DNA from: Bimastos eiseni
Taxonomy: Eukaryota; Annelida; Clitellata; Crassiclitellata; Lumbricidae
Direction: 5' to 3'
Length of the DNA: 64,000 bases
NCBI GenBank assembly: GCA_959347315.1
Contig: OY365819.1
Coordinates: forward strand, 18,577,119-18,641,118
Both the position numbers and the translations under genes were made by a program. Positions 1 to 64,000 of the stretch are shown piece by piece. Each line of letters starts with the position of its first letter. Position 1 is the stretch's first letter. Under the pieces are notes generated by a model. The model was not told the origin of the DNA and did no database searches. It worked only from the letters and a program-made list of their open reading frames with translations.

Positions 1-892
1 AACCAACTTTAACATTACTGTCAAAACACAAGGCATTTATTTTATTTTTCATTACTTACCTTTCTCAAAACCTGCTTCTTCTCTTGGGTTGTGCACACTG
101 GGATCACTTCTGAATAGTTCACTCTACTAAAGGTGCTTTACAAATGCTTAAATGCAATGCAAAAAACACACTGCCATATTGTTTTAATGCAGATTCTCTG
201 GTAGAGAAAAGGCAGAGAAAAGAATTGTGGAGAAACCTATTGTGTCTTCTTGCTTGTGCAAATTATGCTTAATCAGAAATATGTAGAGAGAAGTTTTATA
301 TGTACCAGACATAAATGCTATTGTCTAGTCATAGTATTTAAGGACAACCTTATTTGCCTTCAACCAGAGTGCATGTTTCCAAAGTTCTGTGTTTTTTGTT
401 GTATTATATTAAGATCATTTACAATGCATCTCTAGTTAGGTGAATCGTTCAGAGTGGCTCCCAGGTTGCAAGACTGCAAGAGAAGAAATAAACTTTTGAA
501 ATAAGCTAGGGATTTAAGCAGAGGCTTCCAGCTGGAATTTGGCATATTTATCATACTGTTGTCATGGTTTGAGTAAAATATGACATTAAAAAAAGTCACC
601 AAGAAACACAAATTTCAACAGAATTGTTCAAGCAGCAATATTGTTAATGCAGTGACGCAGATAGTCATAATGATTTGATCTAGGGATTTCTGAGTGCTGT
701 AATATGTTGATGACCCACAAAGACAGAGACATAGGTGTTGTCAAGAATGGTGATATTTATGTTTTAACTCCTCATTTTCTCTCTATTCTTCTTTTAAATC
801 TATTCTCTTTGCCGTGGTTGAACTGAGTACGCCTCTGAGTAGATTGATTGTCAAATAGACATGATTGATTGATTGACATGTATTTTCTTCAG
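1..892 (+). other. Intron or upstream part of SEC16; no gene seen
   Basis: This stretch precedes the first recognisable SEC16 exon. It is AT-rich, with short scattered open frames that have no similarity I recognise. A short GATT microsatellite lies at about 861-875, just before the splice acceptor at 891-892. Because the SEC16 frame is already in the central conserved domain at 893, I infer that this is intronic. Confidence 0.6.
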
Positions 893-3800
893 ACGGTCAT
901 TGGAACTGATCTGGCTGACCTGCTTCTTGACGGACATGAGCCAACGTCCAGTACGTACGCTAAAGCTGGCCTGCGCATCGCTTGCAGTCGTGAGGACCTC
1001 GATGTTGGTGATGATGGACTTTCGTCGTCTGTTTCTGCAGATCGAACCATGATCAACAAGAGCGCTGTTGATATGGGAGTAGACGAAACAACAGACAGGT
1101 TCCGACAACTGCTGCTTCATGGGCGCAAGAAGGTGGGTTCATAAGCGTTGTGGTACAGATTGGTTGTTAATAATGAGTTTGAGTAATTAGTTGTGTGTCT
1201 TGCCTAATTGCTTTCAGTGTTGTGAATCAAGCCTTGTGGTATAACTCTGTCTTTTTAAAGTTTTTGTCTGACATGTGTCTGATTTTCTTGACTCTTAAAA
1301 GTACTCTTGAATGTAATCAGACTATGCCTGATATCTCCCTATGGCCCACTGAGATGAATTATTGCTCTAAACTTTGATTGTTTAGTTTTGGTCCAACAGC
1401 CTTCATGATAGATCTCTAGCTAGGGAAACTTTCCTCTGAGCTATTGTTAGAATTTGAATTGCTGCTCTGCTGTAGTTGTGCCTGCTGGGCCTTGCTCCAA
1501 TTTGCCTGCCATACCTAGGGTGTCTGAGGTCATAGCTCCCTCCAGTCTACTGAGCTAGACATGCCCATTGTACTTTTGCATGTACATCTCTTAGGCAGGG
1601 CATGCCTACTAAGTCGTTGATGCCTCGGTCTGGAATGGACTCCCCTTGGTACTACATTTTTCCCCCAGGTCCCTTAGGGTGCATTCTGTTCTAACCTCTC
1701 TCCTTTTAACAGTGTAGGGATTGGGCACGGATATGAATAGTGGTCTTTGAGGGTGCTATATAAATCTTTGTAATGAATGATTGAATTTAGAAGGATGGAC
1801 CAATAACATGTTGTGACTGAGATTTAAACTTGAAGCAGTTGATTGATTTTCTTTATTTTTTATTTGTTCTGTTTACTGAATTGTTTACTTTATTTATTCA
1901 TTAATTTTATGCATCTGAATGTGGCAAATATTTGATGATATCTAATTCTTTTCAATTTTTTTATTAATATCATCCACTGATGTTAACAGCTAGCTGTAAT
2001 TATCATAAGATGAGAAAGTAGATACAGGATTGAGAAATGGTAATTGTATGTTTTTAGGATGCGCTCGAGTGGGCTATGAAGAGGAATCTTTGGGGTCATG
2101 CTCTCTTTCTGGCCTCTAAGATGGATGCAAAGACTCATGCAAGCATCATGACAAGGTAGTGTTTGGAGAACTTGGTGAAGTGCATTTGGTCCAATAGAAA
2201 AAAACTCTTGGTTGACTAACTTTTGTAGTTATTTGTATGTACAATTTTGCATGTAATATTCTAGAGGCTTGTTTTTAACATTTTTAGAATTTTCTTAAGG
2301 TGCTGCATCAGGAGTAGTTTATTATTGTTACTATTATTAGACCGTATTACTGGCCTATTATTATTATTGTGTATTTAAAAAAATATTTTTCGTTCATTTT
2401 TTTGTCATCTTAGATCTTAGAAACTAAATAACAGATATTATCATTATTATTATTATTATTATTATTACAGTTATTTTAGATGGAACCCCTTCAAGGCTTT
2501 CTACTGAGAAGTGCTGCCAGCCCAACTCCGGTTAAAAACTTTTAAAAGACAAGTATTTTTGATTGATTGAGTATAAATGCTTACAATCAGAATGCTGTAA
2601 TGTGAAATCCTATTTATGCTATTTCAGCATGAGTGGCTATCTTGGAAAGAGAAGTTAGTTTCCTTTTTTGTAATAAGATGATGTAATCGGTTTCCTTTGA
2701 AAGCAAGTTTGTGACTGAGCAATGTAATGTTTTCTTTGACTAGTCTAGTTATTTCTTAGGTACTTAAATAGCATTGTAGCCAGCTTATGCTTTGAGCTTC
2801 AAGAGCTTCGTATGTTTTGTTGTGAATTAGAAGTCGTGATATTGTAATAAATTGTCGAATCCTGTTGCATCAATAGGTTTGCGAATGTGTCCATGAAAAT
2901 GAATGATCCTCTTCAGACACTTTATCAAATCATGTCCGGGCGCCAGCCAGCTGCTGTGACGGTTGGTCTTGTTAGATATCTTGTTAGAGATATACGGGGC
3001 TCTATAATAAATGCTCGATTACATTACATTGCCTCTGTGAGGTTTATATGGTCAAAATATTTCTAGGTGGCATTTGCTTGCTTAACGTTAGTTAGCCTAT
3101 TAACGACAAGAGTGTGCAAAACCTACAGGATGGGGCTATGAAGTAATTGATAGACACTGGTGCGCAGAGCTGAGGAATCGAGTTCGATTTCTATACCCCA
3201 TATGGTTGACTAGTCCTTATTTCGTAAGGCAGCCGCATGGGTTAAGTTATATGTGTAACGTAATGGGCGCCTTTCATAGCTGCCGACAGTTAAATTCGAC
3301 TCCTGTAATAACTGTTCATCATTTGTTCATACTATTTTTGTAATCATACTGTGGTTGAAATGTGTCAGTTGAAATTAAAGGAAAAGTGTTATTATTGTAT
3401 GCAGCTCATCGTTAAAGGATTAAGTTATCAATACCAGTTCAATTTTTTATATTCTTCCATGCAGATAAGATTCAAGTGTCCATGTTATTGCATAAGAAAA
3501 TAATGAATTTCCTGCTGCCAAAGTGATCAGTTTCATTTTATCATGTATGAATTGTTTCTTGTGCTTTAACATTGTTACGGTTTCTTCTGACAGCTGATAG
3601 CGGACGATAAGTGGGGTGATTGGAGGCCACATCTTAGCGTCATACTTTCTAACCCAACACAGAAGGCAGAACTTGACAAGAAAAGTATTGTCACTCTGGG
3701 CGATACTCTTGGTAAGGTTTTCGCCTCTTCAAAAACGTCACAAAAGGATTTACCTAATATTATTTATAGATAAGCAATTGCTACACCAATTCACACTTAT

Positions 3801-6800
3801 AATATTTATAATTATTTGGAGGATTTATATAGCGCCCCTTCAAGACATCTAATCAGAAGCGCTACCGACCCAACCCCGGCTAAATAGAACAGTCTTAAGA
3901 ATAGCATAGAACATGGTTGAGTGTCCCCTGGGCACAAGGCCGAGTATGACCGGGAACCCTTTCCATGTTGCAAGGCTAGCAACCGAGAAGGTTCGGCGCT
4001 GCCTCACGGAAGTCCGAGAGTGAGGGACAGGAAGCTCGACCTGTAGGGATGAACGTAGGGAACCTCGGCGTTGGACGCTCAGTGTGGAACAGCATAGTTT
4101 CCGCAAGTATCTGGGAGCTGATCCCTCGATACGGCGCCATACCAATGATGAGACCCGTATGAGATTTGTTGAGAGAAGGGGAACCACTGAAGGGCGTCCC
4201 GCAGATATTCTGTAACATGGCCAAACCCTGGAATACGGCCAATGAGGCATGCCGCAGTGCGCAAAACCTGATCCAAGCACCTGATCCGGCATGCAGGGAG
4301 TCCGTCCTAGAGGGCACTACAGTAGTCAAGACGGGAGACCACGAAGGAGTGAACAAGCATTGCAGCAGCAGCAGCAGGGGACAAGGAACGGGATATTGTC
4401 TTGAGCTGGCGAAATATGTTTCAGTATAGCAAGAATTCTGATGTTACGTTGCTATGTGATTTTTTATAATGTTTTTAGGAAAGACTCCATATTGATAGCT
4501 TCTCCTTGCAAGGTAGTTGTTCTTACAGTGGTGTGCAGAGGTTCTTGTATATAACATGGCCAAACCTTGGCCATGTTACTTCAATATTTTTAGTTATTTG
4601 TAAAGCATAAGGTATAATGTAATATTTACACAGTATTTAATATTTTAGAAATAGTGCCTATAGTCACCATTAACTTGTTATGTGGTATGGTTGTCAGTCA
4701 TAATGAAAACTAATTCATTTTCTCTGCAAATCAATATTTCAGTGTTAAATCTAATAATATGAATGTGATATTCTTTCTAAGTCTCTATTGCTCTAAATGA
4801 CAAACGAATTTGTCCTTAGATGCAGTAACTCTCCGACCCTACTGTCAGTTATGGAAGTATACTAAGACGACTTGCAATGTTGTTTTTCAGCATCGCGTGG
4901 ACTATTCTTCGGAGCTCAGTTTTGTTATTTAATGGCCAGGGTTTCCTTTGGCGACTACCACAAGAAGAGCTCCAAAATTGTGTTGCTTGGTGCAAGTCAC
5001 AGGTTAGTTTAGCATTGCAGAAGTAGTCTTGTGTTCATGCACGAAATACCGATGTTGGTGTTCAACAACACACTCGTATCTACTCTGATGGCAAATTATT
5101 GTTTGCTCGTATTTACACACATTTGGAAGCCGTAGCTTTGAATTTAGAATTGTGTGCAATGATATTAACTAATAGAAGCAGTTTGTTTTGAACAATCACC
5201 CATTTATTATATGCCTTTCCAACCTGGTGGGGTCGCGCAACAGAGACGGACTGGAACAAGGTCATTCACTTACTACAGCGAGCTCGGAGGGCTTCTCGGA
5301 CACGATTGATGGAGCCGAGAATGACTTCCATTTGGGTGGTCAACCAGAATTGCTCCCACGCACTGCAGTGCCTGTTTCTGCTGACATTTACAAGGAACAA
5401 GGGCTCACAACTTTTTGCTTCCTCCAAAGGATGACCGGAATTTCACCCCGAGGGTCTATGCCCATTGAAAAACATTTTTTGTTGTCTAGCATGACACTAG
5501 TATACTCTAAAAGGAATATTTTTATTCTTATATGCACTTGATATTCTAAAAATGACATTCATTGCCATTGTTTTAAAATTTACTGATGCTACCATAAGGC
5601 TAGTAGCATACTACCCCTAAGATTTCAAGTTGATGGTCCACACTGTGTGTACGAGTTTTCTGTCTGCTTTTTTTGTCAAAGTTCTCCATTCGAGGAATTT
5701 GCGAACACATTTGCCATTCAGTGCACGGAGACATATGAGTATGGCCTGTCTCTTGCCACTCCTAACTTAGTACTGCCGACATTCCAAGTCTACAAGTTCA
5801 TCTACCTTCTGCGGCTTGTAGACTATGGGTTTCTAGAGGAGGTAAAGTTATTCTGTCATTGTGAACACCATGTAAGGATGCTATGTAAATGACCATAGGT
5901 CTTGCTGTTTTACGATATTTCGATCACCTAAAAGGTGCTATATGAATTGAATGGTTATTACAATATGTTACATTGCGTTATCTCAACATCTATTTAAATT
6001 ATCGAGCAGCCGAAAAAATGAAAGATGGCCTTAGCCTGCTCGGAATATTATTTAAGGTAAATGGGGAAATTGTATCTAACCAAAGGAGTTTGATTAAGAA
6101 TGAAAGATATATGATGCACCTGCCTATGGTACCTAATTTAACGAAATTTCAATCACCTGGTGCATATTTGGAGTTCAATGTTTGTTGTGTTTTTCTTGCT
6201 GTAGGCGCTGAAGTATGCCGAGTTGTTGGCTGGTATAATTACTCAGTCTCCGTCTCGCTATCCACCAGCTTTGGCAAAGGCGCTTTATAATATATCTTAT
6301 GGTCTACGACAGTGTGACCCTCAGAAACTTTTGATGGAGGAAAATGAAGATGTAGCATGGTTTCAGCGTCTGCATGAAATCATCTTGAAGATAGAGGTGA
6401 GTAATTACTGTGAAAAGAATTACTATGTTTGTCAGTGATTTCAGTTTCCTTAACAGAATGACCTTACATTAGCATTTCAAGTTAAACAACCTTTGAACTT
6501 ATTTACCAAGGGGATAGATGCATGGAAATCATTACCTATTCAAGTCAAGCATTATTTTTCTGTAGGAACCATGCATTTCATTTTTGTCATTTGCTACAAT
6601 TTTTTTATATTAACCTTCTATTGCCAATGACCCTTTGTTTGAAAAGTCAAGTGTACAAGCTAGTATACTGTTAAAAGAAATCTGGATATTGTTATAAGTT
6701 CATGGGTGAAAATAACGGCAAATTAACTACATGAAATCACTTTTGTTTACTTAGATCCGACCAAGCAATAGCGCAACTATGAAAGCTATGTATAGATGTC

Positions 6801-9257
6801 AGTGTAACCGTTCTTCATCTGATCACATCTTTGTCTACTAAGATCTAATGATTGAATCTACATAACATAATTCAGTACCATTGTTTTGACATATAATCTT
6901 TTGACTGATGCTGCTTTAAGGCTGGTAGCATACTGCACCAATCTGGACAGGGCACTCCGGTCGGGGGCTTATCTACCGGTGCCAGCAGTGAAGTGGCTGA
7001 GATTCTAGGACATACGCACCCTGTTGGCGACCATGGCCAGCTAGGTTGGAAATGGATGAGTGGAAATGCATTGGATGGATCAAATGTCTTGAATTATCAG
7101 AATGTCACAGGTGAGCTGTGTTGCCAGGATTGTAGTGCAGTTATCAGAATATTCGTTTCCTGATCCTCTAAGAAGAGGCAGTTTAAAGTGTATATTGGTA
7201 TATGATGTGTCCTTTTGCTATTATGCAGTATTCTGTAGGAGACTAGAACAGGAGCCTTGATTTGAAAAATGTAAATATGATTGATTCTCATTCAGAAAAT
7301 AAATTTATATGGCCATTAATTTTTATACTATTTTTAGGCATCATAAGGAGCTGTTTGCATTAACCCTTTAATGACCAGCATTATTGATTATGTCTTATGT
7401 TTTACAACTTGCTGATTGTTAAAGAGTTAATTATTTAAATGGTTAATTTTTGTCTTGTTTATCTACTGATAACAAACATGGCAAGCAACGTAGAAGGTAT
7501 TGTTGTGGAAGACGGGCGTCAATCCCTCTGAGTGATGGAAGCAAACCCCTCAGTTCCAAGTGTCATTAAGGCAAGATATTCCCCCTATGACTAAAAATTG
7601 TCCCCCCTACCTGAAATTGAGGCATTTTTCTCTGGACCCCCCTATCTGGATGCCTCTGGTTGATGATGATGATCCTGGTGACTATATAAATGCTCAAAAT
7701 GAATGAATGAATGAATGAATGAATGAATGAGTGAATGAATACACACATGTAAACTGATGTGTGCTTGTGTTTTAAGGTATACAGGGTCAATGGCAATCAT
7801 TGCAGTCGACAGTCTGGAACCCTGTTGCTCCACAACTGACGAGTGATCAGTACCAGTATCCACCACAACAATGGGATCTGTCTAACACTCAACAATGGCA
7901 GCAGCAACCAACGCAGCCTAACCAGGTTCAGTCGACAGAAGATGTCGCAGCAAACTCTGCCTATCCAGGTTCGATTGTCTTATGTATCCATGAAGTATAA
8001 AATTATTCATAAATTATGAACCAGCCTTTCATCTTTGTGTCTGTATCTGTGGATATGTGGCTGAGTATGTGTCTGTATCTGTGTATATGTGGCTGAGTAT
8101 GTGTCTGTATCTGTGTATTATGTGGCTGAGTATGTGTCTGATTATGTGTATATGTAGCTGAGTATGTGTCTGATTATGTGTTTATGTAGCTGAGTATGTG
8201 TCTGATTATGTGTTTATGTAGCTGAGTATGTGTCTGATTATGTGTTTATGTAGCTGAGTATGTGTCTGATTATGTGTTTATGTAGCTGAGTATGTGTCTG
8301 ATTATGTGTTTATGTAGCTGAGTATGTGTCTGATTATGTGTTTATGTAGCTGAGTATGTGTCTGATTATGTGTTTATGTAGCTGAGTATGTGTCTGATTA
8401 TGTGTTTATGTAGCTGAGTATGTGTCTGATTATGTGTTTATGTAGCTGAGTATGTGTCTGATTATGTGTTTATGTAGCTGAGTATGTGTCTGATTATGTG
8501 TTTATGTAGCTGAGTATGTGTCTGATTATGTGTTTATGTGGCTGAGTATGTGTCTGATTATGTGTTTATGTAACTAACTATGTATGTATCTGTCAGGGCT
8601 GTTAAAATTGTGATGAAGTATCGCGATACTTTGGTATTGCGATACTATTGTTGGTATCGCAGCGAGTATCGCGATACTTTTATTTTGCCGGTATCGCATG
8701 TGTATCGCAGTACCTATATTTAGCCTGTCAGCGATACTTGACACCAATACTTTTTCTCCCTGAATTTATGTCCTTTCTTAAGAAATATGAGAAGTTAATT
8801 GTTCGGCTTTGATAAGTTTATGCCCATACGTATATATATATGTCCTCTTTCGGCCATAGATCTATCTTTGTCGCGAACATACGTGTATGGAATAATTAGT
8901 GAATAGAGAAATGACCGAAGTAGGCCTGCGTCCTTTTTGCATTCACTGGTAGAAGTGGCTTGCCTAATTAATTTGGCTACTTCAAAGACATTGTGATTGG
9001 CCCAAGGACCAATGTGCACAAGATTGGAAAGTCCCTATGTTCTTTCGTGTCAACCGTTTTGAGTGATATTCGGAAGCCAGAAGTTTAAATCCTTGTAAAA
9101 TAAGTTAACTCATCAACCTTTAGTTATGAAGCCAAATTTAGGAATAACTACCGGGTATGTCAGCAAAATGTAAATAATGCCGTTGGATGTTTAAAACGCC
9201 ATATTTTCAAATAGAAGCGAAATTTAGATTGGGGCAACATCTGTGTTTAAGAATAAA

Positions 9258-9292
<35 letters not shown>

Positions 9293-12200
9293 TCTACACG
9301 GAAATATGACGAGTAACCATTCCTCTTTTCTAGATTCCTTGTGATTAGCCAATTTTAGGAAATTTTTATATAATAATCGGTGCATGAATTCTAATTCATG
9401 CTAATGTCGAATTTAGCAAGCCTATTGAAAAGTATTGGTATTGGTATTGCGATACTCTTAATTAGGAAGTATTGGTATTGGTATCGCAATACGTTTAATT
9501 AGGAAGTATTGGTATTGCAATACTTTTTTCCAGTATTGTTAACAGCCCTGGTATCTGTATATGTGTAGCTAAGTATGTGTATGTAGCTGTGTATATACAT
9601 TTGTAGCTGAATACATACCTTTCTATTCTGTATTGTCTTCCCTTTTGCTCCCACTTCAGTGAATATTTAAAAAATGTGAATTTGAGAATTTGGCTATCTA
9701 GGAACTTTTAAAAATGTGACTTGAGTTAAGCTGAGAACATTCTTGAGCTATCTGTAGTATCAGAGTTTAAGTTTTTTTTGAAGATGGTTTTGTCAATGAA
9801 GAACCCCCTTTAGTAACCCCCTTTAGTTCAACCTCATCTGATATAAAGGCTGGTAGCAGCAGTGTTCTGGAACAAGCTTCCATGCAGTCTTCTTCACCAT
9901 GAGCTTTTTTAACTTGCTATGCCTCTATTATGCAAGTGATTGAAAGGCATTTTTTTATATTGTGGTCTTGAGTAGTCAATCCAGGAGCACCTTTGACAAG
10001 TTTTCTTGAAAAGGTGCTATATAAATCAGTGGCAATTACAATACAATACAGTGGTCAGCAGAGGAATCAAGTGCATTGTCCTCTGATTTCCCATTGCAAA
10101 CATCGTTGAATTGTGTTGTTTTCTGTAGGTTACAATATGAGTCAGTCAAATGCTGTAGACCAGGCGGATGGTAACACTAGTCAATATCTCACCAAGGTCT
10201 CTGAGGAGGCAGTTGACCACTTTCCTGTGGCTGGTGGACAGTTGTCGTCCGGGCTGTACGGTTACCCCATGCCTATAATGGAATCGGTAAAACATGTTCT
10301 TTATTTCAGGAGTGCAAGATAGTTATTTATATGTCTGAGCGCTTATATATGCTATTTGACATTTTAACGACAAGAATTACACTGCTTGTGCTCTGGCAAT
10401 ACCAGTCCCAAGCCTGGTTGAAGGAGGAGGGCAATGCTAATGATCCTTGTTATCACAATGCTAAGGGCAATGCTAATGATCCTTGTTATCACAATGCTAA
10501 GGGCAATGCTAATGATCCTTGTTATCACAATGCTAAGGGCAATGCTAATGATCCTTGTTATCACAATGCTAAGGGCAATGCTAATGATCCTTGTTATCAC
10601 AATGCTAAGGGCAATGCTAATGATCCTTGTTATCACAATGCTAAGGGCAATGCTAATGATCCTTGTTATCACAATGCTAAGGGCAATGCTAATGATCCTT
10701 GTTATCACAATGCTAAGGGCAATGCTAATGATCCTTGTTATCACAATGCTAAGGGCAATGCTAATGATCCTTGTTATCACAATGCTAAGGGCAATGCTAA
10801 TGATCCTTGTTATCACAATGCTAAGGGCAATGCTAATGATCCTTGTTATCACAATGCTAAGGGCAATGCTAATGATCCTTGTTATCACAATGCTAAGGGC
10901 AATGCTAATGATCCTTGTTATCACAATGCTAAGGGCAATGCTAATGATCCTTGTTATCACAATGCTAAGGGCAATGCTAATGATCCTTGTTATCACAATG
11001 CTAAGGGCAATGCTAATGATCCTTGTTATCACAATGCTAAGGGCAATGCTAATGATCCTTGTTATCACAATGCTAAGGGCAATGCTAATGATTCTTGTTA
11101 TCACCCAATGTTGTCCTACTGTGTACTTGAGGCCTCTGGGAAACCAATGATTCTTGTCGTTAAAATGAAGCTGCCACTACATTGGCTATATTACAGACCT
11201 AAAACAAAACATTGATTGTTAGATCTTACTCTTAATACTTTATTGTGGAGTCAAGGCAGCTTCCTAGTTGTCATCGATGAGAGGACAATCAAGGGCCATA
11301 ACATAGTCAGACGGGGAGCGGTTCTGAGTAGATATCTTAAAGAGGCGCTATATTCTGTTCACATTGATTGATGATCTACATTGCATTAGGCGTATTAGGT
11401 GGGATGCCCTTGCTCGTTGGTGGAGGTCTTTGCTTTGTAATATGGAAGTATGCAAGTCAATTCACTAACAATTGCTTAGCTTCATCGAGTGATGTATATC
11501 TCGCTTAATAATGATATATCTTCATTTAATTTCAAACTGACACAGGCACAGTAATATTACAAGTACAGCACGAACGGATGATGACGAGTTATTACAAGAG
11601 TCGAATTTAACTGTCTGCAGCAATGCATGACACCTATCTCGCTATACTTATGTGACCAATGCCACCATTTTGCAGAAAAAGCTAGTCAACCTTAGGTGTA
11701 ACAAGAATCAAACACATCATCTGCTCTGCATGCCAGTGTCTTATCCAGTATTCTATGGTCATTGCCCCCAATGCATGGTATTGGGTAGTGATGCTCAGTA
11801 AGACATACACGAATACTCACAATTAGGTCTTTAGGCTAATGAGACGAATGTAGGGATTGGTGAAGAGATTCCACGATCTTTTAGTTTGTTGATGTTGTTC
11901 TTGATCTTTCAGGCATCAGGTACATCAGTTGGTTCGTTTGGTTCTGGCGTTCCGGATCGCCAGCGAACCGTTTCGTCGAGTTCGTCTCACTCGCAGCAGC
12001 AACTGTCTTCTCGTAGAGCGTCGAGTGGCACGGTTCACGGATCAACTCCTCCGAGCTCTCCCGGGCGTCAGGCTAGTACAGCATCCTCACCTGGGGCGGC
12101 TCATGGAATTTTGCCCCCTAGTTCTGGCTTGCTAGCAAAGGATGTCACTAACACCGACCGGATTTTCCAGTTCGGAGTGCCTCCCCCACCATCTTCCGCT

Positions 12201-15200
12201 TACACGGTCTGAATCGAATAAGAATATGTTTCCGTGTTTTTCTTCGTGGCTGGTGTTCCTTGCTGTCCAAAACTTCCAAATGCCGCTGAAGTTTTTCCAA
12301 AGTTTTGGTTTTTTTAAAATTTTGTTTGGCTTGTTGTTGGAGTCTCATTTGCTCATATAATCAATATTCTCAACATTTTTTAAGGCAGCTTTGCAAATTG
12401 CTGAATTAGGTTCATTGTTTAGATAAAGTTTTCAAATAAAGATATGAAAAACCGAATCTACATTCGCACACAAAGGAACCATCTAAAGATGGATTTACGC
12501 AAAATTACTTAAGGCGGTTGTAGCATTATATTTTGTAGTTACTGCATAGATATGCTACTGCCATTACTTTGTGTTTACATGTTCAAGCAGTTGAATACTC
12601 ATAATCTTGACCTTTGAGCAAGTACTTAACACACAGCGCCTTAGCAATTCTTTCTATCATTTTTTTCGTATTGGTATAAGAGACAGGGACTAAAATATTG
12701 GAGTCTGTGTAAAAATTCTTTACCATGAGAGTTATTTTTTAACAGCCAAATCACCATAATATTTATTCTTCCCATAAACACAATATCAACAATGAAAGTA
12801 ACAATGAAACAAATACTTTTTTCACCCAGTCATTTAGTACTGCTACTGTAGAGTTCTCCAGTAAATTCTCATTGATTTAAAAACAATGGCTCAGCAATTT
12901 GCCATACAATATGCACATTTAGGAATTTGTCATTATAGAGATTTTGAATTAATTATATGCAGAGTGAATTAACTGAGAATTAATTATGTACTTGATTCGA
13001 AACAGTTGGATAGGCTGTAGTTAGTTTTTATCATTTGACCAAAGTTTCACATGAAACAACGATCGATGCATGCAATATAATGGTGCTATAGAAGTGATTA
13101 TATTCAATCAGATCATTTCATGTGTTGTTCATTTTAGTCTTTAGGTGAAAACTCAAAAATACATAAGTCACAATTATAGTGCAGTAGCTAAGGTTTGTTT
13201 AAGCGGTACGGTCCTCTATCGAACTATTAAAATTTGGATATGAAATGTTTGACCTACAATAAAGCTAAAAATTTCCACGGGTGAGTGACTCATTAACAGC
13301 ATGCTATTGCCCAGTTTGGCTTTTCTTATATCTTCCCCTATTGATTCTTTAATTTTTTGCTTCTCTGAGATATTGAATTTTAGAAATGCTTTTATTGCCG
13401 CATGCTGCATGTTTCTATTGTTAGTTGGCTTAGTTGATGAAGAATGTAAAAGCTTTGAAGGGTTGAGTTTTTGTGGTTGTGACCAGGGTTTAGCTGAAAT
13501 GGACACTGTCTTTATCTTACCTATCCATGCTCACAAATGAATGACATCGTTTTTTTAATAATCATGATGAATTTACGATGTAGTGTTGTGCTGGACAGTA
13601 ATATATTAGCTACAAGCGTTTGTCAATAGCCACTGGGAAAATAATGCAGCTCGTTGTTATAATAACGTAGCGCTAAGTATCTCTTATGAATACAAGACTA
13701 CTGCTGCTGAAATGCTGATTTAGAGGTATATTGAATTGTTGGTTGACTATTTATTGCTTAGTACAAGTAGTTAGGACATGCTCTGTTGGGTCATGTGTAG
13801 CAAGACATTGGTTTAGAGCTTATTGTTTTTATCAGCGCTTTACTGTGGGGTGCCAGTGGTTAGCATGTTTGGTTGTCAACTTCGAGATCGGGGATTAAAA
13901 TTCCTACTAGGACGGAAATTTTTTACTTCTGAACCCATAGCCAACTGGGCTATTATGAATGTACTGATAACAGTTCATGTGATGATGAGACGGCGAGGGA
14001 GAGAACTGGTCACCCGCTGAAGCAGAGGAATTAATTTCATAGCACTTCAACCCATGGCTGTCTCAGGGCTAGCGGCTAATAGGGACTGGTCGTTTTCTTA
14101 GTGCTTTTTATAGTTAGTTGTTATGTGCATGGCTATTGCTGTTGTATGCAGTATTATGATTAGCCATCTTCTTAATATTTAGCTTATCTTCTTAAGATTT
14201 CTTTCGCCTTTACTATCACTTGTCCAATTGCTCTCTATTTACAACTAATTTTGGATTATATAACCAACTGTTCATTGTGTGTCCCTTTTTGTCTTTAGAG
14301 GTACCTGTTGCATATTTTATTTAACTACAAGCCTAGAGTTGGTGAGTTCTATGGCTTACTGGAACAAAAAGATATTCTGATCTGCTGGGGCCAGTATGTA
14401 ATGAATTATAACTCCATTGACAAAAGAGAGGATTGTCCCCTTTTGATTGTGAAAGTTGAACTGGTAGCACTTCACGCCAATGTAGTTATCTTAATATTTT
14501 ATCGATGAGCTGCATTGATTACCAAATCACTTTTAGTGCACTCTGTATTAAAGTGTTTAAACGATGTATCTCTTATAGTAGTTTAAAGTTTTCATTAAGT
14601 TCCAGTCATGACTGTTAAATCATCTGAATGAAATTAATTTCCATCTTAGGAGAAATTCATAATACATTTTCATACTCTTAAAGTTTGTGTCTTGAAAGGT
14701 TTTAATTGTTCTTGAATGCTAGAAGATTAAAGCCTTGTTTGTGTGTGAGAAACAGTTGATTTCATAACAAGCTGACCCTAGTAGGTGGACGACATTCCAC
14801 CAGTAAAATTCTTCTAATAATAACGAACTTGATATAGCACCTCTTCAAGAAATCTACTCAGAGCTCTGTATGTAAAGACTGCTGTGGTTGCATTTTCATC
14901 ATGTAAAGACTGTTGTGGTTGCATTTTCATCACTTCCATCCTTACCATTGATCTGTGATTAATGAACTGTGTTTGGTCTGTTGCCATTTGTAGATGTCTG
15001 GAACTTCTGCACCTCTCGGTGTTGTTCCTCCTGAACAGAAGAAGAGACAGGTTTATCCAGGCGAAGAACTCGACGAAAATGATCGTGTTACAGATTCAGG
15101 TGTCTCAAAAAATGACAAGTCTTTGTCAAAGAACAAGGTAGATGCATTTTAGCTTAAAGAGCTGCATTACTACTTTTAAGTTGTACAAGCTACCTTAGTT

Positions 15201-18200
15201 GTACTTTACTTTATGACTTGTAAGGCTGTACCGAGCAATCGGCCATACTCGTATTCGGGCCAATTATTAGAAGAATAGGTGTCCGCAGAAATAATCTAGG
15301 TAAAAAATAAAAATTTATTACTTTTGGTGGCTTGGCTCTTGTCACAGATGATTTCACAATATGATGTACTGGTGGCCCGTCGCATTGTCCACCTACTGAT
15401 GTCCTGCCAAAGTGCATGATAATGCTGATACAAATATATATTTATTGGTTTCTTGCACAATGATCTGTACAATAAGTCAAATGAGCACAGTTATTTATGA
15501 TTTGTTCTTATTATTGATTTATATTTAGCATTAGACTAGTTACTTGAAAGTTGGTACGTCACCAGCGAATTATTCGATTGCATCAGTTGCTAATTGCAAT
15601 GCTGCATCTTTTTTACATGTTACTGTTTTTGTAGGATGGCAACAAAAGCTCTTCATGGCTCGGTGGCCTATTCAACTTTAAAAATCGACCACCCAAGCCA
15701 AAGGAAATGATTTTGCCAGATGATAAAAATCCAAAAGTGAGTCTGAAAAGACCTGGTTTGTTGAGCAAGTTTTTTGTAACAATTGTAACCATTATGCTTA
15801 GAGGACATTTTTTGAAGTTTTTCATTCACTATATGATTTTTTAGATACACTCAAATGGCACTTATTGATGTTCACATTTATGAGCTTGGAATCATTTCTG
15901 GTGTGGTGTCTAGTGTTTTGAATAGGGCTGTACTGAATATTCACTTCGGAGCCAAATAGTGGCCAAATAGCTATTCGGTATTCCGCCGAATAGTAGCGGT
16001 CAGACCAAATACGAATATGGTGACGTTACATTGTTTATGCACAAGCGTTGGTTGCTATATCGAGTGAACTGATCTAACTTTCTACTGCCTGGACCACAGT
16101 ATCACAGTGTCAGTCGCCTCATTTCTAAGTTTAGTTAAATTAGTTTCATTCCTAGTATATACTGACTTGCAGAAGGATGCATAAGTTACATGTAGTTAGC
16201 TGTTTAGTTTTAGTTTATGTATTCAATTTACTGAACTGAAACTTTTGCTCACATTTGAAATTTTTAAATTTGTTGGTACTTTATACACTATTTGTATTCG
16301 GCCGAATAGAGAAAATCACCTATTCGGCACAGCCTTAGTTTTGAACTTATAAATAGCCACTATTAAAAGAATGCAGCAGTCAGGGTCTTGGATTGTTTTT
16401 TCACCAAAGTCCAAGACCAACTTGGTGACACTGTGACCAAGTAAGTAGCCTTCTTGGACTGTTGCTGTTCTGTTACCCACTTCTTGCTAGATCCTATAGT
16501 GGGGGAAAATGTTGGATCATGTGCTTTCAGTTGCTGTTCCACTTACATTTGAAATTGTCAACCACAGAATGACCAAGCTCTCCTACCCATTATAAATAAC
16601 TTATCTAGACTGGTTTTACTCCAGATGGCCTCTGCAACCTTGATTTCCACCCAAGCAAACTTTGCTTGCCCTTAAAAATCAGAGTTTCGAACTTTGAGCT
16701 GATGATAAGTGCTTTAAATAAAATGAATTAAATTAACAATGAGGTATATACTGTAAGATATTTTTTCTGTTACCAATTGTGTATATGCTGTATTTATTTA
16801 GATTGTCTGGGATAAAACGAAAAATCGTTGGGTGAACGTGGATGAAGATCCGAACGAAGCTGAGAAGAGCGCTCAGCCTCCGCCGCCACCAAAGGATGTT
16901 GACGTCTCACAGAGTATGTCGACGCCATTGATGTCCATGCCAACGCCCAGCGAATCATCTGGCAACAAGTTTCAGCGTCCAAAGGGTCGAGGTACTGCTC
17001 TTTGTAGCATTTCAGCCATGTGCTTGCCATGAAAAACGTTTTTGATTGTGAAGAGTTTTTTTAACGGAAAAGCATTTTGATTGTGTAGAGTATTTTTAAC
17101 TGAAAAGCATTTTTATTGTGTAGGGTATTTTTAACTGAAAAGCATTTTTATTGTGTAGAGTATTTTTATTGTGTAGAGTATTTTTAACTGAAAAGCATTT
17201 TTATTGTGTAGAGTAGTTTTAATTGAGGAGAGTAGTTTTAACTGAGAAGAGTATTTTTTTAACTGTGAAAAATATGTTAAACTGTGAAAAGTATTATTTT
17301 AAATTGTGAAAACCATTTTTAATTGTCAAGAGTATTTTTAACTGTAAAAAGCATATGTAACTGCTGTGAAGAGTATTTTTAACTGAAAAGTATTATTATT
17401 ATATTATATCTTCGTTTATTTAAAAAGCTGACAATCCGCAGCAAATAACATTCAAAAAGAACAGAAGAAAATGAAAGTTATCCAATAAAAGTAATGATAT
17501 GGCCTACAATAGCTCTACAGTTTATAATAGTTACTGTTAGTTACTGTTATAAACTGTTTAGCTATTGCGTAGGTATTATTCACATATTGATGTTGGAAAT
17601 TACGTCAGAAACCACAAGGAATAGTTTTTAGGGGACATGTGAATAACTGCTTGGGTGGGTCAGAAAGGTAATAGCTCTGAATGCAGAGCTCGATACCCGT
17701 ATCCCCAATAAGGATGACCAGTCCTTCTGTCGCTAGATGGCAGCATTGGTTAAATCAAATGTATAATGTGATGGACGCCTTGCACAGCTGCCGACCTGAA
17801 TTCGACTCCTGTAATGACTTATCATCATGCGTTCATACTGTACTTGTAATCATACTGTGATTTGTCAGTTTGAAAAAAGTTATTATTATGCTTTTCAATG
17901 TTTTAATGAGTCCATTTTATAGAGCTGAATATATACTAGGATCGTTTTTTTCTGATCATCTTGCATCAGAATATGTGGACCTTTATGTGAAAAGGGACCA
18001 GATTGTCGATATGGAGTTACTGGCACTTCTGAAATATTCAGAATGTGAGTGAAATAGAGAGTCCACCCGCATATTATTCAGCACATATCTCGTTATTGTA
18101 GAGACTGGTGGACACAGCAACCCTAAAATACTCATTTTGAGTAATTTGCGATTAAAGCGTACAGTAACATCAAGTCAAGGATTTTTCAACCTTAACCGCA

Positions 18201-21136
18201 CTTAATAAATACAACTGCTAGCACGCCTGTTATTCAGAAACCGAAAGCAATGTATTAATGCACCTCTTGCGTCATCATTTCTAGTGGTTATTAGGCAATT
18301 TGAGCTGCCTCCAGCCAGCTGAAGGGTTTCAAAACAATACCAACCATCTGGTCCTTTTTATATAGCCATAAAGAAACATAAATTTTTTAAATAAAATTCT
18401 TTTATTTAATTAAAATTGACCTTTATAGATGTAGTACATTCATAGAAGAATGCAATTAGACAAAAAACACAAAATCGAAATTTTTTTTCCAAATCACTTT
18501 AGGCCCTGTTTTCTCTTAAACTAGAACCGACGATCTGGTCCCTTTTCATGTAAACGTCCACTTATTTGTTTTAATTAAATGTGGCCTTATTTTAGTTTAA
18601 TATGCAAATGTTATGCACATTTAATATAGGTATTGGTTCTTCTTTGCTGCATGAACTAATTACAATATAAATACATTTAGTAATTTGAAACTATTCTGTT
18701 GTTAATCTTTAGGTGCACGTACTCAGTATGTAGATGTTCTTAGTGGTTCAAGTAAGCCCTCACCCGCGGCTCCAAGCAACCTGTTGAATTTACTGCCAAA
18801 GTCGGCCAGCATGCCACCAAATGTTTTCATTCCTAATGCACGAGGTTTGTCAAGAATATTCCTTCGCCATTTCCTTTTGCTGTTTTGTTACATATATGCA
18901 AATTTTATGGGCTAATTTATAAGATGGCTTTAACAAAGTTAACATTATTTTAATGATTGCCTGAGAGAGTGAAATGCATTGGGTGCTGTTTGAAACTCTG
19001 ATGGCTCTTACTCTTAAACTATTAAAATTGTCTGGATCTTTGCAGCGGCTGAAGAGGAAGAGAAAGCTAACCGAGTTAAAACGGAGGAGGTTGCAGCACC
19101 TGCAAGTTCCCCTGCAGCTGCTCACTGGCCTACAGGTCATGACCAGGGTGTGGACGTGAATGCGGTGCAACCCCCTGCTGCTGCACAGCCACAACTCCCA
19201 GCTGACAGGGCTGGCCCAACTCCTATGGTCTGTCGTTCTTTTATCATGTTGACCTTTCATTACTTCAGTGGTAGAAATTGGCTCTTATACAATGTACTTT
19301 AGCATAATTGTATGTTGGGCCTTCTTGTGTATCGGGCCATTCTCTGAGTAGGCTTTTAATCTGTATTGCAGGGTTGTCAAACCTTTTATGATGGCGGGCC
19401 AATAGCAATACATTCCAGCAAGTGGCGGGCCAGAGTGCCGAATGTGCATAAGGAAAATTGGGTACGGATCTCAGAGAGGGCCACACATAATGATGTTGAA
19501 TTATGTTTTGAAAACGTGATTCTGATATGCAATGTTATTTTGCTTCTCTGATTAATTTTACTTCAAGTTCTTGTTCAATTTGCTCTAATTGATTTTAATT
19601 CTAATTCTAGTTCTAAAAAAATTTACTTCTACTTCTTATTCACTTCTGTCTATGCCATTTTACTTATACTTCTCAAATAATTTTACTTCTACTTCAGTTT
19701 TTGTTTAAAATATCCCGTGTAAATGACAAATGTTCCGTTTTTCTCAATCTTTATGTTTAGCGCATATTGCATACACTTCTCTCAGTACTAATTAATGTAA
19801 TGTTTCTTTTAAGGTTTTATTCCAGTCCCAAATCGATTGTACAAGACTAACACAGTACAAGTGACAAACACTGTTAATTGGAACAGTCTATACTGTATCA
19901 CCAATCAATGATCTTGGAGTTCATTTTTAGAAATACTTGCATCTCCAGAGATTGCTTCATCCTATTTCTAAGACCAGTTGATAAAATCGTGGCTATTGAG
20001 AAAATTATCTCTACATAGGCCTGAGATGCTGGTGCAGAAACCAGGTCTTCAGCCAATGGGGATAGTTTGGGATAAATGCTGCTTCCACTGTTCCAAAATT
20101 TAAGAGAACTATGAACTGCTTCTTGCTGCTTAATGTCCTGCAAATATTTGTCATGTTCAAGACCAATGTTGCATTCTGACTGCGGCACTGTAGTGAAACC
20201 TTCATTTTGCTGCATTCTAGAGCTGAGAAACTTGTATTTCTTAAAGCTGGAAGTGCACACTCATTGGTGGTAGATGTTGATGTGGAAGGAATGGCACAAC
20301 ATGCTTGAGGAAGTTGAGGGTCTTGGCAATGTTTATTAAATTTCGTTCTGAAATTAATTTTACTTCTTATTCTTATTCACTTCGGGAGGTCTCCATTTCA
20401 CTTCTTATTCTATTCTAGTTCTTAAAATAATTTTTATTCTACTGAACAAGATTCAAGTAATTATTATTCTATTCGACTTCTAGTTCACGAATATATCACT
20501 GCTGATATGCATCATCAATTACAAATATTGAAGCATCACAGAAAACTCAGAAAGCTGTAGAAATGACAAATTAGACCTTCTATTCTCAATCGTGTTGTCT
20601 CTAAACAAGGCTCCACGCCGTCCAGACGTGCACGGGCCAGAAATGTATAGTCGGCGGGCCAGAAAAGCCGGCTCTTTGACACCCCTGCTGTAGTGTAATG
20701 GCTGTGTGGCACAGTGGCCGATTGCTTAGAGCAGTTGGCCTGTGACGCGAAGAGTACAGGTTCGATTCTCTTCCAAGGAGTCACTGTGTAGGGACCTTGA
20801 GCAAGTCCTTCTCAGGCGGTTGCTCCGCATTACAACTGCAATTGCACCATTGAGGTATGTGTGCACTTCTGAACCAATTGAAAGTTGCGGTTGTATCGTA
20901 CTCTCATGTCATGGTTTAAAACAGTTTTGTGATAATTTGCATGTTTATCTTCTTATGACTGCTGAACTTGAAAGGACTGTATATTTTGCTTTTTCTTGCA
21001 GATGGCCAACTCAATGGAAGCTCCTTCCTCGATGATGATGTTTAATCCATCCCAGTTCAACCAAAACTTATCGACCCCATCACAAGGTTCAAACTCTCAC
21101 TTGAAGTACGGCCAGCGTAGGATCTATCCGAAATAA
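893..21136 (+). CDS. SEC16A: SEC16, COPII ER-exit-site scaffold (3' part, 17 exons)
   Basis: SEC16 is a large peripheral protein that marks ER exit sites and organises COPII coat assembly through Sec13, Sec23/24 and Sar1. Exons read by eye: 893-1132, 2058-2155, 2877-2961, 3594-3711, 4891-5002, 5682-5841, 6205-6396, 6921-7110, 7777-7968, 10129-10286, 11913-12206, 14994-15137, 15635-15736, 16802-16991, 18713-18844, 19046-19227, 21002-21136. They total 2724 nt, stay in frame, and give 907 residues plus TAA. Exons 1-7 encode the central conserved (ACE1, Sec13-binding) domain, with [18 protein letters not shown] across the first junction and [15 protein letters not shown] later. Exons 8-11 are a Gln/Ser/Pro-rich linker. 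Exons 13-14 carry the conserved [17 protein letters not shown] block, and exon 15 has ARTQYVDVL. The C terminus GQRRIYPK resembles human GQRKRPVL. The N-terminal half is outside the window. Two donors (after 12206 and 19227) are GTCTG and weak, but phase fits both. The invertebrate orthologue is probably single-copy Sec16. Confidence 0.93.
1430..1790 (+). mobile_element. Non-LTR (L2/CR1-group) retrotransposon 3' fragment
   Basis: One frame gives the degenerate text [20 protein letters not shown], the usual end of L2/CR1-type reverse transcriptases (A.LWN.LP). It is followed by the tail GGTGCTATATAAATC, which recurs across the window. It lies in a SEC16 intron and is interrupted by stops. Confidence 0.5.
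3135..3390 (+). repeat. SINE family B copy
   Basis: This interspersed repeat of about 250 bp has a box-B-like GAGTTCGATTTC and the diagnostic stretch CAGTTAAATTCGACTCCTGT, followed by TTCATACT and TTTGTAATCATACTG. Other copies lie at 17650-17885, 29088-29330 (+), 11530-11830 and 33045-33275 (-). Confidence 0.65.
3800..4420 (-). mobile_element. L2/CR1-group LINE reverse-transcriptase remnant with 3' tail
   Basis: Read on the minus strand, the segment encodes, with frameshifts and stops, [14 protein letters not shown], then [37 protein letters not shown] and [16 protein letters not shown]. These are the C-terminal landmarks of L2/CR1-group reverse transcriptases. The minus-strand 3' end is GGGGCGCTATATAAATCC, the same tail seen at the ends of many SINE-like repeats here. 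It lies in the SEC16 intron after the exon ending at 3711 and is not functional. Confidence 0.7.
7515..7655. repeat. Dispersed repeat, copy 1
   Basis: A segment starting GCGTCAATCCCTCTGAGTGA and ending near CCCCCCTATCTGGATGCC recurs at 61490-61632 in the same orientation. The copies share the two ends and the middle CCCCTACCTGAAATTG. The family is not recognised. Confidence 0.6.
7699..7742. repeat. (GAAT)n microsatellite
   Basis: Tandem GAATGAAT units lie in the SEC16 intron just upstream of the exon starting at 7777. Confidence 0.9.
8030..8580. repeat. 32-bp tandem repeat in SEC16 intron
   Basis: About 17 copies of a 32-bp unit containing GTAGCTGAGTATGTGTCTGA follow each other. The left copies vary (GTGGCTGAGTAT, TGTATCTGTG) and the central copies look identical. 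The right edge is where the hAT element at 8594 inserted. Confidence 0.9.
8594..9550. mobile_element. Non-autonomous hAT element with 8-bp target duplication
   Basis: The ends are CAGGGCTGTTAA and its inverse TTAACAGCCCTG. They are flanked by a perfect 8-bp direct repeat GTATCTGT at 8586-8593 and 9551-9558. The subterminal regions hold many short palindromes such as GTATCGCGATAC. No transposase is encoded. A (TA)n tract lies inside at about 9261-9290. Confidence 0.88.
10430..11105. repeat. 36-bp minisatellite, 18 identical copies
   Basis: A 36-bp unit starting GGCAATGCTAATGATCC is repeated 18 times with no difference that I can see. A nineteenth, partial and diverged copy starts at 11078. 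It lies in the SEC16 intron between the exons ending at 10286 and starting at 11913. Because 36 is a multiple of 3 and the unit has no stop in several frames, long artificial open frames appear on both strands. The left flank (CCAGTCCCAAGCCTG) also occurs near 33304, so the array probably grew from a dispersed repeat. Confidence 0.95.
11530..11830 (-). repeat. SINE family B copy (inverted)
   Basis: Contains GAGTCGAATTTAACTG and the GGATGATGAC stretch, the reverse complement of the family core seen at 3135-3390. It is intronic in SEC16. Confidence 0.55.
13830..14100 (+). repeat. Possible tRNA-like SINE
   Basis: Starts with GTGCCAGTGGTTAGCATG (box-A-like), followed about 35 nt later by GGGGATTAAAATTCC (box-B-like). 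No second copy is clearly seen in the window, so the call is tentative. It is intronic in SEC16. Confidence 0.3.
14875..14938. repeat. Short tandem duplication in SEC16 intron
   Basis: GTAAAGACTG followed by TGTGGTTGCATTTTCATCA is present twice back to back, in the intron just before the exon at 14994. Confidence 0.75.
15923..16337. mobile_element. hAT-type MITE with 8-bp target duplication
   Basis: The left end is TAGGGCTGTACTGAATATTC and the right end, inverted, is TAAGGCTGTGCCGAATAGG. The flanking direct repeat GTTTTGAA is perfect at 15915-15922 and 16338-16345. The interior holds ATTCGGCCGAATA-like palindromes and no coding capacity. A partial relative (GGCTGTACCGAGCAATCGG) lies at about 15221-15290. 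Confidence 0.85.
17040..17400. repeat. Degenerate tandem repeat in SEC16 intron
   Basis: About nine imperfect units of roughly 35 bp built on GTGTAGAGTATTTTTAACTG and AAAAGCATTTTTATTG, directly after the exon ending at 16991. Confidence 0.8.
17650..17885 (+). repeat. SINE family B copy
   Basis: Same core as at 3135: AATTCGACTCCTGTAATGAC followed by TTCATACTGTACTTGTAATC. Intronic in SEC16. Confidence 0.6.
17978..18562. mobile_element. Inverted-repeat element of unknown class
   Basis: The 34-nt arm at 17978-18011 (GTGGACCTTTATGTGAAAAG...) is matched in reverse complement at 18529-18562 with only a few differences. It may be a MITE or the terminal part of a larger element. No target duplication was resolved. 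Confidence 0.5.
19369..20687 (-). mobile_element. hAT transposon remnant with transposase tail
   Basis: The left end CAGGGTTGTCAAACC and inverted right end CAGGGGTGTCAAAGAGCC are flanked by CTGTATTG (19361-19368) and CTGTAGTG (20688-20695), an 8-bp duplication with one change. The minus strand at 19898-20260 encodes the hAT C-terminal dimerisation region, with [34 protein letters not shown] and TGLRNRM. The rest of the transposase is missing, so it cannot move by itself. It lies in the last SEC16 intron. Confidence 0.85.
20699..20880 (+). repeat. tRNA-derived SINE family A copy
   Basis: Box A-like ATTGCTTAGAGCAGTTGG and box B GGTTCGATTCTC are followed by GACCTTGAGCAAGTCCTTCT and ACAACTGCAATTGCACC. 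It sits a few bases to the right of the hAT element. Relatives lie at 27750-27960 (-), 29855-30080, 30950-31095 and 50645-50880 (+). Confidence 0.75.
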
Positions 21137-22830
21137 GAGCGATGGAAGGGTTCTAAATGTTGGCATTCTGCGTCAAAGTCTTCATCTTGGGGTTATTCGA
21201 TCCTTTGTTGAGATTCTTCAAGTGGACTCGTTGTGCTTCAAGGTCTTTGGCTACCACAGCCATTGAACTGACTGGTGGAGAAAGGTTGATTATTTGAGTA
21301 ATTTGGATCGAGCGTTTTCTTTGGTTATCCCCGCAATTGATGTTTATTTGTGCTGTATACGAAGACGATGAAATATTTTGTCAGTTTTTCTGCAGTTCAA
21401 AGAACAATTTGTGATTCTTTTGAAGGATGTGCATAAGTTATAATTTGCTGATAATTTGAATGTCAATACATATATGTACTTGTTTAACAAATACAGTATG
21501 TCTCATATTTATCTGTATAATTATTATAATTTTACAATTGCTGGTAATTACCTATTGTAATTCATCCTGTGATTCTAAGTTTATGGAAATATCATTTATG
21601 AAAGCATGTGGTTCGATTGAAGGGCCACAAATGAAATCTTTACTTAAGTGTTCCTGAAAATTCACCATACAATCAGATGGTGTCATTGATATGGTGTAGT
21701 AACAGCCTTACATTTTCATTGTGCATGGAATGTAAAATATGTGAAGACATTGAATCTAAACTAAACTGTGGAACGTTCTCCTCCTTCATATTCACCCTTG
21801 TTTGCAAAACCATAGAGAGATCTATTCATCGATGACATCTGACTGTATTGCTGATAATTCTGCATAGTAAGTTTACTATGTGATTGTTTAAATACAATGT
21901 ACAAATGTTGGGAAGATAATAATGGTGTTGACTGCGATTTTGGCCATTGTTTTCGTAAATGGCAAAGCAGTTCACGAATTTACTTATATTTAGAGTGGCT
22001 TAAAGACGGTTGATGTTGGGTTGACAAATCTACTTTGGAAAGTTGCTGGTATGTCAACCCATGCATTATCAATAACTTAGTTTTGTCATTTAGCATAATT
22101 ATAAGCCTTTGATCATAATTTAAGTTCGATTGGAAGATTGCAAGAATTTCTTGATTGCATGAAATTGGAATGTGAATGATTCTTTTAAATGACTCTTGTT
22201 TAAATGGATTGGAGAGAACTTGGTAAAAGATTTGGGTATCGGTGGATTATGCTATCAATGTTCTGTGGATGAAAAAAAATTCAAGCATTTAAATTTTGTT
22301 CTGGTGAATCTTGTGAAAATTAAGAGCAGAGCATTTTCCTCATTATTTATGGTGTGAATGAATGGACTTAGTTTCCACGAACTGTTAACCTTGTTTAATA
22401 TAACTAGAATTTGCAACTTGTGCTTGATCTATTTCGGGCATGTCCACAACGAACTTAATGTAATTGTATCTGTCATTCAGTATAGTAGGTACATTATAGG
22501 CAGAAGATCCCTAAATGTTACTTTGAATAAGTCTTGTTGTAGGTACATATATTGTATAATTATGCCTTCATTTGCAGGAATATGGTAATAGACAAGATTA
22601 TCAGTATTGTTTGAAGTTGTTGCAAATGAAATTCACTTGCCAGTTGGAAGCATACTGTTTAAAAATTTAAGGAAATTTCATTTCCTTGCTAAAAGATTTG
22701 ACCTACAATATGCAAATTTCAAGCATGTCTAACACTGCCTGTCAAGTACCATGAACACACACAATAACTTCTAATATTATGTTGCCCATATTATGATTTA
22801 CTCGTTTCTAAAATAAAGTAACCCAGAGAA
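21137..22830 (+). other. SEC16 3' UTR with candidate poly(A) signal
   Basis: AT-rich sequence follows the SEC16 stop codon with no repeat element that I recognise. The first clear AATAAA I found downstream on this strand is at 22812-22817, so the 3' UTR could be about 1.7 kb. Earlier non-canonical signals cannot be excluded. Confidence 0.45.
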
Positions 22831-22925
22831 GACAAACTAGAATAATCTTGTTCCAGAATCTGCAAACCTCCTAAATATTGGACAAGGTTTTTCAAGAATA
22901 AGAGCTATGTATAATTATTAATTTC

Positions 22926-23450
22926 GGAACGCGACGATGCTCGGCGCTCTTGAATAAGCTGGTGCCCTGTGCTTTTGGCTTTCAAGTAGCGCTTGAGAAG
23001 TTTTGAGATTAGGATTACGAACTCATGACCTTAAGAGATTTGCGCTTTTTGAGAGTGAACATGTGCAATGGTGGGTTGCAATGGTGGGTACGTAATCTCC
23101 AAATTTCTGAAGAACCGATTGATTGATTGATTGATTGATTGATGACTGCTGTTGTTTTCATCTGGTCTTAAAGAACTCTTTCATGATACTTCCAAAACTT
23201 ATCTTAAGCAACATTTAGCATTTCGTCCGAAGGGAAAAAATGTCCTTGCAGAGAAGGGATGGCACTACAAAATCTGCTGCAGGTTATGGTTGGTAAGTTA
23301 TATTAACCCAATAGGTCCATAGTCACATCTAGAGCGATCTAATCGACAAACTCTGTTGAGGTTGAATCGTAATCTCCAAATTTCTAAAGCTCCACTTGAA
23401 AGCTAAGCGCAGGGCACCAGCTTATTCACGAGCGCTGCGTCAAATCGAAA
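22926..23450. mobile_element. Fold-back or MITE-like element with long inverted arms
   Basis: The left arm (about 22930-23020) contains GAATAAGCTGGTGCCCTG and GCTTTCAAGT. The right arm (about 23363-23450) contains the reverse complement CAGGGCACCAGCTTATTC. A GATT microsatellite lies inside at about 23118-23143. No coding capacity is seen. Confidence 0.65.
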
Positions 23451-23899
23451 GGCATGTCCAAAGGATAGTCCGTGGTGGGAGGTAAAAGTTCTGCAATCAG
23501 ACCGCTTCCACTATTCTACGTTAGGCCTATTTGGTGATTTAAGACCACAGCTGCCGATTCGCTTGTGTGTAGGAATATATACTAGGATTATTTATAATAT
23601 AATTTGAACGACGTAATGTTGTGACATCACAGCTGAAAATCTGTTCTCTGCAATTCCTCGAAACAAGTGAGTTTAATTTACTTTCTAAAACAATAATTAA
23701 TTAATGCCTATTATTCCACGATCATAGCATGATTTTGCGTGTTATGACGTTTTAGTTTTAATTACATGTTTTAAGATTATTCCAATGTTATAAGAACAGG
23801 AAATGAACGTGAAGGGATTTGTTCTAGAGACTGGGGAGGGAGGCAAGGAATCGACACGCATATAATTCTACATACTTATTTTAAAATGTTTGTCTTCTA

Positions 23900-26063
23900 T
23901 GTGTGTGGATGGATGCGTGCCTGCCTGCGTGTGTGAACTGTTATCAAGAAACCGGGACACACATGTAGGAGTGGTTCCCTAGCCCAACGACTCTTACTCA
24001 ACAAGGCCGGTCTATGTATGGGATGAGTGCAGAGTGGGTTGTCTGTAACAGATGTGCGAGCACCTGCTTGTATGCGGTTAAAATGGAAACCATCCTTTAG
24101 CATCAGACAGTACACAAAGGAAAGGGTTTCGGTGAGTTGGGAATTTTACGTAGAGCGGTGGATAGGAGTTTGATATCAAGTGTTAAACACTGGGGAGACT
24201 ACAGTAAGAGCTCTTTATCTAAGAAAAGTCGAGGAACGTTCCTTGGAGATACGAGCTGTGCATATCTGTTGAGTGAAGTTAGGTCCAGAACAAATGGCAA
24301 ATTGACCAGCATACTAAGTCTGTTGCATTCCTGTTGTATGTTGGCCACTGGCCAGTTGTCCTTCGGGATCCGATATCACTCAACTGACACACACCGTTCG
24401 TCAAACGTATACAAGGAACGTTTCCCCAGCGAGCTTTGCTCAACTTTACTTCTTCGATAGAAGCCCTCCCGTCACACACTTCGTCTCCGCAAAATATCCA
24501 CAAAATCACCGTCGTACACCTGCTATCGAACAGCAATTGAGCGATGAGAGACCGAGGGAGGAAAGCGGAAACGCATTTTCAGGCAGAGGTGAACCTGCAA
24601 TCCATATAAGACCACAGTGACAATTAACCAAAATTCACCCATTCACTCAAAAACACCCATCCATTCACTCAAAAAACACCCACACCTACGGCATCTTCAC
24701 TTACAATATATAATTATAACTATTTATAAGCGACCAACAGCAAACTAATGTCAGATTAACTTAAAAGTCAAAAATCGACCATATATCTGATTTTTAGAGT
24801 ATATTTTGGTCCTCCGCATCAATTGGGCGACCCTCGAACGCCCTGGATTTGCAATGTACGGAAGACAAAATGCGCAAAAATACGAATGCCGATTCTTGAC
24901 TTTTGAAATTCCCTACGAACCTACACATTTTGTGGTGGAACCCACACGCACACACGTCAATGTGATGTGTGTGCGTGTGGGTTCCACCACAAAATGTGTA
25001 GGTTCGTAGGGAATTTCAAAAGTCAAGAATCGGCATTTGTATTTTTGCGCATTTTGTCTTCCGTATATTGCAAATCCAGGGCGTCTGAGGAAAGCCCTAT
25101 TCTATTAATGGATACAGAGGACCAAAATATTACGTCACGAATAAGGAAATCCATAGATATAACGTCACGAATATATTGAGGAAATCCATAGATATGACGT
25201 CACGAATATATTAAGGAAATCTATAGATCAGATACATGGTCTATTTTTGACTTTTAAGTTATTCGTATCTGACGTTGGTTGGTTGGTCTCGTATTTAAAT
25301 GATACCGTAGGTGTGGGTGTACTTTTTTTAACGCGTTTATGAGTGAATTTTGGTTAATTATCACGGTGATCTTAAGAGTTGTGGGTGCACTGGGTTCACC
25401 TCTGCCTGAAAATACGTTCGGTCCAGTTTTCACTTTTGTGTCTCGGTCTTTCATCATTCAATTGGCGTTCAATAGCTGGTGTTCGGCGGAGATTTTGTGG
25501 AGATTCTGCGGAGACTGATGGGAGGGATTCTATCAAATCTCGCTAGAGAATAGTTCCTTGTAGGTTTGACGAACAGTGTACCCCCCTCCCCGTGTTAGTT
25601 GAGTGATATCTGATACCGGACAACTGGCCAACATGCAACAGGAATGCAACCGACGTTGTCAGTTGCCATTTGTTCGGGACCCGAATTCACTCACCAAATA
25701 TCTCCAGCTCGTAAATATCTCCAAGGAACGTTTCTTGACTTTTCTTAGATAAAGTGCTCTTACTGTAGTCTCCCCAGTGTTTGACAAAATCTCCGTCGAA
25801 CACTTGATATCAAACTCCTATCACAACTGAATGGAACCCGTTGCTCTGTATTCTGTCTAATGCGAAAGAATGGTTTACATTTAACCGCCTACTGACAGGT
25901 GCTCGCAGGTTAACAGACAACCTCCTCTGCACTCATCCCTTCCAGAGACCGACCTGGTTGGATGAGATTTGTTTGGCTAGGGAACCACTCCTATCATGTC
26001 CCGGTTCGTTGATTTCAATTGAAACACACAAGCTGGCAGGCACACATCAGTCCACACACACAG
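23900..26063. mobile_element. About 2.2-kb fold-back element
   Basis: The two halves are reverse complements of each other along nearly the whole length. The innermost arms, 24838-24955 and 24967-25084, differ at only two positions that I can see, with an 11-nt loop at 24956-24966. Farther out the arms diverge but keep matching: CACTGGGGAGACTACAGTAA near 24190 against TTACTGTAGTCTCCCCAGTG near 25770, and ends rich in TGTGTGTGG / CCACACACA. No transposase is evident. It lies between the convergent SEC16 and RCC1 genes. Confidence 0.85.
25130..25230. repeat. Threefold tandem repeat with CRE-like sites
   Basis: Three units of about 35 bp contain ACGTCACGAATA and GGAAATCCATAGATA. One reads TGACGTCA, the cAMP-response-element core. 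The triplication is present only in the right arm of the fold-back element. Confidence 0.6.
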
Positions 26064-27066
26064 ACCTTCAAATTTATAATATTAAATATTATCTGCCAAT
26101 GATTAAAACCTGACGATAAATTTAAAATGCGTATTAATCGCACTTTAAATTGCGTTTGTTATTATACCTTTAACGAAAATGGAAACAATCGCATGAAATA
26201 TAATTAAGCTTTTACATATTAAGATTTGGGACTAGGTTAGTCCCAGGTAAACTGCGGTGATATTGTTAACAATAAACGTAAGGTTGTGGGTAGCGGGTGG
26301 GAAGGTCTACGGTAAGGTTACTGTCAGGATGAGTGGGTGACTATTTGCGCTACGTAATTATGCAATGGCCCTTACATACAAACATCCCCTAATAACATTT
26401 AAAATGATAAAACACCAATTCCACTCTCTTCCACATCAAACCAGCCATATTGCAAAATTGAGAAAAAATTTAGGAAGTTTAACGTGCAAGTAATGTTTAT
26501 AAAAGTTTCAACGGCAGGACATTTGATTTCTGTGCTTGTTCCAGCATGGTTACATATAGGTGAAATATGATGTAACATTAAATCAGTAGCGTATGATATC
26601 TGATGAACATCCAAGGTCTCCCTGAATAGAACCACTCTACAAATTGAAATGTGTAAAGATTTTATACTCTAAAGTCTAAGAATGTCTGAATAACAACAGA
26701 GTTCTCTTACAAACAGCCCTAAGTTCTGTTCTTAGTAGAATAAAATTCATGTCACTAAAGTACATTTAAGTACCTGGATTAATTTTTAAACTCTGCAGCA
26801 GCCCTCTACAATTTAACCAAATATTCATCAATAACTGAAACACAATGCAAAAAAGTTTCAAATTCTGCACAGCTTAGGAACAATAAATTTAGTAGTAGGG
26901 TTAGAAAGCAGTCTAGAAATAAAAATAGATGACCCTTTCTAGACAGCAGCTTAACAGGAAACCCAAGGGATATGTGTACACATAACATAACAATATTACA
27001 AAAGGAAAACTTCTTTCAAAGAAATAATTATCCTGTAAGACATGAACCATTGTATTGTTCGTAGTA
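26064..27066. other. Intergenic stretch, no gene seen
   Basis: AT-rich sequence lies between the fold-back element and the RCC1 poly(A) signal. Short open frames here have no recognisable similarity. Confidence 0.5.
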
Positions 27067-27072
27067 TTTATT
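27067..27072 (-). terminator. RCC1 candidate poly(A) signal
   Basis: AATAAA on the minus strand lies about 140 nt past the RCC1 stop codon, a normal 3' UTR distance. Confidence 0.55.
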
Positions 27073-27209
27073 GTTATAAATGCACACTAATGTCACCCCA
27101 TGATCAACATCCAACAATTAAAAACACCCTGAACAATCTCTTTCAGTCTCGTGCTTGGAAAGTTCCATTGAATTTCACCCAACTGTCCACGAATCAAGAT
27201 GAATTCGAA

Positions 27210-30200
27210 TCAAGAGCGATCCTGAGCAAGAAAAATGGTGTGTTGACCTCCAGCAGACACCATCAATCCACGCCTGAAAAGAAGAAAATTTTAATTAAAG
27301 CAAATCATCTACATTAGCTTAGTATAAAACTCTGCTTGGAAGTGCCGTGTATTTAAGGATAAGTACACAACTGCACCTTTTGCAATCAGAATCAGATAAG
27401 TTATCATGAAGATTAACAATGGAGAAGCCAAAACACTCACAACTCAGTAACATTTCCTTTTCACAAGCAGTAAACTATCATGACTACTAGTCTAGTATTG
27501 CTAAAAAAAAGTATTTGAACTCGAACAGAATGTGCTTAGAAAAAGCTTTGTGGTGACCACATAAACAATGTTGTCTGGGTACAGCCTGATCTTACATCAC
27601 AAAAACGCTACAGAAACTGGACGTTAATCACATGATTTGTTTAAATAAGTTGTGTTATAACAATTGATTAGTATCATCCACCTGGAACCATCGTTAGATA
27701 TAGTTGAAATCTCCCTCTGAAATCATTACTGAATGCAATTATTCTTATTATTACCCAAATTTGATACCGTCCTTCTTCCAACATTTTTTGCTCAGAAGTG
27801 CACACACACGCCTCGACGTTGTACTGCAGAGCAATTGTGCGCAAAGGACATGCTCAAGGTCCCCAGTGACTCCCCGGACGAGGGTCGAACCCGCTCGCTC
27901 TGCGCACACTGAACGTTAGGGGCTGACCCCTCTAACCGATCGGCCACCGTGCCACACACAATGTAACAGATCCAATGAATAACAGTTTAACATGAGCTAA
28001 CACAGCAGAGTGCAGCATAAGAGCATTCATGTTAACAGATCACTGATTCCTCTTGGTATCAATTAAAGCAAACAATAACTGAACTGCTCACTTATCATCA
28101 AGTTGTTTGCCAGTGATGTGCTTTGGTTCAAAAACGTCTTCCTCATCATTACCCTGCCCGAGCTGTTTGCTGCTTCCCATGCCCCAACCGTATATTTTAC
28201 CTAAAATATAACACAATTTTCTTCTTAAGATATCAAAATCAATCATTGATACAGTGTAACAACAACAACAATCTGCACATTTCTAGTAATTCATTCACTG
28301 TGATTAAAAACTTAACTTTCAGTCACTGATACGATACTAGAATATAATCGACTAATCATAAAAATATGCATTTTTTAATTTATCATTTAACTCTTCAACA
28401 AACAAGTACTAAAAGTGACTTGGAAACTAATGCAGCTCATCCTTAAAGTGTCAATGATGAATGTGAATTTATTGTACAACAGGTTGAAGAATATGCTTAG
28501 CACCTTAACATAACTAACAATGAAAAGATTAGTGTTCAAAATAAAGTATTGATATGATAATGACTGTTGCACTTTATTGCAACAGTCAATTGCTATCTTG
28601 TAAGAAAAAATGACATCTTATTTTTATCACACTTTCTCAAAGGCAATTTCACAAATCCTGTAAATCTATTAGAATCAAGTATTGCATCAGTTTTAATTTA
28701 CCTTCATCATCAACGGCAAATGACACGGCTGAACCACAATTGACATTCACACACTTCTTGTCTTGCAATGAAGCAACAAGCGTTGGTGCACTCTTTTCAT
28801 CTAAACTTTCTGAACCCAAGCCCAGACGGCCATACTCCTTTCGACCAAGTGAGTAGACCAAGCCTGCAATCAAACAGACAAATACATAAGTGTTGGTTGC
28901 CTCAAATTACCAAATTATCAAGCAACACATTCAGTTTATATGACCAATTCTCACAAGTAGGAATTTTTTAAATTCTACTAGCAAGATAGTTTTGATAAAT
29001 TTTCCTCCACATTTTCTCAACTTTCAGACTATTTTCAAATTTGCAACTCTGACCAGATATGATAAATGACACAAGTAACCACGAGGGCCGTGGAGTAATG
29101 GAGAATACACTGGGATGCAGAGCTAAGGGACCGAGTTAGAGACCTGTATCCCCCATAACGTTGACTAGTCAGTCCTTCTTTTGCTAGGCAGCGGCGTTGG
29201 TTAATCTAGATGCATAGCGTAGTGGACGCCCTGCATGGCTGCCAACAGTTAAATTCGACTACTTTAATAACTTGTCATCACTGATTCATACTATGTCGGT
29301 AATCATCCAGCAGTTTGTCAGCAAAAAATATATATATATATGTATATAGCTACTATTGCACTTACCATCTTTATCAAGTGCCACAGTATGATGCTGCCCA
29401 CTGCTTATTTCTTTCCAATCTTTAGATTTCTCAAAGGTTTTCGATTTTTCTGGCACAAACTTGTTCCTCATGTCAGGGAAGCCTAAAAGATGCATCAAAA
29501 TTACAAAGAGAAATTAAAAAGCTTTGATACTGTATATTGATTTACAGTACACACAGTCACCAAAAGATTGTGTAATTTGGTTTAATTAATCAAACAATAA
29601 ATGAATATTTTTACTGAATTAACTTAAGCATCACAGCTTCTGCCAATACAGATTTTAGTCAAGAAACAGGAAAATTGTATTCACATTTACAGCTGTGGTC
29701 AACTCGTGGTTTACAAAATGATCGTGAAAACAAGGTGGCGAGTGATTTGCTCCTCTGTCAAAGCGTTACAGATAAAAAAGCTGAAGCAGTTGATTAACAG
29801 TTGCATATAAAGCCTATCAAGAAAAAAATCCATGCACGAAATCACAAAACACAGAGGCCAATCAGTTAGAGCGGTCAGCCCATAACGCTCGGTGCGCGCT
29901 GAGCGAGCGGGTTCGACCCTCGTCCAGGGAGTCACTATGTAGGGACCGTGAGTAAGTTCTTCGCTCACAATTGCTATGCAGTACAACTGCAATTGCACCC
30001 TCGAGACATGTGTGTGCATTTCTGAGCAAAAATGTTGGAAGAAGGGCGGTATCAAATATTGGTAATAAATAAATTTGTCAAATTTATAACCCCAAAATGT
30101 GAACCCGAGGCACAGATTGTAGACAGTCAGTTGCAGGAAAAGATGCACTTTGATTTCCAAATCCTTGACAGTCGTGACAAGACAGTGAGGTTTGAGCTGC

Positions 30201-33200
30201 TATTTGCAGGAAGAAAGTGAATCTGTGAAGGAGTGACAGGCGATTCCATTCTTTGGGAGCCGAGGCATGGAATGCACGAGAACCTATAACTGTTCTGCAT
30301 CAAGGCTCAGCCAATAGACCTGCACTTAATCATAGGCAATGAGGAAGGATGCAATAGTTAATAGTTCATGGAGATAGATAGGTATGTGAGCTGGTGCTGA
30401 GGGCTTTGTTTGTCAAACAGATCAATTTAACTTTATTCTAAATTCAAAAGTTGATGAAGTAGGACATAGTTATAACAAACATCTGCATGCTGACAAACAT
30501 ACCACTAATCATACATCAACCTGGTAGAGAAGGAAGTGACTGGAATCTATCTTGCTTCCTATTGTGTGTGTTACTCGTTACTCTATGTCCGCAATATGCA
30601 TCTCTTACCCAGTTGGTAGTAGTTGTTGAGACCCCAGGCGTAGATTTCTCCGCCGTCCTTTGCTTTGGCAAATGTGACGTACTGACCGGTCCAGATGTCA
30701 ACGAACTTCTCCTTACGCTTATTACACTTCACCATTGAGGGAACAAGAAGCAGGTCTAAAAAACAAAGACCAATAATCACCAAATTAAAACATATGAATG
30801 GAAAAGAAGACAGATACCTTTGTGCATCACATTATCTGTATGAACAACTTTTTGTAAATCAAACGTGTTTAAATAAATAAATAAATACACGCATCTGTTA
30901 TTGAAAATAACAGCTATCAGGAGACCTTTTAAAACGCACTACATAACGCCAGGCGATCGGTTAGAGCAGGTTGAATCCTCTTCCGAGGCATTTACTATAT
31001 AGGGAATCAGTATACTTCCTTTGCACACAATTGCTCTGTAATATAATTGCATCTGTGACCTTCTAACTTTGTAAGAAAGGCAATATCAAAATATGATATA
31101 TTGTATTTAATTATAACATGTTTAGGCATATAATCTCAAATTTCATTCACTTATAGAAAGTATGACCTTGACTTAGCACCTACAAACAGCATTTAAAAGT
31201 ACCTGACATACAACATAATTTAGAATTAGACAACAAAAACAATAATAAAAGAATGGAATACTGCTATTCAAAATAGCAACAAGAATCATTTTAAAAAATC
31301 ACATATTTCACGACTATATTTCAATTCAGGAGCTTCGCCTACGTGGGTCCCACCAGCTCTAACAGCCTCCCCTTCCTCTTCTGGAGGAGCTGCTCTCTCC
31401 CCTGATGACTTCCGGAAGCACCTGAAGACTTCTATGTTCTTCGTTTAGCTATGTGTTGAGTCATGAGTGCCTCTGATTCGAGTGGTGCTCTATATAAGTG
31501 CTCCATTACATTACATTCATGATCCGATCGGTTTCCAGTCTGAATAAGACTTTTCTTTCTTTGCGATATAAATACCAGAATTCCTCACCAATTCCTTTCC
31601 TTCCTCCTCGAACAGAAAAGCACTCTGCCACTCTTCCAAGCTGACCCTGTTCAGCAGCACCTAGACACAGAAACAATTTATATAGCTCCAACATCAGCAC
31701 AGAAACAATTTATATAGCTCCAACATCAAGAAATGGTTGTGTTTGTTTACAGAGACTTTTGCAAAAATTTAGGTCAACTTCTGTCCAATCGCGAGTCTTA
31801 GATTCAACTTCTGTCCAATCACGCACCTTAGATATGACGGACAAAGCATGTAATTATATAGATTAATTGCTGTCGTTAGTAAAAATATCAGTATATCCCA
31901 AAAGAAGCGTAAAGTCAGTCCAGTGTAGGAACTAACCCATCGTGTAGATATCGCCATCTGTCGTAAGGCAAACCAAATGATCACAGCCACTTGCTATTTT
32001 AGCAACGGTAACATTTGGCAGAATCTTCTCTGGTTTTTCGAGCTTCCCTTGGCCAGGAAATATACCAATAGAACCATTTGCATCCTACAGTTTCATCAAA
32101 AGGTATTCATCAGCACATGCCCTCAAAACTTTAGTTTCAAGAACCAGATTAACCATTAAATGCAGAACAAGTAAGTACTACAAGCAACTGTGAAACCAAA
32201 GTAGCTTATCATAAAAGAATTAAGCAAGGTATACACTAACCACTACACAATAAATTAGGTAGAAATTATCAGTCATGCTCTTAATTGCCCTGAATTGGCA
32301 TATCTAGTAATTAATTAAACTTGATATAGCGCCTCTTCAAGAACTCTACTCAGAGATGCTAAATGTCGTTAAGAACAAATATAATATGTCCGTTACCAAA
32401 ACAGCGCACAATAAGCTGAAAAGAGTCACCAGTGATGGGCCCACGCTCAGGCGTGGAACCAACCAACAGATTCCTGTTGACAGCTGTTAGATGGTTAATA
32501 GGACAATGTTACTAACAAAATCATTATGTCTCAAAAAATGAAAATATTACCAGCTATTAAAAGTAAGATTTTGCATCTGCCAATATAATAAATCCAATCC
32601 TGAAACAAACAGTTTTCCAGTGTTAGGTGCCAGAAACAGAGAAAAAGGCAATACGATCATTGTTAAACATATTTTCAAAGTAGTCTACATACACGGAATG
32701 TTCCCCAAATGTAGACTTGGCCAAACTCGGAGAGTGCAGCCGTGTGACTGTCTCCGGCCGACACAAGCACGATCTTTTCCGGTAGATCCACTTTTCCTGG
32801 TTCCATGCACTCATCTTCCTCTGTCGTTGGGCGTCCAAGCGACCCTTCATCGTTACAACCAAATGTGTATACCTGAACAAAGCAACAGCCAGCAGGGTAA
32901 TCAAACATCCTTTGGGAGGTATTTTAAAAGTGTCCCAATACACATATACAAGCTAGACAACTTTGCTCTTAGGGTCACAAGCAAGCAAAATTAATAATAT
33001 TATAATAAATAATAATATTATAATAATCTTTATTGGACTATATTAAAACTGACACAGCCAATGATCGCAAGTATAGGATGGACGGATGATGACAAGTCAG
33101 TACAGGAGTCGAATTTAACTGTATGGCAGCCATACAAGGTTTCATCCCTATGTTCTACACATAATTCAATTAACGCCACCGATAAGCGAATGGAGGACTA

Positions 33201-35737
33201 GTAAACGTTATGGAAGTGGCTGGAATCGATCACGTTTCCTATTGTGTGTGTTACTCATTACTCTATGTCCCCAACTCCGCCACAGCTTGCAATCCGGCAG
33301 TGCCAGTCCCAAGCCTGAATAAAGTAGGAGGCTAACACTAATGATATCCATTAATTTAGAGCTGTACCGATATCGCTTCTTGCCGATTATGCCAATACCA
33401 ATTACTCATTTGCCGATACCGATTATTTAGCCAATTATTTCATTGTGTTTCCAAAAATGTGGTGTTCCAAAACATAGACCTACTGCTAATGCCTATTGTT
33501 GTGATACAAGCAAAACACTTGCTCCTTAGGAAACATGTACATGTAGTTGGGGACTAATCCTAGGCAGGCAATACAGATTAGACACACCAACCGCCGTCGA
33601 CCTTCCATGACGGAGGAGAGAAGAGAGATATCTATGTAACTGGACGCCTTCTTCTATCAAACATGCCAATGATGCCATTCCGTCCCAACTTTTACACCAT
33701 GCCACTTTGGCCTAAAATACCGGCCAGCAGAAATGACCTGTGCCCCTGGTAATTACTTCGACTCACTCTATGAGAAGGAAATGCTGTTCTTCACAGACCC
33801 AATGATGTTGCTGTCGTCATTTTGCATTTATAGACTGAAAATAATATTAAAAAATAAAAATGTTTAATATCGGCACCGATTATCTTGCTGATATCCGATA
33901 CCGCCGATATCTCTATAATCGGGGCCGATTATGAGTGCTGCTCTATCTGTTATGACACATTGTCGTTAAACTGAAACTACTTGAGATTCTCACCTCTCCG
34001 CTGACCGCAAGGCAGACGCTATGCATTCCCCCTGCACAGACTTGGACAGCGTCTTTGTCCATCTTAACCTCCCCTGGTTTTCCACGCTCCTGGACGTCCG
34101 GGCCAAGGCCAAGCTGACCGGTGTCACCCTGTCCGACCGTCAGAACGCCACCACCAGCAGTACGGTGTGATGAGTGAGAAACGACTGGAAGGTGAAGAGT
34201 TAAAGTGTTATTGCAAGGCATTTATATATCAAACAAAATAAAAAAGGTTGAATGTTATTCATATTGGATTTATAATATATTAAGTTAAATATAGTCAAAA
34301 CAAAACTAAGTTATACATATTAAGGTATACATATTCAGAGCAAAATTAAGTTATACATATTCATATTCAGAGCAAAATTAAGGTACACATATTCATAACA
34401 AAACTAAGTTATATAAGACTCATCCAAATTTATTACACTTAGTTCAAGCAAGAATGTAAACAGTGAGAGTTAAATGATTGTTAAATTTCAGCATTTCATA
34501 AACTGCTTTCTCTAATAACATTATGAGCTCAGGATTTAAAACATTTCCTAACTTTCACAAAGGAACTTTAGGACTTCACACAAAAGCTTTACTTCTCTTT
34601 ACTTTACACGTTGAGAGCACCTCTAAATAGTGATTAAGTGAGAGGCGCAATATATATCTAAACATGTGATATGATGCGGATGTCATAGTGCTATAAATAC
34701 CAGTCAAGTTTACCTGAAACCACACGAGCCTTCTTTTTCGGAGGCTCCTCTTCAGTTGCGTTGTCATCCACTGCGCCATGAGCACTTTGGGCATTTTTTG
34801 CACCTTTAGTGGAAGCTTTCGTTTTAGAATCCTTCTTGTCAACTGCGACATCCGATTTTGTCTTGGTGTTTTTAGATGTTTCTTCGCCAATCTCATCAGT
34901 TTTCACTGGCTCTGCTTTCTTCGTCTGTTCTTCAACAGCTTTGGTAGTTTCTGAACCTTTTTTAGCACCTTTTGCAGTTGCTTTACTTGCCGTCTCCTCT
35001 GTATTTTTATCGGCTTTCATCGATTCCGTTTCGGATTCAACATCCTTGTTCTTCTGGTCTTTACCAGACTTGGCCTTCTCTGCATCTTTTCTGGCACCCT
35101 TTGCTTTTGACTCCTGTTTATCTGCAGCTGTGCCTCCTGTTTTATCTTTTCCCTCTGCATCCTCTGTGTCTTTCTCAGTCTTCCCTTTCTGTGCGGCTCT
35201 TCCACGCTTTGTGGTCTTTACCTCTTCAGCAACTCCATCACCAGATGATGACGCTTTCTCACTGGACATTTCTGAATCTTTGTCAGTCTCTCCCACATTC
35301 TTCTTTGCAGCCACTTTCCTACCCCTCTGAATTTTAGTCGCTGCTGATTCTTTTACCAGTTGTGTTTCCTGTGCGCCATTTTCACTGCTCTGGTCTTCGG
35401 AATCAGCTGCAGATCCCTTAGCTTGCTTACTCTTCTTGGATTTGCTGTCCTTCTCTGTGATATCTTCACTTTCTTTCTGATCTGCTTTACGCTTTCTGCC
35501 GTTGATTTTCTTGTCGGACATCTCTTCTATTGGTTCCTCCATATCTTCCTCTATATTTGATTCCTTTTCAGCTCTTCCTGATTTTTTTTCTGTTGTTTTC
35601 ATTGCAGCTTTATTTCGTGTGTCTCGCTTTGCTGATGGTTGCTTGGCAGTTTCCTTGTTAATTATTTCTTCACTATTTTCTGCTGCTGATTTTTCTTCTT
35701 TGTTCGCTTGCTTTCCTCCTTTCTTTAGATTTACCAT
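27210..35737 (-). CDS. RCC1: RCC1, Ran guanine-nucleotide exchange factor (complete)
   Basis: RCC1 is the chromatin-bound exchange factor that loads GTP on Ran in the nucleus, driving nuclear transport and spindle assembly. Coding exons from the start: 35737-34714, 34184-33994, 32872-32693, 32084-31937, 31660-31589, 30755-30609, 29482-29366, 28863-28702, 28200-28092, 27273-27210. The sum is 2214 nt in frame, 737 residues plus TGA. Residues 1 to about 340 are Lys/Glu/Ala/Ser-rich, ending in the basic signal PPKKKARV. The rest is the seven-bladed propeller with [59 protein letters not shown] and [10 protein letters not shown]. The Asp in CDHLV and the His in GQHHT match positions important for catalysis in the human protein. 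The start ATG has a good context (AAACATGG), with a likely 5' UTR splice acceptor at 35747-35746. Similarity to human RCC1 continues along the propeller. The N-terminal tail is much longer than the short human tail. Confidence 0.94.
27750..27960 (-). repeat. tRNA-derived SINE family A copy
   Basis: The minus strand shows GGCCGATCGGTTAGAG (box A), GGTTCGACCCTCGTCC (box B) and GAAGAAGGACGGTATCAAAT at the 3' end. It lies in the last RCC1 intron. Confidence 0.8.
29088..29330 (+). repeat. SINE family B copy
   Basis: GAGGGCCGTGGAGTAATGGA begins the copy; the core GTTAAATTCGACTAC and TTCATACTATGTCGGTAATC follow. It is in an RCC1 intron, antisense to the gene. Confidence 0.65.
29855..30080 (+). repeat. 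tRNA-derived SINE family A copy
   Basis: GGCCAATCAGTTAGAGCGG, then GGTTCGACCCTCGTCC, GTACAACTGCAATTGCACC and GAAGAAGGGCGGTATCAAAT. This is a well-preserved copy in an RCC1 intron. Confidence 0.85.
30950..31095 (+). repeat. tRNA-derived SINE family A, degenerate copy
   Basis: GCGATCGGTTAGAGCAGG, GGTTGAATCCTCTTCCGAGG, ACAATTGCTCTG and GGCAATATCAAA are recognisable, with deletions. Confidence 0.6.
31325..31510 (+). mobile_element. L2/CR1-group LINE 3' end fragment
   Basis: One frame reads [15 protein letters not shown], the classic C-terminal FKKHLKTHLF-type end of L2/CR1-group reverse transcriptases. It is followed by the tail GGTGCTCTATATAAGTGCTC. It is intronic in RCC1. Confidence 0.6.
31663..31832. 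repeat. Two short tandem duplications in RCC1 intron
   Basis: ACAGAAACAATTTATATAGC is duplicated in tandem just upstream (minus-strand sense) of the exon at 31589-31660. TCAACTTCTGTCCAATC is duplicated at about 31770-31830. Confidence 0.8.
33045..33350 (-). repeat. SINE family B copy plus linked repeat
   Basis: GGAGTCGAATTTAACTGTAT marks the inverted family B core. The right part (CTATTGTGTGTGTTACTC, then CCAGTCCCAAGCCTG) also occurs near 30555-30600 and at the left flank of the 36-bp minisatellite near 10405. Confidence 0.6.
33356..33945. mobile_element. Probable hAT-type MITE in RCC1 intron
   Basis: The left end TAGAGCTGTACCGATATCGC and inverted right end TAGAGCAGCACTCATAATCG are related. 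The subterminal regions contain repeated CCGATTAT, CCGATATC and GATACCG. I could not find a matching 8-bp duplication, so the boundaries are approximate. Confidence 0.6.
34265..34420. repeat. AT-rich tandem repeat in RCC1 intron 1
   Basis: Four or so degenerate units contain CAAAACTAAGTTATACATAT or AGCAAAATTAAG. Confidence 0.75.
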
Positions 35738-37600
35738 GTTTGTTTCTTTTACAAAAAACATTAATAAAAACATTAAAACACATATACACAACACTTATAC
35801 TTGTAAATGCAATGCACAATTAGTATCAATCATAAAATCACAAAATAAACAATGGTAACAATGGTAATAGACTTTTTTAAAGTCTATTATAAAAAAGTTC
35901 TTGTTATTTGTCTAATTTAAAAAAACTGCCCAATACTCAATCGCAATTGGAGAGTATAGGACTAATATCATAAGTGAAAGCATTTAACCTTTATTTCCTA
36001 GCAGTATCAAGGACCTAATCAGCATAAAAGAATATACTGTTCTATGCCAATGAAATTGTGATCCATATTGTCAATGATGCATTTTGATAAAGTTTTTATT
36101 AAATAGCAACCAGCTCTTAAATATTTCTGTCCATCAAACAACGTGCATAAACTGATCCACAGTTGCTACGAAATTAAAGCAATCTCAGTGTTACATTCAA
36201 CGCAATAATCGTAAACTCGTGATATTGCAGGAATTTAAGTAACTAGAATCCACAAACTGTGTTTGTAAAGTGCAAACATGCAACTATAACGATGCAATTT
36301 ACATATCCCACCGCGGGAAAATAAATCTGCAACCGTCGTCTCTGATCATCACTCAGTATTAAAACTATACGTCATCAGTGATTAAAAAAGAGCATCGCAA
36401 TTGCGAACCTGGTACTGTATGATATAGAAACGCAAAAAGTGCCAAAGACCGCACTTTACGTACAAAATGTTCACTTTTAAAAGCACTTCGCCACACACAA
36501 TATTCCAACTAAAAGAACCTAAAATTGAAAACCATATCCTTCCGAAGATCATAAAAGTCTCAACTTAGAATTTCCGCTTTTTGAAATACCGGTTCCCTAC
36601 TTCGTCCATCGATTTATATCATACGCTCGCCTCGTTATGCTCACGTATAATTCAGATAAAATCGTAGCGCTATACGCCACCACCATAGTATTTATAACTT
36701 AAAGCTTCATCGTATATCCGTTTTATCGTATATCCGTTTTATCATATATCCGTTTATTGAGAAAATATAGCTGGCAGAACGTAGCTATTTACATATACAA
36801 TATACAACCTAAGAGTTAAATCACTGAAATTAGTTCACCAAATGACTGAGTCAATGTGCATTATTGGAAAAAACATTGCAGTGAAATTCCAGAGTCGGAT
36901 CTTGGACTAACATAAATTCAGTTCACCACAGAAAGCACTGAAAGTTCAAATAGCAAACGGCCTACTGAGGAACGTGAATTTATAAAAATATGAATTTTTA
37001 GTTGAGACCTGAAAGATGAATTTACCGGAAGCGATAGGACAAGCAATCATGGCCCTGTATTGTATTTAGGTATTTCAAACGCATCGCTCTATTGCAAGCA
37101 AAACTTGATATAATCATCGGCATTCCCTGCGCGAATTAATAGTTCCACGAGAAAATTCTTAAGACTGCGAACCGTCAGCAATGCCCAAGTCAACATGATG
37201 GCATATACTCCTTTTACTTTTCATTAACGATCGACTTAAGTCCTGCTCAATGTTTATAGCACAGTATATGCCTATTGACCGCTATTTTGCTGCTGAGTGC
37301 GGACGCCAATATCTTTGCCTCTCACAAATTTTACGATAGATTAGGTCTATTTAGTCTGATGAACATCATGAACCAAGAACTCTAACATGGTAGTGATTTG
37401 TTTAACAGGAATTAATAATTAAGCCTATCTCGAAATGTCAAGAAAGGAAACAACATCCATTCAGGCATTAACACCGCACCGTAAACAACAACTCCTTCTA
37501 TCAGTAGACTATTACTGGTGCAGGCCAAGTGGGCCTACTATAACTTAAATGAACACACGCTAACAGGACAACAGAGACGAATAAACCGATCCACCGCCAC
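35738..37600 (-). other. RCC1 5' flank (5' UTR exon and promoter expected here)
   Basis: The polypyrimidine-AG just upstream of the RCC1 ATG suggests a non-coding first exon farther right on the plus-strand axis. Somewhat GC-richer sequence lies at 36.3-36.7 kb, but I could not fix a transcription start. Repeated TATATCCGTTTTATC units occur at about 36712-36752. No other gene is seen. Confidence 0.4.
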
Positions 37601-37679
37601 ACTCACAGACACATTAACCCAAGATCGCCGTACGGACGAACAGACGCATAAACCAGAGATATAGGAAGAGAGCGAAACG

Positions 37680-40025
37680 AAGGAAATTAAGGAAGAGAGC
37701 ATACGGAGGAAGGAAGAGGGCAAATGTAGGAATGAAAGAAAAATAAAAAAATGGAGGAAGGGGAGGAAGAGAGCATAATATTATGGAGGAAAGGGAGGAA
37801 GAGGGCAACTGTAGGATATGGAAGACGAGGGCAAAATGAAGAAAGAGGAGGCAGAGAGAAAAATAGAAGAAAGGAGGGGGGTGAGTGCACATGGACGAAG
37901 AGAAGAAAGGGAGCTAATGGAGGAGAAGGAGGAAGATAAGATATGGAAGAAAAGGAGGGTGAGGGAAAATGAAGAAAGGGGAGGAGGAGAGTAACTGAGA
38001 AAATGGAGAAAGAGAGCATGAGGAGACAAGAAAGGAAGACAGCAAAAAGAGGAAAAGGAGAATGAGGGCAAACAAAGGAAAAGAAGGGTGAGGATTAGTT
38101 CATTTCGATTCGCTGGGTGGCTCTATAGTTCATCTCTATTCGCTAGGCGGCGCCATATATACGGCGTTTATTGCTGTTACGATTGCTCAGCAATCGTAAC
38201 AGCAATGACAGTAATCGTAACATGAATAACGGCAAACGTAGCAGCCACCATAGCAGCAATCATTGCTGCTACGGCTGCTGCTATTGCGAGTAAAATGGAG
38301 GAATGGGAGGTCGGTAGCATATAAATGAAAGGGAGAATGAGGACAAAATACAGGAAGAAAGCAAATTAGGGGAAAGGGAGGATGAGTGCATATGGAATAC
38401 AAGCAGAAAGGGAGCTAATGGTGGAGATGGAGGAAGATAGGGTATGGAGGAAAAGGAGGGTGAGGGAAAATGGAGAAAGGCTGTTAATGCGAGCAAATTG
38501 GAGGAAAGGGATGTCGGGAGCATGGTGGAAAGGAAGGTTTACGGAAAATAGAGGAAAAGAGCATATGGAGGAAAGGGAGGATGAATGCAAAATGGAAGAA
38601 GAGCAGGAAAAGAGCAAAATAAAGAAAAGGGAGGATGACGGAATGTAGAGAAAAAGGAGGAAGATAGCTAATGGAGGAAAGGGATGTAGGAAGCATATGG
38701 AGGAAAGGCAGGTTGAGAAAAAAAGGATAAAGGGTAGGAAGAGAGCAAATGAGAGAAAAAAAGGATAAAGGGTAGGAAGAGAGCAAATGAGGAAATGTAC
38801 AAAGAGACAGAGAACATAAGAAGAAATGGAGACAAGGATGGTGAGGAATTAGTTCATTTCGATTCGCTAGATGACGCCATATATACGGTAGCTATTTAAC
38901 GCATTAAAATTAGTTCATCTCTATTCGCTAGATGGCAATATATATATATATATACATACATATATATATATACGGAATTTAATTAACGTGTTAAAATTAG
39001 TTTATATCGATTCGCCAGATGGCGCAAGTTCTACGGTGTTTATTAAACGTGTTAGAATTAGTTCATTCGCTACGTGGCGCCACATTGATACGGCAACTGG
39101 AGGAAAATGAGGATGAGGTTTGCCCTCACCCTCCTATTTTGCTCTCTTCCTCCTCCATTTTGCCCTCATCCACTTTCATTCATATTCTCTTTTCCTTCCT
39201 TTCCTACATTTTCCGTCACCCTTCCTTTCCTCAATATGCTCCCTACCTTCCTTTCGCTCGCAAAAACAGCAACGTAGCAGCAACCGTAACAGCAACCGAA
39301 CCAGCAAACATAACAGCAACCGAACCAGCAAACATAACAGCAACCGAACCAGCAAACGTAACAGCAACCGAACCAGCAAATGTAACAGCAATAACATCAA
39401 ACGAAACAGCAATGGTAACAGCAATTGCAACAGCAATAACAGCGAACGTAACAGCAACCGAACCAGCAAATGTAACTGCAATAACTGCAACCGTAACAGC
39501 AAAATCGTAGCAGCAACAAACATCGTATACATTTTAAAGCGCCCTTGTAGCGGCATGACTGCGTTACGGCGCTTTAGAAATCGTCCGTTTCATAATACAT
39601 GGCGCCACGTAGCGATTAGAGATGAACTAATTCTGAGACGTAAAATAGACACTGTGTATATTGCGTCACCTAGCGAATCGAAATGAACTAATCCTCACCC
39701 TCTTTTTTCTTCATGTGCCCTCATCCTCCCTTCCTGCATTTTGCCCTCCCCTCTATTTTCCCCCATATGCCCTTATATTCAATTTGTTACACTTCCTCTC
39801 TTTCTCCTCTTCCTCCATTTTGCTTTCATCCTCGGCTTCCTCTATTTGCTCTTTTCCTCCATTTCTGCTATTCCTCGACTTCTTCCAGTTTTCCCTAACC
39901 CTCCCTTTCCTTTATTTTCTCTTTTCCTCCCTTTCCTCTATTTTGCCCTCAACCTCCCTTTCCTGCAGTTCCACTTCACTCCTCCAGTTCATCCTCAACC
40001 TCCCTTTCCCCTCCTCCTCAGGCAT
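37680..40025. repeat. Purine/pyrimidine long inverted repeat region
   Basis: The left half (37680-38092 and 38290-38850) is nearly pure purine (GGAGGAAAGGGAGGA-like). The right half (39112-39260 and 39690-40020) is nearly pure pyrimidine. The two are linked by inverted copies of a motif with TTCATTTCGATTCGCT and GATGGCGCCATATATACGG. The 28 nt at 38087-38114 are exactly the reverse complement of 39672-39699. Further copies of the motif lie at 38120-38166, 38850-38980 and 38996-39060. Apparent proteins here are low-complexity artefacts. Confidence 0.85.
39262..39515. repeat. AACAGCAAC-type tandem repeat
   Basis: Tandem units of AACAGCAACCGAACCAGCAA and variants. Related sequence (GTAACAGCAATGACAG) is present at about 38195-38280. 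Confidence 0.9.
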
Positions 40026-40599
40026 TGTTTTTTATTTTATACCGATAGTGAAAAACTGCAAATTGAACAGAATTGAGAAGAAATTCAACCAGCATTGGAT
40101 GCAAAACCCTGAACGGTCCTGGTAAAAGCAGCATTGAACTTAAGACACTTGCGTTAACAATTCAACCTAGGCAGCAACAACGAGGAAGGTCTTCTGTTGT
40201 GGAGCTGGAAAGTCGCACCTGTTTGAGCGTCTGCGATATACAACGAACGTGTTAATCCTATGCAAGCAGAAATGCTTGAATGAGTTTCCCTTTCACATAT
40301 GCTTCCATTTGATATCACACAAACATACATAAAGATGTTAGTGTCCGTATTTGTATGCTGTTTCACCGATTATCTGACGGCAAAACTGAAAACGTCGGTT
40401 ATAAATGGAAGATCATTCCTGAGCAAAGGCACAACCGATGCAATTTGTTGGTCTGTAGCAGCCAGCTAAAGCACCCAAAAAAAGAGAACTTTGCTAGAAC
40501 CAGGTCAGCAAGCACTTGACATTCAACCAAATGGATACACCACAAGGCAAACAGCTCTGTAAGCTGGTTCCCATTCGCCAGTCTCTTTCAGAAACCTTA

Positions 40600-41800
40600 A
40601 GATCCCAACCTTTTCCGAGTTGCAACCCCCTTTTATAATCGTCGATTTACCTTCGACCCCGCCACGCTCGTATGTCATAGGACCTAGGTCAAGGACGACT
40701 TCAATGACAGATAGAGAAAACACAACCGAAACTAATTATTCGGAATATCGAAACTGAAACTTCATGGAAAGTAAACACGCATTTTCCAATTTCAAGACAA
40801 TCTTCAATTCTTTTATATCCAAGCTGCAAACCAAATATCGCAACCAAATAGGCCTATTTTAATAATTTCTTTCATTTCCATTATTGAGATGGTTGTACTT
40901 TCAAAATCCGTGACCGAATTTGTGTTCACAAACCTCATATCATTCTCAACATTAAGTATGTTCTTGCCTTCAATTTGATATGAAGACGATTTGAAAGTCC
41001 ACCTCTCCAGAGGTAGACTATGTGCACAGGAGGCAAGTGGAACAAAAGTCGAAAGGCAAGCGTGGCGACATTTCGACATAATTATGACTGATACAAGGCA
41101 GTAGGCACACCAGAATGGAGGCAATAATTTCTCACGAAACAAATTACGCGCCAAAGAATCGTTGCGCATATCCAAGAATTCATTATGTACTTCGTCGGGA
41201 ATGATGGCATCATGGCTACATTCATGGAAACAGATAATGCAGAGTTTTTCAAACATGGCAATGTTTAAAAGATTTGCTTTCCCATGCCAGTTTGCAGCTT
41301 GGATATAAAAGCCTGAAGGTTGTCTTGAAATTGGAGAATGTGTGTTTACTTTCCATGAAGTTTTAGATTAAGCTGCTAAATAAGCAAATCTTTTCTTCGA
41401 AACTATATCGTTCAAGTAATCCATAAGGTCATGCTTCCCTAGCACTTCAAGGAATTACTTGATTTCACCTCTCAACTCAAAAACACGATTGACAGCATTT
41501 CCTTTGCACAACCAGCGAACAGTGTTCTGTGCAGGCGTCAGTTCCAACAGAATCGGATAACAGACTATAGACGTTACACGCAGTTACTTGCAGTCACCGT
41601 AACAAAGTTAGTAGTCCTGGATAACCAGGATGGAACTTCATTCAAGACAGTAAAATTACACTGGATATACTGGACAAAAGGGTTATAAGCGAAAAGCATT
41701 TGAAAACCTTCGTGCTTAAGTTTTTAAAGATATTTTGGCTAATTTCAACAAGTCACAGCGACCCCCTTAAGGGTCGCGACCCCAGGTTGGGAAAAAAGTG
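40600..41800 (-). pseudogene. Dead hAT (ZBED5/SCAND3-like) transposase
   Basis: Read on the minus strand, 41440-41600 gives, with stops, NTVRWLCKGNAVNRVFELRG, a hallmark of ZBED5/FAM200/SCAND3-type hAT transposases. The 40813-41256 segment gives LFREKLLPPFWCAYC and later ENDMRF, as in their C-terminal domain. The conserved CESGFS-like box is damaged. End sequences TCCCAACCTTTTCC near 40609 and, inverted, TCCCAACCTGGGGTCGCG near 41797 look like degenerate terminal repeats. An internal inverted repeat of about 80 nt links 40757-40835 and 41287-41365. It is not functional. Confidence 0.7.
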
Positions 41801-42146
41801 TCTAAAGATCAAAATGTAATCACACAGCAACGACGGTTATGCATAAATAATAGTTTGAACACAAAACATCTTCAACAACAGATCATCTTTGTAAGCACAT
41901 TCAATATTATTTACGACAACGCTCGGTTACACAAATAAATTCGTATCAAATTATTCAGAGTATCAAAAGTCCCGTTGCAAGGTCAGACGGACTTGATTGG
42001 TACATCACTGGACCACTGGCAGCTGTGACGATATACTCGCAATGTTGTTCTTTTCGTCATAAACCAATCTCCTAAGGAAAAACAAACTGAAATATACCAG
42101 ACATCTCACCTTGTCACAGTGCAAGCAACACCAATTTGATCGATAA

Positions 42147-42220
42147 AATCACTCAGACAACTGTATCTCTTCATATATTCAGAGAGATTCCCATTGTACT
42201 GCACAATCATCATCGTGATT
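42147..42220 (-). ncRNA. SNORD79-like box C/D snoRNA, copy 3
   Basis: C box ATGATGA, guide ATGGGAATCTCT with D' CTGA, C'-like ATGAAGA, D box CTGA, stem AATCAC/GTGATT perfect. This is the last snoRNA that I can find in the host gene. Confidence 0.88.
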
Positions 42221-42419
42221 ATTTGAGTCAATTATGGAAAAAATATTTCGAAACATCTTGTAAAATAGACTTGACAACATCGCATGGCATTAGTCACCAT
42301 TCACATTTTATGCAAGAGAGACATTTACAGGATGTATAATTTCTAGTCGTTACTCCAATGTTACAGCCCCTCAGATAATAACTGTACCTCTGCTAGTCAT
42401 CTCACACAAGAATATCTAA

Positions 42420-42475
42420 GTGGTTGATTTCATCAACAAAAAGCAATCAAGAGTAGCAAATATTGACGAACACAA
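42420..42475 (-). pseudogene. Degenerate SNORD76-like copy
   Basis: The guide ATATTTGCTACTCTTGATTG is intact on the minus strand, but no proper C box precedes it and no clear D box or closing stem follows. Most likely a decayed duplicate. Confidence 0.45.
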
Positions 42476-42863
42476 AAGAGTTGTGTGAAAAGGTCAAATT
42501 GAACTGCAAAGTAACATTTAAATCATATTTTTAAAATTTATTTAAAACGCCTCTTCAACACAACAAACCATAGCAACTCATGCGAGTCACTTCCAATACT
42601 TAGATAGCCCTTGTCCTTTTATATTTGTTCTACTTTGCTGGCTATTATTCAGAACAGCACGATTGCATATAATAACAGATATATTATCAACTCAAAAAAG
42701 CTCATTTTGCATCGTTAATGACATTTTAGCTTTTACTTAAAACTCAATTTCCCAAAGTATTTTGTTTCTAGAGTACAAGTCGAAGACCTATTTTGCCGTC
42801 CTGAAATTTCTCGACTTATAGTAAAGTATATACGTTAGTTTATTATTCAATTACGTAAGACTA

Positions 42864-42936
42864 CCATCTCAGATGATTTTGGTGGTTGAGTTTTGTCATA
42901 TAGACAATCAAGAGTAGCAAATAGTATCATTGACGG
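42864..42936 (-). ncRNA. SNORD76-like box C/D snoRNA, copy 3
   Basis: Guide CTATTTGCTACTC with D'-like TTGA, exactly as in vertebrate SNORD76. D box CTGA; C box AATGATA is slightly degenerate. The stem CCGTC/GATGG includes one G-T pair. The segment before the D box differs from the other SNORD76-like copies. Confidence 0.78.
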
Positions 42937-43304
42937 CCAATACTAACGCCGTCTATTACTTATTCCTGCAATTTTTACAGAAATGTTTGCAGAGAGAAAA
43001 ACTTACTTTTAAACGGAAATTATCGTTATGAAACAGCATGAATGGCCATCAAAATACTTTAAACACAAGCATCATTTGATGAGAACATAAAACATGCTTT
43101 CTAGTAATCTAAGCCAATCTACATTAAACAACAAAATTAAGTAAACAACATAAAGTTAAGTTAAATACATACCATAAACGTAAAATTTATTCCTCTTGTT
43201 CTATTGCTGTGGATTCATGTTTCACACGCAATCTATAATGGAAGTCAACATTATAATTCAACACTTATACCAATTTCAACACAAAACTAAACTTCAGCAG
43301 CCAG

Positions 43305-43376
43305 CATCATTCAGTTATCTTTGTGACTTCAGTGCATCAGAGAGATTCCCAATGTATCTGTACAATCATCATAATG
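43305..43376 (-). ncRNA. SNORD79-like box C/D snoRNA, copy 2
   Basis: C box ATGATGA, guide ATTGGGAATCTCT, perfect D' CTGA, D box CTGA, and stem CATTAT/ATGATG. An acceptor (CTTCCATTATAG) lies 71 nt past its 3' end, followed by a 60-nt exon at 43232-43173 with donor GTATGT. Confidence 0.88.
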
Positions 43377-43780
43377 AACCTAGACTGCCAATTTAATTAA
43401 GTCTATGCAGGTAAATCCTATGTATTAGTCACAAAAGCAAAGTTGTGATGCAAACAAATTAAATATAGAATACTAAAAGAGCTATAAAAGTCAGAAAAAA
43501 TCTACATTTGTGACAAGTTCCATGATACAAGTCAATAGACTGACTTTTATTTTACAATTATTCACCAATGCCAAACAATTTAAACTGAAAACTTCGCTTA
43601 ATCCGTACTTTTGTAATCACTCTCCTGCTTTTCGTTACATGATGCCATGCAGAACTACGACAACTGTAACATATCCAGATGTATCTGAAATAAAAATAAA
43701 CTGAAATTCTCACACCATCCTACATTTACATAACAGACAAAATAATTCAACATTCAATCATACCATTTTCTGCAATTTCA

Positions 43781-43862
43781 TGTCATTGCTTCAGTGTATA
43801 GAAATTTAATCAATGAAAATTCATTTGTCCTTATCTATACCGATTCACCATTGGTAATGACA
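43781..43862 (-). ncRNA. SNORD74-like snoRNA, diverged copy
   Basis: The stem TGTCATT/AATGACA and D box CTGA are intact. The C box is degenerate (ATGGTGA) and the guide reads GATAAGGACA, one change from the other copies. It may be decaying or retargeted. An acceptor TTTATTTTTATTTCAG follows 95 nt downstream. Confidence 0.65.
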
Positions 43863-44540
43863 GTTGCAGCATAAATGACCCAACCAAACAGCAATGACCA
43901 TTAAGCACAGCAGCAATATCTAATGGCACAACAGTAAAATGGCTAAAATCGCTTCTGTGTAATTAACCTATTTCTGTATAAATTAATAAACCTCAATTGT
44001 GCAGTATCTGTTTATTGTGACGGCTAGTAATTAATTGTCTCTAAGGTGCAGAATTCTTATTTACATATAGAGCAAATATGCCTAAGGTTAGATGTACATC
44101 TAATTTCTTATAGGTTTTAACTATGTCTTGTTAAAGTCAATCACTTCTAAAATAAATGCACAAAATCTGGATTTATAGTTCTAAATCATCCTAACTTAAA
44201 TAATACATGTATGACAAAGGATAAAATGTATAAATTTGAGGGGATCATGTCCTACTCTGGGGGATTTTGTCCCGGGATTGTTGTATCCATCTACCAGTAA
44301 AATGTACCCTTTGATTTGAAAAAATGTCTATACACATCAGTCACTGCCAAAACCACATGAAGTCTGGCAAGCCGTAGTTTGCTTCTACTCTCAAATGATG
44401 CATCAAGATGCAGAAAAATCATGCATAAGAAATGAACTAATATATCATGCACACTACAACAACAAACTTTGAACAGCAATATAAACACAGAAATTAACGA
44501 ATTGTCTATCCATAAATTTCTGCAAAGTAGAATTAGCTAA

Positions 44541-44618
44541 GCAGTCATTCAGTATCCGTTCCCTAATCAGAGTTTCATAGAGATTCCCAATGTATTGTAC
44601 AATCATCATAACGACTGC
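44541..44618 (-). ncRNA. SNORD79-like box C/D snoRNA, copy 1
   Basis: C box ATGATGA, guide ATTGGGAATCTCT followed by D' ATGA, D box CTGA. The stem GCAGTCGTT/AATGACTGC has nine pairs including one G-T. The guide pairs with the 28S stretch GAGATTCCC and addresses its last A, as for SNORD79. A good acceptor (TTTGTTGTTGTAG) follows at 44455-44454. Confidence 0.87.
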
Positions 44619-45056
44619 AGACTTCAATTAGTAATTTAACGATTAAAAAATTTTTTAATGATTAATCATAAGACCATTTGTGTCATTATACAAGGTGTCC
44701 AACCATCGTAGCCTGTGTGTTTAATGGAAGCTATTTGAAATGAAAACATAAACAAAACCAACAATATGGACCAATAAATGAGTAATTGCTAACTAGCAGC
44801 AAATATAAATAACTAAATTGAAAGATAATCGATGAGCAATGTTAACTTTGCATGGGCACGTTAATCTAGGTTGTGGAAGTTAATGACGAAATAAATGTCA
44901 ATTCTTACATAGCTAACCATTAAGCAAAATAGTTAGTCTTCCAATTGTTTGCCATCATAATTTAGCACAAGTGTACACACAAAAAACTATATTAAGCTGA
45001 TAAACTTCAATAAAGCTTTTATTTCAGACAATCAAATTATCGACACCACAACTTAC

Positions 45057-45138
45057 AAAAGTCTTGCGTTTCATATGCACAGTTTGATAGATAGTGGCCA
45101 CGTGACAGGCTCCACTTATCTTGCTTGTACGCACACGC
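45057..45138 (-). ncRNA. Host-gene exon (duplicated exon, copy 2)
   Basis: Minus strand: acceptor GACATTGTAG, an 82-nt exon, and a consensus donor GTAAGT at 45056-45051. It is related in sequence to the exon at 45774-45858. Confidence 0.7.
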
Positions 45139-45255
45139 CTACAATGTCAACAAACTGTTTATCATAAACATTAAGAAGTTAATTTGCACCACCAAAATGA
45201 AAATTCAAAAAATTATGAAGAGGATCTTGCAAGAGTGTCATCAATAGTTTTAAAA

Positions 45256-45339
45256 AAGCTGTCTCAGAACCAGTTTGGTTAATTTTCGTCATCTACACAA
45301 TAAAGAGTAGCAAATATATATCAACATCATTGACAGCTT
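45256..45339 (-). ncRNA. SNORD76-like box C/D snoRNA, copy 2
   Basis: C box AATGATGT, guide ATATTTGCTACTC, D box CTGA, and an eight-pair stem AAGCTGTC/GACAGCTT. Between the guide and the D box it is almost identical to the copy at 45970. Confidence 0.87.
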
Positions 45340-45600
45340 TCTTAAAGCAAATTGCTAGATTTAGAACCTGTAATATGGTCTTGATAAATTTCCATAGACA
45401 ACAATTTAAATCACATGACCTCATCTATATTCATGATAATCGCTAAAAACCATTTAGACTACGTCTGTATTTTACCTATAAAGTAATACTTCAATTTAAA
45501 TTTGTTAAGTTGTAAGTGATTATTCCAAAAAGTAATTTAGTTTTATTAAACAGCATCAATGTGATATGACTTTAAAAGTTTTCATTAAACTTTTGATTAA

Positions 45601-45679
45601 CCATTACCTCAGCGTATAGAATTATAATCAAGTGATATTTCATATGTCCCTATCTATACTGAATCATCATCGGTAATGG
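45601..45679 (-). ncRNA. SNORD74-like box C/D snoRNA, copy 3
   Basis: C box ATGATGA, guide GATAGGGACAT, D' box ATGA, D box CTGA. The stem CCATTACC/GGTAATGG is eight perfect pairs. Confidence 0.87.
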
Positions 45680-45773
45680 CATTTTCAGCTGATGAACTCA
45701 AGTGCAATAAAAGTTTTTAATACAGATATCTTCTGTAAATAAAGACAATTAAATAATTTAAACCACAACCTAC

Positions 45774-45858
45774 AAAAGTTTCATTCTCATCTCCACAGTT
45801 CAGTAGATAATAGCCACTTGAAGGGCTTCGCTTGTTCTAGTTTTACATCCATCCACAT
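45774..45858 (-). ncRNA. Host-gene exon (duplicated exon, copy 1)
   Basis: Minus strand: acceptor GGATATTGTAG, 85-nt exon, donor GTAGGT. The exon and its flanks are clearly related to 45057-45138: AAACAGTTTG upstream, a shared TGGCTATTATCTA/TGGCCACTATCTA motif, and a CTTTTGTA.GTTGTGG donor region. No conserved frame. Confidence 0.65.
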
Positions 45859-45969
45859 CTACAATATCCGCAAACTGTTTAAAATAAGCAGTTAAAAATG
45901 AATTTAGAGATACTTATTTACAAAATTACAAAGAATGAACAAAATAACAGACATCAATACTTTTCAAAT

Positions 45970-46051
45970 AGCTGTCTCAGAACCAGTTTGGTTAATTTTC
46001 GTCATCTACACAATAAAGAGTAGCAAATATGTATCAACATCATTGACAGCT
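45970..46051 (-). ncRNA. SNORD76-like box C/D snoRNA, copy 1
   Basis: C box AATGATGT, guide ATATTTGCTACTC with D'-like TTTA, C' box near AGATGACG, D box CTGA. The terminal stem AGCTGTC/GACAGCT is perfect. Vertebrate SNORD76 carries the same TTTGCTACTCTT core. The nearest downstream splice acceptor is at 45860-45859. Confidence 0.85.
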
Positions 46052-46357
46052 TTCTTCAAACAAATTACTACTTTTTAGAATCTGCATTTAAAACATTTCC
46101 ACAGTAAACAAAGATATCCATTGAAATCACATGATCTCATCTAAATTCATGACAATCACTTAAAACCATTTCCAACATTGTTTGAAACTGCATTTTAACT
46201 ATAACTTTCTACTTCAAGCTCAACAAAAACGTATACATTAGACAGATTATTAAGAAAATGAAAGTTAACTTAAAATATCATCATTAAGAAACCGCCTTAG
46301 CACAAGTCATGATACCGGTAGTTTAAAATGTAGATTTTTTCATTAAACTTTTGATTA

Positions 46358-46438
46358 GCCATTACCTCAGTGTATAGAATTATAATCAAGTGAAATTTCA
46401 TATGTCCCTATCTATACTGAATCATCATCGGTAATGGC
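46358..46438 (-). ncRNA. SNORD74-like box C/D snoRNA, copy 2
   Basis: C box ATGATGA, guide GATAGGGACAT, D' box ATGA (changed from CTGA), D box CTGA. The stem GCCATTACC/GGTAATGGC is nine perfect pairs. It is nearly identical to the copy at 45601. Confidence 0.87.
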
Positions 46439-46825
46439 ATTTTCAGCTCAGTTAAAACAAACATATTCACATAAATTGTGAGGCAGTCATTAAAATTTTT
46501 TAAAAGAAATGCAGCATATACAGCTATCTACCAAATACATGATACAATTATAAATTTGGTAATCACGAAGAATACGTGCCGTTCTAGTAAACAATATGGT
46601 CCCCTGAATGCACTAAGAATATATCTTTCTTAACTTCAAGCTACATCCCACAATGCAATGCAATCAAGAAGCTCAGTCATTATCACGACTTAGTTTAACA
46701 AGAGATTGACTGAATGTCTCCAAAACCAAGAAGAATGTTCTTATGGTATCACAAACTAATTAAACAAATAAGTTTATGGCGACAAGTAGGTTCTGGAAGA
46801 CCTATGTTGAATTAAAAAAACAGTT

Positions 46826-46906
46826 GTCATTTTACCTCAGTGTATAGAATCTAAATCAAGAAAATCAGATGTCCCTATCTATACTGAATCATCATTGACA
46901 AATGAC
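46826..46906 (-). ncRNA. SNORD74-like box C/D snoRNA, copy 1
   Basis: Minus strand: C box ATGATGA, guide GATAGGGACAT directly before a perfect D' box CTGA, and D box CTGA. The terminal stem is GTCATTT/AAATGAC. The guide matches the 28S stretch TGTCCCTA, placing methylation on the first C of TCCC by the D'+5 rule, as for vertebrate SNORD74. A splice acceptor follows about 70 nt downstream at 46757-46756. Confidence 0.85.
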
Positions 46907-47083
46907 ATTATGTTTTTGAATTACTTTTTCTGTTGAAAATATTAAAATTGCACCAGCAATTGAAATGCAACTTTCTGAAATAAAATTGCATCTTAAATAC
47001 ACTTACACATCCTTCTTTGGCTATTCTTTCGTGATGTCACAGCATTGTTTCGGGACCCTGATGGAACACTTCCAACAGTCAGC

Positions 47084-48836
47084 CTGTTTAACAGTTACTA
47101 GATGCGAAATCCTGAATGACACACGTGCATAGTTCCACCCTTCATCATAGTGAAGGGACCAAGTTGATTCAAACTGTCAACAACATATTAGTTAACAGTT
47201 TACTAAATGCATTCCATCCGGTTATATAGAAAGAATATACCAACTACACTCAAGCACATGTATGCTTGCTCATAGAAACAAATTTTCAAGAAAAATAGGC
47301 AAAAATCCCATTATGGCTGCATAAAACTGGGCAACTTTGTCAAAACTTCAAGGTACTGGAACTTTTAAAAATGTAGCTCACAATGGCATTACTTGATTTT
47401 CAAGTACAGTTAAATTATTCAAAAAATAATATATCCATCGCTTTAAAACCATAAACTTGTAATCTCCCATACGGCTCAAAAAGTAACGCTTTCGAATGCC
47501 AGCTAGGAGCATAATCATACAAGACAATTCGGTGAGCTAGGTTAGTGTCGGCATTCAAATCTATGGCACCCTCCGCACAACACGCTTGGCTAAATAGCAA
47601 ACCTAAACACCAACTATTAAGTGTTTGCAAACTTTATGTCATCGTCATTCATCGAGTCTACTTAAACATTTACAACAGCAATCTGGTCTTAAATGCGGAC
47701 CAGTCACGCAATCCTGTCCTGGATCCTACGCTTCGCTTTCTAAATGCGCCATGTGCACATTCTCCATCACGCTCATTTTGCACCCAATCTTTTGCTCCCA
47801 TTCTTTGCTTTTGTCATTGGGATAACCCAAATTAATGCTAGAACGACGTGATGTGATGAGGAAACCTGCATTATCGATGTAAGGTTTTACAGTGCAATAA
47901 AAAAAACATTAAGCCACCCCTGAACACAATCTATCGTACACTGCGATATAATAATACTTTACTTGATAGCACATGGTCACACTACCAGTCACAAAAATGT
48001 CATGCTAAAGCTATACATGGTGATAAAATCAATATAAACGAGAAGCACCCATTACAGACTTATTCAATTTAACAGATATTGTGCAGAAAAGCGTGAAAAA
48101 ACAGCAGCACCTTGTACTTTGAAGGCCACATAACCGCTAACAACCGCCTCTGAAACAACTGGCAATGGAAAGACTAGATATTCTTGCGGAAGGACTTGCT
48201 CTCGTGCAATTCTCCCTCACGCGAACGAGAACAGCGCGAGCGTATGGTGAGCTAAGAATAGGTTTAACAGAAGAAATGCCTGTCAAGCGGGCACTTGTTA
48301 ATCATATATCCGGGAATGCTGGGATATAGTGGTGGACAGTTACTGCAATAATATTACAGCGAACGCGCACACAAAGCTGATAGATTCATAAAGTGTAATT
48401 AAAAGGAGTAACATTTATCCTGTTGATATTAATGAGTTACTTAAATAATAACGTTATGCTTTTACCTGTCTTATCTTATCTGAATGCCTTGACCTATGGT
48501 GAACTCTGTTCCACAATGTAAATCTTTTGCTTATCTGAATGATTTGGTAGCAACTGCATAATTACATATCTCCTATATCTTAAATAATTGCCAACCTTCC
48601 TTCTCAGTTTCCTCATATCAGCAGGTCCGCCATTGTCCATGAATGGATCGCTGACATCTGGATCTGTCCGCGGACTTCACATAAAGTTCGCTGGGGTAAA
48701 GCGGCTTTGCAACTTTAGACCTCCTGTGGGAAATCATGACAGCATGATAATCGTTGTTTTATAACATTCAGACTGACAGACAGCAATATGATTACAAATA
48801 CAGTATGAGCGGATTATCGCAAATAAATCAGCTTAC
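47084..48836 (-). other. 5' introns of the host gene
   Basis: No box C/D RNA was found between the first exon and the exon at 47007-47083. A possible exon at about 48598-48718 (minus strand) lies between GATTTCCCACAG and a GTTGGC donor. Its end can be read MDNGGPADMRKLRRK, but the frame is blocked upstream. Otherwise nothing is recognisable. Confidence 0.35.
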
Positions 48837-48910
48837 GCAAAGCGAATTTTACTATACGGCAGTCACGCAAGGCGCTCAACACGTCCGACATCTTAATTAT
48901 TTAAGAAAAG
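48837..48910 (-). promoter_or_regulatory. 5'TOP-like start and first exon of the snoRNA host gene
   Basis: On the minus strand, CTTTTCTTAAATAATT starts at 48910, the C-plus-pyrimidines pattern of terminal-oligopyrimidine transcripts. A donor GTAAGC follows at 48836-48831, making a 74-nt first exon. It contains a short frame starting MSDVLSALRD that does not continue clearly, so I treat it as non-coding. The start site is a prediction. Confidence 0.5.
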
Positions 48911-48959
48911 CCGACGCCTATTGCTAGTCAACCTTTTGGGATAACGTCAATCGCAATCG

Positions 48960-50130
48960 TTTCCTACCGCTTTTTTGCCGGTGTGTTTCCGTTTCCTTAC
49001 TGCCTTTCCCTAGTGACCGACGTCCGTTGGAACGGTGCCGAAAATGCAATCCAAATTTCAGTGATAAATCAAGCAATCATTGTGATGGTATTCTGTCAGC
49101 ATCTGGAACTATGGCTACTATAAAAAAAACACAGAACTTTCTTTTAAATTGTTAATTGTTCAATACTAATTGAAAAATGAAATTGGCCTCCAACCGATAG
49201 CGAGGTTCTTCGAAGGTTTGTATTCGCGCAAAACCAATAGGCCTATGGTTTAATGTTTTCCGAAATTCAGACTGACACAATCTGGCAAGTAGGCATAGAC
49301 CTACAACAGTGGAATTTATTATCTAATGTTAGAAGAAATTAGGGAAGACTCTACTGAACGATTGCCTGTTACTTTGGCAACGTATTTTGAAGCGTCCTTT
49401 ATAACTAATGGACTCATTAATAATTTGTACTTACTTACTTATTGGATATTTATCGTTATTCTGGCGGGAGTTGATTGGAGTTGAAGGAGAATAGACTGGT
49501 ATATAATTGTAGATTTGTAGGGATAAGTTGACCTTAGGGCGGAAATGTGTTAGAGAGGAAGAGGCGATGGTTCAGAGAAATGATTACACCGTGAACAGCT
49601 GACGGAGATCGTATATGGAATGGAAACATCGAAGTGTGTTGTAAGTGGGTGATATTATTATGTGTTGCATTCGTTCAGGTATTTGAAGCCAGTGAAGTGA
49701 TTTCAATGGAGTCTCTTGGCAGTCTATTGAATTGGTCAGCTTGAACTTGTTGCTAATAATTACCCGCTGTCTAGTGTTTTAGCGGATTACTCTCAAGAAA
49801 ATGAACATGCCTTTGAATTGTACAAGTCAGTCCGTTTGTTAGCAGCACTGGCACTGTATGCACTGTAGGTCAAAGCATTTATTGAAGCCGTTATTAAATT
49901 TTCAATAACAATTATTCTGACTGCATGCATAATTTATACACATGCACATTTCACAGGCCTACATGTAACATGAGTAAAATATCAAAGAAGTGTTACACAA
50001 AGGTGCGTCGCAGGTCTATATATGGGCTCATGTGTACTGAAGGTCTGAATCTTTAAGACTAGGCCTAACTAGAAGAAGATCTCTGGGTTACACTGCATTG
50101 GCTGCTCTCCTTTTGACGCCGCAAGTCAGA
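48960..50130. other. Upstream flank, no gene seen
   Basis: Sequence upstream of the snoRNA host gene. I see no conserved protein, RNA gene or repeat with a second copy in the window. Confidence 0.4.
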
Positions 50131-50202
50131 GACAGATGCAAGACGTAGTCAGTTTCACCAGCGACACTGCCAAGACAGCAATCAACAGCAGCTCTCACCA
50201 AC

Positions 50203-50243
50203 CACTGATCTCTGTGGGTGATGATCACCCACAGAGATCAGTG
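50203..50243. repeat. 41-nt near-perfect palindrome
   Basis: Two 20-nt arms, CACTGATCTCTGTGGGTGAT and its exact reverse complement, are separated by one base (50223). It lies inside a modest open frame of unknown meaning. Confidence 0.9.
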
Positions 50244-50644
50244 AATTTGTATTGCATTGCAGTTTCACATCATCAGATTCTCATGCTCCCTGCCTCATCA
50301 ACTGAGTCCGCGACAGCCTCTGCAGCCAAAAGAAAGCGGATGATGACTTTATATGGATGCTATCATCTCGCGGTCGAGTTCGGGTGATGAAAGTGGGTTG
50401 TAGCCATATTTGAAATATAGTTGCGATATATAAAATCGTTCAACGTCAGGTTAAACAGATTCGATCACCCGACGTTTTTCAACCTCAAACGATTTTACGA
50501 TCAGGTTCATCGCAAAGTCCACTAAACGATGCTATGATAAGTTACTTGAAACACAGGGGTCCTTTTCATCCAAAGCTATTGCGAAATAGTTTATCAAATG
50601 ACATTTCCCCGCTTAAACTCAAACGATAGATCGCCATTACTTGT

Positions 50645-50880
50645 GTGGTACTATGGCCGATTGGTTAGAGCGGTCGGCCCGTAACACTCAGTGGGTGCTG
50701 AGTGAGCGGGTTCGACTCGACCCTCGTCCGAGGAGTCATTGTCTAAAGACCTTGAGCAAGTCCTTCGCGCAAAATTGCTCTGCAGTACAACTGCAATTGC
50801 GCCGTCGAGGTGTGTATGCACTTCTGAGCAAAAAATGCTGGAAGAAGGGCGGTATCAAATTTCAGAATAAAGAAATTAAT
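50645..50880 (+). repeat. tRNA-derived SINE family A, best copy
   Basis: GGCCGATTGGTTAGAGCGG carries box A. GGGTTCGACTCGACCC carries box B. Then follow GACCTTGAGCAAGTCCTTCG, ACAACTGCAATTGCGCC and GAAGAAGGGCGGTATCAAAT. The head is tRNA-like and the body unrelated to any tRNA. Confidence 0.88.
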
Positions 50881-51222
50881 CGACCGGCTCCATTTCTGGA
50901 CAATTCAAGTCTATAATTTTAAGCGTTCTCATCGCTAGCGTCATACTTAACTACTAATTGTTGTTGTAATTATGACCCTTTCTTCTAGTTACACGCCACT
51001 GTAATATGACTTAGACCCTACTTATCCTAAATCCAATAGGCCTACATTAGTTAATTAGTGAAGTCAACAATTATGCTTATAAGTCCATAATTCGCTATAT
51101 GTATAGCCGTATACAACCCCTAAATATCGGTTCAATAACAGTGAACATTATTATTAGCCAGGTAGGCTATATTCCAGCGAGTAAAAAAAGCACTGTCAAA
51201 CAATAATTAATTACGAAGCTAG

Positions 51223-51828
51223 ACGTTTTGGAGCAGCCGTTTTGGCGCGACCGTTTTGGCGCAGATATCTGATACAATATATGATGTAACGCGAAGTATG
51301 ATCGAAGATAATAATATTATGCTAAACTGGGAACTGGAACGATCAAAAGAATCATGCTTAAATAGAAGCGGGATGGACATGAGAATTCTACTCGTCGTGG
51401 AACCGTTTTAGTCGCAATTTTTGTTCACTCTTGCTTCCAATTAAGCGGCATTATTTTTCATCGATCCAGTCTCCATTTATGCATGATTATTTTCATCAAT
51501 CCAGCTTCCATTTAAGCATGATTATTTTCATCAATCCAGCTTTCATTTGGGCATGATTATTTTCATCAATCCAGCTTCCATTTAAGCACGATTTTTTTTG
51601 TCAATCCAGCTCCCAGTTTAATTTAACACTATCCTTTTCATTGATCCGGTTTCTAGTTAAACATGATTCTGCCGATGCCTCTTCTACTACCGACGCTCTC
51701 GAGGCTTAACCTGATTTGCCATGTGGAATAATTTACGACATTAAAGTGTAGATTGACATTTAATATATTTGCATAATGCATAATATACAAAATCATTGTA
51801 TCAGTGACCTGCGCCAAAACGTCACGTA
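51223..51828. mobile_element. Possible TIR element with internal 35-bp tandem repeat
   Basis: GACGTTTTGGAGC at the left and, inverted, GACGTTTTGGCGC at the right suggest short terminal inverted repeats. CGTTTTGGCGC recurs near the left end. Between them, about five units with TTTTCATCAATCCAGCTTCC (51460-51625) form a minisatellite. No transposase is seen. Confidence 0.5.
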
Positions 51829-52224
51829 CCGAATTAATTATTTTACTGTTAACTGGAGACTATGGCTTTTACTTTCAAGTAACAAGTTGCGCTCAAGATA
51901 GCAAAGGCTTAATGCGATGACCTGATTACGTGGAAAGACGTCTGTGGTATTTCGGTCTAGAGCTTTTATTGCTCAACACGAATGAGTTCCGGATTAGTTC
52001 ATGCACTGTTCGCCGTAGATACGCATATAAAAATTATGCCCACGGGCATATGCTGACTATGGCTAGACATGTTCGCATGATTATATCCTGCTTTGTTTCG
52101 CCCAAAAGCAGATTAGAGAAGACTAGAACGAAAGACAAACAATATATATGTGCCAATTTGAACAAAAGCGACGGATGTGATAGCACAGCTTAAAACCACA
52201 CGGAGAGGCAAATATATAAATATA

Positions 52225-52860
52225 AGAACATTAGTGGACATCATCCGAACAGGTGTGTTGATTGTGGCCTTGTAGACCAGTAGTTCCCAACCTTTTTCGA
52301 CTAAGGGCCACTTTTATTTAGTACGAGGACATGATGGGCCACAGGGTTAAAATAATTATTTTATGCAATAAAGAATACTTATGTATTAGCGGCGGTTTAT
52401 TGACATAGACTAACCTCGTGACTAGAGATGTACTAAAACATATATAATTGTTAAATTGAACTTCAATATAGTACATTTGAAGTCACTTACAGACATCATC
52501 AAAATAATTATAACAATTTATAGTAGAAAATAACTATTCTGTCAAATATTCATTTATTTCAACGTATATTTTAAAAATCATTTATAGGTCGAGGGCCACT
52601 TTTTGAGGCCTGGCGGGCCACTTTTGGCCCGCGGGCCACAGGTTGGGAATCGCTGTTGTAGACTATGCCAGCGAAACCTGGACACTTAGAAGGCGAGACA
52701 TACAGACTACTGGCGTTTGAGATTAAATGCTACCAACGATTAGGCCCTATATAATCTAAGAATGCGCTAGGAACAGAAAATCTCAAACGAAAAGATCAGA
52801 AAGAAAATGAAAATTGTGCAACGGATAGTGAAGGGAAAACGGAATCTCTTCAGACGAATC
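52225..52860 (+). mobile_element. RTE/Jockey-like LINE fragment split by a MITE
   Basis: Joining the sequence across the MITE at 52278-52655 gives DYASETWTLRRRDIQTTG, a common reverse-transcriptase C-terminal motif (ETWTLRKAD). It is full of stops. Confidence 0.55.
52278..52655. mobile_element. hAT MITE with perfect 8-bp target duplication
   Basis: The ends CAGTAGTTCCCAACCTTTTT and, inverted, CAGCGATTCCCAACCTGTGG are typical of hAT elements. TTGTAGAC occurs at 52270-52277 and 52656-52663. It inserted into an older LINE fragment. Confidence 0.9.
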
Positions 52861-53164
52861 TGAACTTTTATGTGATCTTCGATCTTCACTAGAGCCGATA
52901 CCCTTACAGGCCAATATGAAAGTAGCTCTAACTAATTGCACGTTAGGAGAAATGTGAACCTTAGGATGAGCTGAATAAATTTCTTAGGTTAAAAAAGATA
53001 TCTTGTCAGAATGCATTAAGAAACTCTTCTATTGATGCCGTCAATTGGTAATATTCCATCATTCTCGTGCAGTGGATTTTACCCTCTGACAAATACGTTT
53101 GTTGGCCCCTTTATCTCAGTGGAGCAATATGAACACAATGGACGTATAGCTGTCAGGACCACAG

Positions 53165-53310
53165 TAAACTTGCTCATCCATCAATCCACTCATCCATCCA
53201 TTCATCCATCCATTCATCCATCCATTCATTCTTTTATCCATCCATCTATCTACCCCATCTTTCCTCCATCCGTCCATTCATCCATCCATCCATCAATATA
53301 TCCACCCATG
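53165..53310. repeat. (CATC)n microsatellite
   Basis: CCATCCATTCATCCATCCAT-type repeat. A (GGA)n/(GAA)n tract follows at about 53455-53522. Confidence 0.9.
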
Positions 53311-53519
53311 GACCCGATCCACCGCCGCTTAAGCACGAGTCTTGAATTTCTGTCATCTATCGATTTGTGTCGACAATCGACACACATGATTTCACATTGT
53401 GGTTCTTTATGGATAAGGGAGAGAGAGGTTATTGGCATATATAGAACGAGAAGGAGAAAGAAACAAAGGGAGGAGAAGGAGTTGGAAGAGGAGGAGGAGG
53501 AGGAGGAAGAAGAGGAATA

Positions 53520-54524
53520 GGAGGTGCCACTGCTCTTCCGCTCATGAGCCCTGCCTCAGCAGCAGTCAATAGATGATTAATTGATGACCACTGACCTGCA
53601 CTTGTCTCTTCCTACCCATTAGAGCTATACTCATCTCCACATTGGCCGCATCAGCCGCCTTCTTTCGGGCGTGATGGATGACCGACGCATGCGCACTCGC
53701 ACGTGGCTAAACAAGCATCGAAGGCGTCGTCAAACCACGGAGGCGAAACGCCCTCTGGCGTCGATGATCCAGCCACCGGAAATTGATTGACTTCAAAAGA
53801 CAAATTGCCTACTAGACAAAAGCAACGACGTCGACGACAAACTCATATATACTATAGATATAAATACCGTATACATATATATATATATAAACGACGGTGA
53901 CGAACCTGTATCAATTTAAATATCTGTTATATACGAAGGACAGAGCTAATCCCTTTCCACGCCGTCCTTACCGCTCTACCTTTCCTACTTATACTTCACG
54001 GCTTTCATTCTTAACTTCTTTTGCTTTTGAACATCCTCTGCCTTTCATTCATCGATTCTTCTGCTTCTTAGATTTATTCTCTCCTTCATTCATGGTCTAT
54101 TTGCTAGCTTCCATTATTCAGGTGGTTCCATCTCTGTGTTTTGCGTTGCCTGTTTGCTTGCCTCCTAGTTTGATGCAGTTTAGGGCGTTTTTTTCTTAAT
54201 TGTCTCCATCCTTTCTAACTTCGCTACATGCACGGTTCTAGGTTTCCTTGTTTGATGTCCCTCTTTCCTTTCTTCCAACTACCACGATGCTACTACATTG
54301 CTACAAGCACGTCACTGATGCACATAAAAACTAAACGACGCAAAAAAACAACGAATCTGTGTCGTTCCGTCATGCATATTGACAAATGCTGAGGCAGAGA
54401 ATCAGAGATACAGGGAAGATGCCTGAGAGAGACAGACAGACAGATAGACAGACAGACAGACAGAGACAGGCAGACAGACAGTGAAAGAGACCGAGTGATA
54501 TAGACAGAGACGAGAGAGTAACAG

Positions 54525-54576
<52 letters not shown>

Positions 54577-57460
54577 CAGAGGCCGAGACGATATTGGCAG
54601 ATAACGATTTAATGCTACCATTCTCCGGACTATGACACGGAGACTCTGTATATCTTTCTAATTTGACGGATGTAGGTCAGCAATTTTTCCACTGGATGTA
54701 TTCTAAGCCATGTAGATAAAGCATATTTTACTTAGGAAACCTTTTGTAAATATATGGGTCCATTATGTATGCATACATTCAATGTATACATACATACATT
54801 CATATATATATACACTCACATAGTCTACACATGTACAAGGAAGAAAAAATGAAAGCAGAGCACCATAGCGACTCAAATTAATCCTTACTTATGTCGTGTA
54901 CAATGATTTGCGGTGAAGGCAGCAACCAAATCAACCTAATAAGTGGAGTCTCAACTTTAGAAATTATTATCAGAGGGTCCGGTCGCCAGACTAAAAAAGT
55001 TGAGAACTGCTGGCGTAATAAGAATTTTAGTAGAATATGTCCAGATGCAATTTCACATTAGCCCCATATGATGTAGGATTTGTGGAGGACACCTTAGTCT
55101 AAGAAACTTTGAGGACAAACCAATCCAATAGGATTTTATGGAAAATTAGGATTACAAGAACATATAGAATATTTTAGCTCCAATACGAATGAATGGAATT
55201 AGTGATTTTGAGCAAGGACCAACCAAATACAACTTTAGGGATAACTCTGCATGACCACTGAGATAATTTTAATCTTGGATGATTAGTGAACAGTCAACTC
55301 CAATAGGATCAGACAGGGACGATTTTGTGCATAGGCAGCGCAGCGCATATATGCGTGGGCGTAGGGCTCGGCAAACTTAGAGGCCCCATGTTCAATCGAT
55401 TGAACAAGAAATTGCCTCGTCATTGTTATACATGACAATATTATTGCAGATTTTGCCAAAAAAGCAAGGAAAATGAAATCTGAATTAGACTACTTATTTG
55501 CTTAAAGTCTGAAACTATTTAAAAATTGTAATTTGAAGAGATACTGTCATAATAGGGCCCCATAAACTAATATTACGTTGCCCCCACCACACCCCACAAA
55601 AAAATAATTAATTAATACGGCAATGGATTTTAGGATGAACAGGAATGTTTGTACGAATACCAGTGAAACTCTTTCGCGATTGGTAGCAACGCCATTGAAT
55701 AGCTTATACGCGTTGATTTGACGATAACTTCGATTTGTGAAGAAGCTGCAGATGCTGCATGGGGAAGAAACTTAGAGAGACAGATGAAGATGGAATTGGA
55801 AGGCAGCGAAGAGAGAAAGGGAGACTAGAAGGAAACACAACAGAAGAAAACCTTCCTCTACTCTGAACATACTTGTCTACTGTCAGCTGTCGACGGGAAT
55901 CCGTTGGTTGGTTCCACGCTTGTGCGTGGGCCCACCACTTTTCAGCATACTGTGTATATTTGCTAATCGATGTTTTCATCTTGTTCACTGTCACATTTAA
56001 CATCATGCAGGGAGCGCCTCTGGGTAGAAATCTTTAAAGGACGCTATATAAATAGCTGATTACTTTACATTACATTACACCCATTCAACCATCCATACAA
56101 CCATAAAACTACTCACCAATCCAGCCATCCACAGTCAAATACACTGTTCTGGAAATTTTTGTGTGCAAGAAATTTTGTGTGTGCATCCTTTTATAAAATG
56201 GTTCAAACTCAGGCCTATGTGCGTTTGTGCGCAGGTTATATAGAGCTGCATGAGTGCGATGCCAGTTAATTTTAGATCATATATCTAAAAGTCTCTGGTG
56301 ATAAGTTCTGATAACCTAAGAAAAGTTTCTCGTCTAAAGATAAATAAGGGGACGTATCAGCCAAAGAACCAAAGTTACTTGGGTAAGGTAGGCCACAGCC
56401 TTAGGAAACTCGATTTACGCAGTTTCATAAAAATGATTGTTTTGCGCACACTTAGTTTTTGTATGCGCTGGCTTCACCACCCGTGCGCACGCGCACATGC
56501 GCACAGCTTATAGGGAACATTGTCCACAGTTCCACACTCATCTACTCATCTATTCAACCATCTATAATAAGATGACATCCATCCTTTTATCTATAAAATC
56601 AATCCAAAGGGATTTTAAGGGCACACAGGAATGCGAAATCGACTCAGTCCAGAATGAAAGCTAGGACGAACCAATGGCTATCCAATCATACAAACAGACA
56701 GAGGGAAACAGACATACACAGATATACACACTGACGCACGAAAAAATATATAGACGGACACTTGTCGGGAAGAGACAACACATAGGTTGACAAGCGCACA
56801 GACACACGGACGTAGGTAGACACAGACACGCAGACACAGAGGCACACGGACAGAGACAGACACAAATAGGCAGAGACACGGCGACAGGGTGTTGTTGTTG
56901 TTACATGAGTTCCATTGCTGGTTGATGGAAAACTCTATAATGGAAGTCTTGAGATGAGGCGTTGGCACTGGAAAGATAAATGAATGGCACTGCTGGTGAT
57001 GCTGATGCTGCGGCAGGAAGGAGCATCCGAAGTCATCGTCGCGGTTGTTGGAGGCCATTAGGGCAATTTATGCATGTTTACCCAGCAAGCAAAGGCGCAT
57101 GCGCGGGGTTAAGAGATGACAGGGCTAATGCGGTTCCTACCGAACTTTCTACTCCATCGATTCTTCATCTGATCTCGTTCCTTTCCATAAGGAGTGGACG
57201 CACAGAAGCGTTAAACAGTCTTGCCACGAAGGCATCTCTTAAGTAACGCCCATCAACGGGAAGTCTAGTCATAGCGCGCTGGAGCTGTAACCTAACGATT
57301 GTGAATTCGAGTAACGGCAATCACGAGCTGTGTGCGAACGGTTTTTTCTGTCATGGTGTCTACCTCATGGGGCGAACTGAATGTACGACGGTGCAATTAC
57401 CCTGTGTACAGGGTCTTGGGTAGGTCTATCTTCGATTGCCAGAGCAAGGGCTGAAGAGCG
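53520..57460. other. Gene-poor stretch with microsatellites
   Basis: Contains (CAGA)n and (GA)n at 54420-54585, GACA-type repeats at 56690-56880, a hAT-like end at about 54976-55020 (inverted CAGCAGTTCTCAACTTTTTT), and a SINE/LINE tail AGGACGCTATATAAATAGC near 56037. GCGCATGCGC, the palindromic NRF1 core, occurs at about 57090. No gene is recognised. Confidence 0.5.
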
Positions 57461-57464
57461 AGAA

Positions 57465-57467
57465 AAG

Positions 57468-57501
<34 letters not shown>

Positions 57502-57575
57502 GTATATATATATTCACTCTGCATGAACATGGGGACTGACTGTAGAGTGTACATGCTGTCTAATGCAGTCCTGTG

Positions 57576-57619
<44 letters not shown>

Positions 57620-57700
57620 AACGAACAAGGCATACTGACAGACAGACAGACAGACAGACACAGAACAGCACAAAGACAGACAGACAGTATCTTTAGATAT
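57465..57700. repeat. (TC)n, (TA)n, (AG)n and (CAGA)n cluster
   Basis: Successive simple repeats at about 57470-57515, 57578-57617 and 57640-57690. Confidence 0.93.
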
Positions 57701-57784
57701 AGAGACTTTAAGAGGCATCATACACAAGGAAAGGAGATAAACAAGACCGCAGAAATAACAGAGGCATTATTTTGGCTACAGTGA

Positions 57785-58560
57785 AATCCAGGGGAATGTT
57801 CACCAAAATTATACGAAATAGAATGAAACTATATGCTGAGAGAGCACTTGGAGAAGAACAGAAGCACGGTTCAGACCAGGAAGAAGCACAACAAATTCAT
57901 GATCAAGCATTCAAACTGAAGCGGAAACAGACACACTGAAGAATCGTACAACCAGAACTACGAGACATCAAGACACAGTTAGAGGAAACAAGTTGAAGTT
58001 TCGGTCTCATTAGGCCGGCCTCAACACAGCGAAAACCAAAACAATTGTGATTGAAAAAAGCACACAAAGAAATGCCAATAACAATCACAATAAATGAGCG
58101 AGTAAAACAATAGGTCCATCTAGGAAGGTAAACAAAAGACATACAAAGAAAAATTGGACGCCTTCAAACATTGCTAAAAAATGAAGTGGATGTGGTGAAA
58201 CAAAAATTATCAATGTAAAAATATATGAGACGACGATGCAACCAATTTTCCTATACGAATGTTGGTCAATGCGGGAGTTAGATGGGAAAAGAATTCTTAC
58301 AGTAGAAACGAGTTGACTACGGAAGATCTCAGCTATTTCTAGACAACAGAAAGTAAGAAATGATGGCGTATCATTAGGTATGCGAACAAACTCTGCTCGA
58401 TAGTCATTCAACAAAGACTCCGTTGGTTTGGACATATAGAATCTCATACAAATGCACTATTTGCACGATTCTAAGCAAAAAAGAAACAAAAGGAGATCGC
58501 AACTATAAGCTGGATAGATAATCTAGATTAGAACATGGCATCACTTGGATTAACGCTAAT
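57785..58560 (+). mobile_element. RTE-type LINE reverse-transcriptase remnant
   Basis: Decayed frames contain IRNRMKLYAERALGEEQ, then LNTAKTKTIVIEK, KIYETTMQPIFLYECWSM, ELDGKRILTVETS and, near the end, the usual QRRLRWFGHI-type motif in broken form. The order matches the second half of RTE/Jockey-like reverse transcriptases with internal deletions. Confidence 0.7.
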
Positions 58561-58929
58561 AAGGGGGAAAACGGACTTGACATTAATGACAAAAGACACT
58601 GGGCATCATTTCTTTCGTAGGCGCTACTAATGATGACATTGATGCTGCTGCTGACGATGATGTTGAGGATTAAAACGATGAGACGCATATAGACATATAC
58701 AGACACACCGAGTCGATAGAAGTAGACAGATTCACAGACAGACGAAAACCTACAAGCAACCAGAAACATAGCTGGACACACGTGAACCCACATATAGACA
58801 TGCAAACCCACAGACAGACAGACGGATGGAGAGATGTCATTAATGAAGTCGGTGGATATGGTAATCCTTCTATAGGGCGAACTGATTGCCTGCATAGCAG
58901 ACACGAAACACAATCGTCACTAAGACAAG

Positions 58930-59230
58930 GAAAGCCACAAGCACAACCGAGGACAACAGGAGCAACACTGGCACAGTAGCAACAACGGCACAACGAGCGC
59001 TGCAACCGAAGACAACAAGAGCAACACTAGCACAAAAGAAGACAACGGGAGCAATACCAACACAACCGAGGACGACAGTAGCAAACCAAAAACAACCAAA
59101 GACAACGGGAGCAACACAAAGAATACAATCGAAGACAACGGATATACAACACTACAACAGAAGACTACGGAAGCAACACTAAGAATACAATCGAAGACAA
59201 CGAGGACGAAACAAGTGCAACCGAAGACAG
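58930..59230. repeat. ACAACCGAAGACAAC-type tandem repeat
   Basis: Degenerate units combining CAACCGAAGACAACGGGAGC and AACACTA/AACACAA. Non-coding. Confidence 0.75.
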
Positions 59231-59239
59231 CATACCACA

Positions 59240-61480
59240 CGGTTCACCTCGCGTCGCGGACATCAATCGCTTGTTTCGTACAAAATTACATAAATGATAG
59301 TCTACGCTCCATTTTGATAGGCAGCGCACGTCCGCCTAATTGAATGTTTTTCATTCAACGCTTCACTGTACATGATGTAGCCTACATATGTATGCACGTA
59401 TCATGTATCCGCCCCGGTGACGTCATGCCTGTAAAGAAGATTCGGAGAATTATCTGTAGAATCGATAGCAATGTTCTTTCTCTTGCGTGCCCAGAGGAAA
59501 GTCTAATGATGTCCGCGCTACCAACGTCTCCGATTGCCAGGATGTTGTCGCTGTTTCGCATACTCAACAGGTGGTTTCCTCAGCAGGCGATTTCAGAGCC
59601 AGCTTTTACATGTGTCAATGGTTGCTGGCTGTTTCCATAGAGAGGCACCATCCATTAGGATATTCCGCAGGCAGCACACGCGCACGCGCGCACACACACA
59701 CAAACTACAATTAGTTATATTAACATTAAAATGGCACCTTTGATTCCCATCAAGGACACGAAGTATGTCAGACAGCAATAATTGAACAGACTACTCGGAG
59801 TGTCACCAGAGGCGCTGTTGGCTAAAGCGGCATAATTACTGTAGCCGTGTCCGTTTACCCTTGCCAAGGGGTTGTATACCCAGAGTTTTACAATGGTCGG
59901 CTTATGATCATCGCGCAGCCATAGGCTTCTATCCCTCGAAGTCATCGGAGCAACTTCTCTCGTCTCCTCTCCATCTCGCCTCTTCTTTAAACCCCCATAA
60001 TTGAGATGAAATCGCTAAATGAAAATCTTCCCCTTTTTTTCCTTGGTTGGATCATTTGACATAAGGTTACCAGGGCGCATTAGTCCCTGCGCCATGGCTT
60101 TCTACACGGATCACACGAGTAGCCCTACCAGAGAGTCTCTACCCATAGTTGAACAACGGTGAACTGACACTCACACGAGTATCCCTACCAAGTGATTCCT
60201 ATCCAGAGTTTCACAGATGATACTAGGTCCTCTGCTTCTGAATGAGCAGCGTCATAATAACCACATCCTGTTGCATCCTCGCTATACACGATAGCGTCAC
60301 CGTCCACTCATTGGTAGCAGATGAGGCACAGCCCGGAAATCTCTCCCACCGTCGGGCCAGCGTACAGCAGGTACCGTATTCGTTGCGTGTATACCAGTAG
60401 GCTGCAGTCTTTCTGTCCTAGACCTGAAACCTCAAGATCAAGGTCTAGACTTTGAATCTCGAGACACGGTCAATGAAAAATAACAATAATGCTAAGAAAT
60501 GTATTCCTGAATAAAAAAATTGTCAAGTCGGACAACTAGCTAATTTGATGAAAACCTTATGCTGTTATTTTTTTAAGTGAAACAACTTTCCATAGCTGAC
60601 AAAAATCGTGGATATTTGGCGTAGACTTCACCGTTATCGTTGCTTTGACTTAGTGGTTAGCAACTGTTTCATTCCTGAAGCAATGCCAGAGCATCGACAA
60701 TCAAGTCTTGTTTGGACCAAGAATTTATTTGAGCCTGAAGACCAAGGCCAAGGCTTTGAACATAAAGACCAAGACCTTGGTTCTAAAGACCAGCTTTCGA
60801 GAGGTTCTTATAAGGCGCTATATAAATAGCCATATACATATATATAATACGCTTTAAAAGAATGTGTTCGAAACCAAGACCTTAGTCTCGAGGGCAACAA
60901 GACTGGTGGGTAGCAAATCGGACTCATTAAAAGGCGAAATGGACAAAAGTACAAAGCTCCTCAACAAATCAAAGCCCTTTTGGAGACTTAGGTCTATATG
61001 ATGCGTTGTTGAGTGATCATCGATAACCAGTTACCCATGTGACCCTCAGCAAAGAACAGATTGACACAATTACCAGTACAACCAATAGAAAAATAGGTCA
61101 CAATATTAACAAGACCTGATGAAACAATAAAAGCTCTAATAAAACAGCTGAAGTCTTAGTCTTCTTTTAAATATGCATGCAAGCATTGAACTCAAACAAT
61201 TTCCGGTTCACTTCGAGCTTGCACAATATATATATATACATATATATATATATATGCACTAGTAAACAAAACACTATTGTCAGTTACATATCCAACATCT
61301 CGATTATCATTTCCATGTTATATACAATTATGCTGGCTTTATGGAAGAATTAAAACAAAATAATATAAAATAACGATCAGAATGCAAATGGTTCTCATTT
61401 CTGTAGGCATTATTTTGAAAATCTATTAGCGCTGTAATACAGACGACAATACACTTTAAAGTAGAGCCTACAATTTCAGC
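59240..61480. other. Gene-poor stretch
   Basis: Holds a CA-type repeat at 59680-59702 and repeated CACACGAGTA.CCCTACCA segments at about 60112-60200. A SINE-like unit at about 60640-60840 has box-A-like TTAGTGGTTAGCAACTG and ends in GGCGCTATATAAATAGC. No gene is recognised. Confidence 0.45.
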
Positions 61481-61489
61481 CACATGCAG

Positions 61490-61632
61490 GAGCGTCAATC
61501 CCTCTGAGTGATGGAAGCAAACCTCATGGTCCTAAGTACCAGGAAGGAAAGCTATCCCCATAACATGCAAAAGAGTTCCCCTACCTGAAATTGGAGGCAT
61601 TTGCCTCCAGACCCCCCTATCTGGACGCCCAT
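61490..61632. repeat. Dispersed repeat, copy 2
   Basis: GCGTCAATCCCTCTGAGTGA through CCCCCCTATCTGGACGCC, matching 7515-7655. Confidence 0.65.
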
Positions 61633-62744
61633 GGCCATATGTAGGTACAAAACCCATGTGACACATAATATCCTACAGGAGGCCCCGGCCTATTCAGCAC
61701 ATAATCTATAACTGAGTCAAAATTTTCGAAATCTGAATGAAATGTATTTACATCTGGCGAATAATTTCAATTGCAATTCTTCAATTGGCCAATCGAACGA
61801 AAAGATTTCACGCGGAAGGGTCAGTAAGTATGTAAGCACACATTCGCGACAATGTTGACAAGAATCCGTCAATTGACTATGAATAATCATATAGAACCTG
61901 ATTGGCTGGAATCGATTAATTACCTACAAATCAACTGAGCCTACAAAACGTATAATTACATCTCGCAAATGGATGAAATTAAACAAACGTGAGAATTTTC
62001 CGTATGTTGTCTTATGAATAAATTCTCTTATTGGCAGTTATAAGTATGCATACGTGTATATATATATGTATGTATGTATGTATGTACGCATATATGTGAG
62101 TGCTTGCGTATGTATGCCATTGTATGTGTATTCCTATGTGTGGAATATTTCACCAGCTTAACCGAACGATTTCTCTCTTACTTCAAACATTCATATTATT
62201 GTCGACCGTTGACAATGTAATCGACTGCCAACTGTCATCATTTCTTTTCAGTCTGTCGATGATTGTCATTCACTTCCTTTAGAATAATTGCATTACTGGA
62301 ATCGTCAATGCGTCGACATGAAGTCCATTTTGCCGCCATTTATTTTTAGACTGGTCCTCTATAATCAATGTCTCTACACGACTTCCGTTCGTTCTTGAAC
62401 CATTTGTTCAAACAGTTTGCAGGACTACCATACATCGCTCAAACAGCAATGCGACCAATGCGTCGATTATTTCAGCTAGGCTAATATCGGCATATATAAT
62501 GTATATACATATATATATATGTATGTGTTTATATACATTTGTTGATCAGTTTTTCTCAACGACTAACGGCACTCTTTCCGATTAAGGATGGCTTTTGTTT
62601 TTCGTCTACAGCATTATACCATGTCTTCGCTCATTGCTCATACATAGCTTTCATTTATGGAACATTGAAGCCGTCTTTCTTTGACTATATTCTTTGTGTT
62701 TTCGCAATCATGACGTCAACTCGTCAGCCATTTGTGTTCTGTAT

Positions 62745-63020
62745 TTGTTTCGCCTGTGCGCTGAGCTCATTGTTGTCAAATGACCTTTAGCTGTGGACTG
62801 TTTAAACTTTCACTTTTGTCCCGATATTTTTTAGATCAGAGCCTTCACGGAATCTCCAGTTGTCAGTCATTTTTGGGTATGTCTTTGTTTCGCATATACA
62901 CTCAGCTCATTGTTGTAAAACGACATCTAGCTGTGGGCAATTTGAACTGTCAATTCTCTCCCGATATTCATAGACCAGTGCTTTCATGGAATGTCCAATT
63001 GTCAGCCATTTTAGGCTGTA
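62745..63020. repeat. Tandem duplication of about 140 bp downstream of innexin
   Basis: Two direct copies begin with GCTCATTGTTGT near 62765 and 62906. They share TAGCTGTGG, CCCGATATT, CATGGAAT/CACGGAAT and TTGTCAG.CATTTT in the same order. A shorter related piece (CATTGCTGTCACATGA) overlaps the innexin stop codon at 63113. Confidence 0.75.
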
Positions 63021-63112
63021 TTTTAGAGAACCCACACACCAGGTCAGTGCCTCAACGTGGGGTTCATATATAGACGTCATTTTCACGTACGTAAAAACTT
63101 AGATCATTGCTG

Positions 63113-64000
63113 TCACATGATTTCCATCCGCCGTCCATTTTGTTTTGCCTTCGTCGGCTTTCTTCCCCCTGTCTTTTCGGCGATAAGTCTTCGCTCAGGA
63201 CTGTAGTTGTTCCAGAGTCCACACAGCGCCTCACCCGCCACAACCTCTCCCATGTTCATTCCCAGGAGCCGTACGATGAACATGCCATCGCGGCGCAGGT
63301 AGTTCTCCGTAAATTTGGCGAGGACTCCAGGGTCCCGATGGGTGGCATCAAACGCCCGTAGCTGCTTCCGCACGTACTGGACCTGACCAGGCCAGTAGAG
63401 GGCACGAAAGAGCCACTTGAGAGTGTTGACGGCGATGACCAAGGCAAGAAAAACGAACCAGAACCAGAGGAAGATGAAGATCTTCTCGTTGAAAAGGTTG
63501 ATGGCGAGGGCGCACTGGACGACGTAGCTGTGGACCCTCGACTGGTGTCGTATCTCGAACTCGCAGATGGTCACTCGGGGGAAGCGGACGGACTGCGTCC
63601 AGTCCTGACCGCGGATCAGGCGATCGACGATGTAGATGCCGTAAAGGTGGAAGTCGTTGCCAAGGAAGGCGTCGAGCAGAAAGAGCTGGCCCACGGCGTT
63701 CGCCATGTACAACACCTTCACTATGAGGTAGGCGTTGATCAGATAGTTCCCGTAGAGCCGGCCACCGATCAGACAACACAGTCTGGCGACGAAGTGCTTA
63801 ACGCGGACGCAGCATCCCGTCTTGTGGTCGCGCTGGGCGAGCAGGAACCGGTCCATCTGATTGACGATATAACGGATCGCCTTCTCGCGAATCTCCAGGT
63901 AGGAAGCCTGGCAGGAGACGTGGGCAGCGTCCATGACCGTCACCAGGTGAATTCCTGAACGTTTGTTGAAGAAGCGCCAGATTAGAGACGGTACAATGGC
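63113..64000 (-). CDS. Innexin gap-junction protein (C-terminal part, 5' end outside window)
   Basis: Innexins form invertebrate gap junctions and hemichannels from subunits with four membrane spans. This open frame runs from the window edge to TGA at 63115-63113, giving 295 residues. It starts in the cytoplasmic loop (PSLIWRFFNKRSG, EIREKAIRYIVNQMDRF). It then has the third membrane span (about residues 88-110, AYLIVKVLYMANAVGQLFLL) and the second extracellular loop with FPRVTICEFEIR and VVQCALAINLFNEKIF, including its two cysteines. The fourth span (FIFLWFWFVFLALVIAVNTL) and a tail with ENYLRRDGMFIVRLL follow. The start, first two spans and any upstream exons lie beyond 64000. Codons here are more GC-rich than the surrounding DNA. 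Which innexin paralogue this is cannot be decided. Confidence 0.95.
   Translation of the reverse strand, partial: AIVPSLIWRFFNKRSGIHLVTVMDAAHVSCQASYLEIREKAIRYIVNQMDRFLLAQRDHKTGCCVRVKHFVARLCCLIGGRLYGNYLINAYLIVKVLYMANAVGQLFLLDAFLGNDFHLYGIYIVDRLIRGQDWTQSVRFPRVTICEFEIRHQSRVHSYVVQCALAINLFNEKIFIFLWFWFVFLALVIAVNTLKWLFRALYWPGQVQYVRKQLRAFDATHRDPGVLAKFTENYLRRDGMFIVRLLGMNMGEVVAGEALCGLWNNYSPERRLIAEKTGGRKPTKAKQNGRRMEIM

Follow-up and report, generated by a model that had tools for sequence, protein, structure and literature searches.

A SNORD74/76/79-type box C/D snoRNA array in an annelid suggests that the GAS5 grouping is older than vertebrates

Introduction

How old is the grouping of small nucleolar RNAs carried by GAS5, a gene whose long RNA attracts interest for its links to growth arrest and tumours? 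Vertebrates host SNORD24 in RPL7A, and in the chicken table SNORD74, SNORD76 and SNORD79 are co-located in a gas5-like host (CR387333), in introns 1, 3 and 9. The question is raised by a locus of the annelid Bimastos eiseni, lying within a 64,000-nt stretch of contig OY365819.1 (the window), for which a first-pass annotation had proposed a GAS5-like snoRNA host gene. The literature matches listed, in the extracts available, contain neither an invertebrate GAS5 nor a tracing of GAS5 beyond vertebrates. Our explanation, which we consider probable as a whole, is that of an annelid SNORD74/76/79-type array carried on one transcript and supplying 28S methylation guides, the trio having probably been linked in the bilaterian ancestor.

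A three-family array on one strand

The minus strand between 46909 and 42145 bears eleven snoRNA copies in three families (Table 1): ten genes with the C box, CTGA D box and terminal stem of box C/D RNAs, and one copy that has decayed. A scan for sites combining a C box with at most two mismatches, the guide word of one of the families and a correctly spaced CTGA returned nine sites, 9/9 of them on the minus strand of this locus; shuffling the window 300 times with its dinucleotides approximately preserved gave a mean of 0.24 and a maximum of 2. The array is real, and the number of copies, the common strand and the three families given by the first-pass annotation stand; its description of all ten as well formed was generous, as the C box is damaged in 76c (AUGAUAC) and 74d (AUGGUGA), leaving sound C and D boxes in 8/10. 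The C box is exact in 6/10 copies (in 74a it lies at 46895, with the D box at 46840) and reads AUGAUGU, a form also present in the Rfam SNORD24 consensus, in 2/10.

Terminal stems share one register in 9/10 copies, with 9 bp in 74b, only 4 bp in 79b and a break beside the boxes in 74d, and random re-pairing of the flanks equalled or exceeded the true pairing in 2/3000 trials. Single-copy folding is weak evidence for the array, with z below -1 in 6/10 copies, below -2 in 3/10 (74b, -4.16) and above 0 in 2/10. A looser scan, for which a C box, a D box and 11 nt matching any part of 28S sufficed, gave no clear separation between the window and its shuffles (8 distinct C boxes, 5 of them array copies, vs a shuffle mean of 3.6 and maximum of 9). 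Boxes and stem alone gave 16 rows, 9 being array copies (100 shuffles: mean 6.9, maximum 15), and added no C/D candidate to the array copies in 42-49 kb.

Two copies escape the strict scan. One altered guide base hides 74d from the guide-word search; repeat comparison groups it with the other 74 copies (84% to the family D4 reference), and the 74 profiles match it as well, though it was itself among the sequences used to build them. Near 76d the box scan finds neither a C box nor a D box; models built without this copy match it (E 9.5e-6 and 8.3e-7). Profile searches of 204 kb revealed no additional copies apart from two fragments of family 79, both short and weak (E 0.0045 and 0.0077), and a putative SNORD74 remnant at 42770-42650 was discarded when the profile search did not find it. 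Separately, Rfam searches of 9/17 viral contigs drawn from pattern scans yielded no snoRNA.

Between the two copies of the duplicated 74-76 unit the snoRNAs are 97% identical, the flanks 44-70% and the candidate exon 69%, implying that constraint or conversion acts on the snoRNAs. The non-snoRNA element between 74b and 76a keeps weak AG and GT candidates in both copies. The array would have grown by tandem duplication and lost copies by box decay.

Table 1. Features of the array and of the related SNORD24 locus (window positions unless a contig is given)
Feature	Position	Strand	Description
74a	46832..46909	-	SNORD74-type box C/D snoRNA; guide TAGATAGGGACA before D' CUGA; predicted site C3820
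74b	46357..46442	-	SNORD74-type snoRNA; D' AUGA
74c	45599..45684	-	SNORD74-type snoRNA; tandem copy of 74b, 97% identical
74d	43782..43865	-	SNORD74-type copy; C box damaged (ATGGTGA); one guide mismatch
76a	45967..46052	-	SNORD76-type snoRNA (U24/U76 family); guide ATATTTGCTACT; D' position UUUA; predicted site A2350
76b	45254..45339	-	SNORD76-type snoRNA; tandem copy of 76a; Rfam SNORD24 41.9 bits
76c	42864..42938	-	SNORD76-type snoRNA; D' UUGA; C box ATGATAC with two mismatches; SNORD24 41.2 bits
76d	42398..42468	-	Decayed copy of SNORD76 type; guide retained, both boxes (C and D) lost
79a	44542..44621	-	SNORD79-type snoRNA; guide TGGGAATCTC; D' AUGA; predicted site A3809; Rfam SNORD79 38.5 bits (cut-off 47)
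79b	43303..43385	-	SNORD79-type snoRNA; D' CUGA; SNORD79 37.3 bits (cut-off 47)
79c	42145..42223	-	SNORD79-type snoRNA; D' CUGA; SNORD79 45.5 bits (cut-off 47)
74-76 unit	45140..46450	-	Tandem duplication; unit about 713-758 nt
Element between 74b and 76a	46109..46171	-	Non-snoRNA; 89% identical to twin 45455-45393; possible exon
Candidate last-exon start	42062..42071	-	Predicted 3' splice site, 78 nt beyond 79c; score 8.8
Proposed 5'TOP-like start	48881..48910	-	Word at 48910 only
SNORD24 genes, same genome	C7:6449302-6449378 and C7:6451556-6451630		Two canonical genes on another contig, with both SNORD24 sites

Guides and predicted 28S sites

Counting five bases up from D' gives, in human numbering, the predicted 28S sites A2350 for family 76, A3809 for family 79 and C3820 for family 74; the chicken table assigns these sites to U76, U79 and U74. 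The guides pair with a eukaryotic 28S (L002) over 10-12 nt upstream of D' (12 in 74a and 76a, 10 in family 79, with one mismatch in 74d), and the stretch holding A3809 and C3820 is identical in rRNA fragments from symbiont bins of the annelid Escarpia. Site spacing, read by eye, also follows the chicken table, with the 79 and 74 sites 11 apart and the U24 C, U76 A and U24 C at 0, +12 and +14. The earlier recognition of SNORD79, SNORD76 and SNORD74 guides is thereby borne out, canonical SNORD24 being separate on another contig (C7). Each snoRNA, of which the array has three or four copies per type, would be bound by C/D proteins at its C/D kink-turn; the guide upstream of D' would then pair with 28S rRNA and place fibrillarin for the predicted 2'-O-methylation of C3820, A2350 or A3809.

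Rfam models recover this only in part. At gathering thresholds just three copies are named, all as SNORD24. All three family-79 copies fall below the SNORD79 cut-off (RF00152; best 45.5 vs 47 bits), though their predicted site is A3809, and at E<=0.001 a search of the genome matches SNORD79 in 79c alone. Family 74, with its predicted C3820 site, reaches at best a snoMe28S-Cm2645 row (74a, 33.2 bits vs a cut-off of 48), from the same Rfam clan as SNORD79. Over 41-50.5 kb neither SNORD74 (RF00284) nor SNORD76 appeared at E<=10, in an output that left out five overlapping same-clan rows.

Shared ancestry with GAS5 or independent assembly

As in chicken GAS5, SNORD74, SNORD76 and SNORD79 occur together without a long reading frame, and the unit 74c-76b-79a repeats the 74-76-79 order of introns 1, 3 and 9. 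The last part of the array departs from that order, 79b preceding 76c, and where chicken GAS5 holds nine families the annelid array holds three, with many tandem copies. A fourth GAS5 family, a SNORD80/snR60-type RNA, lies outside the array, on C7 beside U24 and U14; hence the GAS5 set is split in this genome, and arrays here mix families. Within 41-50.5 kb, Rfam listed none of the other GAS5 families (75, 44, 78, 80, 47 and 81) at E<=10, weak evidence as the same search missed SNORD74.

These differences leave appreciable room, short of an even chance, for independent assembly, whereby annelids built mixed multi-copy arrays by duplication and transposition and brought three GAS5 families together by chance or through 74/79 kinship. 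The C7 array combines U14, U24 and SNORD80/snR60 types, which have three different chicken hosts, the shared clan of SNORD79 and the Cm2645 family points to such kinship, and snoRNA mobility is described as ongoing in a 44-genome survey (PMC3511168). Against this, three random families would share any one chicken host with a chance of 86/91881 = 9.4e-4, a figure uncorrected for selection and derived from host counts made by eye from the chicken table, and, as a control for host persistence, SNORD36 sits within RPL7A in this genome, the arrangement also seen in chicken. Multi-copy snoRNA clusters are also found in Drosophila (Uhg1-8 and the tandemly duplicated mfl), for which the accessible portions of two reports mention no GAS5 trio (PMC1821038, PMC13228274).

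Of the first-pass alternatives, that co-hosting predates vertebrates or was rebuilt independently, the older date is plausible from the trio statistic, and is tempered by SNORD80/snR60 on C7, the absence of other GAS5 families from the Rfam and box-and-stem scans of the array and the uninformative exon and TOP signals. On balance we lean towards common ancestry of the array and GAS5. We slightly favour the view that the bilaterian ancestor already had the 74/76/79 trio linked, and that the trio has survived in vertebrates within GAS5. By the same narrow preference, GAS5 would then derive from an equally old snoRNA array in which the payload lasted longer than the exons, with annelids and vertebrates later gaining or losing the remainder.

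The host transcript

The proposed transcript spans about 49 kb to 42 kb and would be cut into single snoRNAs by splicing or exonuclease trimming; its transcription, splicing and non-coding nature we infer. Minus-strand skew (T>A, G>C) across the locus is compatible with transcription. The short exons of a GAS5 plan found no support, since splice-site strength between snoRNAs does not exceed that of shuffles (93.3 vs a mean of 97.5; 141/200 as good). The proposed 5'TOP-like start likewise loses its force: the word is present, but such words are common (15 in 3.6 kb, and 5.2 per kb over the whole window). Exons and TOP start are accordingly proposals in the array, unlike in vertebrate GAS5.

It is conceivable, if rather unlikely, that a protein-coding gene carries the array in its introns or in a 3' extension, or that the array is driven by promoters of its own, instead of belonging to a GAS5-like non-coding gene. 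Fly dUhg6 was eventually recognised as belonging to mfl, a coding gene (PMC1821038), and the exon signals here are weak; yet the minus strand has no reading frame of at least 110 aa between 41.4 and 54.2 kb, 0/10 minus-strand frames tested at 44.3-60.0 kb match Pfam, and the candidate exon of the duplicated unit differs between its copies with indels.

SNORD76 and its SNORD24 relatives

The middle family passes the Rfam cut-off as SNORD24 (76a at 41.8 bits), and shares with the two C7 SNORD24 genes membership of the U24/U76 superfamily and a 28S region. The C7 genes, however, stand in a separate array with U14 and SNORD80-like RNAs, and carry a guide ending in D' CUGA phased to C2352 (TTTGCTAT before CTGA) and a second to C2338 (CTAGATCT before CTGA; one mismatch to L002 28S), whereas 76c has GCTACTC before TTGA, phased to A2350, and the second guide is degenerate in the array copies. 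D' UUGA is common to 76c and human SNORD76, and 76c shares TATTTGCTACTCTTGA with a human SNORD76 primer, the letters matching over 16 nt; the D' of 76a and 76b (UUUA) is degenerate. Because canonical SNORD24 sits on C7 and the array copies are phased for A2350, we reject SNORD24 as the family name: judged by guide and phasing, the middle family is SNORD76-type. That it is SNORD24 after all, so that the array matches RPL7A and GAS5 families and no GAS5 trio, is very improbable: three copies lie 0.2-0.9 bits above the SNORD24 cut-off while the C7 genes, with both U24 sites, rank 12 bits higher on that model, and the remnant of a second U24 guide kept in 76c has a similar counterpart, AACCACCA, in human SNORD76.

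Implications

The SNORD24 label shows how automatic naming can mask the relevant paralogue. The GAS5 trio in an annelid array suggests a grouping older than vertebrates, and, with three GAS5 families and the U24/U76 pair in one annelid genome, the age of the GAS5 payload becomes testable in a few animal genomes.

Content of the array and its genomic setting

The annelid array of SNORD74-, SNORD76- and SNORD79-type box C/D snoRNAs is genuine. The first-pass annotation had listed ten copies and one relic on a single strand, and a guide-specific test bears this out on the minus strand, with nine complete sites against a mean of 0.24 and a maximum of 2 in 300 shuffles. The relic 76d is recovered with models built without it, and 74d is detected as a repeat. 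Terminal stems lie in the same register in 9 of 10 copies (offsets 1,0 in eight; 2,1, on the same diagonal, in 76b), and shuffled pairings reach the true stem-pairing sum in 2 of 3000, with 74d, entered into this test at coordinates off by one to two bases, scoring 0. The 204 kb searched hold no further copies, bar two short, weak family-79 fragments (E 0.0045 and 0.0077).

The array contains a tandem duplication of a 74-76 unit. Over aligned columns, identity between the two units is 97% in the snoRNAs, 69% in the candidate exon, 70% in the inter-snoRNA stretch and 44-62% in the other flanks. A non-snoRNA element, 89% identical between the units, may be an exon or some other element.

The source genome comprises 118 contigs (660,451,143 bases), with the window at C14, 18577119-18641118. 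Pfam identifies an innexin gene at the window end, whose relatives with species names, among 120 listed of 580, are annelids (Lamellibrachia, 74%; Hirudo, 73%; Helobdella, Dimorphilus and Capitella) except the orthonectid Intoshia.

Features of the window and of the loci compared with it
Feature	Location	Strand	Remarks
snoRNA array	46909-42145	-	74a, 74b, 76a, 74c, 76b, 79a, 74d, 79b, 76c, 76d (relic), 79c, in transcript order
Element of tandem units	46171-46109; 45455-45393	-	
hAT transposase remnant	40816-41367	-	a relative of this frame bears Dimer_Tnp_hAT
hAT transposase remnant	19898-20260	-	Pfam Dimer_Tnp_hAT
Tandem repeat	10422-11150		one frame, coding units of 12 protein letters; minisatellite-like
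Inverted repeat	50203-50244		arms ~20 nt, loop almost absent
367-aa open frame	34691-35794	-	lysine-rich, downstream of array; no Pfam match
RPL7A	L037:5629-8949	+	same contig, ~83 kb from array
C7 snoRNA array	L049:8026-9784; L050:47-1480	-	40 kb of C7 scanned

Predicted rRNA targets

Against the 28S of L002, a eukaryotic contaminant contig in a bacterial bin (Rfam LSU_rRNA_eukarya match), pairing spans 12 nt in family 74 (74a-c), 11-12 nt in family 76 and 10 nt in family 79. Five bases upstream of D', the guides give predicted sites at C3820, A2350 and A3809, respectively. In human numbering, the other U24, U76 and U79 sites are A2350, A3809, C2338 and C2352, and against human 28S letters family 79 pairs over 11 nt. 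The spacing of the predicted sites agrees with that in the chicken table (U24, C2112 and C2126; U76, A2124; U79, A3319; U74, C3330), and PMC3542256 prints C3820 for U74.

The A3809/C3820 stretch is identical in rRNA fragments from bins of symbionts of the annelid Escarpia (L001, L003 and L005). These contigs and L004, also from a bacterial bin, end within about a base of the same 28S word, and none has an LSU match over cut-off; they may be the host animal's rDNA insertion elements.

Identity of the middle family

Rfam names three family-76 copies SNORD24, at 41.2-41.9 bits (cut-off 41). A genome-wide search, in which 59 of 341,931 first-look candidates were scored, found two better SNORD24 genes on C7, another contig of this genome (53.8 and 53.6 bits); in control genomes, matches at E<=10 occurred in 11 of 14 and over cut-off in 0 of 14. 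The C7 genes carry TTTGCTAT followed by D' CUGA, and a second guide that has AGATCT as its end ahead of CUGA, with one mismatch to the L002 28S; these are the guides for both U24 sites. Both arrangements are missing from the array copies, for which we reject a SNORD24 identity, and 76c shares TATTTGCTACTCTTGA with human SNORD76 primers (PMC5390076). Therefore, two paralogues coexist in this annelid, as U24 and U76 do in chicken.

The host transcript

The GAS5-like host gene initially proposed stands in its payload of families 74, 76 and 79; its short exons and 5'TOP start gain no support. No minus-strand frame of 110 aa occurs between 41.4 and 54.2 kb, and ten minus-strand frames tested lack Pfam matches. 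Between snoRNAs, the best exon chains reach a score of 93.3, compared with 97.5 in shuffles, of which 141 of 200 are as good; thus, the exons of the array are unproven. The 3.6-kb stretch surrounding the proposed start contains 15 TOP-like words; such words are common throughout (5.2 per kb across the window) and lend no weight to the 5'TOP claim. The minus strand is skewed along the locus (T>A 0.081, G>C 0.145), which would fit transcription from it; similar or higher values occur in other segments. Two of the SNORD36 copies in RPL7A sit between one exon frame and the next, so a one-snoRNA-per-intron rule need not apply to the array.

Co-hosting and ancestry

In the chicken table, the gas5-like host carries 9 of 83 C/D families. 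Three random families would share any chicken host with a probability of 86/91881 = 9.4e-4, from host counts made by eye and uncorrected for the reader's choice of window or possible kinship of 74 and 79.

RPL7A, recognised by one exon matching L7a at 1.9e-30 and by eye in its remaining exons, serves as a control. It holds four SNORD36 copies over cut-off plus a fifth, weak one (23.7 bits at L037:7046), and the chicken table has RPL7A as SNORD36 host too. SNORD24 was not found in this genome's RPL7A gene; hence, an ancient link between a snoRNA and its host can be either kept or lost.

The C7 array speaks against the GAS5 reading. Besides its two SNORD24 genes, it holds seven SNORD14-like copies (53-57 bits, below the cut-off of 64), a SNORD80/snR60-type RNA (44.5 bits, cut-off 41) that also matches ceN111 (46.3 bits, cut-off 43), and a second ceN111 match below cut-off (37.2 bits). 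Thus, families whose hosts differ in chicken occur together in one array, and one GAS5 family lies outside the 74/76/79 array; both are counter-evidence.

The payload of the annelid array, then, is GAS5-like, while its status as a GAS5-like gene is unproven. On the statistical argument alone, we consider it more probable than not that GAS5 and the annelid array share ancestry.
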